Origin: Leptolyngbya subtilissima AS-A7
GTDB lineage: Bacteria > Cyanobacteriota > Cyanobacteriia > Phormidesmidales > Phormidesmidaceae
Length of the DNA stretch: 64,000 nt
Direction of reading: 5' to 3'
Assembly: GCF_039962255.1 (NCBI RefSeq)
Contig: NZ_JAMPKY010000001.1
Coordinates: forward strand, 682,001-746,000
In this document: positions 1-64,000 of the stretch, one piece after another
How positions within the stretch are numbered: position 1 is the first letter of the stretch
Layout: each line of letters opens with the position of its first letter
Program-made: the position numbers and the translations under genes
Notes under the pieces: generated by a model
What the model saw: the letters and a program-made list of their open reading frames with translations, nothing else
Told to the model about the DNA's origin: nothing
Database searches by the model: none

Positions 1-1
1 G

Positions 2-1048
2 GTACTGGCCAACGATCGCATTCAGGGCTTTGCTCGCGATCGCGTGCTGGGTCCTGTAACCAATATTCTCAGCGACCTCAAGGCCAGCACCGGCAACGAG
101 TTTTTGCTCAATACCGAGCTCCAGCAGCTGGAGCAGGGCATTCACACCATAATTGATGACTTTCGGGCGGGCATTGTCTCGCTGCCCGAAAGCCTCGATC
201 GCGTCGTCAACCGCCTAGATGAGTTTGGGCTGATGGCGGCTGACGTGCTACCCGACGGCCATCCCCTCACCGAAACCTTTTTGCGCCGCCTAGAGTACAT
301 CAAGCGTGGGCTGGCCAGTACCCCCACCGAGCGGGCGGCGATGCTCAGCAAGCTGCGGCCCAATGTGGCGCAGCTGCTCGACATTTTTGATGACAACAGC
401 CCTGCCTATAGCGAGTTGAGACGTCTGGCTCAGGGCGGTAACCTCGATGCCCAAGCTTTGATCGATCGCTTGGCCCAGGCCCCCATTACCCCGGCTTTGC
501 GCAGCAGTCTAGCGGCGATCGCTCGCAAGGTCGAAGTCACCGCCGCCGACGCCCGCGATGACGTGAAGCTGTTTGGCCTCGAACTCGAAAAGTGGTTCGA
601 TCGCGGCATGGAGCGAGCCACCGGCGTCTACAAGCGCAACGCTAAGGCAGTCGCGCTGCTGATCGGCATTGCCACAGCGGTCTCTATCAACGCCGACTCA
701 TTTCACATTGCCACTCGCCTGGCCGTAGACCCGATTCTGCGCAACTCGATTACCCAAACTGCCGACCAGCTGGCAGCTGAATCGACCGGAAATTTTGACC
801 AAGACATTAAACAGGTGCAGACCGCCGTCAACCAGGCCCTCGACGAGATTCCCTTTCCGCTAGGCTACAACGAGGTGGTGGTGCAGCAGCAGCTAGTGGC
901 CGAGCAGTCGTGGCCGGTTCCCTTTGTGCCGCGCCGTCTGCTGGGCTGGCTAGTCAGCGGATTTGCCATTTCTATGGGGTCGACCTTCTGGTTTAACGTG
1001 CTGAAGAAGGTGGTGAATGTACGGAATACGGGGGATAGGGGGAAGTAG
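2..1048 (+). CDS. Membrane protein of unknown function, C-terminal part only
   Basis: The frame is open from the left edge of the window, so the true start lies outside; the GTG at 44 is only an internal possible start. The visible part is largely polar and helical. Counting from the GTG at 44, a hydrophobic segment spans about residues 202-217 and a second about 299-315. The end reads FAISMGSTFWFNVLKKVVN followed by VRNTG. A similar tail (FWFDxLxKxVNxR) is known to me from several uncharacterised bacterial membrane proteins, so this is probably a conserved family, but I cannot name it or give a function. The next gene follows closely on the same strand after a purine-rich spacer. Confidence 0.7.
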   Translation, partial: VLANDRIQGFARDRVLGPVTNILSDLKASTGNEFLLNTELQQLEQGIHTIIDDFRAGIVSLPESLDRVVNRLDEFGLMAADVLPDGHPLTETFLRRLEYIKRGLASTPTERAAMLSKLRPNVAQLLDIFDDNSPAYSELRRLAQGGNLDAQALIDRLAQAPITPALRSSLAAIARKVEVTAADARDDVKLFGLELEKWFDRGMERATGVYKRNAKAVALLIGIATAVSINADSFHIATRLAVDPILRNSITQTADQLAAESTGNFDQDIKQVQTAVNQALDEIPFPLGYNEVVVQQQLVAEQSWPVPFVPRRLLGWLVSGFAISMGSTFWFNVLKKVVNVRNTGDRGK

Positions 1049-1093
1049 GTAAGGGGATGAGGTAGATAGGGAAAATGAGGAAGATGGGGAAGT
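1039..1093 (+). repeat. G-rich purine repeat spacer before the NlpC/P60 gene
   Basis: The short spacer is built almost wholly of G and A with imperfect units such as GGGGATGAGG and GATGGGGAAG. It begins inside the end of the preceding gene and runs into the possible GTG start of the next. Such purine tracts may serve as a loose ribosome-binding region or be slippage-prone; both are inference. Confidence 0.5.
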
Positions 1094-1103
1094 GGGGGTG
1101 ACT

Positions 1104-1820
1104 ATGGATTTGAATACGACAGCCTCTAGTCAAGAAGCATTATTGGCATCCTCAGGGCAGGAATATGTCTGTGGTCAGGCGCTCAACCTCTATAAAACTG
1201 ACGGGTTGGAGGGGTTGGTGACCCAGGCAGCGGTGGGGCGGCATCTGCGGCTGATGCAGGCATCCCCCCAAGCTTACGCGGTGATCCTTCGCGAAGATGA
1301 TTATTCTGGCTGGATCAGCGCTGCTGATGTCGATACGCTCAAGCCCGCTGAGCAGCCCTATCAGCCTGTCTCCCTCGATCGCAGCGCCATTGAACCTCGC
1401 CTGCCGGAGGCGATCGCCTTTACGCAACGGGCGATGGCTACCCCCAACACTTACCTCTGGGGCGGCACCGTCGGCCCCAACTACGATTGCTCAGGGCTGA
1501 TGCAGGCAGCCTTTGCCTCGGTGGGCATTCGTCTGCCCCGCGATTCATACCAGCAGGAGGCCTTTACCCAGCCCATCGGCTGGGATGAGCTGCTGCCGGG
1601 TGACTTAATCTTTTTTGGCACCCCAGAACGCACTAAGCATGTGGCCCTCTACCTGGGTCAGGGCGACTATATTCACAGTTCAGGGATTGACCAGGGCCGC
1701 AACGGCATTGGCATCGACTCATTAACCGATCTGTCGCACCCGGTGAGCGAGGCTTACCATCGGCAGCTGCGCCGGGCGGGGCGGGTGATGACCAGTTACT
1801 GCCCAGGGGGCGCGCTATAG
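1104..1820 (+). CDS. NlpC/P60-family cell-wall peptidase with N-terminal SH3-like domain
   Basis: Likely a gamma-D-glutamyl-diamino-acid endopeptidase that cuts peptidoglycan stem peptides. The N-terminal ~90 residues fit a bacterial SH3-like fold (VCGQALNLYKTDGLEGLVTQ, then YSGWI). The catalytic domain follows from about residue 100. The nucleophile is in YDCSGLMQA (Cys129 from the ATG), with His179 in KHVALYLG and a second His191 in YIHSSG, the expected C-H-H order. Length and domain order match the cyanobacterial SH3-NlpC enzymes of known structure. No signal peptide is visible. A GTG at 1092 is in frame, but the ATG at 1104 with GGGGGTG just upstream is preferred. Confidence 0.9.
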   Translation: MDLNTTASSQEALLASSGQEYVCGQALNLYKTDGLEGLVTQAAVGRHLRLMQASPQAYAVILREDDYSGWISAADVDTLKPAEQPYQPVSLDRSAIEPRLPEAIAFTQRAMATPNTYLWGGTVGPNYDCSGLMQAAFASVGIRLPRDSYQQEAFTQPIGWDELLPGDLIFFGTPERTKHVALYLGQGDYIHSSGIDQGRNGIGIDSLTDLSHPVSEAYHRQLRRAGRVMTSYCPGGAL

Positions 1821-1847
1821 TCCAAGCAGCGTTTGCCTGTTTGAGGG

Positions 1848-2948
1848 GTGCTCTTGTCGTTTTTGCATGCTGCTTGGCTAACGCGCCTAAAGCCCCTAGC
1901 TCGCTGGGTGGTAGTGGGTGCGGCGATCGCCTTCTTACTCCACACCCTGGTGCGCCACTGGGCTGAGATTAGTGCCCTGCGCATTGGCCCCCAGGGTTGG
2001 AGCCTGTTGCTAGTAGCCCTCGGCATGACGCTGCTAGCCCACATCTGGGCCGGCTGGGTGTGGAGCTGGACCCTGCAAGCTCTGCAACAGCCCGTTACCG
2101 GCAGCTGGAGCGTTCTCGTTTATCTGCAAACCAATCTGCTGAAATACTTACCCGGCAACGTCTGGCACTTCTTTGGCCGAGTGCGTGCCCTACGCCATGT
2201 AGGGGTCGACAACGGCTCCGCCATTATCGGCACTGCCCTAGAACCCCTCCTCATGGCTGCCGCCGCCTTGGTCGTGGGCATTGCCACCACCACTCACTAC
2301 TGGCCCTTTCAGCTTTTGGGCCTGGGCATCGTCCTCGCCACCCTTTCCCCCCGCTGGCTCAACCCTCTAGTCACTCGCCTCAGCTGCTCTAAAACTGCCC
2401 ACCAACCTACCGAAGATTCGGTGTTGCTGAATCGAGGCATGAACCGGCAAAACCTCCAGACTCTGCATGGCCCCCTAAATCCCCCAATTCTGGGGGACTT
2501 TGAGACTCTGCCTCCCCCCAAAATTGGGGGGCCGGAGGGGCAAATCATGCCTGCGTTAAGCAACGCAGAATCTTCTCCCCCATCTTCCCCCACTCCCGGC
2601 CTTCGCCACTACCCTTTCAAGCCCCTACTCGGCCAGCTCGGCTACGTAGCCCTGCGCGGCCTTGGCTTTTGCCTGGTGCTTAGCGCCGTGACACCGCTAG
2701 CGGCGAGCGACTGGCCCAGCACCATCAGCGCCTTTAGTTTGGCCTGGCTGGGTGGGCTAGTGGTGCCGGGCGCACCGGGAGGGCTGGGCGTGTTTGAGGC
2801 GATCGCCCTCAGTCTGCTCCAGGGACAGTTCTCTGCTGCCGTAGTGCTCAGTGCTGTGGTGCTATACCGGGTGGTCAGCACCCTGGCCGAAGCTCTGGGC
2901 GCGGCCTTGGCCACTTTAGATCAGAGGCTTTCCAGTACACTCAAATAA
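1848..2948 (+). CDS. YbhN/UPF0104-like integral membrane protein (LPG synthase TM-type)
   Basis: A polytopic membrane protein of the family that includes the transmembrane flippase part of lysylphosphatidylglycerol synthase. Several hydrophobic helices lie in residues 15-180, and another set follows residue 260, including the characteristic GAPGGLGVFEAIALSLL stretch. Its role is probably lipid or lipid-linked substrate movement; the substrate is unknown. Residues about 183-251 are low-complexity and Pro-rich and are encoded by a palindromic DNA repeat, so this loop looks like an in-frame repeat insertion. A GT2 transferase follows 66 bp downstream on the same strand, and the pair could act on the same lipid carrier. 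The start is GTG, 27 bp after the preceding gene. Confidence 0.8.
   Translation: MLLSFLHAAWLTRLKPLARWVVVGAAIAFLLHTLVRHWAEISALRIGPQGWSLLLVALGMTLLAHIWAGWVWSWTLQALQQPVTGSWSVLVYLQTNLLKYLPGNVWHFFGRVRALRHVGVDNGSAIIGTALEPLLMAAAALVVGIATTTHYWPFQLLGLGIVLATLSPRWLNPLVTRLSCSKTAHQPTEDSVLLNRGMNRQNLQTLHGPLNPPILGDFETLPPPKIGGPEGQIMPALSNAESSPPSSPTPGLRHYPFKPLLGQLGYVALRGLGFCLVLSAVTPLAASDWPSTISAFSLAWLGGLVVPGAPGGLGVFEAIALSLLQGQFSAAVVLSAVVLYRVVSTLAEALGAALATLDQRLSSTLK
2469..2540. repeat. Palindromic G/C repeat inserted in frame in the YbhN-like gene
   Basis: Two palindromes lie close together: CCCCCAATTCTGGGGG at 2481-2496 and CCCCCCAAAATTGGGGGG at 2514-2531. This kind of element (AAATCCCCCAATT...GGGGGACTTTGA) is a familiar dispersed intergenic repeat in cyanobacteria, yet here it is translated as Pro/Gly-rich residues between membrane helices. 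Confidence 0.75.
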
Positions 2949-3014
2949 ATTGTTGTACTCCAAACGGCATGGATTGCGGTCTTTGCCGACCTCACCCGTT
3001 GTGCCGAAGCTGCT

Positions 3015-4061
3015 ATGCCATCTATCCATTCCCCCTCAGTTTCTGCACTGCCGGCCCTCGTGGCCCCCGTCGACATTTCGGTGGTGGTGCCGGTGTACAA
3101 CGAGTACGAGAGCTTACCCGCCTTAGTGGCGGCGATCGCCGGGGCGCTTGATGGGCTGGGCTACAGCTACGAAATTTTGGGGGTAGACGATGGCTCCACC
3201 GACGGATCGAGCGATCGCCTACGAGAGCTAGCCCAGCAATATCCCCAGCTGCGCGCCGTGATCTTACGCCGCAACTACGGCCAAACCGCCGCCATGGCCG
3301 CCGGGTTTGACCATTCCCGGGGTCAAATCGTCATCACCATGGATGGCGATCTGCAAAACGACCCCGCCGACATTCCCCGTCTGCTCGATCGCCTCAACGA
3401 GGGCTACGACCTAGTCAGCGGCTGGCGCAAAAACCGCCAAGACAACACCTTCACCCGGCTAATTCCCTCCAAAATTGCCAACTGGTTGATTGCCGGTGTC
3501 ACAGGGGTTGAGCTGCACGACTATGGCTGCTCCCTCAAAGCCTACCGGGCCGAGGTGATCCGTGACCTCAACCTCTATGGCGAACTGCACCGCTTTTTGC
3601 CTGCCCTGGCCTTTATCGAAGGGGCTCGCATTACCGAGATGCCCGTCACCCACCACGCCCGCCGCTTTGGCACCAGCAAATATGGTCTGGGCCGCACCCT
3701 GCGTGTGGTAATGGACATGCTTACCGTCTACTTTATGAAGAAGTTTCTTACCCGGCCCATGCATGTCTTTGGCAGCCTGGGGCTAGCGTCGATGGCGTTG
3801 GGCGTTGCCTTGGGAATTTATCTCACCCTGGTGAAGATTTTGGCTGGTCAGGATATTGGCGATCGCCCCTTGCTGGTGCTGGTCGTCGTGCTGGTGCTGG
3901 CGGGCATTCAGCTGTTTAGCTTTGGCCTGCTGGCCGAACTGCTCATGCGCACCTACCACGAATCGCAGCAGCGCCCCATCTACCGGGTGCGTGAGGTGGT
4001 CAGCAATGCTTCATCCCCAGGGTTGGCCCTTCCTGTTAACCCCGGAACCAGCGGCCCCTAG
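3015..4061 (+). CDS. GT2 glycosyltransferase, polyprenyl-phosphate type, with two C-terminal TM helices
   Basis: The GT-A domain (residues ~20-240) starts with ISVVVPVYNEYESLP and carries DDGSTD near residue 61 and the metal-binding MDGDLQNDP motif near residue 113. Two hydrophobic segments (about 255-277 and 285-310) follow, as in the DPM1/GtrB/ArnC-like group that moves a sugar from a nucleotide donor to undecaprenyl phosphate at the inner membrane. Length (348 aa) fits that group. It follows the YbhN-like membrane protein on the same strand, which fits a shared lipid-linked sugar pathway; that link is inferred. The start is the ATG at 3015. Confidence 0.9.
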   Translation: MPSIHSPSVSALPALVAPVDISVVVPVYNEYESLPALVAAIAGALDGLGYSYEILGVDDGSTDGSSDRLRELAQQYPQLRAVILRRNYGQTAAMAAGFDHSRGQIVITMDGDLQNDPADIPRLLDRLNEGYDLVSGWRKNRQDNTFTRLIPSKIANWLIAGVTGVELHDYGCSLKAYRAEVIRDLNLYGELHRFLPALAFIEGARITEMPVTHHARRFGTSKYGLGRTLRVVMDMLTVYFMKKFLTRPMHVFGSLGLASMALGVALGIYLTLVKILAGQDIGDRPLLVLVVVLVLAGIQLFSFGLLAELLMRTYHESQQRPIYRVREVVSNASSPGLALPVNPGTSGP

Positions 4062-4372
4062 GCCTTACAGATTGTTGATTTCGGGCAGATGTGCCAAATT
4101 CGCAGTCAATTCAATGGTTACGCGGCCTAAGTCAGCGCTCGTTGAGAGCGATCTGATGCGGAGGAACCAACTTTTGGGGTTATCTCAGGGCGAAACGCAT
4201 CGCCAGAGAAGGGGCTCTCTCACCTCTCGCCCGTCAGCTAACTCCGTCGGCCTTGGGAGAGAACATCTGGAAGCTTTTTCTAACGCTATCCATAGTTCTC
4301 CTAGGATAGTTAACACCCTCGATAAAGGTTTTGTCTAAGGGTTTCGTTTAGCACCACAACAGGAGACAGGCT
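4062..4372. other. Intergenic region before the permease gene
   Basis: About 310 bp with no convincing gene. A good ribosome-binding site, AGGAGA, lies about 8 bp before the ATG at 4373. I see no clear terminator hairpin or named promoter. Confidence 0.5.
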
Positions 4373-5710
4373 ATGGAAACCTGGTCTGAGATCACCGCAT
4401 CGGTGGTCTTTTTTGGGGTATTGGCCCTAATCGCCACCGAGCACATGCACCTCACCGTTGCGGCTCTCTTGGGCGCAATGCTGCTGATATTTTTTCATGT
4501 GCTGACTCTTGAGCAAGCCATTGGCTACATCGGCAACAGCCACGCCACCCTGGCGCTGTTTTTTGGGGTGATGGTGATGGTGCGGGCTTTTGAACCCACC
4601 AAGATTTTTGAATATTTAGCTACCCAAATGGTGATTATGGCCCGTGGGGAGGGCAAGCGGCTGCTGCTGGGCATTGTGGCTATTACCACCCCGGTCTGCG
4701 CCATGCTGCCCAACGCCACTACCGTCATGCTGCTGGCGCCGCTGATTCCGCCTATGGCGGCAGAGCTCAACATCAACTTCGTGCCCCTGCTGATCTTGAT
4801 GGTGTTTGTGGCCAACAGCGCCGGTCTGCTCACCCTGGTGGGCGACCCGGCCACCTTCATTGTGGGCGACGCGATCAACATGAGCTTTTTGGAATATCTC
4901 ACCAAGCTCAGTCTGGGGGGCGTAGTGGCGATCGCCACTATCGTCTTCATGCTGCCCATCCTCTTTCCCAACACCTGGAATAAAAAGCTGGATGACCTCG
5001 ACCACCTACCTCATCCGGTCATCAACCATCCCCGGATGCTGGCCCTGGGTGGCCTGATTGTGGCCCTGGTACTAGGGCTATTTGTGGTAGGCGAAAGCCT
5101 GCCAGTGCCAGTCTCTCCCCCTGCGATCGCCCTACTGGGGGCCGCTCTCTGCCTGCTGCTCACCCACCACAGCGGCATCGACACCGTGCACAACATTCTG
5201 CGCGATGTCGACTGGAGCACGCTGATCTTCTTCATGAGCGTCTTTGTGCTGATTGGCGGCCTGCAAGAAACCGGGGTGATCAGCTCGGCCTCAGGGCTGC
5301 TGGGGATCGTAATTGGCAAGAACATTGCCCTAGGCTCGATGCTGCTGTTGTTTGTCACCGGCATTCTCTCCAGCCTGATTCCCAACATTCCCCTGGTGGT
5401 GGCGATGGTGCCCTTGCTGAAGGAATACTTGGTCAACGTCAATTTGGCCGGGCCGGAGCTGCTGTCGCCCGACTTCGCCGGACAGATCTCGCCCGAGATT
5501 TTGCCTCTGTTTGCGGCCATGATGTTTGGCGCTACCCTGGGCGGCAACGGCACCCTGGTCGGCGCATCGTCAAACATTGTGGCGGCGGGGATTGCTGAAC
5601 AGCACGGCAAGCCGATTTCGTTTCGACAGTTTCTGAACTACGGCCTGCCGATCATGGCGCTACAGTTGATTACTATCAGCGCCTACGTGGGCATTCGATT
5701 CCTGCTGTAG
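4373..5710 (+). CDS. ArsB/NhaD-superfamily ion permease
   Basis: A polytopic inner-membrane transporter of 445 residues with about 11-12 hydrophobic segments. The internal-repeat hairpin loops of the ion transporter superfamily are visible: LPNATTVMLLAPLIPP near residue 112 and LIPNIPLVVAMVPLL near residue 334, plus a second conserved stretch, GATLGGNGTLVGASSNIVAAG, near 390. These match the ArsB/NhaD/P-protein and SLC13-like permeases. Na+/H+ exchange or carboxylate uptake are the likely activities; the sequence does not decide. The ATG at 4373 is preceded by AGGAGA. It appears to be transcribed alone. Confidence 0.85.
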   Translation: METWSEITASVVFFGVLALIATEHMHLTVAALLGAMLLIFFHVLTLEQAIGYIGNSHATLALFFGVMVMVRAFEPTKIFEYLATQMVIMARGEGKRLLLGIVAITTPVCAMLPNATTVMLLAPLIPPMAAELNINFVPLLILMVFVANSAGLLTLVGDPATFIVGDAINMSFLEYLTKLSLGGVVAIATIVFMLPILFPNTWNKKLDDLDHLPHPVINHPRMLALGGLIVALVLGLFVVGESLPVPVSPPAIALLGAALCLLLTHHSGIDTVHNILRDVDWSTLIFFMSVFVLIGGLQETGVISSASGLLGIVIGKNIALGSMLLLFVTGILSSLIPNIPLVVAMVPLLKEYLVNVNLAGPELLSPDFAGQISPEILPLFAAMMFGATLGGNGTLVGASSNIVAAGIAEQHGKPISFRQFLNYGLPIMALQLITISAYVGIRFLL

Positions 5711-5810
5711 GTGGCTCGACCCAGAGCAATTCTATCTGTGGGCTAGAGCCGAGCCGAGTGATCGTTTACAGGCAGCTAACTGTATTAAGGGTGCGTTACT
5801 CCGCTATGTG

Positions 5811-5949
5811 ATGCACTCTTACTTTTGCAGCTTTAAGAAGTATCAAATGGTAGAACTCTATCGAGAAAATTTATCTGTGCTCAGAACAAAAGCCTCTCCT
5901 TATGAAGGTGTGAATTATCTACAGGAGAGTCAATTTAGCCCTAGCAGCT
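5811..5949 (+). CDS. Small unrecognised reading frame, possible gene remnant
   Basis: A 46-codon frame starting MHSYFCSFKKYQMVELY and ending at a TAA. The same frame is open for tens of codons upstream (PEQFYLWARAEPSDRLQAA), so it may be the 3' end of a larger, lost gene or start at the GTG just before the ATG. The composition looks protein-like (Tyr, Leu and charged residues in a helical pattern), and a terminator-like hairpin follows 42 bp downstream, which supports past or present transcription. I recognise no family. Confidence 0.35.
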
Positions 5950-5991
5950 AACAGTTATTCTAAGATCCTGTCGAGGGGTAGATGCTTTTAG

Positions 5992-6029
5992 GGCGATCGC
6001 ACAACCCTTATCAGCGATCGCCGTTTTTT
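5992..6029 (+). terminator. Rho-independent-type terminator built from two HIP1 sites
   Basis: A 9-bp perfect stem, GGCGATCGC (5992-6000) with GCGATCGCC (6014-6022), surrounds a 13-base loop and is followed by G and six T. Both arms contain the cyanobacterial HIP1 octamer. It follows the small frame ending at 5949. Confidence 0.65.
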
Positions 6030-6333
6030 GGTAAGCGAATGATTTTTTTATGGTTTTTGGTCTAAATGTAGATCTATCAAATTTAGGGGGATCATCTCTT
6101 CCTTGCGAGCGACTTCACTTTATAAAATTATCCTTAGGTTGGATTGAGAGCTTGTGAAGCTTAGAGTTTAATCTCTCGCTTTTTCGATCTGTCTTTCTAG
6201 GCTCAAACCTTCTCAGCTTAGAAAGAACCATCAAAAAAGTAAGAGGCGCAGAATTCTGGGTCACAAGCCAAGATTCTTTTGCCGTCAAAAAGCCATCGCG
6301 AATCTTGTACAAGATCCAAACTTGAGGTCCGTC
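6030..6333. other. AT-rich intergenic region upstream of the repeat protein gene
   Basis: About 300 bp, clearly richer in A/T than the flanking genes, with T-runs near 6041-6048 and a TATAAAAT sequence at 6121. It probably holds the promoter of the secreted repeat protein. I could not place a full -35/-10 pair with confidence. Confidence 0.4.
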
Positions 6334-7272
6334 ATGAAAAGACTATCCATAGGAACGATTTCAGCACTCTTTCTAGCAGGGGCAGTTGCGCCTGCTGTTT
6401 TGGCCGATACCCACGGGACCTTGCAGTCTCAAACCCCCAGTCAGGGCCAAACTCCTGGGCAAATGCAAACTCCTCGCCAGGGTCAAAATCCTGGGCAGGC
6501 TCCCACCCAAGCGCCTGAGCGGGTACCTGGGCAAAGTCCAGAAGCTTACCCCAATGAAACTCCGGGTAACCAAGTTCCTAGACAAACTCAAACCCCTCGC
6601 CAGGGCCAGAATCCTGGGCAGATGCAAACTCCTCGCCAGGGCCAAACTCCTGGACAAATGCAAACTCCTCGTCAGGGCCAAAATCCTGGACAGGCTCCTA
6701 CCCAAGCGCCTGAGCGGGTACCTGGGCAAAGTCCAGAAGCTTACCCCAATGAAACTCCGGGCAACCAAGTCCCCAGACAGTCTCCGAACTCTGGGCAGGG
6801 CCAAAATCCTGGACAAATGCAAACTCCTCGTCAGGGCCAAAATCCTGGACAGGCTCCTACCCAAGCGCCTGAGCGAGTACCTGGGCAGAGTCCGGAAGCT
6901 TACCCCAACGAAACTCCGGGCAACCAAGTCCCCAGACAATCGCCGAATTCTGGGCAGATGCGGACTCCTGGGCAAACCTCTGCGCCCAGCGCTGAGTTTG
7001 ACAGCATGGGCACCGGCATGGGCGCATCTCTCTCCAGCGATCTCGTGAGCCCGTTCCAACTGGCTTACATGGCCGTTAGGGGCGAGCTAGACGCCGGCAG
7101 CGATGAAGGCTACTCGGTTTATAAAGCGCGCCACGGCACTGCCGAGGGTCAAAACATCGTTGAAGCTGCTATCAACCAGGGCTACATCAGCAGTGACCTC
7201 ATGGATGACCAGGGCTACATCAATAGCGTCAACCAAGTCCTGAGAATGCAAGCTGAGACTTGGAGAGACTAA
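6334..7272 (+). CDS. Secreted Pro/Gln-rich tandem-repeat protein with conserved C-terminal domain
   Basis: From the ATG at 6334 the protein has a Sec signal peptide (MKRLSIGTISALFLAGAVAP, cleavage near AVLA-DT). Residues ~30-215 are low-complexity, made of PGQ, PRQGQ and longer units; a 36-residue block is present three times almost unchanged. The last ~75 residues form a folded-looking domain with LAYMAVRGELDAG, where one expects small envelope-associated cyanobacterial proteins. It is probably extracellular or periplasmic, with a flexible spacer that anchors or displays the C-terminal domain. The function is unknown. The in-frame TTG at 6322 is less likely because it would put charged residues before the signal core. 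A strong terminator follows at 7318. Confidence 0.75.
   Translation: MKRLSIGTISALFLAGAVAPAVLADTHGTLQSQTPSQGQTPGQMQTPRQGQNPGQAPTQAPERVPGQSPEAYPNETPGNQVPRQTQTPRQGQNPGQMQTPRQGQTPGQMQTPRQGQNPGQAPTQAPERVPGQSPEAYPNETPGNQVPRQSPNSGQGQNPGQMQTPRQGQNPGQAPTQAPERVPGQSPEAYPNETPGNQVPRQSPNSGQMRTPGQTSAPSAEFDSMGTGMGASLSSDLVSPFQLAYMAVRGELDAGSDEGYSVYKARHGTAEGQNIVEAAINQGYISSDLMDDQGYINSVNQVLRMQAETWRD
6478..6939 (+). repeat. Three copies of a 108-bp coding repeat
   Basis: Copies at 6478-6585, 6673-6780 and 6832-6939 encode the same 36 residues, beginning QGQNPGQAPTQAPERV. The DNA copies differ at only a few mostly silent positions, so they arose by recent duplication or are homogenised by recombination. Shorter PRQGQ units fill the spaces between them. 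Confidence 0.9.
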
Positions 7273-7317
7273 CGCTCTCCAGTTAGCAGAGCTCTAGGGC
7301 CAACCTGTTACTCACAT

Positions 7318-7369
7318 AGGACTCCCGTGCCGGTTCGATCGCGATCGACCAGCACGGGAGTCCTGTTTC
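7318..7369 (+). terminator. Strong hairpin terminator with HIP1-type loop
   Basis: A 13-bp perfect stem, AGGACTCCCGTGC (7318-7330) with GCACGGGAGTCCT (7352-7364), is followed by GTTTCT. The loop holds the self-complementary TCGATCGCGATCGA, so the whole can fold as one long hairpin. It sits 46 bp after the repeat-protein stop codon. Confidence 0.8.
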
Positions 7370-7600
7370 TAAAGGGGTTAGAAGTCCTCTGGCAAAAATG
7401 TCTAGAAGCAGCGGCTGTGTCAGCGATCGCTCAAAAAGTTTAGGGCTAAGTCGTAGCGATTCCGACTTTGTGCCGGTAGAATAGTTAGAACCGATACATT
7501 TGCCTGATCTGCTCCGGAGCCGGATCACTTGTCGGTAGCTAGCTTCCGGAAAAAATCTACCGTCGATTTAGCACTTGCCGTCTACTCAGTGGGAGTCACC

Positions 7601-9220
7601 ATGAGCAACCCGCCTAGCCACGATCGCATCTTAATCTTTGACACCACTCTGCGGGACGGCGAGCAGTCTCCTGGGGCCACCCTCAATGTCGAAGAGAAGC
7701 TGGTGATTGCGAAACAGTTGGCGCGGCTAGGGGTTGACATCATCGAAGCCGGGTTCCCCTTTGCCAGTCCTGGCGATTTCGAGGCGGTGCAGAAGATTGC
7801 CCGAGAAGTCGGTACAGAAAACGGCCCCACCATCTGCGGCTTGGCCCGTGCCACCAAGGGCGACATTGAGCGGGCCGGAGAAGCGATTAAGCCCGCCGCA
7901 AAGGGACGCATTCACACGTTCCTCGCCACCTCCGACATCCACATGGAGTACAAGCTGCGTAAGAGCCGTGAAGAGGTGCTGGCGATCGCTCCCGAGATGG
8001 TGGCCTACGCCAAGACCTTCACCAACGATGTCGAGTTTTCGCCCGAAGACGCGGGCCGCTCTGACCCCGAGTTTTTGTACCAGGTGCTGGAGGCGGCGAT
8101 CGCCGCTGGGGCCACCACCGTCAATATCCCCGACACCGTCGGCTACCTGACGCCGAGTGAATTTGGCGACCTGATTCGCGGCATCAAAGCCAACGTGCCC
8201 AACATTGATCAAGCCGTAATCTCCGTCCACGGCCACAACGACTTGGGCCTGGCGGTGGCCAACTTTCTTGAAGCGGTGAAGGCTGGGGCGCGCCAGCTCG
8301 AATGCACTATCAACGGCATCGGCGAGCGAGCCGGCAATGCTGCTCTTGAAGAACTGGTGATGGCCATGCACGTGCGCCGCGCCTTCTACAATCCCTTCCT
8401 GGGTCGCCCCGCCGAGTCGGAGGAACCCCTGACCGCCATTGACACCCGCCAGATCTACAAGACCTCGCGCCTGGTATCGAACCTGACCGGCATGTTTGTG
8501 CAGCCCAACAAGGCGATCGTGGGGGCCAACGCCTTTGCCCACGAGTCGGGCATTCACCAGGACGGCGTGCTCAAGAACAAGCTCACCTACGAGATCATGG
8601 ATGCCACCTCCATTGGTCTCACCGACAACCAGATTGTGCTAGGCAAGCACTCGGGCCGCAACGCCTTTCGCACTCGTCTGCAAGAGCTGGGCTACGAATT
8701 AGATGACCAGGCCCTCAACCGCGCCTTTTTGCGCTTCAAAGAGCTGGCCGACAAGAAAAAAGAAATCACCGATTGGGATATTGAGTCGATCGTTAACGAC
8801 GAAAGCCGGCAGACCCCCGAGCACTTTCACCTCGACCTGGTGCAGGTTTCCTGCGGCGACAGCGCTAAGCCCACCGCCACCGTCACCATTCGCACCCCCG
8901 ATGGCCAAGAGCTTATGGATGCTGCGATCGGCACCGGCCCAGTGGATGCGGTCTACAAAGCGATCAACCGGGTGGTCGATATTCCCAACCAGCTGATCGA
9001 GTTTTCGGTGCAGTCGGTGACCGAGGGCATCGACGCGCTGGGGGAAGTGACCATTCGCATTCGCCACGGCGATCGCGTCTTCTCGGGCCACGCAGCGAAC
9101 ACGGACATTGTGGTGGCTTCGGCCCACGCCTACCTGCACGCTCTCAACCGTCTGTACACGGCGTTGCAGACTGGGCAAGCCATCCATCCTCAACGGGAAA
9201 CGGTGACGGCTTCACTGTAA
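7601..9220 (+). CDS. leuA: 2-isopropylmalate synthase
   Basis: Condenses acetyl-CoA with 2-oxoisovalerate in the first committed step of leucine synthesis. The TIM-barrel domain opens with [16 protein letters not shown] and contains the metal ligands in SVHGHNDLG and the GIGERAGNA motif. The C-terminal ~150 residues form the leucine-binding regulatory domain (QVSCGD onward). From the ATG at 7601 the protein has 539 residues, the usual length for the bacterial long form. The frame extends upstream to 7529, but those codons lack family similarity, so the ATG is chosen. A degenerate copy of the last 49 codons lies at 10678-10827. Confidence 0.97.
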
Positions 9221-9292
9221 AAACTACGGGGCAAGTTGGGGCTGATTCGCTACTAAGGGGGTTATGCCTATTCCTGTATAAAAAACAACTAA

Positions 9293-9326
9293 CAAACGAT
9301 AAATGACAATCCCCAAACAATAAATG
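9293..9326 (+). promoter_or_regulatory. Direct repeat, possible operator
   Basis: CAAACGATAAATG (9293-9305) and CAAACAATAAATG (9314-9326) are 13-bp near-identical direct repeats with a 21-bp period, which places them on the same face of the helix. They end 42 bp before the start of the next gene. This spacing is typical of sites for dimeric response regulators or other activators. No regulator can be named. Confidence 0.4.
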
Positions 9327-9367
9327 TAAGATCCAGTCTGAGAACCAGTTTGGGATGGATGATAGTT

Positions 9368-10087
9368 ATGCGATTACCCATTGGCAAGCTAATCGTCAGC
9401 CTTGGCGCTATCCTGGCATTTGGAACGCTACCAGCCCAAGCACAAGTTTCAGAACGTCAAGTTGCAGCTTTGGTCGAGGCGCTTCGTCAAGCAGCCCCTC
9501 AAACAGGACGTGCCGATGACGGGCTCTATAGTGACTGGCAGATTATGCCAGGGAACATCCCCCGGTGGTCAAAGTCATGCATTGGTCGAGAGCTGTCGCC
9601 GGCTGAGTTTGAGGCTAGCCCAGACGTTGCCCGTTCGGTTGTGACCTGTGTGATGCGAGATGTGCTGGCAGAGGAGTATGGTGCTAGCGGTAACAATGAA
9701 ATGCTAGCGGTGCGGCGATCCGCTGCCTGGTGGATGCGGGGTGACCCATCTCAGTACAACAGTTCTGAAATCGCAGAGTACGTTCAGAAGGTCGTGACGG
9801 CCTATGAGGGGCAGCAAGGGACAGCGGCAGCGACAGCGGCGCCTCAATCCTCTCCGCCTTCGGCACAACGACCGCCCCAGTCATCCGAGTTTGATCGCTA
9901 TATGGCGGCAGGATATGAAGCCACAGAGCAACGCGATTATGAAACCGCGCTGCTCTATTTTCAACGGGCCTTAGATGAACGTCCTAATAATTCCTTTGCC
10001 CAGCAAGCCATCCAAAATGTTGAGAAGTATCGCACGGGCACTTCTGAAAATCCGTCTGGTAGTCAACCTGAGCCTAACCCCCAGTAA
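9368..10087 (+). CDS. Exported protein with C-terminal TPR-like repeat
   Basis: Starts with a clear Sec signal peptide (MRLPIGKLIVSLGAILAFGT, cleavage near AQA). The middle domain (about residues 25-150) holds two Cys residues in WSKSCIGRELSP and VVTCVMRDVL that could form a disulfide in the periplasm. A Pro/Ala/Ser-rich linker follows, then one TPR-like unit (AAGYEATEQRDYETALLYFQ). I do not recognise the middle domain. The start is taken at the ATG at 9368, since it gives a normal signal peptide with GGAT a few bases upstream; an ATG at 9359 is also in frame. The next exported protein starts 3 bp after the stop, so the two form an operon. Confidence 0.7.
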   Translation: MRLPIGKLIVSLGAILAFGTLPAQAQVSERQVAALVEALRQAAPQTGRADDGLYSDWQIMPGNIPRWSKSCIGRELSPAEFEASPDVARSVVTCVMRDVLAEEYGASGNNEMLAVRRSAAWWMRGDPSQYNSSEIAEYVQKVVTAYEGQQGTAAATAAPQSSPPSAQRPPQSSEFDRYMAAGYEATEQRDYETALLYFQRALDERPNNSFAQQAIQNVEKYRTGTSENPSGSQPEPNPQ

Positions 10088-10090
10088 CCT

Positions 10091-10540
10091 ATGAAAATTT
10101 TGCTTGTTGGTTTGGCCGCGATCATTTCTGCTGTCGGTGCCTCTGGTGCGCTGGCTCAGTCTAGTTCAGTAGACTGGGTTGAGGTGACGCAAAATGCTGT
10201 GGGCGATCGCTTCCTGGTAGAGCGTAACTCCATTCAATTAAGGGATGGAGCTGTTTGGTACTGGGAACATCGCGACTTCCCTGAACCGAACAACGCCTTT
10301 GTCGGCGTTGAGCTGGAGCAACCCGTTCATAGTGTCATGCTGTATCGCTCTGCCGATTGTGCAGGCAGTGTTTCTCGGATTAGGCAAATCATTGCTCGTG
10401 ACAAGGATGGGCAGGTGATTCAGCGCATCAACTATGGGGATGCTGGTCAGTTGACGCAACCTCAGGCAGGCAGTAGCGCAGCAGCCGTCTTGCGCTTTGT
10501 CTGTGACCAACCCCAGGCAGCACCACCTGCAGCCTCATGA
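10091..10540 (+). CDS. Small exported protein, surface-adhesin-E-like
   Basis: A 149-residue protein with an N-terminal signal peptide (cleavage near ALA-QS). The mature part has the pattern DWVEVTQNAVGDRFLVERN, then a Trp/Tyr-rich strand and Cys residues near 95 and 139. This resembles the short periplasmic domain called surface-adhesin protein E in several bacteria and common in cyanobacteria. It is probably a small beta-rich envelope protein of unknown role. It lies 3 bp downstream of the TPR-like exported protein and is likely cotranscribed. Confidence 0.6.
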   Translation: MKILLVGLAAIISAVGASGALAQSSSVDWVEVTQNAVGDRFLVERNSIQLRDGAVWYWEHRDFPEPNNAFVGVELEQPVHSVMLYRSADCAGSVSRIRQIIARDKDGQVIQRINYGDAGQLTQPQAGSSAAAVLRFVCDQPQAAPPAAS

Positions 10541-10677
10541 TGGCGCTATAGTGCAGCCTAAGATGAAAGAACTTTGACTTAATAAATGCTCAAGTTCTTC
10601 ATATACCTGGAGATTGTGCGATCGCAGATTCCAACAAACCTACATCTCGGATACCTAAGGTGCCCGCAGTGAGTACT

Positions 10678-10827
10678 CTCCGGGTGTTTTCGGGTCACGC
10701 GGCAAATACCGATATTGTGGTGGCCTTGGCCCACGCTTATCTGCACGCCCTCAACCGGCTGCACACGGTGTTGCAGACCGGGCAAGCCGTCCATCTTCAG
10801 CGAGAAATGGTGACGGCTGCGCTGTAA
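10678..10827 (+). pseudogene. Duplicated 3' end of leuA
   Basis: The frame ending at the TAA at 10825-10827 reads [20 protein letters not shown] and continues to the C-terminus, matching the last ~49 residues of the leuA at 7601-9220 with few substitutions. Both the coding DNA and the bases after the stop are alike, but DNA divergence is substantial. No start or upstream leuA sequence is present. It is a remnant of a second leuA or of a partial duplication. Confidence 0.85.
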
Positions 10828-11124
10828 AAGCCGCAGGAAAAATGGGAGCTGTTGTGAGAGGTTTCTAATGGCACTGTTTCAGCCTCCCACCCTCAATTTT
10901 GACAGGGCAGAGCGACGGTCATGAAGTCTACGACTAGGCTGCTCAAACGTCCCTAAGGTTTGGCTCTTTGAGAATCGGGACTGCGTAATTTGGGTGTGAT
11001 AACGTTCTCAGTCAGCGGTTGCAAGTAATCTTTGGGTCCCACCAGCCTCTCCCAACAATCTGCTGCACTGGGGTTGTTATGCCGCAGCAACCGTCGTTTC
11101 CAACTGCAACGTCCAATCTACCAG

Positions 11125-11342
11125 TTAGTGATGGGCTTCCATATATGCTCGTAGCAATTGATTGGTCTATGTTTGATAGCCCCGCCCTTGAGACTTAAAC
11201 CATTCCAATACATCGCTGTCAATGCGGAGTGTCACTTGAGCCTTGGCTTTTGTAGCAGGTAAACCCGCCGCGCTGCTGCCTTGGCAAACATGTCTGGCGC
11301 AATCTCTCCCCAATCTGACGGGTCAATATCTTGATCGCTCAT
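11125..11342 (-). pseudogene. BrnA-type antitoxin, broken
   Basis: The ATG at 11342 starts MSDQDIDPSDWGEIAPDMF, the usual BrnA beginning. After about 30 codons the frame shifts, and the remaining ribbon-helix-helix part is read in another frame as KAQVTLRIDSDVLEWFKSQG and then GYQT, a TAG stop, and NQLLRAYMEAHH. One frameshift and one stop therefore disable it. In intact modules BrnA binds DNA and neutralises BrnT. Confidence 0.8.
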
Positions 11343-11361
11343 TGCATCTAATCGTTGCCAA

Positions 11362-11480
11362 TCAGTTTAAGAGTTGCTCGAAATAGGTCCGTTGTTCATA
11401 TTTCGGTGCTTTTCTTGTAGAAGTAATACGGGTGCAATCCTCACGTTCTGTATGAACAACGGCAACGACTCGCCCTTGGC
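11362..11480 (-). pseudogene. BrnT-type toxin, C-terminal remnant
   Basis: Directly upstream of the antitoxin remnant on the same strand, the frame ending at 11362 reads GRVVAVVHTEREDCTRITST and then RKAPKYEQRTYFEQLL, matching the C-terminal third of BrnT ribonuclease toxins (VHTERExxxRIIxARKAxxxE). The N-terminal two thirds are missing or unrecognisable. The order toxin-antitoxin is as in known brnTA operons. Confidence 0.75.
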
Positions 11481-11630
11481 AAGCGAGCCAGAAGAAAGAG
11501 GGGAGTGAGCGATTTCTACGCTAGATGCATAGTGCTAAGTCTATGGCAAATTAGCGAAGGATTGATAGGAAACGAGTCTCACAGTTGCGTAAAATGTTCC
11601 TAACCCAATGGATAGGTATTTATTCTCATT

Positions 11631-13331
11631 ATGATGGAACAGTTCCCCTGGCTGACCGTGATCGTGCTATTGCCGTTGGTAGCCGCGTTATTCATTCCTT
11701 TGATACCTGATAAAAGCGGCAAGACGGTCCGCTGGTATGCCTTGGGGGTTGGCACGGCTGATTTTGCACTAATGTTCTACACCTTTTGGCGGCATTACGA
11801 TGCGAGCCAGGCGACCTTCCAACTGGCGGAAAAGGTGGTTTGGTTACCGCAGTTGGGCTTGAGTTGGGCGCTATCGGTGGATGGTATTTCGGCTTCGCTA
11901 GTCCTGTTGGCGGGCTTTGTGACGACGCTTTCGATGTTTGCCGCCTGGCAGGTAGATCGGCGATCGCGCCTGTTCTATACATTGATGTTGATTCTGTATG
12001 CTGCCCAGTTGGGGGTATTTCTGGCCCAAGATCTGATTCTGTTCTTCATCATGTGGGAAGTGGAACTGGTGCCAGTCTATTTGCTGGTATGCATTTGGGG
12101 CGGGCAAAATCGGGACTATGCAGCGACGAAGTTCTTGATGTATACGGCCCTGGCTTCGATCTTCATTTTGGTGGCAGCCCTAGGAATGGGATTCTATGGC
12201 GATACGCTCACCTTTGATATGGCTGAACTAGGGAGAAAGCAGTTTCCTTTAGGACTGGAATTGTTTTTGTACGCTGGACTGCTAGTATCCTTTGGGGTCA
12301 AATTGGCAATTTTCCCCTTTCATACTTGGCTACCGGACACCCACGGCGAAGCTTCTTCTCCTGTATCCATGATTTTGGCAGGAGTATTACTGAAAATGGG
12401 GGGGTATGGGCTGATCCGGTTGAACTTGGAACTATTACCCCATGCCCATGTGTATTTTGCGCCGACGTTGGTGATTTTAGGGGTAGTCAACATTGTCTAT
12501 GGGGCGCTAAACTCCTTTGCACAGACCAATATGAAGCGGCGGTTGGCCTATTCCTCAATTTCTCACATGGGGTTTGTCCTGCTAGGGATTGCTTCCTACA
12601 CTGATTTGGGTGTGAGTGGGGCGATGCTGCAAATGTTGTCCCACGGGCTGATTGCGTCGGTGTTATTTTTCTTGGCAGGCGTTACCTACGATCGCTCCCG
12701 CACGATGATGATGAATCAGTTGGGTGGGTTGGGGCAGGCCATGCCCACCGTGTTTGCTCTGTTCACCATGGGGACACTGGCATCCTTAGCTTTGCCTGGA
12801 ATGAGTGGGTTTGCCGGAGAGCTGGAGGTCTTGGTCGGCTTGGCCACATCGGACATCTATGGTCCGGCCTTTCGCTCGGTAGCCCTTTTTCTGGCAGCAG
12901 TAGGGCTGATTCTGACACCGATCTACCTGCTGTCGATGGTGCGGCAGGTGTTTCATGGGGCCAGTGCTGATCAAATGTGTGACCTGGTGCCTGCCTGTGA
13001 TCTGGATGACCTAGATTTGAAGGCTCAGGGTAACCAAGAGGCAAACTGTTTTGGCACGGACTGTATCTTGCCAGAGGAGGCAGAGTTTAGGGATGCCAGT
13101 TCTCGGGAGATTTTTATTGCGGCTTGTTTTCTGGGGCTGATTATTGCGATCGGGTGTTATCCCAAGGTGGCGACCCAGATGTATGACGTAAAATCGATGG
13201 CGGTCAATTCCCAGGTGCTGACGGCGTATCATGAGACCTATCCAGATACGCTGCAGCGTTTGGCGCAGGGGCGATGGAGTTCGGCGATCTCAGCCGCTCA
13301 ATCTGCGGATGTCTTGGGTGTTGTCAAATAA
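11631..13331 (+). CDS. ndhD: NADH/plastoquinone oxidoreductase subunit 4 (NdhD2-like)
   Basis: A proton-pumping membrane subunit of the thylakoid NDH-1 complex, used in respiration and cyclic electron flow. It has about 14 hydrophobic segments, with signature stretches [15 protein letters not shown] near residue 140, [19 protein letters not shown] near 235 and [11 protein letters not shown]. The 566-residue length fits cyanobacterial NdhD. A loop between the last two helices carries four Cys (450, 456, 473, 478) in CX5C and CFGTDC patterns; I associate the CFGTDC loop with the NdhD2 type, from memory. It stands alone, not beside ndhF, so it is probably an accessory paralog under separate control. 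Two ATG codons (11631, 11634) are possible starts. Confidence 0.93.
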
Positions 13332-13627
13332 TCGACGCCCGTCAATCACGCTAGTCAGGGTTAGCCCAGCGCATTGAGAAAGAGCTGGGCGCCAGGGCCA
13401 AGTACGCCGGTCTAGACACCTTCAAGCGCAAAGCACTGGTGTAGGTTCTGACATTAAGGGAGCACACAGTGGAGCGCCCCCTTAATCGACATCAGCGATT
13501 GAGTATCATAACGTTCCGTTTAACCCGCCGCAGATAGCTTGAACACTTCATCGATCAACCCTCAACGGTCGGGTTCAAACGGGTTATTAGCTGCAACCGC
13601 AATTTGCAGCAGTTACTTTTGTGTGCC
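13332..13627. other. Spacer between ndhD and the carbonic anhydrase gene
   Basis: This holds no intact gene. A 29-codon open stretch (13355-13444, plus strand) ends QRIEKELGARAKYAGLDTF and then KRKALV and stop, which looks like the tail of a lost protein that I cannot assign. An ATTAAGGG/CCCTTAAT inverted pair around 13453-13490 could be a weak terminator for ndhD. Confidence 0.4.
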
Positions 13628-14398
13628 TTAGTCGACTAAACTGATTTCGCCTGTATTCAGGTCATAGTAGGCGCCTACAATTTTGAGTTTACCTTCTTGT
13701 AGGGCCGAAGCAATTACAGAAGAGTTTTGTAGTCGCTGTACTTGCAAGCTCACATTTGACTTGATTGCGTTTGTGAGGCGATCGCCCGATTTTCCCTCCG
13801 AGGCTTGAACGGCTGGTCGAATTGCAAATACCAGTGATTCAATGACACCTGGTAATTCTCCCCCTTCCAGAGCCGCTGCCACGGCACCACATCGCTCGTG
13901 TCCTAGAACTACTAGTAGGGGGGTTCCCAAGACACCAACCGCATACTCTTCACTAGCAATATCTTCAGTGATAGCAATATTACCAGCAACACGAACGACA
14001 AAGAGATCGCCAATTCCCTGATCAAAAACAATCTCTGGCACGACTCGTGAGTCTGCACAACTCAAAATAGCGGCAAAGGGTGCTTGTCCTGACGCAACTT
14101 CAGCTAGACGGGCAGCATCTTGATTGGGGTTGAGCCGCTTGCTTTCGACAAATCGCTGGTTTCCTTCCATCAGTTTCGCCAGCGCCTGATCAGGAGTCAA
14201 AGCACTATGGGAATGGGCACTTCCAGGATCGGCCTTAGGGGCTTGGGCTTGCTTAGTACGGGATGACCGATGTTCGACAGCTTGGGCTAATGCGCCCGTT
14301 CCTAACCAGGCTGTTACCGAACCTGTGCCAACCAGCCCTGCACCAAATTGAAGAAGGTTTCTTCTCGAAAACCTTTGTTGATCCGAGGATTTTCTCAT
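13628..14398 (-). CDS. Beta-class carbonic anhydrase with Tat signal peptide
   Basis: Catalyses CO2/bicarbonate interconversion. From the ATG at 14398 the protein starts MRKSSDQQRFSRRNLLQFGA, with the SRRNLL twin-arginine motif followed by a hydrophobic stretch ending ALA, so it is exported folded to the periplasm or lumen. The zinc-site residues are all present: Cys and Asp-Arg in SCADSR (114, 116, 118), and His167 and Cys170 in GHERCG. It is close to the exported cyanobacterial beta-CA group often called EcaB. The frame continues 12 codons upstream to 14434, but the ATG at 14398 gives the standard Tat layout. Confidence 0.9.
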   Translation of the reverse strand: MRKSSDQQRFSRRNLLQFGAGLVGTGSVTAWLGTGALAQAVEHRSSRTKQAQAPKADPGSAHSHSALTPDQALAKLMEGNQRFVESKRLNPNQDAARLAEVASGQAPFAAILSCADSRVVPEIVFDQGIGDLFVVRVAGNIAITEDIASEEYAVGVLGTPLLVVLGHERCGAVAAALEGGELPGVIESLVFAIRPAVQASEGKSGDRLTNAIKSNVSLQVQRLQNSSVIASALQEGKLKIVGAYYDLNTGEISLVD

Positions 14399-14867
14399 AA
14401 TTGTGTCTTGAACAACGAAAGCATTTTTGGACAAGCAAAAATGGGTTAAAGCCCACTCCTAAATTGAATCTTCTATGTACAGGTGACACAAAAATTGCTG
14501 TTGAAGCAAATCTTTAAACTCAAACGCTTGCTCTGATGAGACAGGTGGGTCAACTATGTATTAAACGCTAGGTTTTGTATAGATAAGCCCCTAGCTCGGG
14601 GGCTTTATCTATTACTTTTGATGTCTAACTCTCTGGTGGAGGAGTATTGTTTGTCAATTATGATGGATATTTATTCTGAATAGGTGCTTATTCGGGTAAC
14701 TTCTGATCTTGCAACCTATAAAGTTCGCATGGGTAAGTAAAGTGCTGTTACACGGTCAGCGGAGAGCGATCGCACCCATTACCCCTTCAGCAGTCGGTAT
14801 CCGTAGGTTGAGATCTGAAGCTACCCTAACCCTTCACCTATTCCGGCGACACAGCCACCAAGCAACA
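14399..14867. other. Intergenic region between carbonic anhydrase and the stressosome operon
   Basis: About 470 bp that must hold the carbonic anhydrase promoter and the 3' end of the six-gene operon. Apart from the hairpin at 14579-14612 I see no gene. Confidence 0.5.
14579..14612. terminator. Hairpin, possible terminator
   Basis: ATAGATAAGCCCC pairs with GGGGCTTTATCTAT, with one bulged T, around a short loop. It is nearly symmetrical, so it could act on either strand. It lies downstream of the operon ending at 14868 and upstream of the carbonic anhydrase. A T-run is weak on both sides. Confidence 0.45.
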
Positions 14868-16886
14868 TTAACCCTCTTTCTGCACTAGCGTCCAAATCGT
14901 TTTCAGCAGTGTTTCTGGCTCAATTGGTTTAGTAATGTGCTGCTGAAATCCGGCTGCTAATACTTTTTGCTGATTGCTTTCTCCAGCATAGGCAGTAATG
15001 GCGATCGCCAAAATATTTCTGCTCTGAGCGGACGATTGTTCCCTGATATGGCGAATCAATCCGTAACCATCCATATCGGGCATCCCAATATCACTGATGA
15101 GCAGATCAAACTCTGCTTGCTGCAGCTGACTTAATGCTTCATGGGCCGTCCCTACCTGGGTAACCGTTGCACCCTGCTGTTCTAACAAAAAACTAACTAG
15201 CTCTCGAGAATCTCTTTCATCATCAACAAAAAGCACTCGCAATCCATTGAGATGTAACTCTGAACGATTGTGAGACAACGATTGATCTGAGTCGAGTTTG
15301 GAGGCAGCAATAATGGGAAGTCTCACAATAAAGGTTGAGCCTTGCCCTTCTCCTAAACTCGCAGCTTGAACGGTTCCGCCGTGCAGTTCAACCAAGTGGC
15401 TGACGATCGCCAACCCTAGCCCCAAACCCCCAAAACTGCGAGTCGTTGTGCTGTCGGCTTGCCGGAAATAGTCAAAGACATAGGGCAAAAAGCTAGCAGT
15501 AATGCCTTTACCAGTATCGCTAACCGTGATTTGAGCATAGGTAACGGGGCGGTGGGGAGGTGTGACATGTTCTTCAACTGCTTCAATTTGCTCTAACCGC
15601 ACCTGCACGTTTCCACCCTGGGGCGTGAATTTAACGGCATTGGAGATTAGATTCCAAATGACCTGCTGTAGGCGACCAGAATCGCCTAGAACTTGCCCAA
15701 CATTGGGTTCAAAGGTTGTCTCGATTTGAATGGATTTTGCTTCAGCCGCGAGTTGCACGGTCTCAAGGGCAGATTTGATCGTGAACGGTAAATCTACTGG
15801 AACTGTGTTTAAGCTCAGCTTGCCCTGAAGGATACGAGAAACATCAAGCAAATCTTCAATTAGTTGCGCTTGTAATCTAGCGTTGCGTTCAATCGTTTCC
15901 AATGCGTACTGCGTTTTTGCCGCATCTTGCTGTTTTGTTTGCAGTATTTTTGCCCAGCCGAGGATAGGGTTTAAGGGCGATCGCAACTCGTGAGATAAGA
16001 CCGCCAAAAATTCGTCCTTGATGCGATTGGCCTGTCGCAGTTGATCCGCTTGCTCACGAGTCGTTTCATAGAGTGCATCTAGGCGTAGATTGCGCTCTTG
16101 CAGAATAATTTCTGCCTGCTTGCGTTCATCCTCAATCTGCTTGCGATTTGTGATGTCTACCAAAGTCAGTACGGCACCGGTGAAGGTGCCAAATTCATTT
16201 AGCACCGGGTCCATTGTTTTGGCAAACCAGCGTTTTTGACTTTGCAGTTCTAATATTTGACGCTGGTGTGTTTCTTTAGCGCGGTAAAAGCAGGTGCCGT
16301 CCCCTACTCCCAAGGTGTCATTCATCAACTCGTAATGAATCTTCCCTAAAATATCTTCGGCAGGCTTACCTAAAAGCCGCATCACGGCTTGGTTACAGCG
16401 CAAGATTTCACCCCGCTGATCGAGCAGGCAAACACTGTCGTTAATGGCATCAAAGGTGGTTTGCCACTCCCGCGCTGAAATTAGCGCTAACTCCTCTGCC
16501 TGTCGAATTCGGAAGAGCGATCGCACCGTCGCCAGGAGTTCAATCGGCTCAACCGGCTGGGCCAGATAACCATCAGCACCGCTGTCTAACCCTTCTGCTT
16601 TGTCTTGACTTTTAACAAAGCTGGCTGAGAGGTGCAGCACCGGAATAAAGCGAGTTAGCGGGTCGGCTTTGATCTGGCGACAGACTTCAAAGCCGTTTAG
16701 GTCGGGCAATTTTACGTCTAGAATGATCAGCGCTGGTTGATGTAAGCCGATCGCCTCTAACCCTGCGAATCCCGTCGCCGCTTCTACGACGGCGAACCCT
16801 GCATTCTGCAAAATTCGCCTCACGATGTAGCGATTGGCTTCGTTGTCGTCAATGTGCAGAATGGTTTCGCTGGGTACAAACATCAC
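14868..16886 (-). CDS. Hybrid sensor histidine kinase: REC-PAS-HisKA-HATPase-REC
   Basis: The last gene of the stressosome operon. Domains in order: receiver 1 (about 8-125, phospho-Asp57 in LIILDVKLPD), PAS (about 138-250), a coiled coil with repeated Gln/Glu, HisKA (His299 in VLSHELRSPLNP), HATPase with the N box NLISNAVKFTP and G boxes DTGKGI and FGGLGLGLAI, and receiver 2 (about 550-672, DLLISDIGMPDMDGYG). It has no membrane segment, so it acts in the cytoplasm and could both receive and pass phosphoryl groups. It starts 6 bp after the preceding kinase gene, so it is almost surely cotranscribed. No DNA-binding output domain is present. Confidence 0.93.
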   Translation of the reverse strand: MMFVPSETILHIDDNEANRYIVRRILQNAGFAVVEAATGFAGLEAIGLHQPALIILDVKLPDLNGFEVCRQIKADPLTRFIPVLHLSASFVKSQDKAEGLDSGADGYLAQPVEPIELLATVRSLFRIRQAEELALISAREWQTTFDAINDSVCLLDQRGEILRCNQAVMRLLGKPAEDILGKIHYELMNDTLGVGDGTCFYRAKETHQRQILELQSQKRWFAKTMDPVLNEFGTFTGAVLTLVDITNRKQIEDERKQAEIILQERNLRLDALYETTREQADQLRQANRIKDEFLAVLSHELRSPLNPILGWAKILQTKQQDAAKTQYALETIERNARLQAQLIEDLLDVSRILQGKLSLNTVPVDLPFTIKSALETVQLAAEAKSIQIETTFEPNVGQVLGDSGRLQQVIWNLISNAVKFTPQGGNVQVRLEQIEAVEEHVTPPHRPVTYAQITVSDTGKGITASFLPYVFDYFRQADSTTTRSFGGLGLGLAIVSHLVELHGGTVQAASLGEGQGSTFIVRLPIIAASKLDSDQSLSHNRSELHLNGLRVLFVDDERDSRELVSFLLEQQGATVTQVGTAHEALSQLQQAEFDLLISDIGMPDMDGYGLIRHIREQSSAQSRNILAIAITAYAGESNQQKVLAAGFQQHITKPIEPETLLKTIWTLVQKEG

Positions 16887-16892
16887 GCATCC

Positions 16893-19022
16893 TCAAGCAT
16901 CTAAGACGAGTCCGGCTTTAGCGAGTGCTTCTCGAAGGTGAGAGGCTGCTTCTGCTTGAGATGTTTTCTCCTTAGATAGGATAGCGACACCTTGTTGGGC
17001 TAAACGGCTCCGGGTTTCTAAATCTAACTGGGTCGATGAGTGAATAACCACAGGGATGGACTGAGTAGCGGGGTTATGCCGAAGCTGCTCAAGTGCTTCA
17101 AAGCCACTCAGCTCGGGCATTTCCAGGTCAAGCAGAATGGCTGAGGGTTGTTCACTCTCTGCTACGGACAATCCTTCCCGTCCATTGGCAGCCTCCAAAA
17201 ACTGTAACGGCAAATTGGTCAACAACTGTTTAACCACATATCGATAAGCTGGGTCATCATCAATAAGTAAGAGTTTCTGAGCTTTGCCCTGGCCGACTAG
17301 CCGATTGAGCTTGGTGAGTAAGGGCAATTGGTCTACAGGCTTAATCAGGAATCCGTCAGCGCCTAGGGCAGTGGCCTGCTTTTCGTTATCTACAACCGTA
17401 ATCACCAATACGGGAATGTTGCGAGTTGCCTCATCACTTTTAAGCTCTCGCAGAAATGTCCAGCCGTTTTGCCCTTCTAGCAAGATGTCTAGCACGATCG
17501 CGGCTGGCTGAACCTGCTGTAGGGCTTGTCTGGCTTGAGCCAAGGTGCGGGTGGCGATCAGCTGATATCTAGACGCTTGCAGGTGCTTCTCGTAGATAAA
17601 TAGCGTCTCAATATGATCTTCGATCGCCAGAACGGGTAAACGGGCTGGGTTCAGGGAAGTGATTGGTCGTAATGAGTCTGGTAGCTCTGTCACTTTAGGG
17701 TAGACGATCGGAATGCAGACTGAGAAGGTAGACCCTTGACCCAGTTCACTGTGAACGGAAACGTTGCCCCCCATGAGCTCGGCTAGCTTAGAGGATATTG
17801 GCAGTCCTAGCCCTGTTCCTTTTACCTGCCTTTGCAGCGCAGACTCAATTTGCACAAAATCCTCAAAGATGCGCTCCTGGTCGTCCGGTGAAATGCCGAT
17901 GCCGGTATCAGACACCGAGAGCTGAATCATCTGACCGACTTGCTCAGCTGCGACTCGCACCTCTCCCTGCTCCGTAAATTTAAGCGCGTTTGAGATAAAG
18001 TTTCTGAGGATTTGAGCAATCTTTCCCTCGTCGCTATAGAGCGAGGGCAGCCCGTCGGGTTCATCAAACACGAGCGACACAGATGAACCCTGAACCAGCA
18101 GCGGACGCAGCATGCCCCGCAGGGTGGCAAACAGGTCACTCACTTCAAAGATACTGGGATTCACCTCAGTTTTGCCGGCTTCTACCTTGGCCAAGTCCAG
18201 GAGATCGTTGACCAGCTCTGACAACCCATCGGCCGCTTTTTGAATGAACGTTACCTGCTTTTCTTGCTCTAGGGACAGCTCCCCATCCATCCGAGTTAGC
18301 AGCATGCGAGAGAGGGACAAAATCGAGTTGAGCGGCGTGCGAAACTCGTGGCTCATGTTAGAAAGAAAGCGAGTTTTGAGCTCGTTTGCCTGTTGCAGAG
18401 AGCTGGCTTTCTCGTCTAATTCGGCGTATAGGGCAATTACGCCTCGATTGGTGTCTTCTAACTCGCGGTTGAGGTAGGTTAGCTCTTCTTCTCGCTTGCG
18501 GAGCTCGGCCATCGCCCGCAGCAATTCCTGGTTTTGCCGCTGAATTTCGTCGTAGGGGTTTTGGGGCGATCGCCCCACGACGGCCTCCCGAATCTGCTGC
18601 AATTCTAAATCTGTGAAAATGGGCGATCGCTTGGGCAGGGCTTTGCTGATTTTCACGGTGGTTCCCTGCTCGGTCGATTCGATCTCGAAGGACTCCATCA
18701 GCCGGCGCGTGCCAACGATCCCTAGCCCCATGCCCGTAGAAGACTGATAGCGTCCCGCTAAGACCTCGCTTAGATGCGGAATACCCCCGCCCTGATCTTG
18801 CACCTGAATCAGGAAGGTTTGGGGGCTTTCCTCCAGGTCAAACGTCACCGTGCCACCCTGGGCATACTGAAACGCGTTGCGGGCAATTTCTGAAACCGCC
18901 GTGGCTAACCGCGCCTGATCTTGCCCGTCGAACCCCAGTTGTTCTGCCAGCTCGCGGGTGCGCTGCCGCGCCTGCACTACATCCTGTTCGTAGTGGATTT
19001 CCAGGGTGAAGAGGGTTGTCAT
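16893..19022 (-). CDS. RsbT-like ATPase domain fused to hybrid histidine kinase with two receivers
   Basis: Residues 1-130 are an RsbT/RsbW-type HATPase domain (AVSEIARNAFQYAQGG, QDQGGGIP, GMGLGIVGTRRLM). A coiled coil (about 155-215) links it to HisKA (His225 in NMSHEFRTPLNSIL), a kinase HATPase (FISNALKFTEQG, DTGIGI, GTGLGLPIS), receiver 1 (about 470-585, VLDILLEGQNGW) and receiver 2 (about 592-709, LLDLEMPELSG). The N-terminal domain is of the type that docks on STAS proteins, so this protein can plausibly connect the stressosome core to a phosphorelay. Its start overlaps the preceding gene by 4 bp (ATGA), which implies translational coupling. Confidence 0.92.
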   Translation of the reverse strand: MTTLFTLEIHYEQDVVQARQRTRELAEQLGFDGQDQARLATAVSEIARNAFQYAQGGTVTFDLEESPQTFLIQVQDQGGGIPHLSEVLAGRYQSSTGMGLGIVGTRRLMESFEIESTEQGTTVKISKALPKRSPIFTDLELQQIREAVVGRSPQNPYDEIQRQNQELLRAMAELRKREEELTYLNRELEDTNRGVIALYAELDEKASSLQQANELKTRFLSNMSHEFRTPLNSILSLSRMLLTRMDGELSLEQEKQVTFIQKAADGLSELVNDLLDLAKVEAGKTEVNPSIFEVSDLFATLRGMLRPLLVQGSSVSLVFDEPDGLPSLYSDEGKIAQILRNFISNALKFTEQGEVRVAAEQVGQMIQLSVSDTGIGISPDDQERIFEDFVQIESALQRQVKGTGLGLPISSKLAELMGGNVSVHSELGQGSTFSVCIPIVYPKVTELPDSLRPITSLNPARLPVLAIEDHIETLFIYEKHLQASRYQLIATRTLAQARQALQQVQPAAIVLDILLEGQNGWTFLRELKSDEATRNIPVLVITVVDNEKQATALGADGFLIKPVDQLPLLTKLNRLVGQGKAQKLLLIDDDPAYRYVVKQLLTNLPLQFLEAANGREGLSVAESEQPSAILLDLEMPELSGFEALEQLRHNPATQSIPVVIHSSTQLDLETRSRLAQQGVAILSKEKTSQAEAASHLREALAKAGLVLDA

Positions 19023-20026
19023 GCTCCCGTTCCTTTCGCCACCAGCATGGTTACATCATCCCGCTCACGATGAAAATCACGGTGTAACACACCGGCGATC
19101 AGGCTGGGATGCTTTTGGCTTAGGCCGGGGTAGCGATCGAGATTCCACTGAGTGCTGATGCCATCGGAGTGCATCGTTAGCAGCCCGTTGAGGTACCAGG
19201 GGTAGGTAAACTCCTTGATCTTACGAACTTCATGGCCCACGGTGCCGTTGTAAGACATCATGTTGTGATGTTCGGTGGCGGAAGAAATGCTGGCCGCAAT
19301 ATTGCCAATGCCTGCAAAGCAAACGGTCTGCTGCTCAAAGTTGATCTCAGCGATCGCCAGAGCTGCCCCTCGGGTGCTGCGCAACGCCGCATGGGCCGCT
19401 TCGACAATGCGCTGGGGCGACTGGTGATGACAATCGTGAAACACGCGGATAGCGGCGGTCGCCGCGCTGGCCGCCGCAGGACCATGGCCTAAACCATCTA
19501 CCACCAGAAACAGGCTGCGGCGCTCATCCCCTTCCCAGGCCGAGGCATCTCCTGAAACCTCCTCGCCCAGTTTCGGTAAAGCGACCACACCAACTTCAAT
19601 GATTTTGGGTGACGAATGGGGAGACGTTTTTGCCCAAATATGAGCGAGCAGTGCCGTTCCCTTATTGGGCTGCGAGTAGATTTCAAAGAAGTCAGAGAGG
19701 CGGCGAATTGCGCCTAGCCCATTGCCCGATGTTCCGGCGGTAGAAAAGCCATCTTGCAGGCATTCTTCCACATCTACCATGCCAGAACCTTGGTCTAGCC
19801 CCAAAACTTCGATGCCGATGATGTCGTCTTGGGCGATCGCCCTCAGCACAATCACTCCGCGACCTGCGTGCCGGATGAGGTTGTTCGCCACCTCTGTTAC
19901 CAAAAGGCCAACCTTGCCCCGTTCGGTTTCTTCAAAGCCAAGCCGAGTGGCTAATGCTAGAGAGGCTCGCCGTGCTTCCCCAGTTTGACTCTGCTCGGTG
20001 ATGGCGATCGCCGTAGATTCATTCAA
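19019..20026 (-). CDS. RsbT/W-like HATPase domain fused to PP2C-type phosphatase (RsbX/RsbU-like)
   Basis: Residues 1-130 form an anti-sigma-type HATPase domain (LVTEVANNLIRHAGRG, DQGSGM, GNGLGAIRRLSDFF). Residues ~145-335 form a SpoIIE/PP2C phosphatase domain with metal-binding aspartates in VVDGLGHGPA, MHSDGIS and ERDDVTML. In known stressosomes RsbX removes phosphate from RsbR and RsbS and resets the system; here the phosphatase carries its own docking or kinase-like domain. It lies 14 bp after the RsbT gene and overlaps the next kinase gene by 4 bp. Kinase activity of the N-terminal part is not certain. Confidence 0.88.
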   Translation of the reverse strand: MNESTAIAITEQSQTGEARRASLALATRLGFEETERGKVGLLVTEVANNLIRHAGRGVIVLRAIAQDDIIGIEVLGLDQGSGMVDVEECLQDGFSTAGTSGNGLGAIRRLSDFFEIYSQPNKGTALLAHIWAKTSPHSSPKIIEVGVVALPKLGEEVSGDASAWEGDERRSLFLVVDGLGHGPAAASAATAAIRVFHDCHHQSPQRIVEAAHAALRSTRGAALAIAEINFEQQTVCFAGIGNIAASISSATEHHNMMSYNGTVGHEVRKIKEFTYPWYLNGLLTMHSDGISTQWNLDRYPGLSQKHPSLIAGVLHRDFHRERDDVTMLVAKGTGA

Positions 20027-20040
20027 TTGATAACCTCGAA

Positions 20041-20439
20041 TTACTTCCAGCGTACGACGATTATTCGCGTTCCTTCTCCTACCACAGACTCAATTTTAAA
20101 CTCGTTGGCCAGCCGCTTTGCACCTCCTAACCCCATCCCCAGCCCGCCCCCTGAGGTGAAGCCATCCTTGAGCGCCATTTCAATATCTGGAATGCCTGGC
20201 CCCTGATCTTCAAAAGTGAGCCTGAGACCGCGCCGCCCACCGTCCTGAAGCGTTTCTAACTGAACAGTTCCCCCTCCTCCATAATCTAGGGTGTTGCGAG
20301 CGAGCTCGCTGGCAGCGGTGACAATTTTGGTTTGATCTACTAAACCAAAGCCAAGCTCAATGGCAAACTGGCGCACGGCTTGTCTAACCAAAACCACATC
20401 CGCAGAAGATTGAATTTTCATCTCCTCAATCTTCTGCAT
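20041..20439 (-). CDS. rsbT: RsbT-like serine/threonine kinase of the stressosome
   Basis: A single HATPase domain of about 130 residues. It has the N box AASELARNTLDYGGGG, G1 box EDQGPGIPDIE and G2 region GGGLGMGLGGAKRLANEF, very close to Bacillus RsbT. It would phosphorylate RsbR and RsbS and leave the complex when activated. The frame is open to 20478, but two ATG codons (20439, 20421) are more likely starts. The one at 20439 overlaps the end of rsbS and gives the N-terminal length seen in RsbT; the one at 20421 follows GAGGAG but with almost no spacing. Confidence 0.88.
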   Translation of the reverse strand: MQKIEEMKIQSSADVVLVRQAVRQFAIELGFGLVDQTKIVTAASELARNTLDYGGGGTVQLETLQDGGRRGLRLTFEDQGPGIPDIEMALKDGFTSGGGLGMGLGGAKRLANEFKIESVVGEGTRIIVVRWK

Positions 20440-20842
20440 CGTCTTCCATGTCCCATTCCGTAGAAATGAACCGATCATTTGCGGATTTAGCGACCGTCGC
20501 CTGCAACAGTGTCATCCCCTTTTCCACATTCAATGCTGTGCGAATGCCGGTGAGGGAAAGCCCTAGCTCCACCAAGGTAATCGCGACGGCAGGTTGCATG
20601 CCAACAACCACCGTTTCAGCATCCATGACCTGCGACATTTTGGCAATGTTGCCTAAAATTCTACCGATGAAAGAATCGACAATATCTAGCGCAGAAATGT
20701 CAATTAAAACCCCGCTGGCGTTGGTTTGACTAATGCGATTAGTCAGGTCATCTTGTAGTGTCATTGCTAGGCGATCGTGCATGTCGACCTGAATGGTGAC
20801 GAGCAGAAATTCGCCCATTTGAAGGATGGGAATCCGTTCCAT
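20426..20842 (-). CDS. rsbS: RsbS-like STAS-domain scaffold protein
   Basis: A 138-residue single STAS domain beginning MERIPILQMGEFLLVTIQV, very like RsbS (IPILK..G.LIVSIQ). The phosphorylatable serine is present as Ser57 in DIVDSFIGR, and VVGMQPAVAITLVELGLSL matches the conserved core. RsbS holds RsbT in the resting stressosome. The C-terminal ~20 residues are acidic. It starts 13 bp after rsbR, and rsbT overlaps or abuts its end. Confidence 0.92.
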   Translation of the reverse strand: MERIPILQMGEFLLVTIQVDMHDRLAMTLQDDLTNRISQTNASGVLIDISALDIVDSFIGRILGNIAKMSQVMDAETVVVGMQPAVAITLVELGLSLTGIRTALNVEKGMTLLQATVAKSANDRFISTEWDMEDDAED

Positions 20843-20855
20843 TCTTTCCTCTAAC

Positions 20856-21707
20856 CTACTTGCGGGTGATGGTGGTTCCCTTTCGCCTTAATGCCATGAG
20901 AAAGGCATCAGCTAAGGTTGCTTTTGTGGTTACATCAGCTAAATCGATGCCGAGATATACGATTGTTTGGGCAATTTGAGGTCGAATGCCGCTAATGATG
21001 CAGTCGGCGCCCATGAGGCGAGCGGCTGTAACCGTCTTCAGCAAATGTTGAGCGGTCAGCGTATCGACGGTCGGCACCCCAGTGATGTCAATAATGGCAA
21101 CTTCTGAGCCGGTTTCAACAATCTTCTGCAGTAGCGACTCCATTACGACCTGAGTACGGGCACTGTCGAGGGTGCCAATGATCGGCAAGGCCAAAATGCC
21201 GTCCCAAAGCTTGACCACTGGCGTAGACAGCTCCATCATTTCTTCCTGCTGCCGCAATATCACCTCTTCTCGCGACTTTTGATAGGCTTCTACCACTAGC
21301 AGCCCTAGGCGATCGAGCAGGTTGGTGGCTTGCCAAATCTCTTCACCGAGCTCAGCGGAGTTTTGCAGTTGCTTCCGCAGACAATCAAAGAGCGGTCGCT
21401 TGAAGGAAAAGATAAAGGTAGCCGTTTCACTGGGCGTGAAGCCTTTGTGGGAGCGCGATCGCGAGATGCTAGTCAGCAGTTCTCGCACCTCTCGCCATTC
21501 GAGCGCCTGAATATTGCTCAAGTTACCGGATTGAGCCGCGACGCGAAGCAACTTGAGAAACTCTCGGCACTCTACCTGTAGCTCTGCTTCTTTAATCAAC
21601 CCTTTGCGGGTGTTTGTAGCGATTAGTTCCTGATTCCACTCCGACAGCAATTCTGCCTCATGAGTTTTCAGTATCTCCGGTATCTTACTGGTGTGAGTCA
21701 TTTCCAT
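20856..21707 (-). CDS. rsbR: RsbR-like stressosome sensor/scaffold (RsbRD_N + STAS)
   Basis: The N-terminal ~150 residues are all-helical and resemble the RsbRD_N domain (LLSEWNQELI, RSHKGFTPSETATFIF), in place of the globin-like sensor of Bacillus RsbRA. The STAS domain (about 165-275) contains DITGVPTVDTLTAQHLL and SGIRPQIAQTIVYLGIDL. The threonines equivalent to Bacillus Thr171 and Thr205 are both present (Thr216 and Thr248). It is the first gene of the operon and presumably the input; the signal sensed is unknown. MEM and MTH starts are both possible, two codons apart. Confidence 0.92.
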   Translation of the reverse strand: MEMTHTSKIPEILKTHEAELLSEWNQELIATNTRKGLIKEAELQVECREFLKLLRVAAQSGNLSNIQALEWREVRELLTSISRSRSHKGFTPSETATFIFSFKRPLFDCLRKQLQNSAELGEEIWQATNLLDRLGLLVVEAYQKSREEVILRQQEEMMELSTPVVKLWDGILALPIIGTLDSARTQVVMESLLQKIVETGSEVAIIDITGVPTVDTLTAQHLLKTVTAARLMGADCIISGIRPQIAQTIVYLGIDLADVTTKATLADAFLMALRRKGTTITRK

Positions 21708-22686
21708 GAGGCAGTTTCCTTCATCCAGACCAGTGTAGTTTCGTTCTAAATCTGCTTTGAGGGGCGAACAGGGTGTCCTTCCAATGGCAGATGTGGAACA
21801 TTCATATCAGTGTATGGCTATTCCAGCCTGTTGGTTTTTCCTGGGGAAAAATTGTGCAGTGCGAAGGCTAAGGTTCACTCAGGCTAAGGCGCACGACGGT
21901 GGCGCTGTTCCAACAGCGAGCACCCTAATGCACGGTTGACGCCGAGCGATCGCCCCAGTGAGCTCATCTACCGCCCTCTGTCGCTAACGACCAAGGCACT
22001 CAACCCAAAACCCCAAAAAAGCTTGCCACCTGATCTAGGGCAGCCTGGAGGGATAGCCGGTCGATAAAGCCGCAGCGATCGCCCAATAGTTGCCCGGTCT
22101 GGGGCGTGATGACTCTGGAGCGAGCGGGCGATCGCACCCAGTCACCAAGGTTATGCACCACAGCAGAACCACATACCCTAGACTCAACCACAACCGTCGA
22201 ATCCACCATCCTTGTTTCGCAGCCATGCACCACCAGCACCTAAAAATCCAAAAGGGTTGGGGGAGATTGGCGATAGCCTTCTGAGTGCTTACGGATCCGT
22301 TAAAGTAAATGTCTAAGTATTGACGCTTGATGCGAAGCCAGCTGATGGTCCGCTCGATGGACACAGAGGCTTTAAACTACTTTTGTTTTAGTGCAATGAA
22401 ATTGCTAGACACAGTCATCTCGTCCTCGACTAAACCATGGGCTTTAACGAATGCACTTTGAAGATTGAGCTTAATAGTATCCACTAGCCCCGCCTAAAAT
22501 CGCTGCGATTTTAATGGAAAGGTTGAAACTATTTCGTGTAAATAGGTGCATTCAGCGTCACGAAGCCTTTATTAACGAGTGCGCAACAAAAAAACACAAA
22601 GTTTTTTGCCGAAATCTACCTTAAAGCATAATTCTTGATCCTACTTTTTCCCTACAACAGAGTGGGGCTCAACTGTGCAGGTGTGA
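21708..22686. other. Long intergenic region between the stressosome operon and the NRPS genes
   Basis: About 980 bp between divergent operons, so it must hold both promoters. On the minus strand near 22310-22370 a short stretch reads SIERTISWLRIKRQYLD, reminiscent of the ERTxxWL motif near the C-terminus of IS5-family transposases, so an old insertion-sequence scrap may be present. Two overlapping minus-strand frames at 22000-22364 have skewed composition and are not supported as genes. I see no clear terminator. Confidence 0.45.
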
Positions 22687-25600
22687 ATGATTGTAGACGA
22701 ACCGACTCAGGCGCACATCGAGGAAGATGTTTTTGTCTTTCCCGCCTCGTTTGCCCAACAGCGTTTGTGGTTTATTGACCAGCTACTTCCGGGAAATGCT
22801 CTCTACACGAGTCCTTTGGTGTTTCGGCTTAGCGGTCACTTAAAGCGATCGCACCTTCAGCGCAGTATGCAAGCGATCGCTCAGCGGCACGAAATTTTGC
22901 GCACCTCATTTGATGTCGTTGATGGTCAATTAATGCAGGTCGTCGCCGCTCAGGTGGATGTGCCACTGCCGTCAATAGATCTGCGATCGCACCCTGCTAA
23001 CCAGCGCGAAGTCATAGCGTTACAAGACATTTGGGAGACCCTTCAACACCCGTTTCACCTCAATCAAAGACCGCTTTTTCGGGCGCAACTGTGGCAATTG
23101 CAGGATGACGAACATCTGATGCTAATTGCGCTGCATCACATCATTTTTGATGAATGGTCAAGCGGTGTTTTGATTCGAGAATTGGGTGAGGGATACGCTG
23201 CTTCAGTCGAAAACAAATCCATCGCACTACCCGAATTGCCGATTCAATATGCGGATTTTGCTCACTGGCAGCGGGAATGGTTGCAGGGTGAGGTGCTGAA
23301 TACTCAGTTGAGCTATTGGAAACAGCAGTTAAAGGATATCCCAGTTCTGCAGTTGCCGGGTGCGTTGTCGCCTACATTAGGGCAACCTTTATCTCAAGAA
23401 CATCAGGGCGCAAGTCAATTGCTGGAACTGCCTCAGCGATTATTGGAGGCGTTAGAAAACCTGAGCCAACAGGCGGAGGTGACGCTGTTTATGACCTTAC
23501 TAGCAGCATTTCAAACCCTGCTGCACCGCTACACCGGACAAACCGATTTAGCGATCGGCACTCCCATTGCCAATCGACATCAGAGTGAATTAGAAGGGCT
23601 AATCGGCTTTTTTGTGAATAGCTTAGTTTTGCGAACCAACGTAGAGGGCGATCCGACGTTTTTGGAATTGTTAGAGCGAGTACGAGAAGTTACCCTAGCC
23701 GCCTACGATCACCAAGATTTACCGTTTGAAAAACTGGTCGAGGAACTGCAACCTGTTCGCAACCTCGGTCAAAATCCCCTATTTCAAGTAGTGTTTGCTC
23801 TGCAAAACACACCCATGACGCAACTAGAATTACCGGGTCTAATTCTTAGCCCGGTAGATTTGGTAATCAAGACATCTCGCTTTGACTTGGAATTTTACCT
23901 TTGGACCTGCGGCGATAACTTTAGAAACTTGTGGGGTAAGGGTTGGCAAAACTCAGACGGGTTGCGGGGTATGGTGATTTACAACACCGAGCTGTTTGAG
24001 TCAACCGCGATCGCATCGCTACTCAAGCATTTTCAAACGCTGCTAGAGGGAATTGTAGCCAGCCCAAATACGCCTCTTTCTGCCCTGCCATTATTAACCA
24101 TTGAAGACCAACAAGTATTGCTCCACCGTTGGAGCAGCAATCAATTCAAATATCCTAGCAATGAGTGCATTCATCATCTGTTTGAGGTGCAGGTGAGGGA
24201 ACGACCCAATGCGGTCGCCCTGCAGTTTGGCAACCAACAATTCACCTATCAGCAGTTGAATCAGGGCAGCAACCAACTGGCGCGGTACTTGCAACGATTG
24301 GGCATTGGTTCAGAAATGCCCGTCGGTATCTGTCTGGAACGGGGCATAGGTGCGATCGCTGCAATGTTGGCAATCCTCAAAGCAGGAGGAGTTTACGTAC
24401 CTCTCGACCCCAGCTATCCTGCAGAGCGGCTGCGCTTTATGGTGAAAGATGCGGGCATTACCGTCATTCTCTCGGAAGCAAACTGGGTAGATGAATTACA
24501 AACGGCGACTACTAAGGTGGTTTGTTTGGAGCAATCGTGGGACGCGATCGCCCAGGAATCAGACCAGAATCTATCCACTTCCTGTACCGCCGATCAGCCC
24601 GCCTATGTCATCTACACCTCTGGCTCTACAGGAACCCCAAAAGGCGTTGTGGTGCCCCATCGAGCGGTAAATCGGTTGGTATGCGATACCGATTACGTGC
24701 AGATTACAGGTGACGATCGCGTGGCGCAGGTGGCAAACCTTGCTTTTGATGCTGCCACCTTCGAAGTGTGGGGTGCGTTGTTAAACGGCGCTCACCTGAT
24801 TGGTATTGAGCGAGAAATTACGCTGTCTCCCTCTGATTTTGCGGCTACCTTACAGCAGCAAAATATTAGAATTCTGTTTCTCACCACTGCTCTGTTGAAC
24901 CAAACCGTTAGTCAGATTCCCGATGCCTTCCGATCGCTCAAATATTTGCTGTTTGGCGGTGAAACGGTAAATGTTGATAGGGTGCGATCGCTGGTGCAAC
25001 AGGGCAAACCTCAACACTTGCTTCACGTTTATGGACCTACAGAAAACACAACATTTTCCACCTGGTATGAGATTCAGGAAATTCTAGAAACCGCTACTAC
25101 AATCCCCATCGGTAGGGCAATCGCAAATACTCAGGTTTACCTACTGGATGCCCACCAGAACCCTGTTCCTACTGGGATGGTTGGGGAAATTTACCTAGGT
25201 GGCGATGGATTAGCAAACGGATATTTGAATCATCCAGAGTTGACCGATGAAAAGTTTGTTCGCTCAAAGCTATTAGACTTAAATTTTGCCTGCAACGAGT
25301 ACCAGGATTTAATTCTGTATAGAACAGGCGATCGCGCTCTTTATCACCCCGACGGCAATTTAGAATTTTTGGGTCGCGTAGATAATCAGGTCAAAATTCG
25401 GGGTTTTCGAGTCGAGCTAAGTGAGATTGAGAAAGCGATCGCACAGCATTCTTCGGTACAATCCGTCGTTGTCGTCGTACGCGAGATCGACCAAGATCGC
25501 CAACTAGTCGCCTACGTTATTTTCAGTGCAGCGGCAGACCTAACTGAACGAGAACTACGATCGCTGCTAAAAAAACAGCTCCCTGCCTATATGATTCCGG

Positions 25601-26016
25601 CGGCGTTCGTAGTGCTGGACTCGCTTCCCTTAACCGCCAACGGTAAAGTAGACCAAAAAGCATTACCCCCACCAACGCTGCATCGGGCAGCATTCAGCGC
25701 AACGACGGCTCCGACAACGTCTTTAGAGACGACTCTAGTAGAGCTTTGGATGCAGCTATTGGGACAACAACAAGTGGGTATTCACGACAATTTTTTTGAG
25801 CTGGGAGGACATTCTTTGTTGGCCACTCAGTTTGTTTCACGGGTACGCGATCGCTTACACGTCGAGTTGCCCCTGCGCAGCATCTTTGAAACCCCCACCA
25901 TTGCTGAACTAGCACAACAAATCACCGCCATTCAGGCAACACTTCAACCCGAAACCGCTTCAACCAGCGATCAAAGCGGAGCCAATTCTCAACGACGTGA
26001 GGAAATAGATCTATGA
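22687..26016 (+). CDS. Nonribosomal peptide synthetase module, C-A-PCP
   Basis: Activates and loads one amino acid. The condensation domain spans about residues 15-450 with HHIIFDE at 150-156; the usual Gly after the Asp is Glu here. The adenylation domain (about 470-1000) has core A3 as YVIYTSGSTGTPKG (from 640), A5 as YGPTENTT, A7 as YRTGD, A8 as NQVKIRGFRVELSEIE and A10 as NGKVDQKAL. Reading pocket residues against GrsA gives D-A-F-F-L-G-V-T-F-K, which I associate with Ile/Val-type substrates, with moderate doubt. The carrier domain has GGHS with phosphopantetheine Ser1043. The leading C domain, with no upstream module in view, may use an acyl starter or a free partner. The stop overlaps the start of the next gene (ATGA). 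Confidence 0.93.
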   Translation: MIVDEPTQAHIEEDVFVFPASFAQQRLWFIDQLLPGNALYTSPLVFRLSGHLKRSHLQRSMQAIAQRHEILRTSFDVVDGQLMQVVAAQVDVPLPSIDLRSHPANQREVIALQDIWETLQHPFHLNQRPLFRAQLWQLQDDEHLMLIALHHIIFDEWSSGVLIRELGEGYAASVENKSIALPELPIQYADFAHWQREWLQGEVLNTQLSYWKQQLKDIPVLQLPGALSPTLGQPLSQEHQGASQLLELPQRLLEALENLSQQAEVTLFMTLLAAFQTLLHRYTGQTDLAIGTPIANRHQSELEGLIGFFVNSLVLRTNVEGDPTFLELLERVREVTLAAYDHQDLPFEKLVEELQPVRNLGQNPLFQVVFALQNTPMTQLELPGLILSPVDLVIKTSRFDLEFYLWTCGDNFRNLWGKGWQNSDGLRGMVIYNTELFESTAIASLLKHFQTLLEGIVASPNTPLSALPLLTIEDQQVLLHRWSSNQFKYPSNECIHHLFEVQVRERPNAVALQFGNQQFTYQQLNQGSNQLARYLQRLGIGSEMPVGICLERGIGAIAAMLAILKAGGVYVPLDPSYPAERLRFMVKDAGITVILSEANWVDELQTATTKVVCLEQSWDAIAQESDQNLSTSCTADQPAYVIYTSGSTGTPKGVVVPHRAVNRLVCDTDYVQITGDDRVAQVANLAFDAATFEVWGALLNGAHLIGIEREITLSPSDFAATLQQQNIRILFLTTALLNQTVSQIPDAFRSLKYLLFGGETVNVDRVRSLVQQGKPQHLLHVYGPTENTTFSTWYEIQEILETATTIPIGRAIANTQVYLLDAHQNPVPTGMVGEIYLGGDGLANGYLNHPELTDEKFVRSKLLDLNFACNEYQDLILYRTGDRALYHPDGNLEFLGRVDNQVKIRGFRVELSEIEKAIAQHSSVQSVVVVVREIDQDRQLVAYVIFSAAADLTERELRSLLKKQLPAYMIPAAFVVLDSLPLTANGKVDQKALPPPTLHRAAFSATTAPTTSLETTLVELWMQLLGQQQVGIHDNFFELGGHSLLATQFVSRVRDRLHVELPLRSIFETPTIAELAQQITAIQATLQPETASTSDQSGANSQRREEIDL

Positions 26017-29000
26017 CCAACTGGGCGATCGCTGACTTTATTTCTCACCTCAACCACCTAGATATCAAGCTCTCCCTCGAACCCGACCCCGCTGTTTCTC
26101 CCCACCCATTCCGACTCCGCTGCAACGCCCCCGAAGGTACCCTCACCCCCACCCTCCGTCAAGAACTCACCGACCACAAAGCTGAACTCATCACCTACCT
26201 ACAAACGAACCCAAATATCCAAGAACCGCAGTCAAAAAATAGTCTCCCATCCACCCTCCCACCCATCCACCCTCCCACTCATCCACCCTCCCACTCATCT
26301 ACTCCCGCTCCCCTCTCCTTCGCCCAACAGCGACTCTGGTTCCTCTACCAGCTCGCCCCTCACAACCCCTTCTACAACGTACCTGCCGCCATTTGCCTAA
26401 CGGGAACGCTTGATCGCTCGGCATTAGAGCGATCGCTTCAGGAAATTGTGCGCCGCCATGGTGCCCTGCGCACCCGATTTACAACCGTGGATGGGCAACC
26501 TGTTCAAGTCGTCGAACCCAACGCCAATGTCGAACTTGCTGTGGTGAATTTACAGTCGGTTGCGCTTGGTGAACGCGATCGCATTCGGCAACAATTGGCG
26601 ACGGCTGAGGCCCAACGCCCATTTAACCTGACGACCGATTCTCTGTTGCGCGTGACATTGCTGCACTTCGATGCAGCAGAATCAGTGTTGTTGCTAACCA
26701 TGCATCACATTGTTGCCGATGGGTGGTCTTTGGGGGTATTGATTCGAGAATTGGGATATTTCTATACGGCATTTGTAGAGCAGCGATTGCCGACTCTCCC
26801 TCCCTTGCCAATTCAGTATGCTGACTTTGCGCGCTGGCAACTCAATTGGTTGCAGGGAGAGATCTTAGAGAAACAACTGAGCTATTGGCGACAACAATTA
26901 CAAGATTTACCCGTACTGGAACTGCCCAGCGATCGCCCTCGTCCTGCTGTTCAAACCTATCGAGGCGCGACCTATCCTTTACATATTTCCCCTACCCTTT
27001 CCCAAGCATTAGAGACGTTCAGCCAGCAGTCTGGAGCGTCTCTTTTCATGACCCTGCTGGCAGCGTTTCAAACCTTGCTTTACCGATACACAGGGCAAGA
27101 AGATATCGCGATCGGGTCACCCATTGCCAACCGTCATCGCAGTGAGGTAGAGGGGCTAATTGGCTTTTTTGTGAACAGTTTGGTGATGCGATCGGATTTG
27201 TCGGGTAACCCAACCTTTCGCGAATTGCTGGAGCAGGTTCGTCAGGTTGCTCTGGGAGCATATGAGCATCAAGACTTACCCTTTGAGAAACTGGTTGAAG
27301 AATTAGACCCCGATCGCGATCTGAGCCGCAATCCCTTGTTTCAGGTTGCTTTTGCTCTACAAAATGCCCCTGTGCAATCCTTAGAGTTACCAGCATTGAC
27401 GCTAGAACCTGCCCCCCTAGAGTCTGCTAGCACTCGCTTTGATCTAGAGGTTCACCTGTGGGAACCTGCCCACGGATTGAAAAGTGTGTGGCGATCGCAA
27501 GACGGTTTGAGCGGCTTCATTTCCTACAGCACTGATCTATTCGATCGCAACAGAATCGCTCGTCTGGTGGGTCATTTTCAAACGCTGCTAGAAGGAATTG
27601 TCGCGAATCCCGATGCCCGGTTGTCAGGCCTGCCGTTGCTCACGCCCGAGGAATATCAACAGATTTTGTATGACTGGAGCTTTGGGAGATCCCCTCTAGC
27701 TCCCCTTGATAAGGGGGAGAGCAGAAGTGCAGCTGAAGTTTCTCATCAGGGAGAACTCGGCAAGGAGCCAGATCCCTACTTTCATCACATTGTTGAAGCC
27801 CACGCAGAACAAGCTCCAAACGCGATCGTTCTTGTCACCGAATCTCAAACCCTTACTTATCAGGAACTTGATTGCAAGGCCGATCAACTAGCAGAAACTT
27901 TGAGGCAAATGGGAGTGCAGCCCAATTCGCTAGTGGGGTTGTGTGTCGATCGCTCTGCCGATGTGGTAATTGGCATTCTCGGCATTCTCAAAGCGGGAGC
28001 AGCCTATGTGCCGCTTGACCCGACTTATCCGAGCGATCGCCTCCAGTTCATTCTTGATGACACGCAAGTTTCCATCCTGCTCACACAATCCTGGCTTACC
28101 GAATCCTTACCCGCAACTTCGGCAACCATTGTTTGCTTAGATCAGCCATTGTGCCCTCATCCCCCAACCCCTTCTCCTAATCAGGGAGAAGGGGAGAAAG
28201 AGGATAGCCTGAAGCTAGAAGAAACTCCTCCAGGTCGGTCCCCCCTCTCCCGCCACTGGGAGAGGGGGCCAGGGGGTGAAGGATCTTCCGATCTGGCCTA
28301 CGTTATCTATACCTCTGGTTCTACGGGCACCCCCAAAGGAGTTTTGCTCTCTCATCGGGGCTTGTGTAACGTTGTACAGGCTCAACAACAGCTCTTTCAA
28401 CCCACTCGCACTAGCCGAGTTTTGCAGTTTAGCTCTCTCAGCTTTGATGCATCTATTTTCGAGATTGCCCTTGCCCTCGGTTCTGGCGGCACGCTTTATA
28501 TTCCTCCCAAAGCTGCCCAATTGCCGGGTATAGCCCTAATACAATTTCTGCAAGAGAATGCCATCACTCACGCCCTAATCACGCCAGCCGTACTCGCCGT
28601 TTTGCCCCCTGGGGAACTGCCTGACCTTCAGGTGTTGGTCACTGGGGGAGAAGCCTGCTCTAGCCAGGTGATCGATCGCTGGGCTGTCAACCGCCGCTTC
28701 TTCAACGCCTATGGACCCACCGAAACTACGATCTGGGCAACGGTTGCCGAACTTCATCCTGGCGACAATCCTCTGACGATTGGTCGCCCTGTTCTCAATA
28801 CTCAGGTCTATGTTCTGGATGCCCACTTAAATCCCGTTCCGGCAGGCATTCCAGGGGAGTTGTACATCGGCGGGACAGGGGTGGCCCAGGGATATCTCAA
28901 TCGCCCGGAGTTGACGGCGGAAAGGTTTATCAATGTGGAGTGTTTAGGGCTGAGAGCCGAGTTAAAAAGCACCTTCTCTACAGCCAATAAACAGCACCCA

Positions 29001-31856
29001 ACCCTTTACAAAACTGGTGATCGCGTCCTTTACAACCGCGACGGCACCATCCAGTTTCTCGGTCGAGTCGATCATCAGATCAAGATCCGAGGTTTCCGGG
29101 TCGAGTTGGGTGAAATTGAAACAACGATACAGCGTCATTCTGCTATTCAAGATGCTGTTGTCATCCCCTCCGCTGCCTCGTCTCTGATTGCCTACTTCAG
29201 CCTTGATCCTCAGTATCTGCAAGAAGCGAGTGTGCGATCGCTTCAAACTCAACATCTGCAACAGTGGCAAACCCTCTACAACCAAACCTACCAATCACCA
29301 GAATCCCCTCATCCTCCAACTCCCAGCTCCCAACCCTTCGATATTACCGGCTGGAACAGCAGCTATACCGGAGAGCCCATTCCGCTGGAGCAGATGCAGG
29401 AATGGGTAGGCGATCGCGTTCAGCAAATTCTGGCACTGAAACCTAAACGCGTTTTGGAAATTGGGTGCGGTACAGGATTGCTGCTGTTTCAAATTGCGCC
29501 GCACTGTCAAAAGTATGTAGGCACAGACTTTTCGGCTGTCTCCCTGGCATCAGTTCAACATCAACTAGACTCGCTCAATCTCTCCCATGTCGAGCTGTTG
29601 CAGCGCATGGCAACCAACTTTGAAGGGATTGATCTAGGGACATTCGACGTCGTGATTCTAAATTCGGTTGTGCAGTATTTTCCCGATGAGACCTACTTGA
29701 TGCAGGTCTTGAAAAAAGCGATTGAAGCTGTTGCGGAGGGCGGTGCCTTATTTGTTGGAGATGTGCGAAACCTACCTTTGTTATCGGCATTCCACAGCTG
29801 GATGAAATTTGTTCAGGCAGAGGCCAGCATGGAGCGATCGCAGCTTCGGCATCAAGTTGAGCGATCGCAGTTTGAAGAGCCAGAACTGGCCATTGATCCG
29901 GCATTTTTTTACGCGCTGCAAGAGCAATTTGCCCAAGTTCAGCAGGTTCACATTCGCCTAACCCGAGGGCGCAGTCAAAATGAAATGACTCAGTTCCGCT
30001 ACAACGTTTTGCTGCGAATGGGGCAATTCCGAGAGGTTAGCTTGAGGCATGAGACGCAACCTGCAACCGCTATCAAAGCAAGCAAAGGGGCGCAACTCAA
30101 TTGGAAGCATCAGCCAGTGACCGTCCAAGAGATTCAGCAACAACTCCTGGCCACCGAACCAGAAATCCTCACCATTACGAATGTGGCCAACAGCCGAGTG
30201 AGTGCTGCTGTTGCAACAGCGCACTGGCTCCAGAACAAGAAAGCGCCCAAAACCGTGGGCCGCATGCGCGAGCTATTGCAAGACGCTGCCAACTCAGCGA
30301 TCGATCCGCAGGACTGGTGGAGTTTAGAAACAATATTGCCCTACACGGTGGAGATTACCTGGTCAGCATCGTCTGAGACTGGAGATTATGATGTGGCGTT
30401 AATTCGTCACGGGGTTGATGTAGCAGATATTGCACTACGGCCCAGGGAGCGATCGCCCCAGCCGTTCACCAACTATCCACTTCAGGCGAATGTCGCTCGG
30501 CACCTTGTGCCTGAGCTGCGGCAACATCTCAGCCAGACCTTACCCGACTACATGGTTCCTGCCGCCTTTGTGCCGTTAGCCACCCTGCCGTTAAATTCCA
30601 GTGGTAAGGTCGATCGGCGTGCTCTGCCCCCGCTTGACCTTACCCACAGCAGCGATTCACCTGCGGCAAGCGCCCCCCAAACCTCAACCGAGACCGCTCT
30701 CATTGAGATCTGGCAAGAACTCTTACAGCTCAAGCAGGTCAACCGTCACGACAACTTTTTTGAGTTAGGTGGGCATTCCCTACTCGCGACCCAAATGACC
30801 TCTCGCATCCGCGACACCTTTGAGTTAGAACTCCCGCTCAAGAACGTTTTTGCCGCTCCCACCATTGCCCAATTAGCGCCCATTCTAGACGCGTTGCGCA
30901 ATACTACCCCGAGCACGCCTCCCCTCGTTCGGCTCGATCGCACCGCTTACCGACGCAAATCCTCGACTTTGCTAAACCAGCCGGCTCAGGCTACTTCCGT
31001 TCCTCCCCAACCGGAAGCGCCAGCACTCAACACAGTCACCCCATCCCCTACTTCGCCGCTGGTTCCCCTGGCTTTGGGCGGCAGCAGTCCTCCCTTCTTC
31101 TGTGTGCATCCTATGTTTGGGGTCGTATTCCCCTATATGGAACTGGCTCATCACCTGAAAAGCGAGCGCAGTTTCTATGGGTTACAACCCCTCGGGTTAG
31201 ACGGCAAATCTCAGCCCCTAAACCGAATGGAGGCAATCGCGGCCTATTACATTCAAGCCATTCAAACCCTGCAACCTCATGGGCCTTATTACATAGGAGG
31301 TTGGTCTTTTGGGGGATTGGTTGCCTATGAGATGGCGCAACAACTCACTCAAGCAGGCGAAACAGTTGAACTGTTGGCAATTCTCGATACTACGGCTCCC
31401 TGCACCAAACCCTCTCTTTGTCAGAGCTTTAAGTTTCTAGTGAAAACTGCCCTCCGGTCTACCCTGCCATTTTTGCTAGACTTTAGCGCTCTAGCAACCC
31501 ACCGCCTACAAGCTAAACCGTGGTTTTCTCGCTGGCAATGGTCAGCCATCACCCGATTAATTCCTGAAGAGTCTCGATTGCGTCTATTAAATGAATCCGC
31601 CATCAACGCCATGCTGCCCATTGTCTATGCGAATAGTCAGGCGACCAACGATTATGTGCCTCAGCCTTACTCTCACGCGATCGCACTATTTAAGGCAGCA
31701 GACCAATCAGATGCTAATCAACCTGATGAAACATTGGGCTGGAGTGAATTAGTGAAGGACATTCAACTGCACGAAGTCCCCGGCAACCATTTATCGTTGC
31801 TAAAACAACCTCATGTGCAAGTTCTGGCGCAACAACTCAGACGTTATCTAACCTAG
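26013..31856 (+). CDS. Nonribosomal peptide synthetase, TubC_N-C-A(N-MT)-PCP-TE
   Basis: The terminal module. Residues 1-65 fit the TubC_N docking fold (ISHLNHLDIKLSLE, then LRQELTDHKAELI), so it should pair with the upstream protein. The C domain (about 100-540) has HHIVADG at 231-237. The A domain has A3 YVIYTSGSTGTPKG from 763. A methyltransferase (SAM motif VLEIGCGTG from 1147) is inserted between A8 and A10, the position of N-methyltransferases. The carrier serine is 1589 in GGHS. The thioesterase has GWSFGG (Ser1765), a likely Asp in LAILDT and His in PGNHLSLL. The A-pocket reads about D-A-F-L-V-G-A-I-W-K, which I cannot assign. The product should be an N-methylated peptide released by TE. 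Four linkers are encoded by DNA repeats. Confidence 0.93.
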   Translation: MTNWAIADFISHLNHLDIKLSLEPDPAVSPHPFRLRCNAPEGTLTPTLRQELTDHKAELITYLQTNPNIQEPQSKNSLPSTLPPIHPPTHPPSHSSTPAPLSFAQQRLWFLYQLAPHNPFYNVPAAICLTGTLDRSALERSLQEIVRRHGALRTRFTTVDGQPVQVVEPNANVELAVVNLQSVALGERDRIRQQLATAEAQRPFNLTTDSLLRVTLLHFDAAESVLLLTMHHIVADGWSLGVLIRELGYFYTAFVEQRLPTLPPLPIQYADFARWQLNWLQGEILEKQLSYWRQQLQDLPVLELPSDRPRPAVQTYRGATYPLHISPTLSQALETFSQQSGASLFMTLLAAFQTLLYRYTGQEDIAIGSPIANRHRSEVEGLIGFFVNSLVMRSDLSGNPTFRELLEQVRQVALGAYEHQDLPFEKLVEELDPDRDLSRNPLFQVAFALQNAPVQSLELPALTLEPAPLESASTRFDLEVHLWEPAHGLKSVWRSQDGLSGFISYSTDLFDRNRIARLVGHFQTLLEGIVANPDARLSGLPLLTPEEYQQILYDWSFGRSPLAPLDKGESRSAAEVSHQGELGKEPDPYFHHIVEAHAEQAPNAIVLVTESQTLTYQELDCKADQLAETLRQMGVQPNSLVGLCVDRSADVVIGILGILKAGAAYVPLDPTYPSDRLQFILDDTQVSILLTQSWLTESLPATSATIVCLDQPLCPHPPTPSPNQGEGEKEDSLKLEETPPGRSPLSRHWERGPGGEGSSDLAYVIYTSGSTGTPKGVLLSHRGLCNVVQAQQQLFQPTRTSRVLQFSSLSFDASIFEIALALGSGGTLYIPPKAAQLPGIALIQFLQENAITHALITPAVLAVLPPGELPDLQVLVTGGEACSSQVIDRWAVNRRFFNAYGPTETTIWATVAELHPGDNPLTIGRPVLNTQVYVLDAHLNPVPAGIPGELYIGGTGVAQGYLNRPELTAERFINVECLGLRAELKSTFSTANKQHPTLYKTGDRVLYNRDGTIQFLGRVDHQIKIRGFRVELGEIETTIQRHSAIQDAVVIPSAASSLIAYFSLDPQYLQEASVRSLQTQHLQQWQTLYNQTYQSPESPHPPTPSSQPFDITGWNSSYTGEPIPLEQMQEWVGDRVQQILALKPKRVLEIGCGTGLLLFQIAPHCQKYVGTDFSAVSLASVQHQLDSLNLSHVELLQRMATNFEGIDLGTFDVVILNSVVQYFPDETYLMQVLKKAIEAVAEGGALFVGDVRNLPLLSAFHSWMKFVQAEASMERSQLRHQVERSQFEEPELAIDPAFFYALQEQFAQVQQVHIRLTRGRSQNEMTQFRYNVLLRMGQFREVSLRHETQPATAIKASKGAQLNWKHQPVTVQEIQQQLLATEPEILTITNVANSRVSAAVATAHWLQNKKAPKTVGRMRELLQDAANSAIDPQDWWSLETILPYTVEITWSASSETGDYDVALIRHGVDVADIALRPRERSPQPFTNYPLQANVARHLVPELRQHLSQTLPDYMVPAAFVPLATLPLNSSGKVDRRALPPLDLTHSSDSPAASAPQTSTETALIEIWQELLQLKQVNRHDNFFELGGHSLLATQMTSRIRDTFELELPLKNVFAAPTIAQLAPILDALRNTTPSTPPLVRLDRTAYRRKSSTLLNQPAQATSVPPQPEAPALNTVTPSPTSPLVPLALGGSSPPFFCVHPMFGVVFPYMELAHHLKSERSFYGLQPLGLDGKSQPLNRMEAIAAYYIQAIQTLQPHGPYYIGGWSFGGLVAYEMAQQLTQAGETVELLAILDTTAPCTKPSLCQSFKFLVKTALRSTLPFLLDFSALATHRLQAKPWFSRWQWSAITRLIPEESRLRLLNESAINAMLPIVYANSQATNDYVPQPYSHAIALFKAADQSDANQPDETLGWSELVKDIQLHEVPGNHLSLLKQPHVQVLAQQLRRYLT
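26248..26295 (+). repeat. Three tandem 16-bp units in the NRPS docking-to-C linker
   Basis: CATCCACCCTCCCACC/T occurs at 26248-26263, 26264-26279 and 26280-26295. The unit is not a multiple of three, so each copy is read in a different frame, giving a Pro/His/Ser/Thr-rich linker. The same unit recurs in the other orientation at 44944-44975. Confidence 0.9.
27691..27720. repeat. Palindromic repeat in the NRPS C-A linker
   Basis: CCCCTCTAGCTCCCCTTGAT is followed by AAGGGGGAG; CTCCCCTT and AAGGGGGAG form the stem. It is translated as RSPLAPLDKGE between the C and A domains and resembles dispersed cyanobacterial intergenic repeats. Confidence 0.7.
28153..28281. repeat. Double-hairpin repeat inside the NRPS adenylation domain
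   Basis: Two palindromes: CCCCTTCTCC (28168-28177) with GGGAGAAGGGG (28184-28194), and a perfect 11-bp stem CCCCCTCTCCC (28241-28251) with GGGAGAGGGGG (28258-28268). The element is read as about 43 Pro/Gly/charged residues between adenylation motifs A2 and A3, where other A domains have a short loop. Confidence 0.85.
29306..29335 (+). repeat. C-rich repeat in the linker before the NRPS methyltransferase
   Basis: CCCCTCATCCTCCAACTCCC is of the same style as the other C-rich linkers and is read as SPHPPTPSSQP. It is short and imperfect, so its link to the repeat family is tentative. Confidence 0.45.
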
Positions 31857-32103
31857 ATGCAGCGTTTCTCTAACTTCAAGAGGTTACGATGTTGAGTTTT
31901 CTCCATTACTTTCAATTAGTTTAACGATTGCAATCACCGGGCGCAGATGTTTGAATAACTAACCTGATACCAGCAAAATATCTAATTTTCCGCTGTCTTC
32001 TGGAGTAGGCCTGCCCCTATAGGCTGGGCGGCCAGCCATACCCAATCCACTGCCAAAAAGCACACCCGGTAAAATAGTGGCATCGAGCAGCAGGTGATCG
32101 CCC

Positions 32104-32679
32104 GTGGTACAAGCCCAATCCCAGCTCAAAACCTTTAGCGACTTTCTCGCCTACGCCCAAGAGGTCGAAGGCTACTACGAACTCACTAACGGAGAACTGG
32201 TTGAAATGCCGCCAGAGTCTTACGACAACTTGCGTCGTGCCCTAAAGCTTTACGACGTATTGAAAGCGCTGGTAAATGCTGCTCAAGTTTGTCCTCAAGG
32301 TTTGGCTATAGCTGTGCCGGGGCAGCCCAAAAATCGGTATCCTGATCTAACAGTGTTACGCCCTGAGCATCCTGAGCAGATGCACGAACTGGGGCAGGCC
32401 GCCATTACGTTAGAAATGGCTCCTCCTTTGATGGTTGTAGAGGTGGTCAGCCCAGGGGCGGAAAATCATCGCCGCGACTATTTAGAGAAGCGCAACCAGT
32501 ACGAGTGGCGCGGCATTGGTGAATATTGGATTCTCGACCCTGTGGTGGGCCGGGTGACCGTTCTGAGTTTGACTCCACAGGGCTATAGCGAGGCCACATT
32601 TGAGGGAGAAGCTGTGGTTGAATCACCTACATTTCCCGACTGGGCAATGACCGCTGAGTCTATGCTGACGGTGGGTTAG
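32104..32679 (+). CDS. Uma2-family (DUF820) putative PD-(D/E)XK endonuclease
   Basis: A 191-residue protein typical of a family that is greatly expanded in cyanobacteria. It starts with the usual TFSDFLAYAQEVEGYYELTN, followed by YPDLTVLRPE (catalytic Asp) and PPLMVVEVVSPG (the ExV strand), then YLEKRNQYEWRGIGEYWILD. These match the PD-(D/E)XK nuclease fold proposed for the family. The biological role is not established; many copies lie near repeats or mobile DNA. The start is GTG at 32104, preceded by AGCAGG. It has its own promoter region after the NRPS genes and is probably unrelated to them. Confidence 0.88.
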   Translation: MVQAQSQLKTFSDFLAYAQEVEGYYELTNGELVEMPPESYDNLRRALKLYDVLKALVNAAQVCPQGLAIAVPGQPKNRYPDLTVLRPEHPEQMHELGQAAITLEMAPPLMVVEVVSPGAENHRRDYLEKRNQYEWRGIGEYWILDPVVGRVTVLSLTPQGYSEATFEGEAVVESPTFPDWAMTAESMLTVG

Positions 32680-32889
32680 CTATGAGAAAAGCTTGTGTTG
32701 GCTAAGCTGCATTCGGCAACCCGCGTCACCAACTCTCTAGCTGCAACATTCGTGCCTAGATTGAGCTAACGTTGCGATTCGCGAAGCGTCCGTTCCGAAA
32801 TCGCTCTAAAACCCTTCATTTAACCTAACAGTGGCAGTTTTACCTTTAACCTTGGAGTAAAATCTCGGCACAAGGTTGAGGCTGAGCCA

Positions 32890-35800
32890 ATGCTAAATCG
32901 CTTCTGGGAAGTGCTGGGCTACGTGTTTGCTCTCAACGATGAAGCTTTTCGCATTGCTACTACCGTACCAGCCGGCAGAAGCCTGGCGCTGTTAGTGGTT
33001 CTGCTGGCGGGGCTATCCCTGGGCATTGGGCAGAGCATTATTCTCTTTGTCAACCAAGTGCGGCCCGCCCGGTTTGTGCTCAGCCTAGGCATCAATGCAG
33101 TGCTATTTGTCTTAGGCTTCTTGGCCCTGGTGTTAAGCACCTGGTTGGTGACCCTGATGCCGTGGGCGCAGAATATGTCCTTTGGGCAGCTAGTGACGGT
33201 GCTGGGGTTGGCCTACGCCCCGCTGCTGTTCAGCTTTTTGGGAGCGCTGCCCTACCTGGGGATGCCCATTCTCAACCTGCTGTCGGTGTGGCATTTGCTG
33301 GCCATGGTGGTGGGTTTTGGGGCGATCGCAAACCTGGGCCTCAGCCACGCCTTTAGCTACGTCGCCCTGGGCTGGATTTTGCTGCAAGTCTTGCAAAACA
33401 CTGTGGGTCAGCCCATAGCCAATTTGGGCAAGCGCCTTGCTAACAGGGCGGCGGGGGTCAATCTCGTCACCAATCGCCGAGATTTGACCGAGTCGTTTCA
33501 ATCGGGGCTGGCTGAAACCTCTACCCGCTGGCACGAAGAGTTTACCCAGCGATTTAGCGCCTTCAACCAGGGCGATGCGTTCGCCCCCGTTACTGGGGAA
33601 CCCCCAGCCCTGGCTATGGCCGGAGCTGGGGGCTCGACCGTTTCTATTGATGCTGGCCCAAACGGCGATCGCCTTGACAGTTTTAAGACCCTGCTCGGTC
33701 TGGCTGCTATGGCGGTGCTGACGGTGGTGGTGCTGGCGCTGCTGCGGCCCATTCGCGTCTGGTGGTTCGGCTGGTTGAGTGACCTGCCCAGCCTAGTGCT
33801 GCTGGTGCTGAACTTTGTCTGGATTGGCATTGTCGCCCTGGTGGTGGCTGGGCTGCTGGCCCCACTCGAAACCCTGGGCTGGTGGGCCGGCTGGTATGAC
33901 GACGAGGTCAACACCACCGTCAACGCGGGAGAGCTGGCCGAGCCCGTGGGCGATCGCGGCAAAATCAGCCGCTATATGGTTTACCTTGACGGCATTGGCA
34001 TTTCTAGCTTTGAGTACCTGCCCGACATCAAAGAATTTCTCGATACCCTGGCTCCCACTCTGCCCCAAGGCGTGGCGCTGATTCGCGGCATCATGCCCTA
34101 CTCAGTGATGAATGCGCCCCTGGATGAAGATCGGCCCCTGTCGTTCCTATGGCGCTACGCCGACAAGCTGCGATTTGCCAATCCCATGAGCGTGCTGGGC
34201 CTGCTGGTTAACATTCGCAACGTGTTGATTGTGGGCGTGTCAGCCGACAAGCGCTACGGTCCGCTCTACAACCAGGGCATTGCCCAAGTGGTGTTTAACG
34301 GCCTAGTCAAAAATGGCTACCGGGTGGGCAGCGGCACCCCCATCACGCTGATGGGGTATAGCGGCGGCGGGCAGATGTGCTGCGCCAGTGCCCCCTACCT
34401 CAAGCGGGCCCTAGGTGCGCCCATCGACGTGATTTCCCTGGGCGGGGTGATCAGCGCCAATATCAACCTGCTTCAACTAGAGCATCTTTATCACCTGTCG
34501 GGAGAAAAAGATGTGGTGGAAAAGCTGGGGCCAAAGATTTTTCCGGGGCGCTGGCGGCTGTATCCTCTGTCGTTCTGGAATCGGGCTAAGCGGCGGGGCA
34601 AAATCTCGTTCATTTCCCTAGGGCCGGTGGGCCATCAGGTGCCGGGGGGCATTCTCGACCCCAAGCTGGTGCTGCCCGATGGCCGCAGTTCCCTCGGGCA
34701 GACTATCGATACTATCAACGCTATTCTGCAGGGCGAAATGTTGGAGGTCGGGCTAGAGCGGGGCGGCAAAGCAAACAACTACGATATCTTTCGCGCCAAC
34801 CCCCTGGTGCAGTACCAGAGCTATCCGCTCGATCAGCGCCTAAACCCAGCGCTCTACGTGCCTATTGCCGACTGGATTGGCCGGCTGATTTTGCCCGCCA
34901 AGGCTGAGCGCTTTGGTGGCGTCTTCTACGAAATTCACCACGCGCCCGACGACCACCGCAAGCTGTTGGGCCAGGTGGTGAAGCTGCGCTGGTCTGACAA
35001 CCCCCTCACCCAACAGATGGTGCAGGCCGTCACCCACGATGTGCACTTTAGCGCCGATGCCGAGTACGCTAGTCGCTTTGGTGGGGTGATTAACCCGGTG
35101 CGGCTCAACCATTGGCTACGGGTCGACCCGTTAGAATCTCTGGCCGGATCGCTGCCGGAGGATGACCTAGTCGTGGTGGTAGAAAATCCTCAGGTGGTGC
35201 TGGATCGGGATGGGGTAACGCTCTTGATCGCGGCTCAACCGATGGAGGTGACAGGGCGCTATTTCGGCCTGGTGCAGTTTGTGGGGCCAACGGCAGGCGA
35301 CCAGTGGCGAGTACGGCACTTTAACAAAGTCAGCCGCGCTTTTGACGGCCCTGAGGAGGTGGTGAGCCTGCCCCCGGTTGCCCCGATGGCGGTCTACGGC
35401 AGCAGTCCCTCTACTACAAAGGCTCTGGAGCGATCGCCCTACAACGAGACCGGTTGGTACATCTACGGTGCGCCCAATGCCAACGGCACCTTTGTGGTGC
35501 AATCCCTCGGTCCCAGAGCACTGTTTCGGCTCCAGCCCGATCGCGTCGTATTTGGCGGAGCAAAATCAGCCTACCGCTACGTTCGCAACGAGGCATGGGC
35601 CGATGTGGTGGTCCAAAAGGGCAAGGTCAGCTCGGTGCTGTGCACAGTGCAGGACAACGGTCGGCCCGAGGCGATCGCAGCGGCAATCGATGAGTGGCAG
35701 GTGGGCGATCGCGCCCTCATCCTCCACACCTACGGCGGCATCGGCGGCAACCACAAAGAACCCGCCGCCGCCACCCCCATTTTCTTTGGCCACTTTGCCT

Positions 35801-36534
35801 ACGGTCGGGCCGAGGTAGTGCACGACCCTCTAGCCGACGAGCGGCGGTTTGAGATTCGCTACTACCAGGTCTACGCCCACAACATTGACGGGCTGATTGC
35901 GGGTACGATTCATTGGTCGCGGTATCAGGGCGATCGCCAGCGGGGCTGGCTGGGTACCCGCCCCACCTGCGACATCTTGGTCAAGCTTGATGCCTTTAGC
36001 CGCCAGTACTATTTTGATGACGAGAGGCGATCGCCCCTCACCCGTATGGAGGCCCACCTGCAAGCCATGACCGCCCGCTATCGCATTGGCGACGGCACCG
36101 GCGGCACCTTTGTGGGCCCGTCGAATAACTGTTCCCAAGACTCGAATCAGGCGCTATTTGCCAGCTTGCAGGGTACCGGCCTCAGCCTCTATCGCCACGC
36201 CGACGCCCTGATCGATCAGCATCCCGACCAGGCTGAGCCTCTATACCAGCTCGCCCTCTTTGGCAAAGACCTCAAAGACACCCTGCAACCCCTAGGGGGC
36301 CTGCGTCCCACATGGGAAAAGAACGAATTTAACCTGGGCAGCTCGATTGAAGACGAACCCGTGCGCAACCTGCTGATGGGGCTGGGCAGCTGGCGCACGG
36401 TGTTTCCCCGCAAGGCCAGCGATGTGGTCGTGCACAAGTTTCTCAAGTACGGCGCCTCGGCCTGGGTACTGCACACTAGTCAGGTGGGTGGTCACGATCC
36501 CGATATTGAACCGATCGCGCCGATGACGTTTTAG
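32890..36534 (+). CDS. Large multidomain membrane protein with hydrolase-like motifs
   Basis: A 1214-residue protein. Residues ~30-175 contain four to five membrane helices in a Yip1-like arrangement, a loop follows, and two more helices lie at about 275-330. From ~365 the protein is soluble: MVYLDGIGI, then GYSGGGQMC with a serine (491) in a nucleophile-elbow context, suggesting an alpha/beta-hydrolase fold. A third part (from ~740) is beta-rich; the fourth (~920-1190) contains AGTIHWSRYQGDR (His1008) and GPSNNCSQDSNQ (Cys1081), a His-then-Cys order seen in circularly permuted papain-like enzymes. That last reading is tentative. I cannot name the family. It could process lipids or proteins at the membrane. 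Confidence 0.75.
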   Translation: MLNRFWEVLGYVFALNDEAFRIATTVPAGRSLALLVVLLAGLSLGIGQSIILFVNQVRPARFVLSLGINAVLFVLGFLALVLSTWLVTLMPWAQNMSFGQLVTVLGLAYAPLLFSFLGALPYLGMPILNLLSVWHLLAMVVGFGAIANLGLSHAFSYVALGWILLQVLQNTVGQPIANLGKRLANRAAGVNLVTNRRDLTESFQSGLAETSTRWHEEFTQRFSAFNQGDAFAPVTGEPPALAMAGAGGSTVSIDAGPNGDRLDSFKTLLGLAAMAVLTVVVLALLRPIRVWWFGWLSDLPSLVLLVLNFVWIGIVALVVAGLLAPLETLGWWAGWYDDEVNTTVNAGELAEPVGDRGKISRYMVYLDGIGISSFEYLPDIKEFLDTLAPTLPQGVALIRGIMPYSVMNAPLDEDRPLSFLWRYADKLRFANPMSVLGLLVNIRNVLIVGVSADKRYGPLYNQGIAQVVFNGLVKNGYRVGSGTPITLMGYSGGGQMCCASAPYLKRALGAPIDVISLGGVISANINLLQLEHLYHLSGEKDVVEKLGPKIFPGRWRLYPLSFWNRAKRRGKISFISLGPVGHQVPGGILDPKLVLPDGRSSLGQTIDTINAILQGEMLEVGLERGGKANNYDIFRANPLVQYQSYPLDQRLNPALYVPIADWIGRLILPAKAERFGGVFYEIHHAPDDHRKLLGQVVKLRWSDNPLTQQMVQAVTHDVHFSADAEYASRFGGVINPVRLNHWLRVDPLESLAGSLPEDDLVVVVENPQVVLDRDGVTLLIAAQPMEVTGRYFGLVQFVGPTAGDQWRVRHFNKVSRAFDGPEEVVSLPPVAPMAVYGSSPSTTKALERSPYNETGWYIYGAPNANGTFVVQSLGPRALFRLQPDRVVFGGAKSAYRYVRNEAWADVVVQKGKVSSVLCTVQDNGRPEAIAAAIDEWQVGDRALILHTYGGIGGNHKEPAAATPIFFGHFAYGRAEVVHDPLADERRFEIRYYQVYAHNIDGLIAGTIHWSRYQGDRQRGWLGTRPTCDILVKLDAFSRQYYFDDERRSPLTRMEAHLQAMTARYRIGDGTGGTFVGPSNNCSQDSNQALFASLQGTGLSLYRHADALIDQHPDQAEPLYQLALFGKDLKDTLQPLGGLRPTWEKNEFNLGSSIEDEPVRNLLMGLGSWRTVFPRKASDVVVHKFLKYGASAWVLHTSQVGGHDPDIEPIAPMTF

Positions 36535-36568
36535 GGTTCTTGCTGACGACAGTAAGAACACTGTTGTC

Positions 36569-38077
36569 CTAGAAACTCAAGGGTGGAATGTGCATTCCCG
36601 TTGCTAGGGCACCGGCGATCGCGGCTGAACCTGCTGTGGTGAATGCCGTAATTGCTAGCCACCAAGCGGCGGCAGCAGCCGTTTTGCGGGTCTTGTTTAA
36701 GCGTTCTTGGGCTTGGGCTTTAAGGCTATCAACTCTGGCCTGTAGCCCTTGCTCAAATTGCTCTACTTGCTGCAACACCAAATGCTTCAAACCTTGGGCC
36801 TGCGGCAGCAAATAATCCTCGGTCCACTGCTGCGGTTGACCCATTAGATCCTGGGCATTTGATCGCACACTACTCACAACTTGCTCAACGGGGTTAGCCA
36901 TCACGCTATCCAACGGCAGGCGATCGAGCAATGCATCCCAATCGATTCGGTTGAGCTGATGCAAAACGACTAGCGAAGCCGCTGTAGAAAACGTTAGTCC
37001 TTCAGACAAATGCTTCTGTAGCTTGGTTTTTAACTCAAGATCTGGGTCTGACTGATTATCTAGCTTACCTACAGTCTCTGTAAGGTACGTCGCAATCGGC
37101 TGAACAGTATCTAGGAGGGAATGTTGAGAATCTCGCTGTCTGTCTTCTGAAAATGCCAGATTCGCTTGAACTATCAATTGCTGCCAGGCTGCCTCAACTG
37201 CTTGCAGAACGTACTGACGCTGCTGCTTATCTAAATCCTGGCGTTCTCTCAATAGCGCCTTCAACTGAGTTCGATCTAGGGTCAGATGATGAGCTTCGTA
37301 GCTAGCATTTTCCAGAGCCTCTTCCAGCAGCTCATGAAGTTTTTTGTGGATGCGCTTCGGCGTCAGCCGCTTTAAGCGGGTGTGGCGCAAATACAGCGCC
37401 AACTCTTGCCCTAAGTGTAGATTTGCATCCTCCAAACTTAAGGGCAATTCCTCCGGGAGGTCGTCAATTTCAGATTGATTGGGGCGATCGCCAATGGGAC
37501 GCTCAGGTAAAGGATCGAGGGCAGCAAAGTCCAGTGCCTGCCGAATTTCCTGTTGAACTATGGCAGCTATCTCCTCTTGGGATATTGAGTTAGATATTGA
37601 GGTATTGTCTTGGTTGCCAAAGGCGGCCGTCAAGGTAGCTATTAATTGGCGCAACCCACCCGTAGCTACCCCAAAAACTGCTCCCACCGCCGTACTAACC
37701 GCTGTTGAACTGACCCAGGTCAGACCTAACCAGTAGGCTGACCAAATCACCACCCCGGCGATCGCCCCCAGTGCAGAGTCATTCAGCTGACTAAATTTTG
37801 CTGCCAAAAAACAAGCGCTAAAAAGCACTGCATTGGTGCTCAGCAACAGCCCTAAGCCACCCCAGAAAACTACGTTGGTCATTGAGCTGGCTAAGCTGCT
37901 TTCGGCACTGTTGCTTTGCTGATCACCACTGTTGGCAAGCTCTGCATCAGCCCGTGAGGGAAGCCGCGAGCCTAGGGCTGTCATACCAACAGCCAAACCA
38001 AAAAACGCAAGTAACAGATGGAATGCAAATGCTGTTAGCAAACCAATCAATAGGGCAGTTAGCAATGCAGTTCCCAC
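36569..38077 (-). CDS. Membrane-anchored helical protein of unknown function
   Basis: 502 residues. An N-terminal hydrophobic helix (3-33) is followed by hydrophobic stretches at about 65-100 and 103-150 containing GAIAGVVIW and STAVGAVFGVATGG. A long charged helical region (about 170-440) includes LTPKRIHKKLHELLEEALEN and several coiled-coil-like stretches, and a final helix (about 470-498) ends at the C-terminus. It resembles helical membrane scaffold or stress proteins in layout only. It converges with the 1214-residue membrane protein gene, and its start lies 15 bp after a Lys-rich protein gene on the same strand, so those two form an operon. Confidence 0.7.
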   Translation of the reverse strand: MGTALLTALLIGLLTAFAFHLLLAFFGLAVGMTALGSRLPSRADAELANSGDQQSNSAESSLASSMTNVVFWGGLGLLLSTNAVLFSACFLAAKFSQLNDSALGAIAGVVIWSAYWLGLTWVSSTAVSTAVGAVFGVATGGLRQLIATLTAAFGNQDNTSISNSISQEEIAAIVQQEIRQALDFAALDPLPERPIGDRPNQSEIDDLPEELPLSLEDANLHLGQELALYLRHTRLKRLTPKRIHKKLHELLEEALENASYEAHHLTLDRTQLKALLRERQDLDKQQRQYVLQAVEAAWQQLIVQANLAFSEDRQRDSQHSLLDTVQPIATYLTETVGKLDNQSDPDLELKTKLQKHLSEGLTFSTAASLVVLHQLNRIDWDALLDRLPLDSVMANPVEQVVSSVRSNAQDLMGQPQQWTEDYLLPQAQGLKHLVLQQVEQFEQGLQARVDSLKAQAQERLNKTRKTAAAAAWWLAITAFTTAGSAAIAGALATGMHIPPLSF

Positions 38078-38092
38078 AGTTCATCTATCCCA

Positions 38093-38839
38093 TTACTTAC
38101 CTTTCTTCTTCTTAGCTTTTTTCCTCTTCTTCTCTTGCTTTCCACTCTTTTGAGCAGAGGGCGCGCTAGTGGCAAGAATTACCTTCACCCGATGGACGGC
38201 CTCGTCAATGACCTGAGCTACAGCTTTTTGAGTGGCACTAGCGGTATCCTGGGTGGCGTCAATGCGATTGCCTAAGGCCCGTCGCGTTTTACCCGCTCTA
38301 CCTTGGGCTCCGGCGATCGCATTTTCAATCTGAGCAACCACAAACTCTCGCGTCTGATCCGCTTTCTGTTTGGTGTCGTCGATCAGCTCGCTAGCCCGCT
38401 CTTGGGCAATACCTGCCGTCACGGCTGTTTTCTCTTTAACATTTTCCACACCCTGGTCAATTTCATCGGCTGCGGCAGCTCGACCGTTAACTAGGGTGTT
38501 TTCTACCGTCTCTGACGCGTCTGAGGCCGGTGAAACGGCATCGACGATCGCGTCTTTCACTCCTCCCACAACAGTCTTCACCGAATGGTTGATGGGGTCG
38601 AGCTGATTTTGAAGTGTCTTTTTAGGGTTTGATTGAGCGACTGCCTCAGAGATTTTGTTGGCAGCAACCTGAGAAACCTCAGCAAGCACAGCCGCTGCCA
38701 CTACGGAGCCAAGCTCTCGCGGACTGATCCCCAAAATTGTCGTATCGATCAGGGGCTTCTTGTCCTCGGGATGATTAACAGGTTGATCAACCTGAGTACT
38801 CTTTTTGATATTTTTCTTTTTAGCAGACTTAGTAGGCAT
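38093..38839 (-). CDS. Lys-rich amphipathic helical protein
   Basis: About 248 residues from the ATG at 38839, which has GGAGAG upstream. The N-terminus (MPTKSAKKKNIKKS) and C-terminus (KQEKKRKKAKKKKGK) are strongly basic. Between them is a moderately hydrophobic stretch (ISPRELGSVVAAAVLAEVS) and long Ala/Glu/Lys/Gln helices (DETKQK-like, VAQIENAIAG) resembling late-embryogenesis or apolipoprotein-like repeats. The basic ends could bind nucleic acid or acidic lipids. It is cotranscribed with the membrane-anchored helical protein that follows it 15 bp downstream. No family was recognised. Confidence 0.65.
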   Translation of the reverse strand: MPTKSAKKKNIKKSTQVDQPVNHPEDKKPLIDTTILGISPRELGSVVAAAVLAEVSQVAANKISEAVAQSNPKKTLQNQLDPINHSVKTVVGGVKDAIVDAVSPASDASETVENTLVNGRAAAADEIDQGVENVKEKTAVTAGIAQERASELIDDTKQKADQTREFVVAQIENAIAGAQGRAGKTRRALGNRIDATQDTASATQKAVAQVIDEAVHRVKVILATSAPSAQKSGKQEKKRKKAKKKKGK

Positions 38840-39105
38840 GGTGTGACTCTCCGTTCCCAATTAATGAAATATGTCGCAAGCTAGCAATGGCTTAGGCAAC
38901 TGCGTTTGCCCTAGTAAGTCGTTGCCCTACTGCCGCTGCTTTAGCGCATACACTAGAGCCTTTCACCTTAACGATGGGTTAATCTCAGTGCGTCTGCTCT
39001 GCGATGGATATGCGGTGCTGATGACAATCTTGATGAAGTCCACAAACTCTCCTGGGACCGCGATGCTCTACGCTTAGAACATTATTTTTCTCTAGAGCCG
39101 ATCTA

Positions 39106-39921
39106 ATGCGCGTAGAAGCTTGCTGCCAGGCCCTGCTTGAGCACCTGTTGCCCGACATCGACCCACAGCGTCAGGGGCTCTGTGTCGATGTGGGGGTGGG
39201 CACCTTTGCCTTTTATTGCGAGCTGTTTGCCCGCCTAGGGTTTACCACCGTCGCTGTAGAACCTTCCCCCACCGACAAATTGCGGACGGTCTGCCAGCAG
39301 TACCCCATTCGGCTGGTCGAGCAGTGTCTGTCAGATCGAGTCGGCACCCAAACGCTACATATGGGCCAGTTTGCCAACCTGGCCAACAGCAACTTTAGCT
39401 CCCTGGCAGCCGATTGGTTTGGGGCTTCTAGCACCACTCGCCAGGTGCTCACCCTCGATTTGGCGACTCTGCTAAAACAGGTGGCTGCGACCCAGATTAC
39501 GGCCTTTAAGCTAGATATCGAAGGGTGGGAGTCGGTAGTGATCCAGCAGTTTGCCGAGCTGCCTGCCGAGCGACTGCCCCAAATGGTGATGTTTGAGTAT
39601 GGCGGTGGCAGCAGCCGTAACCAGGGTGAAAAGGGTTGGTCACCTAAGTTTTTGACGGGCACTATGGATTGCTTGCAGACTCTGCAACAGCGGGGCTACG
39701 GCTTTAGCATCATGGTCGACTACGCTGCCGGCACTCAGCCTAAAATGTTTGACCTCCAGGCCCTAGACCTGGCCCAAGAGGCACCCTTTTACCCCAATGG
39801 GGTCTACGGCAACATGCTGTGTTTTTATCAGCATCAGTTCTCCGCTGAACGCATTCAATCGATCTGCGCACCCTACGGCGGGGGCTTGGCCAACTGGCTG
39901 GTCAGCAAGCTGGTGTCTTAG
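39106..39921 (+). CDS. FkbM-like SAM-dependent methyltransferase
   Basis: A 271-residue single-domain protein. The SAM-binding loop is VDVGVGTFAFYCELFARLGF with the acidic end of strand 2 in AVEPSP, and FKLDIEGWESVVIQQF matches the FkbM signature (DxEGxE). These place it in the FkbM family, which methylates hydroxyl groups on sugars, lipids or polyketides. The substrate is not indicated by context: neighbours are a Lys-rich protein and a coiled-coil protein on the opposite strand. There is no membrane segment. Confidence 0.8.
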   Translation: MRVEACCQALLEHLLPDIDPQRQGLCVDVGVGTFAFYCELFARLGFTTVAVEPSPTDKLRTVCQQYPIRLVEQCLSDRVGTQTLHMGQFANLANSNFSSLAADWFGASSTTRQVLTLDLATLLKQVAATQITAFKLDIEGWESVVIQQFAELPAERLPQMVMFEYGGGSSRNQGEKGWSPKFLTGTMDCLQTLQQRGYGFSIMVDYAAGTQPKMFDLQALDLAQEAPFYPNGVYGNMLCFYQHQFSAERIQSICAPYGGGLANWLVSKLVS

Positions 39922-39954
39922 GGAGATCTGAGGCCTGGCGTCTCAATCGATCGC

Positions 39955-40608
39955 CTAGGCCCTAAACCCCTTAGGCACCTGCTCGTCGGAGTAGTAGTGC
40001 CACAGAGAGGCCACTGGTTCCTCTACCTCGATCGCACCGCCGACAGGGGCATCAGCGGCTGCTACCAGAAAGGCATCGGGGTCAGATCGGTAGGCGGCCA
40101 GCAGAGCCTTTTCTTCGGCGGAGAGATCGGGGGAGCTATCTTGCTCAATCTCTTCGAAGGTAGTTTGGATCAGCTCCATCTGCGCTTCGGCGGCGCTGAG
40201 CTCGTGATGGGTCTCGGCGTTGAGCAGTTGCTCGAGGGGTTGCAGTTCGGCTACGTGGCTAGCAAGGGCTTGTAGCCTCTCTTCGTAGGCGGTGGTCAAC
40301 TGCTGGAGCTCTTGCCGGTGCTGGGCCTCTTGCTGATCGAGGGCAGCTTGCAGCCGCGCTTCCTGTCCTTCTAAAGCGGTTTGCATCGCCGCTTTCTCGG
40401 ATTCAACGGTGTGTAGTTTGGCCTGGTGAGCCTTCAGCGACTTCAGCAGCGGCACCATTTGCCCTTTTAGGGTCATGTGCTCTACATCGAGCTGATTAAA
40501 TCGCTCAGACAGCGTGATATAGGCGCGACATAGCCGGGTGTAGCGCTCTACCATCTGATTGACGTGCTGAAAGTTTCTCACTGCCGTCTCCAGGCGATCG
40601 GTAACCAT
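39955..40608 (-). CDS. Coiled-coil protein of unknown function
   Basis: 217 residues. Residues ~30-155 are a long coiled coil rich in Gln, Glu, Leu and Ala (QEARLQAALDQQEAQHRQEL). A more acidic region (about 160-190) follows, and then a short folded-looking tail, ASLWHYYSDEQVPKGFRA. It has no signal peptide or membrane helix, so it is probably cytoplasmic. It converges with the FkbM-like gene; no operon partner is visible. A structural or adaptor role is possible but not shown. Confidence 0.65.
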   Translation of the reverse strand: MVTDRLETAVRNFQHVNQMVERYTRLCRAYITLSERFNQLDVEHMTLKGQMVPLLKSLKAHQAKLHTVESEKAAMQTALEGQEARLQAALDQQEAQHRQELQQLTTAYEERLQALASHVAELQPLEQLLNAETHHELSAAEAQMELIQTTFEEIEQDSSPDLSAEEKALLAAYRSDPDAFLVAAADAPVGGAIEVEEPVASLWHYYSDEQVPKGFRA

Positions 40609-40853
40609 AGCAACATCCTGCCCATTGGGGCGAGTGGAAACAGGGTTTTATCAGCCCTACATATCACGTTTGTCCTCAAGAATTCAAGCCACGGGGGATA
40701 CAGTTTAAAGACAAAGTTGGGCTCTGCCAACCAGTTCCATTGCTGTCTGTCGGTTCTTGGCCGACCGCAGGTTGTATTTCAGGAGAGGTTTTGGTTAATG
40801 TGTCAGAATGATGAGTAATTTCAGCCCGTCTTCGCTCCCACCCCGGCAGTGCT

Positions 40854-41264
40854 GTGCGTACTTATAAAAGCCAAAAGATCGATCAGAACGCCGACTACCC
40901 CTGCCCTTGTCGTCGCAACGGGTGCATTAAGCCCATTACCCTGACCGAGGCCTTTGGCTGCGATCGCTGTCAGCAAATTTTTGTTGTGCAAGACGACGGC
41001 TACGTGATTGAGCAGCTGTCTACCCACTATCCCTACAAGCGTCTCTGGCGCTGGACCGGGCAGCAATGGCGCCTCGATCGCTCATCCCTAAACGTGAGCT
41101 ACCTACCCCTGGTGGTACTGGCCGCCTTTGGCATGATGGTGTTCTTCTTGCTGCTGGCTACCCTGCAAACCCCCGACGGTGCCCAATCGGTGGCGCGATT
41201 GCTGACTACCCTGGCGGTGGCGCTGGCGGTGGTCGGTATGTTTTGGCTGGCCTCTCGGCGTTAG
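40854..41264 (+). CDS. Small zinc-ribbon membrane protein
   Basis: 136 residues from a GTG start. The N-terminal part has a Cys-rich knuckle, CPCRRNGC followed by CDRCQQIF, suitable for binding one zinc ion. Then LWRWTGQQWRLDR leads into two hydrophobic helices at about 80-101 and 113-132, separated by a short polar turn. This layout suggests a small membrane protein with a cytoplasmic zinc ribbon. The proA-like gene starts 4 bp after the stop codon, so the two are likely cotranscribed, though no functional link is evident. Confidence 0.7.
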   Translation: MRTYKSQKIDQNADYPCPCRRNGCIKPITLTEAFGCDRCQQIFVVQDDGYVIEQLSTHYPYKRLWRWTGQQWRLDRSSLNVSYLPLVVLAAFGMMVFFLLLATLQTPDGAQSVARLLTTLAVALAVVGMFWLASRR

Positions 41265-41268
41265 GCCC

Positions 41269-42525
41269 ATGGTAAACCTGACTACTCAAGCAGACTTCAG
41301 CGCGGCAGTTGAGCAGGTGCGCCAGGCCGGTCGCGACCTAGCCACCGCCGGGTTCGACACCCAAACCCGCCTGCTAGAGGGGGTTGCCACCGCTATTGAA
41401 GCTAGCTTTGACGACATTCTCGAAGCCAATACCCTCGATCTCGAGGCCAGCTTGGAGATGGCTGTGCCCGAACGGGTGCTCGACTGGCTGAAGCTCACCC
41501 CCGAACGACTGCAAACCACTGCTAAAATTCTGCGGCGGCTGGCTTACCTGGGCGATCCCCGGGGGCTGCTGCACCCTGCTCCTAGTCGGCTGAGCAAGGC
41601 CGTGGCTGGCTATGGGCAGGTGGTGCCCATAGGGGTCGTGGCCATGATCTATGAGGCATTTCCGGAGCTGGCGGCGATCGCTGCGGGGTTGAGCCTGCGC
41701 ACGGGTAACGGCCTCATTCTCAAAGGCAGCAACGAAGCCAGTCAAACCAACCAGGCAATTTTGCAGGCTCTCCACCAAGCCCTAGATTCTGTTGGGCTAT
41801 CGCCTTACTGCATTCTGTCGCTGACCGAGGAGCAGGGCGACGTCGCCCGAAGCTGGCTCTTGCAGGATCCCGGCATCGACTTAATCATTCCCTACGGTCG
41901 GCCAAGCCTGGTGCAGCAGGTGGTGCGTCAGGCCGGTGTGCCTGTGCTGCCCACGGCGATGGGTAACTGCTATCTCTACTGGTCGCCCACAGGACAGCTC
42001 GACACCGTCACCCACATGGTGCTCGACAGCCACCGCGGGGAGCCTGACGCGGTCAATGCGGTAGAAAAGGTGCTGGTTCACCGAGGCGGCAATCCCTCTG
42101 CCCTGGTGCAGCTATGCCATACCCTGTGGGACCAGGACTTTGAGGTATTGGCCGACGAGGACCTACTGCCCGACCTGCCCAATGTGAAACTGGCAGCAGA
42201 GACCGACTGGAAGCGCCCTTTTTTGGGCAAAACGGTGGCTCTACGCTTGGTAGACAGTGTGCAAACGGCGGCAACGCTGATCAATCGCTACAGCAACGGC
42301 CACGCCAATGCAATCGCCACTGAAACCTATGCCGAAAGCAGCCGCTTTACTCAGCTCGTCACCAGTTCCGTAATCTATATCAATACCTCACCCCGATTTG
42401 TGCGAAACCCAGCCCAAGCGTCCTCTATTGCTCTGGGTATGACAGCGCAGCGCGGCCGCTGCAATGGCTTTGTGGGCCTCGGGGCATTCGTCACCACTCA
42501 GCACATTTTGCAGGGCCTTGAGTAG
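41269..42525 (+). CDS. ProA-like (gamma-glutamyl phosphate reductase family) protein, catalytic Cys absent
   Basis: 418 residues with the aldehyde-dehydrogenase-type fold of ProA: QVVPIGVVAMIYEAFPE, LILKGSNEA and VNAVEKVLVHRG are in the expected order. In active ProA the stretch before the last motif holds the nucleophile (xVCNxxETLLV); here it reads DAVNAVEKVLV with Val262 at the Cys place. The usual H-x-x-G-x-C-H-x-Y motif is also altered (PTAMGNCYLYW). It may therefore be a non-reducing paralog, a regulator, or an enzyme with another chemistry. A normal proA elsewhere in the genome would be expected. Confidence 0.8.
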   Translation: MVNLTTQADFSAAVEQVRQAGRDLATAGFDTQTRLLEGVATAIEASFDDILEANTLDLEASLEMAVPERVLDWLKLTPERLQTTAKILRRLAYLGDPRGLLHPAPSRLSKAVAGYGQVVPIGVVAMIYEAFPELAAIAAGLSLRTGNGLILKGSNEASQTNQAILQALHQALDSVGLSPYCILSLTEEQGDVARSWLLQDPGIDLIIPYGRPSLVQQVVRQAGVPVLPTAMGNCYLYWSPTGQLDTVTHMVLDSHRGEPDAVNAVEKVLVHRGGNPSALVQLCHTLWDQDFEVLADEDLLPDLPNVKLAAETDWKRPFLGKTVALRLVDSVQTAATLINRYSNGHANAIATETYAESSRFTQLVTSSVIYINTSPRFVRNPAQASSIALGMTAQRGRCNGFVGLGAFVTTQHILQGLE

Positions 42526-42605
42526 CTTTTGTCTGTCGTGAGGCTGGAGGTCGGTAGTTTGCTCAGAGCTGTCGCGATCGCACCGCACCAACACTACTGC
42601 ATAGC

Positions 42606-42652
42606 TATAGCCCCTCCTGATTTGGTTACATCAAATCAGGAGGGGCTATAGA
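42606..42652. repeat. Perfect 20-bp inverted repeat with 7-base loop
   Basis: CTATAGCCCCTCCTGATTTG (42606-42625) is mirrored exactly at 42633-42652 around GTTACAT. It lies 80 bp after the ProA-like gene and before the convergent GT61 gene. It has no following T-run on the plus strand. It could be a two-way terminator, a small palindromic mobile element, or a hairpin attachment site. Confidence 0.85.
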
Positions 42653-42775
42653 CTGTGGACTCTCCAATGCCACCCTCTGTTCAGCGGGAAGCCGCAGGCG
42701 TTAAGTCATCGCAGCCTAAGGGACGTAAAAGGTCTGGACCAATCTGGCAAGGATACACCTTTAACACAGTACTTT

Positions 42776-43831
42776 TTATTTGCCCATACCAAGATAATCA
42801 AGTGCCATTTGAATAGTTCCGCAATCTACTTTAAAGGGATCTTTAAAGGGAGACTTTCGAGCGTCAGGAGTTATTTTGGCAAAATCCAGTGCCTCAAGCA
42901 TTTGAGGGGTGATCTGACCTCGTACACAACACCATTTGCCATTTAGGGCATTAGTCATGTATCGATTCTCGTAGAAGTTCCATGAAGGAGACATCAACTC
43001 AATTAGCTTGAGTCCGCTGCCTGGCTCAGCATTGTCCCGCAGGCCGACACGGTTTAAAATGAAATTGCTGCTGGCAGCACCATGAACTACTACTACCTCC
43101 TTGGCATTGCGAGCAATTGACCATTCATCATCAAGCGCCAGATCCTCAAAGTAAAGCGTTTTAAACCCTCGCTCCTCCATAAATTTAGTAACTTCATCAT
43201 TATTGATTAAGCTACGGCTTCCCCTACGAGGGATAAAGATTTTTTCAGGGGTTTCTTCTTTATATCCTGGAAAATCGAACCCAAAAAATTGGGGTCTAAT
43301 GCTAAAGACCCTGTGCTCTGGACAGGTAACAATCTCACCACGGACATTGTCATCTGTAAAGATGAGGGGAAAGCCGAGTAATCGGTATACTTCCATAGTC
43401 ATGCTGTATTTAGGTACCCTAGAACCTAGAACAACATGAATTTCAATGTCTTTTTGAAAATGTTCACTCAAGAATTTTCTTGCTAGAAGAACTCGAGTTG
43501 CAACATTCTCAAGAATGTGACCGATGTTTGTAAATACATCGAAGCGAGCGTCAAATATGAATTTTCCCGAGTAGTCGAGAGTTTTCTCCCCCTTTATTGC
43601 TTTGGAAACAAATAATTGAGCTCTCCGCTTCCGGCTAAGGGCGGCTGATTTCGTTGTGGCTACACCAGAACTTACTCTAACTTCTCCTTCAAAAGGTTCA
43701 AGATATTGCGCTGGCATTATCACTGGCTCAGCAGCTGGGCGCCATACGTCCATTGCACCGGTAGGAAAGCAGTACATCATTGAAGATGCAACTTCAAGAC
43801 CTGGGACTTTATGCTTCAGAGTTATATCCAT
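42776..43831 (-). CDS. Glycosyltransferase family 61 (DUF563) protein
   Basis: 351 residues. The C-terminal half carries the family signature: IFIPRRGSRSLINNDE, a helix-strand stretch EERGFKTLYFEDLALDDEW, and EVVVVHGAASSNFILN. These match the GT61 (DUF563) group, which adds sugars such as xylose or N-acetylhexosamine to glycans or lipopolysaccharide. There is no membrane helix. Codon use and composition are more AT-rich than in neighbouring genes, and the gene is isolated between a perfect hairpin and 600 bp of non-coding sequence, which suggests acquisition by transfer. The target glycan is unknown. Confidence 0.8.
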   Translation of the reverse strand: MDITLKHKVPGLEVASSMMYCFPTGAMDVWRPAAEPVIMPAQYLEPFEGEVRVSSGVATTKSAALSRKRRAQLFVSKAIKGEKTLDYSGKFIFDARFDVFTNIGHILENVATRVLLARKFLSEHFQKDIEIHVVLGSRVPKYSMTMEVYRLLGFPLIFTDDNVRGEIVTCPEHRVFSIRPQFFGFDFPGYKEETPEKIFIPRRGSRSLINNDEVTKFMEERGFKTLYFEDLALDDEWSIARNAKEVVVVHGAASSNFILNRVGLRDNAEPGSGLKLIELMSPSWNFYENRYMTNALNGKWCCVRGQITPQMLEALDFAKITPDARKSPFKDPFKVDCGTIQMALDYLGMGK

Positions 43832-44447
43832 TTCAAACCTTTTGAAAAGTTTTCAGCTAATTAATGAATTTAGAAAAAACACTATCAACTACAAAATGAG
43901 CAAAGCTGTAAAATTAAAAATGAGTACTTATGCTTACGAGTAGCGCCGCAGTTAAGAATGACAGCCTTAATATAAAAGCAGAAGCCCAGAATTGTATCCT
44001 GCCAAATTCGACCCTCTACTTAACTTCACCGACCTTGGGCTTGAAACGCTTCAAGTGTTAAGGAAGAGTGAAGACCACGCAAGGAAGCCTCTATGCTCGT
44101 TCAACTACATCAGCTTGGACAGGCATAGACACTTGTCCTTGTGTGCCTCTTTGAGGCTGCATGTTGCGCCCAGTAGGCATAGCTATGACCGACTGGAAAG
44201 GAAAAAATCCAAGCTATCTAGTTACGCCCGCCGTTCACAGCCAAGACTTGCGGCAAAAACACCCTCTCTGTGGAGTCCTTGATGCTTCGAATACCCGCTG
44301 GGATGCTGTAGATGATGCGTTTGAAAAACCGTCTTACTCGGCTTGTCACGGGCAATAGGTTGAAGTTTTTGCTGCTGCCGAGTTTGAAGCACCTTAGGCG
44401 ATCGCCCCCCATAGAACAATGAGAGTTCAGCTGAATAGAGCCATGGC
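43832..44447. other. AT-rich non-coding region upstream of the GT61 gene
   Basis: About 615 bp. It must hold the GT61 promoter. Several frames of up to ~95 codons exist on both strands, but they overlap each other and none shows a family motif or a convincing ribosome-binding site. I see no insertion-sequence ends. Confidence 0.45.
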
Positions 44448-44939
44448 TTAAGAGGCGATCGCATCCGCTAATCGGTCAATAGCGCGCCGACCCCCAAAGC
44501 GTTGGGCGATGACGTCATCATAGGTATCGGCAATAGTCACCACCGAAAGAATGCAGGTTTGAAGCTCCATCAGGTCCATGTTTTCGCCGCCGAGGACGCT
44601 TTCTGAGAAGAGCACTTGGTTGGCCTCATCTAGCTGAAAGGCACCGAAGCGCATACGGCGGTTTTCGGTGAGCAAAAAGTGCATCAGTTCATGGTCGATG
44701 TTGCTGCCGACGGTGACGCAGCTGGTGGCGCGCACCGTAGCCAGATCGGCCTTTTCCCAGGGGTGTACTTCCCATGGCAGCACCTCGATTTCAACCAGAG
44801 TAGAGCCATAGAGGATGTCGAACTGGGGCTGATCGGGATAGGCCCGCAGGCTGTCTTTGAACAGAGCGGCGGCCTGTAAATAGTCGGCGACCTTGGTGTA
44901 GGTGAGCGCCTGAACGTTGCTGACAAAGGAGATAGCCAT
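44448..44939 (-). CDS. YbjN-domain / DUF1821 protein, T3SS-chaperone-like fold
   Basis: 163 residues. The end GGENMDLMELQTCILSVV and the middle IDHELMHFLLTENRRMRFG match a family conserved in cyanobacteria (DUF1821 or YbjN-like), whose members have a fold like type III secretion chaperones. They are thought to bind and stabilise partner proteins; the partner here is unknown. There is no signal peptide or membrane segment. The ATG at 44939 lies only a few bases from a repeat (two 16-bp units plus a GTAGGGTGGGC palindrome), so its leader carries dispersed repeats. Confidence 0.75.
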   Translation of the reverse strand: MAISFVSNVQALTYTKVADYLQAAALFKDSLRAYPDQPQFDILYGSTLVEIEVLPWEVHPWEKADLATVRATSCVTVGSNIDHELMHFLLTENRRMRFGAFQLDEANQVLFSESVLGGENMDLMELQTCILSVVTIADTYDDVIAQRFGGRRAIDRLADAIAS

Positions 44940-44943
44940 GGGG

Positions 44944-45009
44944 AGTGGGAGGGTGGATGGGTAGGAGGGTGGATGGGCAAGTCATTTCGTAGGGTGGGCA
45001 ATGCCCACC
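44944..45009. repeat. Two 16-bp units and a GTAGGGTGGGC-type palindrome
   Basis: AGTGGGAGGGTGGATG (44944-44959) and GGTAGGAGGGTGGATG (44960-44975) are the reverse complement of the NRPS linker unit, the second copy with two changes. GTAGGGTGGGCAATGCCCAC at 44989-45008 follows, a well-known type of dispersed cyanobacterial repeat. They form the leader of the YbjN-like gene. Confidence 0.85.
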
Positions 45010-45046
45010 ATGAGCCCTTGGAGAGCAACCTGCTTTCAGCCAGTCC

Positions 45047-45829
45047 CTACATAATGAACATCTTTTGATCGAGGGATTTGGGCACATGGGAATCGACGAA
45101 CTGCTGGGGGCTCTCATCGGACTCTAGCCGGCCGTCCACCAGGTTGATGATGCGATCGGCCACGTCGAGAATGCGGTTGTCGTGGGTGACCATAAGAATG
45201 GTGCAGCCCTTTTCGCTTGCTAGCTGCTGCATTAGGGTCACTACGTCGCGGCCCGATTTTTTGTCGAGGGCAGCGGTAGGCTCGTCGGCCAAAATCAACT
45301 TGGGCTGGTTGACCAGGGCGCGGGCGATCGCCACCCGCTGCTTTTGCCCCCCGCTCAGGGCTGCAGGTTTGTAGTCGGCCCGCTCCGCCAGCCCCACTTG
45401 GCTGAGAATATCCACCGCCAGTCGCCGCTTGCTGCGAAAGTTGCCGGTTAGCTCCACCGCCATCTCTACATTTTGAGCAGCCGTCAGCGACTCAAACAGG
45501 TTGTGGGCCTGGAAGATAAAGCCAATATTGCGGCGAATTTCGACTAGCTTGCGGTTGCCCATGCCTACCAGTTCCTGGTTGAGCACCTTGAGGCTGCCTT
45601 CGCTGGCCGATCGCAGCGCCCCAATCAGCGTTAGCAGCGTGGTTTTGCCCGAACCTGAAGGACCGGTCATAATCACAATCTGGCCGGGGTGCAGATCGAG
45701 GCTAATGTCAAAAAGCACCTGCTTGCGCAAATCGCCTCGGCCAAAGAAATAGTCGAGGTGGCGCACCTGCACCGAGCTAGCGGTGACCTCGGAGGTTGGG
45801 GATGACGTAGACAACGGCGTAGCACTCAT
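45047..45829 (-). CDS. devA: DevA-type ABC transporter ATPase
   Basis: A 260-residue ATPase with Walker A GPSGSGKTTLL (about residue 55), Q loop FIFQAHNLFES, signature LSGGQKQRVAIARAL, Walker B LILADEPTAALD and the H loop in MVTHDNRILD. It closely follows the DevA/LolD-type exporters that drive the DevBCA tripartite pump, which moves glycolipids or other envelope material through DevB and an outer-membrane TolC partner. Its ATG overlaps the end of the upstream devC by 4 bp, so the two are translationally coupled. It is the last gene of the devB-devC-devC-devA row. The C-terminal tail ends VPKSLDQKMFIM. Confidence 0.92.
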   Translation of the reverse strand: MSATPLSTSSPTSEVTASSVQVRHLDYFFGRGDLRKQVLFDISLDLHPGQIVIMTGPSGSGKTTLLTLIGALRSASEGSLKVLNQELVGMGNRKLVEIRRNIGFIFQAHNLFESLTAAQNVEMAVELTGNFRSKRRLAVDILSQVGLAERADYKPAALSGGQKQRVAIARALVNQPKLILADEPTAALDKKSGRDVVTLMQQLASEKGCTILMVTHDNRILDVADRIINLVDGRLESDESPQQFVDSHVPKSLDQKMFIM

Positions 45830-46998
45830 AGGCCAAATACCTCTGCGGGGTCAGTACGCTGCACCTTACGCACGGCAACAGCGCCAGAAATCAAACACAT
45901 AATGAAAGTTGCTAGATACAGGTTAACCACCCGCTCTAGGGTCATCTTAAACAACAGGCCGGTGACGGTGGCACCCAGGTTGTAGAACAGAGCGCTGAGC
46001 AAAAAGCCCGGCACAAATCCCAGCACCGAGAGAATAATCGCCTCCTGAATCACCACCCCAAACAGGTAGGCGTTGTCGTAGCCGATCGCCTTCAGGGTGG
46101 CGTACTCCGACCAATGATCGGCTACATCGGTGTAGAGAATTTGATAAACGAGAATGATACCCACCACAAACCCCATCGCGGTTAGTAGCGAGAATACAAA
46201 GCCAATGTTGGTATTGACTTCCCAATAGGTGCGTTCGCGGGCGATGAACCCCTCAGGCCCCTGCATGGGCAAGACCAGCACGTCTTTGGGAAGCCCCTCG
46301 CTGAGGGTCTTTACCAGAGTCTCGATGTTGGTGCCGGGAGTTACCCGCAGCAGACCAATGTCGGCGGTGGCAAAGCTGCGTTCTTCCTCCTCAGGGCCAC
46401 GATTGGCAAAAAACCGCAGAAAGTTTTGGTCGCTCATGATCAAGTTGCCGTTGCCCGAGGCAAAGTCGGTGCCCAGGCTAAAGGTGCCCACAATCCTAAT
46501 TTCGCGATCGGCCAGCTCGGTGATGACCCCGGTTTCTCGCGGTCCCACCTCATCGCGAGAGCGAGTGTCAATCATCGCCGTGTTGGGTAGCCGCAGCTCC
46601 TGCTGGCGGGCCAGCACCTCGGGCATGGGCAGCACCGGGTCAGAGGGGTTGTAGGCGATTACCCGTACCGGACGGGTTTTGCGGGTGTCGGGGTTTTTCC
46701 AGCGGGCGTCGCTGAGGTAGATGGCATAGGCCCCTTCTACCCCGTCAAAGGCCTGGGCTTGGTAGAGGCGACGGCGGGCAAAGGAGCGAGGCACAAACAT
46801 GTTCTCCTTCAGCCGGTTGATGAGCACGATTTCGCCGTTGAGTTTTTCGAGCAGCTGGGTCTGGCTATCGTAGAGGGCGTTTTTGAAGCCAGTGAACAGA
46901 AACATCAGCAGCACCGCAAAGGCCACCCCAGCCATGGAGGTGAGAAACTTCTTGCGATCGTGAATCAGGTTGAGGAGGGCGAGGGGGGTACGCTGCAT
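45826..46998 (-). CDS. devC: DevC-type ABC transporter permease (second copy)
   Basis: 390 residues with the MacB/DevC plan: an N-terminal helix (about 15-38, FLTSMAGVAFAVLLMFLFTG), a large periplasmic domain (about 45-255) and three C-terminal helices (about 265-290, 318-345, 355-378). The pattern YSEYATLKAIGYDNAYLFGVV before helix 3 is typical of DevC. It pairs with DevA and probably with the neighbouring DevC as a heterodimer or alternative subunit. It overlaps devA by 4 bp. A gap of 379 bp separates it from the first devC, so it may have its own promoter. Confidence 0.9.
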   Translation of the reverse strand: MQRTPLALLNLIHDRKKFLTSMAGVAFAVLLMFLFTGFKNALYDSQTQLLEKLNGEIVLINRLKENMFVPRSFARRRLYQAQAFDGVEGAYAIYLSDARWKNPDTRKTRPVRVIAYNPSDPVLPMPEVLARQQELRLPNTAMIDTRSRDEVGPRETGVITELADREIRIVGTFSLGTDFASGNGNLIMSDQNFLRFFANRGPEEEERSFATADIGLLRVTPGTNIETLVKTLSEGLPKDVLVLPMQGPEGFIARERTYWEVNTNIGFVFSLLTAMGFVVGIILVYQILYTDVADHWSEYATLKAIGYDNAYLFGVVIQEAIILSVLGFVPGFLLSALFYNLGATVTGLLFKMTLERVVNLYLATFIMCLISGAVAVRKVQRTDPAEVFGL

Positions 46999-47377
46999 GG
47001 CGCGGCTAGGAATTGGGGACGGGCAGTTTGAATCTTCGGCTCAGGCTACGGTTACCGGCGCGATGGCGGGCAGGTTAGGGGGCGATCGCCTACCAAGCTC
47101 TTTGCGGTTAGACCACCTCTCAGAGGCGCAAAGCCTGCCCTCATTAGCCGGGGGCAATCAAACATCAGGTGGCTAGAAACCTTTGAGACCGGATGGTCCA
47201 CGGCAGGAAACAGCAGCGGCAGAAAACGTTGAGTCATACGGGTGATCCTAAACGGCTGGGTGAATAGAGTGTTTTTTTGAGTCGGGCGATGCTTTAGACA
47301 GTGGTTGCAGGCTGGACAGCTGCAAGCCAAACCAGTTGCGTCCCAACCCCAGACTCTAGGTTTTCTGGCGCAAGCGG
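46999..47377. other. Gap inside the dev locus
   Basis: About 380 bp between the two devC genes. A minus-strand frame covers most of it but has a Cys/Pro-skewed composition and no motif, so it is not accepted. A HIP1 octamer lies at 47082-47089. A promoter for the second devC and devA may be here; I cannot place one. Confidence 0.4.
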
Positions 47378-48547
47378 TCATGCAAATACCTCCGCTGGGT
47401 CAGCTGTGACGGCCTTGCGCACCGAAATCAGCCCCGACAGGGCACACATCAGCACCGTCAGAGAGAACACGAAAATGACTCGAAACACCGTCATCTGCAT
47501 GGGCAGGGTGCCCGCTGTAGCGTTGTAGGCCAGCTGGTAGAGCCCTAGTGCTAAAATCAATCCCGGCACATAGCCCATTAGGGCCAGCAGCAGCGCCTCC
47601 TGAAGTACGGTTTTGAACAGGTAGCTGCCACCGTAGCCGATCGCTTTGAGGGTGGCGTACTCCCGCAGGTGGTCGCGAATATCGGTGTAGAGAATTTGGT
47701 AGACAATCACGGTGCCCACCACAAAGGAGACCACTACCCCCAGGCCAAAAATAAAGCCAATCGAGGTGGTTTGAATCCAAAAGCGGCTCTCTTTGGCAAC
47801 GATTTCGGGCTTGGTGTAGACCTCCACATCGGCGGGTAGCTGCTCTTGCAGGGCAATTTTCACCCGCTCGGCATCAGCACCGGGCTCTAGCAATATCAGC
47901 CCCAGGTTGACCTGGTCGAGCGGGCGCGGGTTGAAGTAGCGGAGAAAGTTTTGGTCGCTCATAATCAGGGTGCCGTCGGCGGCAAATCCACCTCCCAGGT
48001 CGTACTGGCCGGCGATGGTGATGCGGCGGCGATCGGCTTCGGTTTCGAGACCAAGGGTTTGGGGGCCAAACTCGGGACGCGATCGCCGGTCGATAAAGGC
48101 CGCATTGGGCTGCTGTAGCGCCCGAATACCCTCGGTTGTATTCAGCTCGGGCATGAGAAACACCGGGTCGCTGGGGTTGAAGGCATAGACAAACATTGCC
48201 CGACTGAGGCTAGTTTCGGGGTTCTTCCAGAGGGCGTATTCGGCATAGAGGGGCATCACCTGCTGCACGCCCTCAATGCCCGCTGCCTGGTACAACCGCT
48301 CGCGGGGAAACGCTTTGGTCGAGCTAATCTCTAAGGACTGGGGCGAAATTAGAAAAATATCGCCGTTGAACTGGTCGTAGAAGTTGACGGTGGTGCTGAC
48401 TAACGCCCCTAAAAAACCCAGGTTCATAAACATCAGCAGCACCGCAAAGGTGACTCCGGCTACGGCCACCAGCAGGCGGGGGCGATCGTGCCGCAGGTTG
48501 TACCAGGCTAGGGGAATGCGGGGCAGGGACGGGAACTTCATCGCCAC
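47378..48547 (-). CDS. devC: DevC-type ABC transporter permease (first copy)
   Basis: 389 residues, homologous to the second DevC along its whole length: N-terminal helix (LLVAVAGVTFAVLLMFMNLG), periplasmic domain with PNAAFIDRRSRPEFGP and SDQNFLRYF, then helices near 265-290, 318-345 and 355-380, with REYATLKAIGYGGSYLFKTV. SDQNFLRFFANRG in the second copy corresponds to SDQNFLRYFNPRP here. It starts 3 bp downstream of devB, so these two are coupled. MAMK and MK are both possible starts. Confidence 0.9.
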   Translation of the reverse strand: MAMKFPSLPRIPLAWYNLRHDRPRLLVAVAGVTFAVLLMFMNLGFLGALVSTTVNFYDQFNGDIFLISPQSLEISSTKAFPRERLYQAAGIEGVQQVMPLYAEYALWKNPETSLSRAMFVYAFNPSDPVFLMPELNTTEGIRALQQPNAAFIDRRSRPEFGPQTLGLETEADRRRITIAGQYDLGGGFAADGTLIMSDQNFLRYFNPRPLDQVNLGLILLEPGADAERVKIALQEQLPADVEVYTKPEIVAKESRFWIQTTSIGFIFGLGVVVSFVVGTVIVYQILYTDIRDHLREYATLKAIGYGGSYLFKTVLQEALLLALMGYVPGLILALGLYQLAYNATAGTLPMQMTVFRVIFVFSLTVLMCALSGLISVRKAVTADPAEVFA

Positions 48548-48550
48548 CTC

Positions 48551-49723
48551 CTAGGGTTCAATGTCGATGGCGACGTCAACTTGAAGGTTGGTGAGCGCCG
48601 CCACCGCATCACTCTGGTCAACCTGCACCCGCACTTCGACCACGCGAGCGTCGGCGTTGGCAGCGGGGTCGTCGTCGAGCACGTCGTTTTTGGCAATTTG
48701 CAGGCCAATCTCGCTGACGGTGCCGGTCAGGGTTTCGCTAAAGGCACCGTTACGGCTGGTAATGGTGGCGGGCTGCCCGACTTCAACCAGACCAATGTCG
48801 GTCTCGTAGACCTCGGCCACCACCACCATCTGGCTGGTGTCGCCCAAAGCCAAAATAGGGCCATCAGCCGGAGCTACGGCCTCCCCAGGATAGGCAAAGA
48901 CATCGAGCACTTGACCAGCCTGGGGCGATCGCACAATGGTGCGAGCCAGCTGGGCCTCGGCCAGGGCTAGGTTCTGAGCGGCTGAGTCGACCCGGCTGGC
49001 CACCTGGTCGCGGGTGGTGGTGGCCCGGGCCGAAACCACCTGAGCCTGGGCATTTCTGATGTCGCTGAGGCGGGCCTGCTCTAGCCGCTGTTTAGTTGCC
49101 TGTGCGTTGCCCAGATCGGCGCGCAAGCTATTGACGGTGGCCTGCTGGCGGTCTAGCTCTTGGCGAGAGATCGCCCCCGATTCGTTGAGTGCTTGAAAGC
49201 GGGCCAGATCGATTTCAGCGACGCTCAGCTCGGCCTGAAGGCTCTCAACGGCGGATTGCTGAGCGGCGATCGCGGCCTGCTGCGGCCCATCGATTTGACC
49301 GACTCGAGTGCTGGCCTCTTGCACCTGGGAATTGCCTAAGGTCGTCTCAGCAGCGAGCTGGGCCCGAGCCTCGGCTAGCTCACTGGCAGCCACATCGCGC
49401 TCGGCTCGGCGCACATCGTAGGTGTCCAGATAGGCCAATACCTGACCCGCCTGTACCTGGTCGCCTTTCTCCACCTCAAGGCGATCGATGCGACCGGCTT
49501 CGGCCGTGGCTACGTCGATGACGCGGCTGGCAGGCTCAATTCGCCCCAGAGCGACCACCTTCACCTGCTGCGGGGGTGGCAGCTCGGCCTGCTCGCGAGC
49601 GGCCTGGCGGCTTTGCATGACGTTGCGCACCGCTATGGTGGAACCTGCCCCCACCAACAGCAGGGCACCAATCAACAGCCAAAAACTCGGCTTTCTCCAA
49701 GGCTGAATCGGGTGGGTAGACAT
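48551..49723 (-). CDS. devB: DevB-type membrane fusion protein (HlyD family)
   Basis: About 390 residues. A single N-terminal membrane helix (SFWLLIGALLLVGAGSTIAV) is followed by a biotinyl-lipoyl-like half motif VVALGRIEPASRVIDV, two long helical hairpin arms rich in Ala/Gln/Glu (about 95-245), the second half motif TIVRSPQAGQVLDVFAYPGE, and a beta-barrel domain. This is the periplasmic adaptor that joins DevCA to TolC. It is the first gene of the locus. The ATG at 49723 is preferred over an upstream GTG at 49744, because it places the helix in the normal position. Confidence 0.9.
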   Translation of the reverse strand: MSTHPIQPWRKPSFWLLIGALLLVGAGSTIAVRNVMQSRQAAREQAELPPPQQVKVVALGRIEPASRVIDVATAEAGRIDRLEVEKGDQVQAGQVLAYLDTYDVRRAERDVAASELAEARAQLAAETTLGNSQVQEASTRVGQIDGPQQAAIAAQQSAVESLQAELSVAEIDLARFQALNESGAISRQELDRQQATVNSLRADLGNAQATKQRLEQARLSDIRNAQAQVVSARATTTRDQVASRVDSAAQNLALAEAQLARTIVRSPQAGQVLDVFAYPGEAVAPADGPILALGDTSQMVVVAEVYETDIGLVEVGQPATITSRNGAFSETLTGTVSEIGLQIAKNDVLDDDPAANADARVVEVRVQVDQSDAVAALTNLQVDVAIDIEP

Positions 49724-49881
49724 AGGCGCATAGGACAACTGCACTGAATTTAACTGAACGGTGTAGTTTAGTCAATGGGCGCAGGCAGCTAAATTGGGAC
49801 GAGGCCTAAAGCGATCGTCAGGTATTTCTCGCCAAACCCTTGGGCTAGCGAGGCTCAGAACTTAGTTATTGCCAACGGCCT

Positions 49882-50895
49882 CTAGGGGGGCGGGCTAAAT
49901 GCTGGGGTTCCACCAACGCTAGCAGGTGTTGCCGCTGCACCTTCAACGGGCGGAGCCTCAGCGGGGGGAGCCTCAACCGTGAGAGGACTTGCCGTAGGTG
50001 GGGAAGCCGTAGCCGGGATGTCTGGCAGCGGGTTGACCACTCCAGGTGGCGTATCATTGAGGCGCCTCAGCTCTTCCACTGTGGCAGGAGTTGTGAGCAG
50101 CAGGTCCTCTACACCCTGGATGCTGGCTTCAGTAGCAAAGTCGTTAATTAAGGTAGGGTCTAAAATTGCGTTCTCGGTATTGAAGGGAGTCTGCTGCTCT
50201 AGGGTGCGGAGTAGATCGGGTCGCATAGCGGCCAGGGGGTCATTGAGGTCAGGGCGATAGGCGGGGTCATCTAGGTGCAGGTCCGCCATCAAAACGCTGG
50301 TTTGGTAAAACTCCAGCAGGTCAAACTCCACAACCTGCCAGCTACCGCCGCCAATCAAGGCCATTTGCCCTCCGTAGAGCGCCAGCTCCTGGCCTGTCTC
50401 GGCCGCCGTCACCAGCACGGGGGCTGTGGGTAAGTCGGCCAGAGCCATTACCAGGGTCAGCTGCCGAGAGGGCACATAACGCACTACCACAGCAGTGCTG
50501 TTGAGCCCCACGGTGGCATTCGGGGTTTGAACGGTCGTCCGCCCCTGGTTGGGAGGCACAAACAGGGCTACCGTACCTTGGCTCAGCAGCAGCTTCCGGG
50601 TGTCGGGCCAAAAACGCAGGCTGGCCTGCTCGCCCACCCGAGTCAGCGACCCATCATTAAAGAGCACCTCGGCCCTAGCCGAAGCGCTGGTGTTCAGGAC
50701 CTCCCCTGGGCAAAAGCAGTCGGCTGCCGTGGCCGGTCGGGTGTTCCCGCTGGCGGCAACTAGGCTCACTTGATAGGTGCTGGCCCTTAAATTGGCCCAG
50801 GCCCAGGGCACCTCTGCCAAACCCGGAGACGCGATCGCAGTACTGCCTACAACCGCCAGCAGCACTGCCGAAAACTTATTGGTACGAAAAACCAT
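49882..50895 (-). CDS. Exported FecR-domain protein with Pro-rich tail
   Basis: The ATG at 50895 gives a signal peptide (TNKFSAVLLAVVGSTAIAS, cleavage near GLA-EV). The FecR domain lies at about 55-165: DCFCPGEVLNTSASARAEVL, GSLTRVGEQASLRF, then LSQGTVALFVPPNQG and VQTPNATVGLNSTAVVV. The rest is acidic and helical and ends in a low-complexity Pro/Ala tail (TASPPTASPLTVEAPPAEAP). Such cyanobacterial FecR proteins are periplasmic and often linked to outer-membrane or TPR proteins; a sensing role is inferred by analogy. It is divergent from the outer-membrane barrel gene. The frame extends 7 codons further to 50916. Confidence 0.85.
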   Translation of the reverse strand: MVFRTNKFSAVLLAVVGSTAIASPGLAEVPWAWANLRASTYQVSLVAASGNTRPATAADCFCPGEVLNTSASARAEVLFNDGSLTRVGEQASLRFWPDTRKLLLSQGTVALFVPPNQGRTTVQTPNATVGLNSTAVVVRYVPSRQLTLVMALADLPTAPVLVTAAETGQELALYGGQMALIGGGSWQVVEFDLLEFYQTSVLMADLHLDDPAYRPDLNDPLAAMRPDLLRTLEQQTPFNTENAILDPTLINDFATEASIQGVEDLLLTTPATVEELRRLNDTPPGVVNPLPDIPATASPPTASPLTVEAPPAEAPPVEGAAATPASVGGTPAFSPPP

Positions 50896-50916
50896 AGCTC
50901 GGTGAAGAGTGACCAC

Positions 50917-51283
50917 TAATTACAGCAGGTCCATGGCCTTAGGGTAGATGCGGCCAAATGCCCTAGCCCCTAAACTGCTGGGGCGATTGTGGGTAGGGTA
51001 CCCTAGCAGTGGCAGTTGATCGCCAGGGGTAACACCATCAACTCAAAATTGGTGCAGTGCCGTCGCTGTTTTGGCAGAGTTCTAGCGAACTAGGCGCTAC
51101 TCGAAGCGGAGCCTTAGCTCTATGGTAGGGTTCAGGCAATTCAATTTGGGGCGGATTCATAAATCTTGTATCCGCTTCAAATTAAATCTTTAATGAATGT
51201 GAGCCCTTTTTTCGGGAATCAGCAGCAAGATCAGTGATTCTGCTGGTGACAGGACAACACACGTTATATCCGAGCAGACTCCA
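50917..51283. other. Divergent promoter region
   Basis: About 370 bp between the FecR gene and the barrel gene, which point away from each other, so both promoters are expected here. I could not place -10 or -35 elements with confidence and see no gene or repeat. Confidence 0.45.
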
Positions 51284-52558
51284 TTGGTTAAGCGGCACCC
51301 CTCCCTCCCCCTGGCGTTAGTTAGCTTTGGCTTGCTCTGCAGCGGCGTCCTGCCGGACCGAGCCAAGGCAGAGCAGTTGAACCTTCCGGCGGCCCCTGCC
51401 GCCAGTGTTGAGGTGATAACCTCGATCGCGGTCGAGGATGCGGCACCCCTACAATCTCCGTTATCACCCCTCCTTTCTAGGTTAGGAAACTCAACTGTGA
51501 CCCTGGCCCCATCTACTGAGGAGGAGCCATTGGTCCGCGAACTGAGCCTCAACTCAGCTGCTACTGGGCCTGCGATCGCCCCCGACCAGGCCCTTGTTAC
51601 GGAGACTTATCTAACCACTGCGGCCGCGCTGGCTCCACCAACCCCGGCATCCCAACCCTCGACTCCAGCATCCCTGGCTCAGGCTGACCCCAATGCTGAC
51701 CCCACGGGTCAAGACCCAGAGCTAGGAGTCATTCAGGTGCGCAGCCCGCTAGAGGACAATGACCTAGGTATTTTGCGCATTCGCGATCAGCCCCAAATTC
51801 CCGTGGCGCCGCGACCACCGGCAAAAATTGGGTTTTTCTCGGCCCGCCTGGCGATCGCCAGCAGCGACAATATTTTGCTGGCCGTCAACGATGTGGGCGG
51901 GCTGACTGGTGATACCTTTTTGCGTCCTTCAATTGGGTTTGGCGTCTACCCTGCCTTGGGGCCGCAAACCGCCTTAATTGCCACTGCTGACTACGGGCTA
52001 CAGCGCTACAGTGCTCAGTCAGCGCTCAACTACGACGATTTGCGGCTGCGGGTGGGGGTGCGCCAGGGGTTAACCCCCCGCAGCTATGGGCAGCTGGTCT
52101 TCACTTACCAAGAGCTGTATCGGCCTGGCGGCAACCGGGGAAGATTTTTCAAAAATACGGCTCTGGGCCTCACCTTAGGTCGCCGCGACCCCATTACGCC
52201 AAAGCTAGCCCTCGACACCTACTATCTGGTTCAGTTCAACGGTGCCCAGTCCACCAGCGGCGGCACCGCCACCGACTTTAGCCGCTTCTTCCAGTCGGCC
52301 GGAGGCTACCTGGGCTACGACATCACTCCTCGGCTACAGGCGGGTCTCAGCTACCAGCTCAACCTCATTGACTACACCGCCCAAGACCGTTACGACACTT
52401 TTCAGCAGGTGCTGGGGCAGGTGGTTTACCGCATTACCCCCGGCCTACGTTTTAACGTCTACGGCGGCGTTAGCTTTGGCCGCTCCTCCGAGCCCCGGGT
52501 GCGGTTCAACGACACCTTTTTTGGCGCAGCGATCGATGCCACAATACCCTTGTTCTAG
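51284..52558 (+). CDS. Outer-membrane beta-barrel protein
   Basis: A 424-residue protein. The N-terminus has a signal peptide (SLPLALVSFGLLCSGVLP, cleavage near AKA). Residues ~30-160 are disordered and rich in Ala, Pro, Ser and Thr. From ~175 the sequence alternates in beta strands with aromatic girdles (FFSARLAIASSDNILLAVND, LRLRVGVRQGLTPRSYGQLV, LNYDDL). It ends ATIPLF with a C-terminal Phe, the usual BAM signal. A barrel of about 12-14 strands is likely. The start is TTG at 51284, the only in-frame start that gives a signal peptide; confidence in it is moderate. The FecR gene opposite may be a partner. Confidence 0.8.
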   Translation: MVKRHPSLPLALVSFGLLCSGVLPDRAKAEQLNLPAAPAASVEVITSIAVEDAAPLQSPLSPLLSRLGNSTVTLAPSTEEEPLVRELSLNSAATGPAIAPDQALVTETYLTTAAALAPPTPASQPSTPASLAQADPNADPTGQDPELGVIQVRSPLEDNDLGILRIRDQPQIPVAPRPPAKIGFFSARLAIASSDNILLAVNDVGGLTGDTFLRPSIGFGVYPALGPQTALIATADYGLQRYSAQSALNYDDLRLRVGVRQGLTPRSYGQLVFTYQELYRPGGNRGRFFKNTALGLTLGRRDPITPKLALDTYYLVQFNGAQSTSGGTATDFSRFFQSAGGYLGYDITPRLQAGLSYQLNLIDYTAQDRYDTFQQVLGQVVYRITPGLRFNVYGGVSFGRSSEPRVRFNDTFFGAAIDATIPLF

Positions 52559-52807
52559 TCAGAGGTTGTTGAGTTCGGCGATACCCCCGTGCTGGCTGTC
52601 AGCAGTGCCATGGCAAGGTCTGGGACACCAGAGACTGCAACTAAGTTTCCTAATGGGGGCCATGCAGAGTCTGGAGGTGTTGCCGATTCATTCCTTGATT
52701 CAGTAACACCTCATGGATTTAGGGCGCGAAAGGCTGGTCAATGAAGCGATTGACGCAATTGTGATTTAGCTCTTATAGAACCACTATCGACCTGGGTGGG
52801 CAGAAGG

Positions 52808-53317
52808 CTAGTCGTTGATTTCGGCTAGCTCGATTACCTGGTTGTCGTAGTCTTTGACCAGAAAGTTAAGGGGCTTTTCATTGCGAATTTTGTGCTGCAC
52901 GCCGCCTAGCTGCACGCGCATCAAAATGTACTCCAGACAGTTGTGGTCAAAGCAGACGTGACGCTGCTGATTACGGTGGCCTAGGCTAGCACCACCCACC
53001 ACGTGAAGCTGAGTATTTTTGCGCAGCTGATACCACAGCCCTTCGGGGCTGTTCATCACGTTCTGGCTAGCCAGGCTAGTGGCACCGCCCAAATACATGG
53101 GGTCAAGGCCAGCAGTGCCCAGGGTCTGCTCATAGTTGTAGTAGTAGTGCAGGGGCACCTCGGCGGCGGGCAGGTTGAGCATGCCTTCATAAAACCGACG
53201 GGCTACTTCCAGGTCAGACACCATCACCGTGTAAACCTTGGGGGCACCCTTCAGAAACATCCACATGGCCCCGGCGTAGGCCACTAGCAGCAAGACCATG
53301 ATCCCCTGGGTCGACAT
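52808..53317 (-). CDS. Membrane-anchored glyoxalase-fold protein
   Basis: From the ATG at 53317 the protein has about 169 residues. It starts with an N-terminal anchor (GIMVLLLVAYAGAMWMFL), followed by a domain that opens VYTVMVSDLEVARRFYEG, the typical start of the vicinal-oxygen-chelate/glyoxalase fold, and closes FLVKDYDNQVIELAE. This group includes glyoxalase I, dioxygenases and drug-binding proteins; no complete metal-site triad can be assigned by eye, so activity is uncertain. A longer start at 53395 is possible but would put a Leu-rich extension before the anchor. Confidence 0.75.
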   Translation of the reverse strand: MSTQGIMVLLLVAYAGAMWMFLKGAPKVYTVMVSDLEVARRFYEGMLNLPAAEVPLHYYYNYEQTLGTAGLDPMYLGGATSLASQNVMNSPEGLWYQLRKNTQLHVVGGASLGHRNQQRHVCFDHNCLEYILMRVQLGGVQHKIRNEKPLNFLVKDYDNQVIELAEIND

Positions 53318-53671
53318 GATGCTGTCGAGGGGCAGCCCCAGCAGGGAAGCCAGGCGGAGGTTTAGGGAGCAGTCAAGCAGCATAGGCCCACTCACAGGGT
53401 AACGACAAGGGCGGTTGTGGCACTCGCCCCAATACTAATGGCTCGTAACCAGTGTATCAATTCTGCCATCAACTCCCCAGTCGTGAGGTACTTGCTGAGG
53501 GGGTGGCGGTATCATGAGTCCAGGCTTGGAAAAATCTGTGAGTTTCACAAAAAATACGTCGCCAAAATCCCCATGGTAGGTATATTAAAGGCTGATTTAA
53601 CCCGCAGCCTGGGTCAGTAGCGATCGCAGATCTGGGGGTGGCTTTGGTCAACGTTCTCCACGGCTCAACCT
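53318..53671. other. Region between divergent glyoxalase-fold and sigma-like genes
   Basis: About 350 bp. Part is the possible longer start of the glyoxalase-fold gene. The remainder should hold two promoters. A GTCAGTAGCGATCGCAG stretch just upstream of 53640 includes a HIP1 octamer. No gene or hairpin stands out. Confidence 0.4.
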
Positions 53672-54448
53672 ATGTCTAGCCCAGCGCCTATTCCTAATTT
53701 TCCTGAGTGTGACCACAGGCTGGTGCAGTCGCTGCACCATTTGAGCGATCGCGAACTAGTGCAGCTATTCCAGCGCCACGGCGATGCGGGGCGTTACTTT
53801 ACAGCGATTTTTTGTCGCTATAGCCCGATGGTCTATAGCCTAATTCGCCATTCGGCGCGATCGCCCGTGCAGGCCGAATACCTGTTTGCCCTTACTTGGC
53901 GTCACATTCTCCTCGAGCTGAGCGGTGTCGAATGCCCTGAGGCAGTCGCAGGCGAAGGACCCGGAGCGTTTACCCTACAAAACTGGCTGATCAACATTAC
54001 CGCCCTGTGCATTAACCAGGCGGTGGTGCCTGAGGTCGAGACCATCCACTATTCCCTCGACCAGGCCACGCCGCCGCTGTGGTGCTATGTCGAGCAGGCC
54101 CTCGATTGCTTGCCTCCAGTAGAGCGACTGGTGGCAGTCATGGCCCTGACCTTTCGCTGGAGCGAGAACCGCATTGCTGCCTACCTCCAAGCCGAGGGTG
54201 AAGCCCTGACCGCAGCCGATGTGCGCCAGAAGCTGGGGCTAGCCTTTCAGCACCTAGAGTCGGCCCTGCCCGAGGATATTCGCCAGATTTATCTGGGCGA
54301 TGCGTCGCTGCGCCCTGAGCCTTTACCCGATGACCTCGACGGCCTGCTGACCGTTCCCGACCTGGAGGGAGTCAGTCTGGCAGATGCCAACCTAGTGGGC
54401 ACCACGGGGGATTTGGGCGGGGACTTTGGCAACGAATGGGCCAACTAA
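53672..54448 (+). CDS. Sigma-70-like (ECF-type) protein, divergent
   Basis: 258 residues. Residues ~20-95 look like region 2 of an ECF sigma factor: LSDRELVQLFQRHGDAGRYF, then YSPMVYSLIRHSARSPVQAE and FALTWRHILLEL. Residues ~145-215 resemble region 4: LPPVERLVAVMALTFRWSEN followed by a helix with DVRQKLGLAFQHL. The C-terminal 40 residues are acidic and not sigma-like. The two parts are in sigma order, but the -10 and -35 recognition helices are poorly conserved, so it may be a divergent regulator rather than an active sigma factor. The TPR gene start lies 40 bp after its stop. Confidence 0.65.
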   Translation: MSSPAPIPNFPECDHRLVQSLHHLSDRELVQLFQRHGDAGRYFTAIFCRYSPMVYSLIRHSARSPVQAEYLFALTWRHILLELSGVECPEAVAGEGPGAFTLQNWLINITALCINQAVVPEVETIHYSLDQATPPLWCYVEQALDCLPPVERLVAVMALTFRWSENRIAAYLQAEGEALTAADVRQKLGLAFQHLESALPEDIRQIYLGDASLRPEPLPDDLDGLLTVPDLEGVSLADANLVGTTGDLGGDFGNEWAN

Positions 54449-54488
54449 TTTTGACCGACAACGGGAGTCCTGGGGAGGGGCGATAGCA

Positions 54489-55514
54489 ATGAATCAAATC
54501 GGTAAGAAGCACACCGGCAAACTGGGCCTGGCGCTAGGTCTCATGCTTCTGGTTGGGCAGGCCGCCCCAGCTGCCAACTTAGAAGAACAGCTCGATCTGC
54601 GCCCCAACAGCGCGACTCAGGGAGAGTCGCGAGATGTGGCTGACGGCTGGATGCAGCTGGGCAACCAGCAGCTGGCCGAGGGCAATCTCACCCAAGCCGT
54701 GGATTCTTGGGCCGAGGCGGCCGAGATCTATCGTCTGTTGGGTGACGGTCAGTCGGCGGGGCGGGCCTACGGCTCGATGGGAGCGGCTTTTGCTACCCTA
54801 GACCGCTACCCCGAAGCCGAGCGAGCGTTTGTGCTACGCATCGGCACCGCCCGGGACAACGACGACCTGTTAGGGCAGGTCTACGGCCTCAACAACTTGG
54901 GCAATCTCTACATCAATCAGGGCCGACTGAACGAAGGGCAGGCTCACTTTCAAGAGGCCCTACAAATTGCCCGCACTACAGGTGATTCGCGGGCGATCGG
55001 CATTTCCCTCAGCAACCTGGGCCAGGTAGCAACCCAACGAGGCGATCTAGACGTGGCGGTACAGTTGCTCGAAGCCGCTACCAACTACCGCATTTTGGCC
55101 AGCGACTACCTGGGTGAGGCCCACTCGTCCAACAGCTTGGGCGATGTTTATGTGGCCCTGGGGCGCGATTCTAACGCCATCGGGGCATATCGGGTAGGGC
55201 TACGGGCTGGAGTTGATGCGGGCGATCGCAATCTGCAAATTCGCGCCCTCGATGGCCTAATTGGTATTTACCTAGAGCGGGACGACCTAGTTCAGGCCAA
55301 AGGCTACCTTGACCGGCGTGCCGCCCTTACCTTGGGAACTGTGCCGCCGGATCTACAGACCGCCCTCAGCTACCGATCGCTGGGCGACTATTACCTGCTA
55401 GTTGACGATCGGGCTCGGGCCGAGCAAGCCTTTACTTTGGGGCTACAAATCGCGCGCGATCTTCAGCAAAAGTCCCTAGAAGCCGAGTTCATCAACCGGC
55501 TGCTGGAGTTTTAG
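54489..55514 (+). CDS. Exported TPR protein
   Basis: The ATG at 54489 gives a signal peptide (LGLALGLMLLVGQAAPA, cleavage near AANL). The mature part is a run of TPR helix pairs from about residue 55 to the end: WMQLGNQQLAEGNLTQAVDS, YGSMGAAFATLDRYPEAERA, LNNLGNLYINQGRLNEGQAH, LSNLGQVATQRGDLDVAVQL and others, with lengths near 40 residues as in kinesin-light-chain-type TPRs. It is probably a periplasmic scaffold for protein-protein contacts. The frame is open upstream and overlaps the sigma-like gene, but the ATG is clearly better. It is likely cotranscribed with the sigma-like gene. Confidence 0.82.
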   Translation: MNQIGKKHTGKLGLALGLMLLVGQAAPAANLEEQLDLRPNSATQGESRDVADGWMQLGNQQLAEGNLTQAVDSWAEAAEIYRLLGDGQSAGRAYGSMGAAFATLDRYPEAERAFVLRIGTARDNDDLLGQVYGLNNLGNLYINQGRLNEGQAHFQEALQIARTTGDSRAIGISLSNLGQVATQRGDLDVAVQLLEAATNYRILASDYLGEAHSSNSLGDVYVALGRDSNAIGAYRVGLRAGVDAGDRNLQIRALDGLIGIYLERDDLVQAKGYLDRRAALTLGTVPPDLQTALSYRSLGDYYLLVDDRARAEQAFTLGLQIARDLQQKSLEAEFINRLLEF

Positions 55515-55538
55515 CCTGCTGATACATCAGTTACTCAG

Positions 55539-55572
55539 AAGGGCTTCCCCGGAATTCTAGGGAAGCCCTTTT
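55539..55572. terminator. Terminator between convergent TPR and cphA genes
   Basis: AAGGGCTTCCC (55539-55549) pairs perfectly with GGGAAGCCCTT (55560-55570) around a 10-base loop, followed by TT. The A and T ends make it suited to act on both strands. It lies 25 bp after the TPR gene and 28 bp after the 3' end of cphA. Confidence 0.8.
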
Positions 55573-55599
55573 GAGTTGGAGGGGATAGCCGCTCGTCGC

Positions 55600-58290
55600 C
55601 TAGGGATGCACCTGAGCATATTGGTCGAAGGGTGCAGTTTTTAGTTCAGCGGCACCCTCTAACCCTGGCTTCACCGGGGGCAATGGATTGCGGGCTTTGA
55701 TCAAGGCGATCGCCCGGGTCACGGTCTCGGGCAAAATCACCACTAGGCTGTCATCCTCAGCGCTGTCTAGAGCCGTGTTAATCGCCTCGGTTTCGTCGAG
55801 AATGGTACGGTAGCTGGCGTGGCCAACCCCCTCCTCGATGCCGTGGATAATCCACTTGGCGGCGTCACCACGGCCCCGGCCTCGGGTGTCGTCGTCCTCT
55901 TTAACCACGATGTCGTCAAACATCTGAGCCGCTAGCTTGCCGAGGGTGATGAAGTCATCGTCGCGGCGATCGCCGGGGCCACCCACCACGCCAATGCGCT
56001 TGCCCGGCCAGTTTTTCACAAAACCACCCAGGGCTTCGTAGCTAGCGGGGTTGTGGGCGTAGTCGACTAGGGCGTGGAACCGGCCTAGGTTAAACAAGTT
56101 CATGCGGCCTGGGGTTTGGTCAGTGGATGCCTCAAAGGTGTGCAGAGCCTGACGAATATAGCCAATGTCAACCCCCTGGGCGAAGGCGGCCAGACTGGCT
56201 GCCAGAGCGTTGGCAATCTGGAAGGGAGCTTTGCCGCCCATGGTTAGGGGCACCTTGTCGGCCTGCTCAATGCGCAACAGCCAGTCGCCCTTGAGAATGG
56301 AAAGATAACCCTGCTCGTAGACGGCGGCCAAGCCCCCCTGCTGAGAATGCTTGCGCACCAGCTCGTTGTGAGGATCCATCGAGAAGTAGGCTACCTGGCT
56401 CTTTACCTTTTGGGCCATGGCCGCCACCAAAGGATCGTCGGCGTTGAGCACCGCGTAGCCGCTGGGGCGCACGGTTTCAGCTACCACGCTCTTGAGGTGG
56501 GCCATGTCTTCGAGGGTTTCGATATCGCCTAGGCCCATGTGGTCGGCGGCGACGTTGAGCACTACGCCAATATCGCAGTCTTTGAAGGCCAGGCCCGATC
56601 GCAGAATGCCGCCCCGCGCTGTCTCCAGCACCGCCACCTCCACGGTCGGGTCCTGCAAGATTACCTGGGCGCTCTGGGGGCCGGTGGTGTCACCGGGCTC
56701 TACCATGTTGTCGCCGATGTAGATGCCGTCGGTGGTGGTGAAGCCCACCATCTGCCCAGTTTGCTTGAAAATGTGGGCGGTGAGGCGGGTAGTGGTGGTT
56801 TTGCCGTTAGTGCCGGTAATCGCCACCACCGGAATGCGGGCGGGCTGCCCCGGCGGGAACAGCATGGCCAGAATTGGCTCAGCCACGTTGCGGGCGATGC
56901 CGACGCTGGGGCATACGTGCATGCGTAGTCCGGGGGCGGCATTGACTTCCACAATTACGCCATCCACCTCGCGCAGGGGCTTGGAGATGTCGGTGGTAAC
57001 CACGTCGATGCCGGCAATATCGAGGCCGATGGTTTTGGCGATCCGCTGGGCCACCCAGATGTTGTCAGGGTGAATGTCGTCAGTGCGATCGATGGCGATA
57101 CCGCCGGTGCTGAGGTTGGCGGTGGCCCGCAAGTAGCACATTTCGCCCTCAGGCAGCACGGTGTCGAGGGTGTAGCCCTTGCGATCGAGCAGCTGCCAGG
57201 TGGTGCGATCGACCTCAATACGGGTCAACAGGTTGTCGTGACCTACCCCGCGTCGGGGGTCTTGGTTGGTAACGTCGATCAGCTGCTCGATGGTCGATTT
57301 GCCATCGCCGACCACGTGGGCGGGTACCCGCTCGGCCACCGCGATCACTCGGCCATTGATCACCAGCACCCGGTGGTCGCGACCCCGATAAAAGCGTTCA
57401 ACAATTACGCCTCGGGACACCTCTTTGGCCGCTTCGTAAGCTTCCTCGGCTACCTCAAAGGTATCGATGTCGATGGTAATGCCGCGCCCGTGGTTGCCGT
57501 CGAGGGGCTTGATCACGATGGGGTAGCCGCCCACATCCTCGATCGCATTCTCGAGTTCATCTAAATAGTTGATGACGGTGCCCCGGGGCACGGGTACCCC
57601 AGCGTTGCGCAAGATCTGCTTGGTGCCCTCTTTGTCAGAGGCCAGCTCTACTGCCAAAATGCTGGTTTTGCTGCTCAGGGTGGCCTGCACCCGCTGCTGG
57701 TAGCGGCCGTAGCCCAGCTGAATCATCGCTCGGGTAGAGAGCTGCATCCAGGGAATATCTTGAATTTCAGCGGCGCGCACAATGGCTTCGGTGCTGGGGC
57801 CAAGGGCGGCATCAAGGCGAAACTCGGTCAGGTCGGCTAGGTCTTGCTCCAGATCTTCCTTGGAGTAGTGACCGGTTTCGACCAGGCTGTTGCACAGGCG
57901 CACGGCAGCGCGGCCCGCGTAGCGTCCGGCCTGCTCGTTCTGATACTCAAACACCACCTGATATACCCCGGCCTCGGCTACGCTGCGGGTGCGGCCAAAG
58001 CCAACGGGCATGCCGGCCATGGTTTGCAGCTCAAGGGCAACATGCTCAACGATGTGGCCCATGTAGGTGCCCTGGCGCACTCGACTCAAGAAGCCACCCC
58101 GATGCCCCGGAGAACAAAAGTGCTCGATCAGGCTAGGGAGCGTTTCTACCAGCGCTTCGTAAAACCCAGGAATCTGGTCGGAGGGGCGGTCAGCGAGATC
58201 TTCTAAGTCCAGCCGCATCAGAATCAGGTTGGGATAGCGGATGCTCCAGTAGTTTGGCCCTCGTAGAGTCTGGGTTTTGAGAATTCGCAT
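55600..58290 (-). CDS. cphA: Cyanophycin synthetase
   Basis: Makes the Asp-Arg storage polymer cyanophycin without a ribosome. From the ATG at 58290 the protein begins MRILKTQTLRGPNYWSIRYP, the family's standard N-terminus, and has 896 residues, the usual size. The N-terminal domain is followed by an ATP-grasp domain (residues ~215-470, GYPIVIKPLDGNHGRGITID) that adds Asp, and a Mur-ligase-like domain from ~485 with the P loop AITGTNGKTTTTRL that adds Arg. The frame runs 37 codons further upstream, but these lack similarity. No cyanophycinase gene is adjacent. Confidence 0.96.
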   Translation of the reverse strand: MRILKTQTLRGPNYWSIRYPNLILMRLDLEDLADRPSDQIPGFYEALVETLPSLIEHFCSPGHRGGFLSRVRQGTYMGHIVEHVALELQTMAGMPVGFGRTRSVAEAGVYQVVFEYQNEQAGRYAGRAAVRLCNSLVETGHYSKEDLEQDLADLTEFRLDAALGPSTEAIVRAAEIQDIPWMQLSTRAMIQLGYGRYQQRVQATLSSKTSILAVELASDKEGTKQILRNAGVPVPRGTVINYLDELENAIEDVGGYPIVIKPLDGNHGRGITIDIDTFEVAEEAYEAAKEVSRGVIVERFYRGRDHRVLVINGRVIAVAERVPAHVVGDGKSTIEQLIDVTNQDPRRGVGHDNLLTRIEVDRTTWQLLDRKGYTLDTVLPEGEMCYLRATANLSTGGIAIDRTDDIHPDNIWVAQRIAKTIGLDIAGIDVVTTDISKPLREVDGVIVEVNAAPGLRMHVCPSVGIARNVAEPILAMLFPPGQPARIPVVAITGTNGKTTTTRLTAHIFKQTGQMVGFTTTDGIYIGDNMVEPGDTTGPQSAQVILQDPTVEVAVLETARGGILRSGLAFKDCDIGVVLNVAADHMGLGDIETLEDMAHLKSVVAETVRPSGYAVLNADDPLVAAMAQKVKSQVAYFSMDPHNELVRKHSQQGGLAAVYEQGYLSILKGDWLLRIEQADKVPLTMGGKAPFQIANALAASLAAFAQGVDIGYIRQALHTFEASTDQTPGRMNLFNLGRFHALVDYAHNPASYEALGGFVKNWPGKRIGVVGGPGDRRDDDFITLGKLAAQMFDDIVVKEDDDTRGRGRGDAAKWIIHGIEEGVGHASYRTILDETEAINTALDSAEDDSLVVILPETVTRAIALIKARNPLPPVKPGLEGAAELKTAPFDQYAQVHP

Positions 58291-58486
58291 GGGCTGTCGT
58301 AACTCACCAGTCATAGAACAGGGTTGGCCCGAGAGCAGCGCCGATCGGTAGAGATGATCGGGCAGGGGTGTAGTGCAGTATAACCTCAGGTCAGGACCCA
58401 AGACAGTATCCCCGAGGCACGATCTTGGCCCTAATCGGAGAAAGAATCTAGCCGGAATGCCCTCTGTGGCCGCTCTCTGGGGCTGA

Positions 58487-59242
58487 TTACTGAGTCAGGG
58501 CGCGAATGAATCCCTGGAGCTCGCTGAGAAAGCCGCCTCGTTTGCCCTTCGGAGCTGCTGCGCCGGACTCGCTGGAGCCGGCCGTAGCCTCGCCCATCAA
58601 AATGCGATCGATCGCCTCACCGGAGGGCTTTTCGGGCAATTCGGCTAGCAGCTCATAGCCATTGTTGGTCTCTTGCCACACCTGCCAGGGGTGGGGGTAG
58701 CAGCGCAGTAGCACAGCCTCCTCCATGGGCCGCAGATAGTAGACCGGCTCTAGAGTGCTGAGGAAGCGATCGCGCAGCTGCCGCCCAGCATAGCCAATGC
58801 CAATGGTGGCCACGTCTTCGAGCTTGGGGTTGAGCATGATCACAAAGGCATCGCCCGCCTGGGCACACATCTCTTCGACCTGGTTAACCTCGAGCGACGA
58901 GGGTTCCACAAACAGGTAGGCCTGATCGCCGGGCTCCATCTCGCTGTGGAGCTCACCGATGGCTCGCACGACAAAGTCGGGGTTGCCCCAGTCGCGGCGG
59001 GCCAGAGCCGCCGCCCCCGCATCGGGGAAGTAGATTTTGAAGACCAGGCCCAGCTCTTGCAGGGCGGGGTAAAACTGCTGGGCCACAGGCATACCCTTCA
59101 GCTCGGAGTAGACCAGCTCGACCACCATCCGAGGCACCCCCGCCTGGATGGCCGCCTGGGTGGCTCCCCGAGCCTGGGCGATCGCGTCCTCGAGACTGGC
59201 TGGAACGCCCGTAGTTGTTACAGAATCCATCGCACTATCCAT
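58487..59242 (-). CDS. DUF1995 protein
   Basis: 251 residues. SLEDAIAQARGATQAAIQAG and MVVELVYSELKGMPVAQQF at the start, IYFPDAGAAALARR, then DRFLSTLEPVYYLRPMEEA match the DUF1995 family, found in cyanobacteria and chloroplasts; plant members such as LPA3 assist photosystem II assembly. A similar role in thylakoid biogenesis is a reasonable inference. The C-terminal ~35 residues are flexible (Gly/Ser/Ala). It starts 8 bp after the cysteine desulfurase gene and is cotranscribed with it. MDSAMD gives two close start options. Confidence 0.85.
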   Translation of the reverse strand: MDSAMDSVTTTGVPASLEDAIAQARGATQAAIQAGVPRMVVELVYSELKGMPVAQQFYPALQELGLVFKIYFPDAGAAALARRDWGNPDFVVRAIGELHSEMEPGDQAYLFVEPSSLEVNQVEEMCAQAGDAFVIMLNPKLEDVATIGIGYAGRQLRDRFLSTLEPVYYLRPMEEAVLLRCYPHPWQVWQETNNGYELLAELPEKPSGEAIDRILMGEATAGSSESGAAAPKGKRGGFLSELQGFIRALTQ

Positions 59243-59250
59243 AGCAGGCT

Positions 59251-60417
59251 CTATACCGGAGATAAGGTCAAAGGAACGAGGGCACGTTGGAGCACTTGGC
59301 GCAGCACCATCGCCGTCCAGTCAACATCGGCGGCGGTGGTGTGCCGCCCCAGGGTAAGGCGAATGCCGCAGCGAGCCGCGCGATCGCTATAGCCCATAGC
59401 CAGCAGCACCGGGCTGGGGCTGATCTGACCGCTGTGGCAGGCCGAGCCAGCGCTAATGCCAATGCCCGCCAGATTCATCTCGCGCACCAGAGTGCGACCG
59501 CTGACGCGATCGCCATCGGCGGTGGCAATGCAAAAGCTAGCGTGGTGGGGCAGCCGGTGGCGGCGATCGCCTGTGGGCACCAGTTCAGCTACATCGGCTA
59601 GCTGCTCAAAGAGGCGATCGCGCAGCCCAATCAAACGCAGGGTCTCACTGGGCATTTCCGCCACCGCCAGGGCGGCCGCCACCCCAAACCCCGCTAACAC
59701 CGGCACCGCTTGGGTACCCGATCGCAGCCCAAACTCCTGGCCGCCACCGCCCAGCAGTGGCTCTAGCTCAACTTTGGGGCGCACATACAGCGCTCCAGCG
59801 CCCTGGGGGCCATAGATCTTGTGGCTAGAGAGCGACAGCAGGTCGACCGGCAGGGTTTGCACATCGATGGGCAGCCGCCCCGCCACCTGCACCGCATCGG
59901 TGTGAAACAGCGCTCCGTGGTCACGGGCTATCTGACCCAGCCCCTCAATGGGCTGGAGGGTGCCCACCTCGCTCTGGCCATAAATAATCGACACCAGCAC
60001 GGTGTTGTCACGTAGGGCCTGGCGCAGATCTGCCGGGCTCACCTGCCCGTGGGCATCTACCGGCAGCCGGGTCACCTGCCAGCCTAACTGCTCAAGGTGC
60101 TGAGCTGGCTGCTCAATGGCGGAATGCTCTACCGACGAAATAATTATGTGTTGGGGCACTCGGTAGCGCCGAGCCACCCCGAGCACCGCCAAGTTGTCGG
60201 CCTCGGTGCCTCCCGCTGTAAAGATCACCGAGTTGTCGTCAGCGTTGAGCAACGACGCCACCTGCAAGCGCGCCTGCTCTAGAACAGTGGCGGCTTGGCT
60301 GCCCCAATGGTGCAGGCTGGAGGGGTTGCCCCACTGCTCAGCCATGGCGGCCTGCATAGCGGCGATCGCCTCCTGACGAGGGGGCGTAGTAGCGCTGTAA
60401 TCTAGATAAATCTGCAT
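59251..60417 (-). CDS. Cysteine desulfurase (NifS/IscS-like)
   Basis: A PLP enzyme that takes sulfur from cysteine for Fe-S cluster or cofactor synthesis. It starts MQIYLDYSATTPPRQEAI. The PLP-binding Lys200 is in SLSSHKIYGPQG and the persulfide Cys327 in SAGSACHSG. FTAGGTEADNLAV and HTDAVQVAG are the expected cofactor contacts. The order and length (388 aa) fit class I NifS/IscS enzymes. The gene pairs with DUF1995 in a short operon. Whether it is the main IscS of the cell is not clear from context. Confidence 0.93.
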   Translation of the reverse strand: MQIYLDYSATTPPRQEAIAAMQAAMAEQWGNPSSLHHWGSQAATVLEQARLQVASLLNADDNSVIFTAGGTEADNLAVLGVARRYRVPQHIIISSVEHSAIEQPAQHLEQLGWQVTRLPVDAHGQVSPADLRQALRDNTVLVSIIYGQSEVGTLQPIEGLGQIARDHGALFHTDAVQVAGRLPIDVQTLPVDLLSLSSHKIYGPQGAGALYVRPKVELEPLLGGGGQEFGLRSGTQAVPVLAGFGVAAALAVAEMPSETLRLIGLRDRLFEQLADVAELVPTGDRRHRLPHHASFCIATADGDRVSGRTLVREMNLAGIGISAGSACHSGQISPSPVLLAMGYSDRAARCGIRLTLGRHTTAADVDWTAMVLRQVLQRALVPLTLSPV

Positions 60418-60543
60418 AGCGGGCTCGACAAGAGAACAGCGCCCCCCAGGGGCACAAAGTCCATCCTAGCAGGGACCGCTATCCCCAACGGGCAAACAAA
60501 ATTTCGTGAACTACGGCCCACTTTGCCCCAAAGCAGCACTGCC

Positions 60544-61452
60544 CTACGACCTGGCCGCTAGTGCTGCCACCGGTGGGGTGAATATTGGGGGGCTGGGTAC
60601 CTCGGCAGTGCTAAGCAAGCGATCGACTACGCCCATGTGCCAGCCTAACCGCCAGAGGCTGCTGTGCGATCGGAACCCAGTCCCTAAAACCCGCAACCCC
60701 CACAGCGGAATCAGCACTGCGCGTGGCGCCAGACCGTGCAGTTGCATGCCCTGATCGCGGTAGCGCAGGTAAAGGGTAGCTAGCCCATAGCCCCAGTTAT
60801 AGGCTTTGCGGTAGGTTGCCTGGCGGGCCTCCACAAACGACTGCTTAGTACCCGCGCCGTGACGGTAGTGCACCACCGCCTCGGGCACATAGGTCAGGGC
60901 GTGGCCTGTCATCTGCACACGAATGCAGTAGTCGGCATCTTCTAGGTGAGAAATCGCTTCATCGAACCCGCCCACCGATTCGTGAATGTCTTTGCGGACG
61001 GCCAACGCGCAGCCGCCAGCAAAGGGATAAAAGGGCGTTCTAAAGTTTTGCAGACCCTGGTTTTGTGGAGTGTTGACAGCGCCCGGATTGAGCATTTCGT
61101 TGTCAAGTCGGCAGGCTAGAAAACCGTAGCTAGCGAAAGCTTGTTCCAGCGCCTCAAGCCACCCTTGATCGACGACATCATCGGCGTCGCAGAAGGCCAG
61201 GTAGTTACTATTGGCCACCTTGGCCCCTGCGTTGCGGGCGTGAGAAGCGCCTTTTACCCCCGCCGCATCAATCACTTTTAGGCGTGGTAGGCGATCGCGG
61301 TATTCCTCAATCACGGCAAGGCTGCTGTCGGTGGAGCCGTTGTTGGCCACGATTACTTCGTAGGGAGAAACGGTTTGCTTCGCCAGAGCCTCCAGCTGCT
61401 GCCCAATAACCGCTGCCTCATTGAAGCAAGGAACAATAACGCTTATTTTCAT
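60544..61452 (-). CDS. GT2 glycosyltransferase (copy A of tandem pair)
   Basis: 302 residues. The GT-A domain starts ISVIVPCFNEAAVIGQQLEA and has NNGSTDSS, then the DxD motif in FCDADDVVDQGWL and an acceptor-side ED motif in HLEDADYCIRVQ. It is nearly collinear with copy B at 61892, differing mostly by scattered substitutions and a longer C-terminus (LSTAEVPSPPIFTPPVAALA). It probably adds sugars to a surface polysaccharide or glycolipid; the substrate is unknown. No membrane helix is obvious. It lies downstream of copy B on the same strand. Confidence 0.88.
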   Translation of the reverse strand: MKISVIVPCFNEAAVIGQQLEALAKQTVSPYEVIVANNGSTDSSLAVIEEYRDRLPRLKVIDAAGVKGASHARNAGAKVANSNYLAFCDADDVVDQGWLEALEQAFASYGFLACRLDNEMLNPGAVNTPQNQGLQNFRTPFYPFAGGCALAVRKDIHESVGGFDEAISHLEDADYCIRVQMTGHALTYVPEAVVHYRHGAGTKQSFVEARQATYRKAYNWGYGLATLYLRYRDQGMQLHGLAPRAVLIPLWGLRVLGTGFRSHSSLWRLGWHMGVVDRLLSTAEVPSPPIFTPPVAALAARS

Positions 61453-61891
61453 AGTTTTCGTTAGCCATAATTTAGGTAGGCAGGCGACTCGCGATCATAG
61501 TGCTCCACGTCCCTCGGTCATCCTTGTTTGGCCTTAGGCAGGCATAACACCGGGCCAATAAGTAACCGGCTTTAATTCGCAATCCTACTTTCGCGCCTCC
61601 GTGAACCCCATCTGCTAGAAGACAGAGATGCCCAACTAGCGGCTTTAGCGGCTGGTTAAAAAGTTAAATGAACAGCGATGGCCTAGAACGTCCAGAGTAA
61701 TGGACGTGGATATGGCGACCACTGTGCCCAAGACACGGCTAGCAAAAATTGGGGCGGTGCACTTGCCTATAGCGGTTGCACCAGGGGTTGGGCAAGACAT
61801 CCTAAATGAAAATTGCCAGGGCGATCGCCTCGGCAAGGCTCACGACGCGAAGCCAAGCGCCCAGGGCGATTAAAACAAACGTTGGGGCAGG
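61453..61891. other. Spacer between the tandem glycosyltransferase genes
   Basis: About 440 bp. A 57-codon plus-strand frame (61700-61873) starts MDVDMATTVPKTRLAKIGA; it shows no family motif and no clear ribosome-binding site and is not accepted as a gene. No insertion-sequence ends or perfect direct repeats were seen. Confidence 0.4.
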
Positions 61892-62743
61892 CTACGACCC
61901 AGCCAGCAGCCGATTGACCACGCCCATGTGCCAGCCCAACCGCCAAACGCTGTTGTGGGACTTAAACCCAGACCCTAAAACCCGCAGACCCCACAGCGGG
62001 ATTAATACTAGGCGCGGCGGTAGCCCGTACAGTTGCATGCCCTGATCGCGATAGCGCAGGTAGAGGGTAGCTAGGCCATAGCCCCAGTTGTAGGCTTTGC
62101 GGTAAGTCGCGCGGCGGGCCTCAAAAAAAGACTGCTGGGCATCCGTAGCGTAGCGATAGTGCACCACCGCGTTGGGCACAAACACCAAGGGATGATCGGC
62201 CATTTGCACCCGAATGCAGTAATCGGCGTCTTCTAGGTGGGGAATGGTTTCGTCGAACCCGTTCACCGATTCGTGAATGTCTTTGCGAATGGCCAACCCG
62301 CAACCCCCGGCAAAGGGATAAAAGGGCGTTCTAAAGTTTTGCAGGCCGTCGGTTTGTGAGGTATTGGCGGTATCGTTGTTGAGTTTTTCGTAGTCGAGGC
62401 AACAGGCTAAAAAGCCGTGATTGACGAAGGCTTGGCCCAGGGCCTCAAGCCACCCCTCACTGACGATGTCATCGGCATCGCAAAAGGCCAGGTAGTCGCT
62501 GGTGGCAGCCTTAGCTCCAGCGTTGCGAGCGTGGGAAGCGCCCTGCATCCCCGCTGCATCAATCACTTTTAAGTTCGACAAGCGATCGCTGTATTGCTCA
62601 GCTACAGTGCGGCTGTTGTCGGTAGAGCCGTTGTCGGCCACGATTACCTCATAGGGAGCAACGGTCTGCTTAGTTAGAGCCTCTAGCTGCTGCCCGATAA
62701 AGGGTGCGGTATTGAAGCAGGGAATGATAACGCTTATTTTCAT
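61892..62743 (-). CDS. GT2 glycosyltransferase (copy B of tandem pair)
   Basis: 283 residues, homologous throughout to copy A: ISVIIPCFNTAPFIGQQLEA, then NGSTDNS, FCDADDIVSEGWL and HLEDADYCIRVQMADH. Long stretches, such as KAYNWGYGLATLYLRYRDQG, are identical in both. The missing C-terminal extension and many shared silent sites suggest duplication and later divergence. The role is as for copy A; the pair may add two similar residues to the same glycan. Confidence 0.88.
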   Translation of the reverse strand: MKISVIIPCFNTAPFIGQQLEALTKQTVAPYEVIVADNGSTDNSRTVAEQYSDRLSNLKVIDAAGMQGASHARNAGAKAATSDYLAFCDADDIVSEGWLEALGQAFVNHGFLACCLDYEKLNNDTANTSQTDGLQNFRTPFYPFAGGCGLAIRKDIHESVNGFDETIPHLEDADYCIRVQMADHPLVFVPNAVVHYRYATDAQQSFFEARRATYRKAYNWGYGLATLYLRYRDQGMQLYGLPPRLVLIPLWGLRVLGSGFKSHNSVWRLGWHMGVVNRLLAGS

Positions 62744-63113
62744 GTGACGATTCAGGGTGGGAGGACAATCCGCGATCGCAGTGCTCCGTAGTTACGTATT
62801 CAAGCCGTTTTGCTAAGTCTTTTACCCAGGAACAATGGCTAACCGTCTGGGTAGGTCGATTTGCAATGCCAAGCTAGTGTATAGCTCCGTTTCCAAAAGC
62901 AGGAGATGTATCGAAGAGGTTTATGTAAATAGCGTAGATGTGCCTTGAATAGGCGGACGTAGTCTTAGAACTGAATGGGAACTCTATAGAGGCAGATAGA
63001 ACGCCTAAAAGGAGTTTCTGGAGTTATGTGGAGCTGTATTACTGTAAATTTCATCACACAAATGCAGGCTTCAGGATGGTCCTGGTAGTTGTGCTGTCTA
63101 GACAGACTTGGGG
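62744..63113. other. Intergenic region upstream of the glycosyltransferase pair
   Basis: About 370 bp, fairly AT-rich, between the start of GT2 copy B and the 3' end of the DUF309 gene. It should hold the promoter for the glycosyltransferases. The palindrome CTACATGAATATATGTAG overlaps the DUF309 stop at 63114-63131. No gene is supported. Confidence 0.45.
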
Positions 63114-63578
63114 CTACATGAATATATGTAGTGCGGGCAAGCGGTGCCCAACTCCAGCGATCGCCACTACGGCTTTGGGGTCAACTTCTGCCGCTGGCTC
63201 TCCCTGGGCCTGAAGCGCTGCCGCTGCTACGTCAGCCACCCGTTCAGGGCCGCTCTGGTGCAGGGCGTTCAACCAGGCCCAGCCACAGTCGACCAAGCGC
63301 TCTACATCAATGCCTCCATAGGTAGGTTCAAAAGGGCGCAGGCGGTTCACCCCTTCCCCTAGCAGAATGCTGGCCCCTTTCCAGTTGCGGTTGCCCAGGT
63401 GATAGAGCCCCACCGCAATTTGCAAAATACCTTGGTAAAACGGCTTTTCGAGGGTGTTGGCCTCCATCCAAATGGCTTCGAGTACGTCGTGGCAGGCATA
63501 GTACTCGCCTTGGTTAAACAGAGCAACACCTTCCCCCAGGCGGGGATCAACACTATCGCTAGACATATCGACGGCCAT
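63114..63578 (-). CDS. DUF309 protein
   Basis: 154 residues. The central part, FNQGEYYACHDVLEAIWMEA, then EKPFYQGILQIAVGLYHLGN and WKGASILLGEGVNRL, matches DUF309, a small helical family widespread in cyanobacteria and Firmicutes; its conserved His and Glu residues could bind a metal. The function is unknown. There is no signal peptide. Start choices are MAVD and MSSD, four codons apart. The gene is divergent from glmM. Confidence 0.85.
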   Translation of the reverse strand: MAVDMSSDSVDPRLGEGVALFNQGEYYACHDVLEAIWMEANTLEKPFYQGILQIAVGLYHLGNRNWKGASILLGEGVNRLRPFEPTYGGIDVERLVDCGWAWLNALHQSGPERVADVAAAALQAQGEPAAEVDPKAVVAIAGVGHRLPALHIFM

Positions 63579-63669
63579 AACTATGGGGGAACTGGCCTAA
63601 AGGGATAGTTCCATCCTAAGGCAGAGGTGTTATCCTCCACTGTGAGTGTGAGGTGTGAGGAAAATTAAC

Positions 63670-64000
63670 ATGGTAAGTTCTCCGGTAAGGCCGACGGGCA
63701 CGGTACCTGTCAGCCAGCAACTCATTGATACTGAGACCGTTGTCGAGCGATCGCCGAAGGGATTGGGCGGCCTACAACTTCCCGCCGGTCCTCTGTTTGG
63801 CACCGATGGCATTCGTGGCAAAGCAGGAGATCTGTTAAATGCTCCCCTGGCCATGGAAATTGGCTACTGGGCTGGGCAGATCATGCAGGCGCAGGGCTTG
63901 ACCGACGGGCCGATTATTTTGGGCCAAGACTCCCGCACCTCTGGGCACATGCTGGCTACTGCCCTCTCCGCTGGGTTGACCTCGGCGGGGATAGATGTGT
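63670..64000 (+). CDS. glmM: Phosphoglucosamine mutase, N-terminal part (3' end outside window)
   Basis: Converts glucosamine-6-phosphate to glucosamine-1-phosphate for peptidoglycan precursor synthesis. The visible 110 residues start with a ~38-residue extension ([15 protein letters not shown]), then [20 protein letters not shown] and [12 protein letters not shown]; Ser91 is the phosphorylated catalytic serine. These match GlmM over other phosphohexomutases. The gene runs off the right edge. The N-terminal extension is longer than in most GlmM, so a later start is possible, but no good ATG lies nearer the domain. Confidence 0.92.

Follow-up and report, generated by a model that had tools for sequence, protein, structure and literature searches.

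The locus described here raises the question of what an NRPS of only two proteins makes when no carrier partner in the line lies upstream of its leading condensation domain. The pair lies at positions 22687-31856 of a 64,000-nt stretch of DNA from Leptolyngbya subtilissima AS-A7, referred to throughout as the window. Its genes, domains and docking elements are as follows.

22687..26016, + strand: NRPS protein 1, 1109 aa, C-A-PCP, Ile module (ORF call, Pfam)
22738..24123, + strand: C1, the leading condensation domain (Pfam; HHIIFDEWS at 23134)
24181..25671, + strand: A1 adenylation domain, pocket DAFFLGVTF (Ile) (Pfam, pocket reading)
25732..25920, + strand: PCP1 (Pfam)
25996..26013, + strand: C-terminal docking tail REEIDL of protein 1 (tail conservation; docking rules in PMC6195595)
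26013..26016, + strand: ATGA overlap of the gene 1 stop and gene 2 start (ORF boundaries)
26013..31856, + strand: NRPS protein 2, 1947 aa, TubC_N-C-A(N-MT)-PCP-TE (ORF call, Pfam)
26028..26204, + strand: TubC_N beta-hairpin docking domain, beta2 strand RLRC (Pfam, conservation)
26307..27668, + strand: C2, the elongating condensation domain (Pfam; HHIVADGWS at 26703)
27795..29228, + strand: A2 core, pocket DAFLVGAIW (Pfam, pocket reading)
29253..30482, + strand: N-methyltransferase inserted in A2, VLEIGCGTG and NSVVQYFP (Pfam; match to PDB 5wmm)
30504..30608, + strand: A2 C-terminal subdomain, resuming after the methyltransferase insertion (Pfam)
30696..30878, + strand: PCP2 (Pfam)
31092..31817, + strand: type I thioesterase (TE), GWSFGG and PGNH (Pfam, motifs, structure model)

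In protein 1, Pfam resolves Condensation (residues 18-479, E 6e-101), AMP-binding (499-847), AMP-binding_C (913-987) and PP-binding (1016-1078). Protein 2 opens with TubC_N (6-64), Condensation (99-552, 1e-115) and AMP-binding (595-962), and continues with a methyltransferase (1148-1246), an AMP-binding_C remnant (1498-1532), PP-binding (1562-1622) and Thioesterase (1694-1935), so that the methyltransferase sits inside the A domain, before its last subdomain. Every catalytic motif sought in the window is intact: HHIIFDEWS, HHIVADGWS, YTSGSTG, two copies of FFELGGHS, VLEIGCGTG, NSVVQYFP, GWSFGG and PGNH. Each residue has its own C-A-PCP set and a TE stands at the end. The ORF coordinates and the order C-A-PCP / TubC_N-C-A(N-MT)-PCP-TE given in the initial annotation are confirmed by the ORF list, Pfam and these motifs. 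The anatomy, completeness and order of the line, its docking and its Ile module are read directly from sequence, and the pair is a compact modular NRPS, notable for its constancy and wide spread.

The initial annotation had left room for missing upstream modules elsewhere in the genome. A PF00668 profile search of the host genome (5.66 Mb, 18 contigs, rated 100% complete) found exactly two condensation domains, C1 and C2, which rules such modules out. The same genome contains seven PCP/ACP matches, the pair's two and five others: a 95-aa ORF, two single-module A-PCP-TE proteins, a FAAL-ACP protein and the ACP of an adjoining PKS. We take the match in the 95-aa ORF to be, probably, the fatty-acid ACP. 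Because of this genome-wide inventory of C domains and carriers, the line is closed, and possible upstream donors are limited to CoA, the small ACP or these few carriers. The FAAL-ACP (G000:C2) adjoins a KS-AT-KR-ACP-sulfotransferase-TE protein of the olefin-synthase type, with the FAAL-ACP and PKS ACP in one cluster, and is unlikely to supply a starter for this reason. Two ACPS-family matches are candidate priming enzymes. No MbtH was found in the genome, ruling out MbtH dependence.

The five additional carriers leave a route by which C1 could receive its donor in trans from another carrier protein, making the real product longer or a hybrid. However, both A-PCP-TE proteins have a TE of their own, the FAAL-ACP and PKS ACP belong together in the olefin-synthase-like cluster, and protein 1 carries no N-terminal docking domain with which to receive a chain. 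We regard such a product as improbable.

Conservation of the pair was assessed by a protein search covering 65 genomes from the window's family and 390 from its class, together with a scan of named genomes, which recovered protein 2 orthologues at 57-94% identity. By manual count of the listed matches, the dimodular form occurs in approximately 39 of the 390 class genomes (about a tenth, in a sample that includes the window's own family in full) and in at least seven families; named hosts are Nodosilinea, Phormidesmis, Oculatella, Elainella, Pantanalinema, Leptolyngbya and Gloeocapsopsis. Its distribution is patchy, with 8 of the 28 genomes of the genus carrying it. These orthologues rule out an oddity of the window and indicate a widespread cyanobacterial family, invisible from one sequence alone. 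Cyanobacterial NRPS clusters are often strain-specific, and about half of those in a 2014 survey of the phylum were orphans (PMC4247773).

Gene order is constant, protein 2 always following protein 1, and the 4-nt ATGA overlap is present in every dimodular locus with a measurable boundary (40 loci, some being the same genome present in two collections). In two genomes both proteins form one ORF: L134 (5223-14177, minus strand, 2984 aa, with a partial TE match) and L135, on a partial contig. These fused ORFs show directly that protein 1 precedes protein 2. Together with the genome's only two C domains, they uphold the earlier reading of a complete two-residue line with its own thioesterase.

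No neighbouring genes are consistently common to the loci outside the genus, and no acyl ligase or ACP gene was found travelling with the pair at the loci compared. An FkbM methyltransferase, Uma2 and a 1214-aa downstream gene were rejected as tailoring genes, being common only within the genus; the 1214-aa protein (32890-36534) has no Pfam or NCBIfam match. An alpha/beta hydrolase beside some loci was likewise rejected as a third pathway gene, since an 83% identical copy lies on another contig of the window's genome. Divergent from the NRPS genes, at 14868-21707 on the minus strand, is a stressosome-like set comprising RsbRD_N-STAS, STAS, RsbT-like ATPase and ATPase-SpoIIE proteins and two hybrid histidine kinases. 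This set is syntenic with the pair, and adjacent to it, in L033, L043 and L049, all Nodosilinea-type loci, and is absent from that position in L044 and other genera. Elsewhere, the window encodes a ProA-like protein below the NCBIfam equivalog cut-offs (41269-42525) and a cyanophycin-synthetase-like ATP-grasp/Mur ligase protein (55600-58401, minus strand).

The contact between the two proteins is also conserved. Protein 1 ends in REE[IVLF][ED][LFV] in all 24 distinct proteins, and the beta2 strand of TubC_N reads RLRC in 28 of 28. In Kj12, two salt bridges join the five terminal residues of the tail to beta2 (PMC6195595; PMC9113145); two acids in the tail facing the two arginines of RLRC fit this rule. 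The C domain of protein 1 begins after only 17 residues, leaving no N-terminal docking domain, and protein 1 is therefore first in line. The xenortide/rhabdopeptide synthetases (XndAB, Kj12ABC) resemble the pair in their small separate subunits, N-methylated short peptides and beta-hairpin docking domains that bind a short tail at the C-terminus (PMC6195595, PMC9113145, PMC6305712). The pair shares with them a beta-hairpin docking pair between separate monomodular subunits, but Kj12A has an N-terminal docking domain where protein 1 has none. Rhabdopeptide/xenortide-type NRPSs use a terminal C domain to add an amine, whereas the pair ends in a TE. With this TE and without an N-terminal docking domain on protein 1, docking-driven iteration is not expected.

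Substrate pockets were read at positions taken from an alignment with a GrsA fragment. The A1 pocket is DAFFLGVTF in all 26 readable dimodular proteins, a string assigned to Ile, with some Val, in cyanopeptolin synthetase (PMC2533009) and to L-Ile in aeruginosin-type lines (PMC13122637). The initial reading of an Ile/Val-like first pocket thus agrees with two papers that give Ile. Cyanopeptolin synthetase (OciB/OciC) also has an N-methylating module beside its Ile module, with the pocket DAFFLGVTFK, but it comprises seven modules in the order N-Me-Phe then Ile (PMC2533009). Members of the main dimodular clade all have DAFL[IV]GAIW as their A2 pocket (DAFLVGAIW in the window), and a MAG (L047) that groups outside that clade has DAFIIGAIW. 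Neither the A2 pocket string nor a description of the pair was found in the open-access papers searched, so published strings could not be used to assign the A2 substrate, and neither these papers nor annotated plasmid records gave a characterised cluster that matches or a product that could be linked to the pair. At the A2 position, the trimodular sisters have DAF[LI][IV]GAIW or the Leu-type DAWFLGNVV, which makes a hydrophobic residue plausible for the second position, hereafter X.

The methyltransferase inserted in A2 is of class I and aligns with the methyltransferase of PDB 5wmm along 259 residues (E 2e-50), the single further match in PDB being weak; the A-MT-A part of protein 2 (query 757-1541) aligns to 5wmm. 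We take 5wmm to be a backbone N-methylating interrupted A domain. N-methylation by module 2 is strongly expected.

Compared with five Nodosilinea-type relatives by the Nei-Gojobori method, the leading C domain has a dN/dS of 0.091, alongside 0.057 for C2, 0.100 for A1, 0.141 for A2, 0.142 for the methyltransferase and 0.098 for the TE. Invariant sites over 15 sequences amount to 46% in C1 and 47% in C2, and the motif HHI[IV]FDEWS is kept in 24 of 24 distinct proteins. Because C1 is under strong purifying selection and retains its active-site motif, it appears to be in use, and the low dN/dS and motif conservation rule out a vestigial domain. By ancestry, C1 is not supported as a classic starter C domain. 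In the C-domain tree, in which one trimodular fragment (L094) carries a wrong label, the C1 domains of the dimodular and trimodular groups form one clade among the family's own C domains, and three FAAL-linked domains from cyanobacteria lie elsewhere. Bit scores against SrfA-A (8f7h; 104 for C1 vs 126 for C2) and PvdL (137 vs 165) are also lower for C1. Against this small reference set of SrfA-A, PvdL and the three FAAL-linked domains, C1 is no nearer to known starter C domains than C2.

These observations bear on whether the line simply releases an uncapped dipeptide, with C1 idle or structural and the product being free Ile-N-Me-X or a diketopiperazine formed via the TE or spontaneously. The lack of affinity between C1 and known starter C domains would fit such a product, as would the absence of a dedicated starter gene beside the pair in the loci compared. 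The domain order and free N-terminus of the xenortides provide a precedent for an unacylated N-methyl dipeptide. Xenortides derive from two NRPS genes (PMC6305712). However, a plain free dipeptide would not require C1 to be under strong purifying selection, and C1 here is as invariant as C2, with HHxxxD kept. The C1 of beauvericin synthetase, which does not form a bond, is the opposite case, being divergent and without the essential His (PMC5457498). We therefore consider an uncapped dipeptide unlikely. Of the N-methyl dipeptide that the initial annotation predicted, the two-residue line, the N-methylating second module, the dedicated TE and the Ile pocket stand, whereas simple release of a dipeptide sits poorly with the selection on C1.

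Both groups are most simply explained by capping of the first residue, since the trimodular sisters also have one C domain per residue, the first included. Such caps are usually acyl groups. N-acylation by GlbF, a tridomain NRPS module of glidobactin biosynthesis, is named in the title of a work that PMC10587159 cites. As far as that title goes, GlbF resembles protein 1 as a standalone C-A-PCP at the start of a line, but acylation by protein 1 is a suggestion by analogy and C1 is not close to the starter C domains with which it was compared.

We hypothesize that A1 of protein 1 activates L-Ile and that C1 caps the Ile amine, using an acyl group that primary metabolism supplies in trans as acyl-ACP or acyl-CoA. 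Protein 1 would then dock through its REEIDL tail on TubC_N of protein 2, allowing C2 to join the capped Ile to the hydrophobic residue X, which the inserted methyltransferase would N-methylate. The TE would release acyl-Ile-N-Me-X, most likely as a linear acid. As a whole, this self-contained two-protein, two-module route to acyl-Ile-N-Me-X seems to us about evenly balanced between right and wrong. The points that we count for it are the closed C-domain inventory, the fused ORFs, the overlap, the docking, the A1 pocket, the 5wmm match, the constraint on C1, the trimodular C1, GlbF and the ACPS matches. Against it, C1 is no nearer to starter C domains, no acyl ligase or ACP lies beside the pair, and the FAAL-ACP stands next to the olefin-synthase-like PKS.

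The mode of release bears on a further possibility, in which the Ile-N-Me-X unit is reused to give linear or cyclic (Ile-N-Me-X)n, either through the TE, in the manner of bacterial oligomerising synthetases, or by return of the chain to C1. GWSFGG is present in 27 of 28 TEs and the His is conserved. In Foldseek, a TE model of moderate confidence (mean pLDDT 76) has both hydrolysing and cyclising TEs among its matches, including the oligomerising Vlm2 TE. With fold neighbours this mixed, the structure model and Foldseek are uninformative on TE type, and the fold does not decide between a linear acid and a ring. Up to the release domain, the order C1-A1-T1-C2-A2-MT-T2 is shared with the beauvericin and bassianolide synthetases (PMC5457498), leading C included. 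Those enzymes, however, are fungal single proteins ending in T2b-C3. The pair has no terminal T2a-T2b-C3, by which the beauvericin type is defined (PMC5457498), and beauvericin A1 takes D-Hiv, whereas A1 here has an amino-acid pocket (Asp235). The single PCP2, the lack on protein 1 of an N-terminal docking domain like that of Kj12A to receive PCP2, and the mixed TE neighbours of a model of that confidence also speak against iteration, which we judge distinctly unlikely.

The trimodular sister loci carry C-A-PCP, TubC_N-C-A-MT-PCP and C-A-PCP-TE as three genes. Plasmid-borne examples come from Nostoc sp. C057, NIES-3756 and a Lobaria cyanobiont. In the Nostoc plasmid loci (L128, L129 and L130), the gene of the terminal, TE-bearing module comes first, and the pockets are Ile, Leu and DAFTIAAVW. 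Like the pair, the group has an orthologous leading C-A-PCP with an Ile pocket, a TubC_N-C-A-MT-PCP protein, a docking tail and no conserved tailoring gene; unlike the pair, it has its TE on a third module, whose pocket is DAFTIAA[IV]W, and module 2 has a Leu pocket in the Nostoc and two other members. No product for the group was found in the literature or plasmid annotations covered. Two changes are required to place the dimodular form on the protein 2 tree: the MAG L047, with its TE on module 2, groups with trimodular lines, and the main dimodular clade has a trimodular locus, L096, as its sister, a position made unsure by long branches. From these two placements, the third module appears to have been gained or lost at least twice.

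The two- and three-module sister lines offer a natural experiment in NRPS module gain or loss. At about 9 kb without tailoring genes, expression of the whole line is practical, and both its product and the role of its partnerless leading C domain are directly testable. That a standalone pair keeps its docking and overlap invariant, and its pockets nearly so, across at least seven families suggests that one small molecule is worth retaining. More tentatively, and with the balance of probability against it, many filamentous cyanobacteria may use one conserved capped N-methyl dipeptide for signalling or in a housekeeping-like capacity, and C1 may be an ordinary elongation C domain that was recruited as a starter accepting acyl groups, separately from the known lineage of starter C domains.
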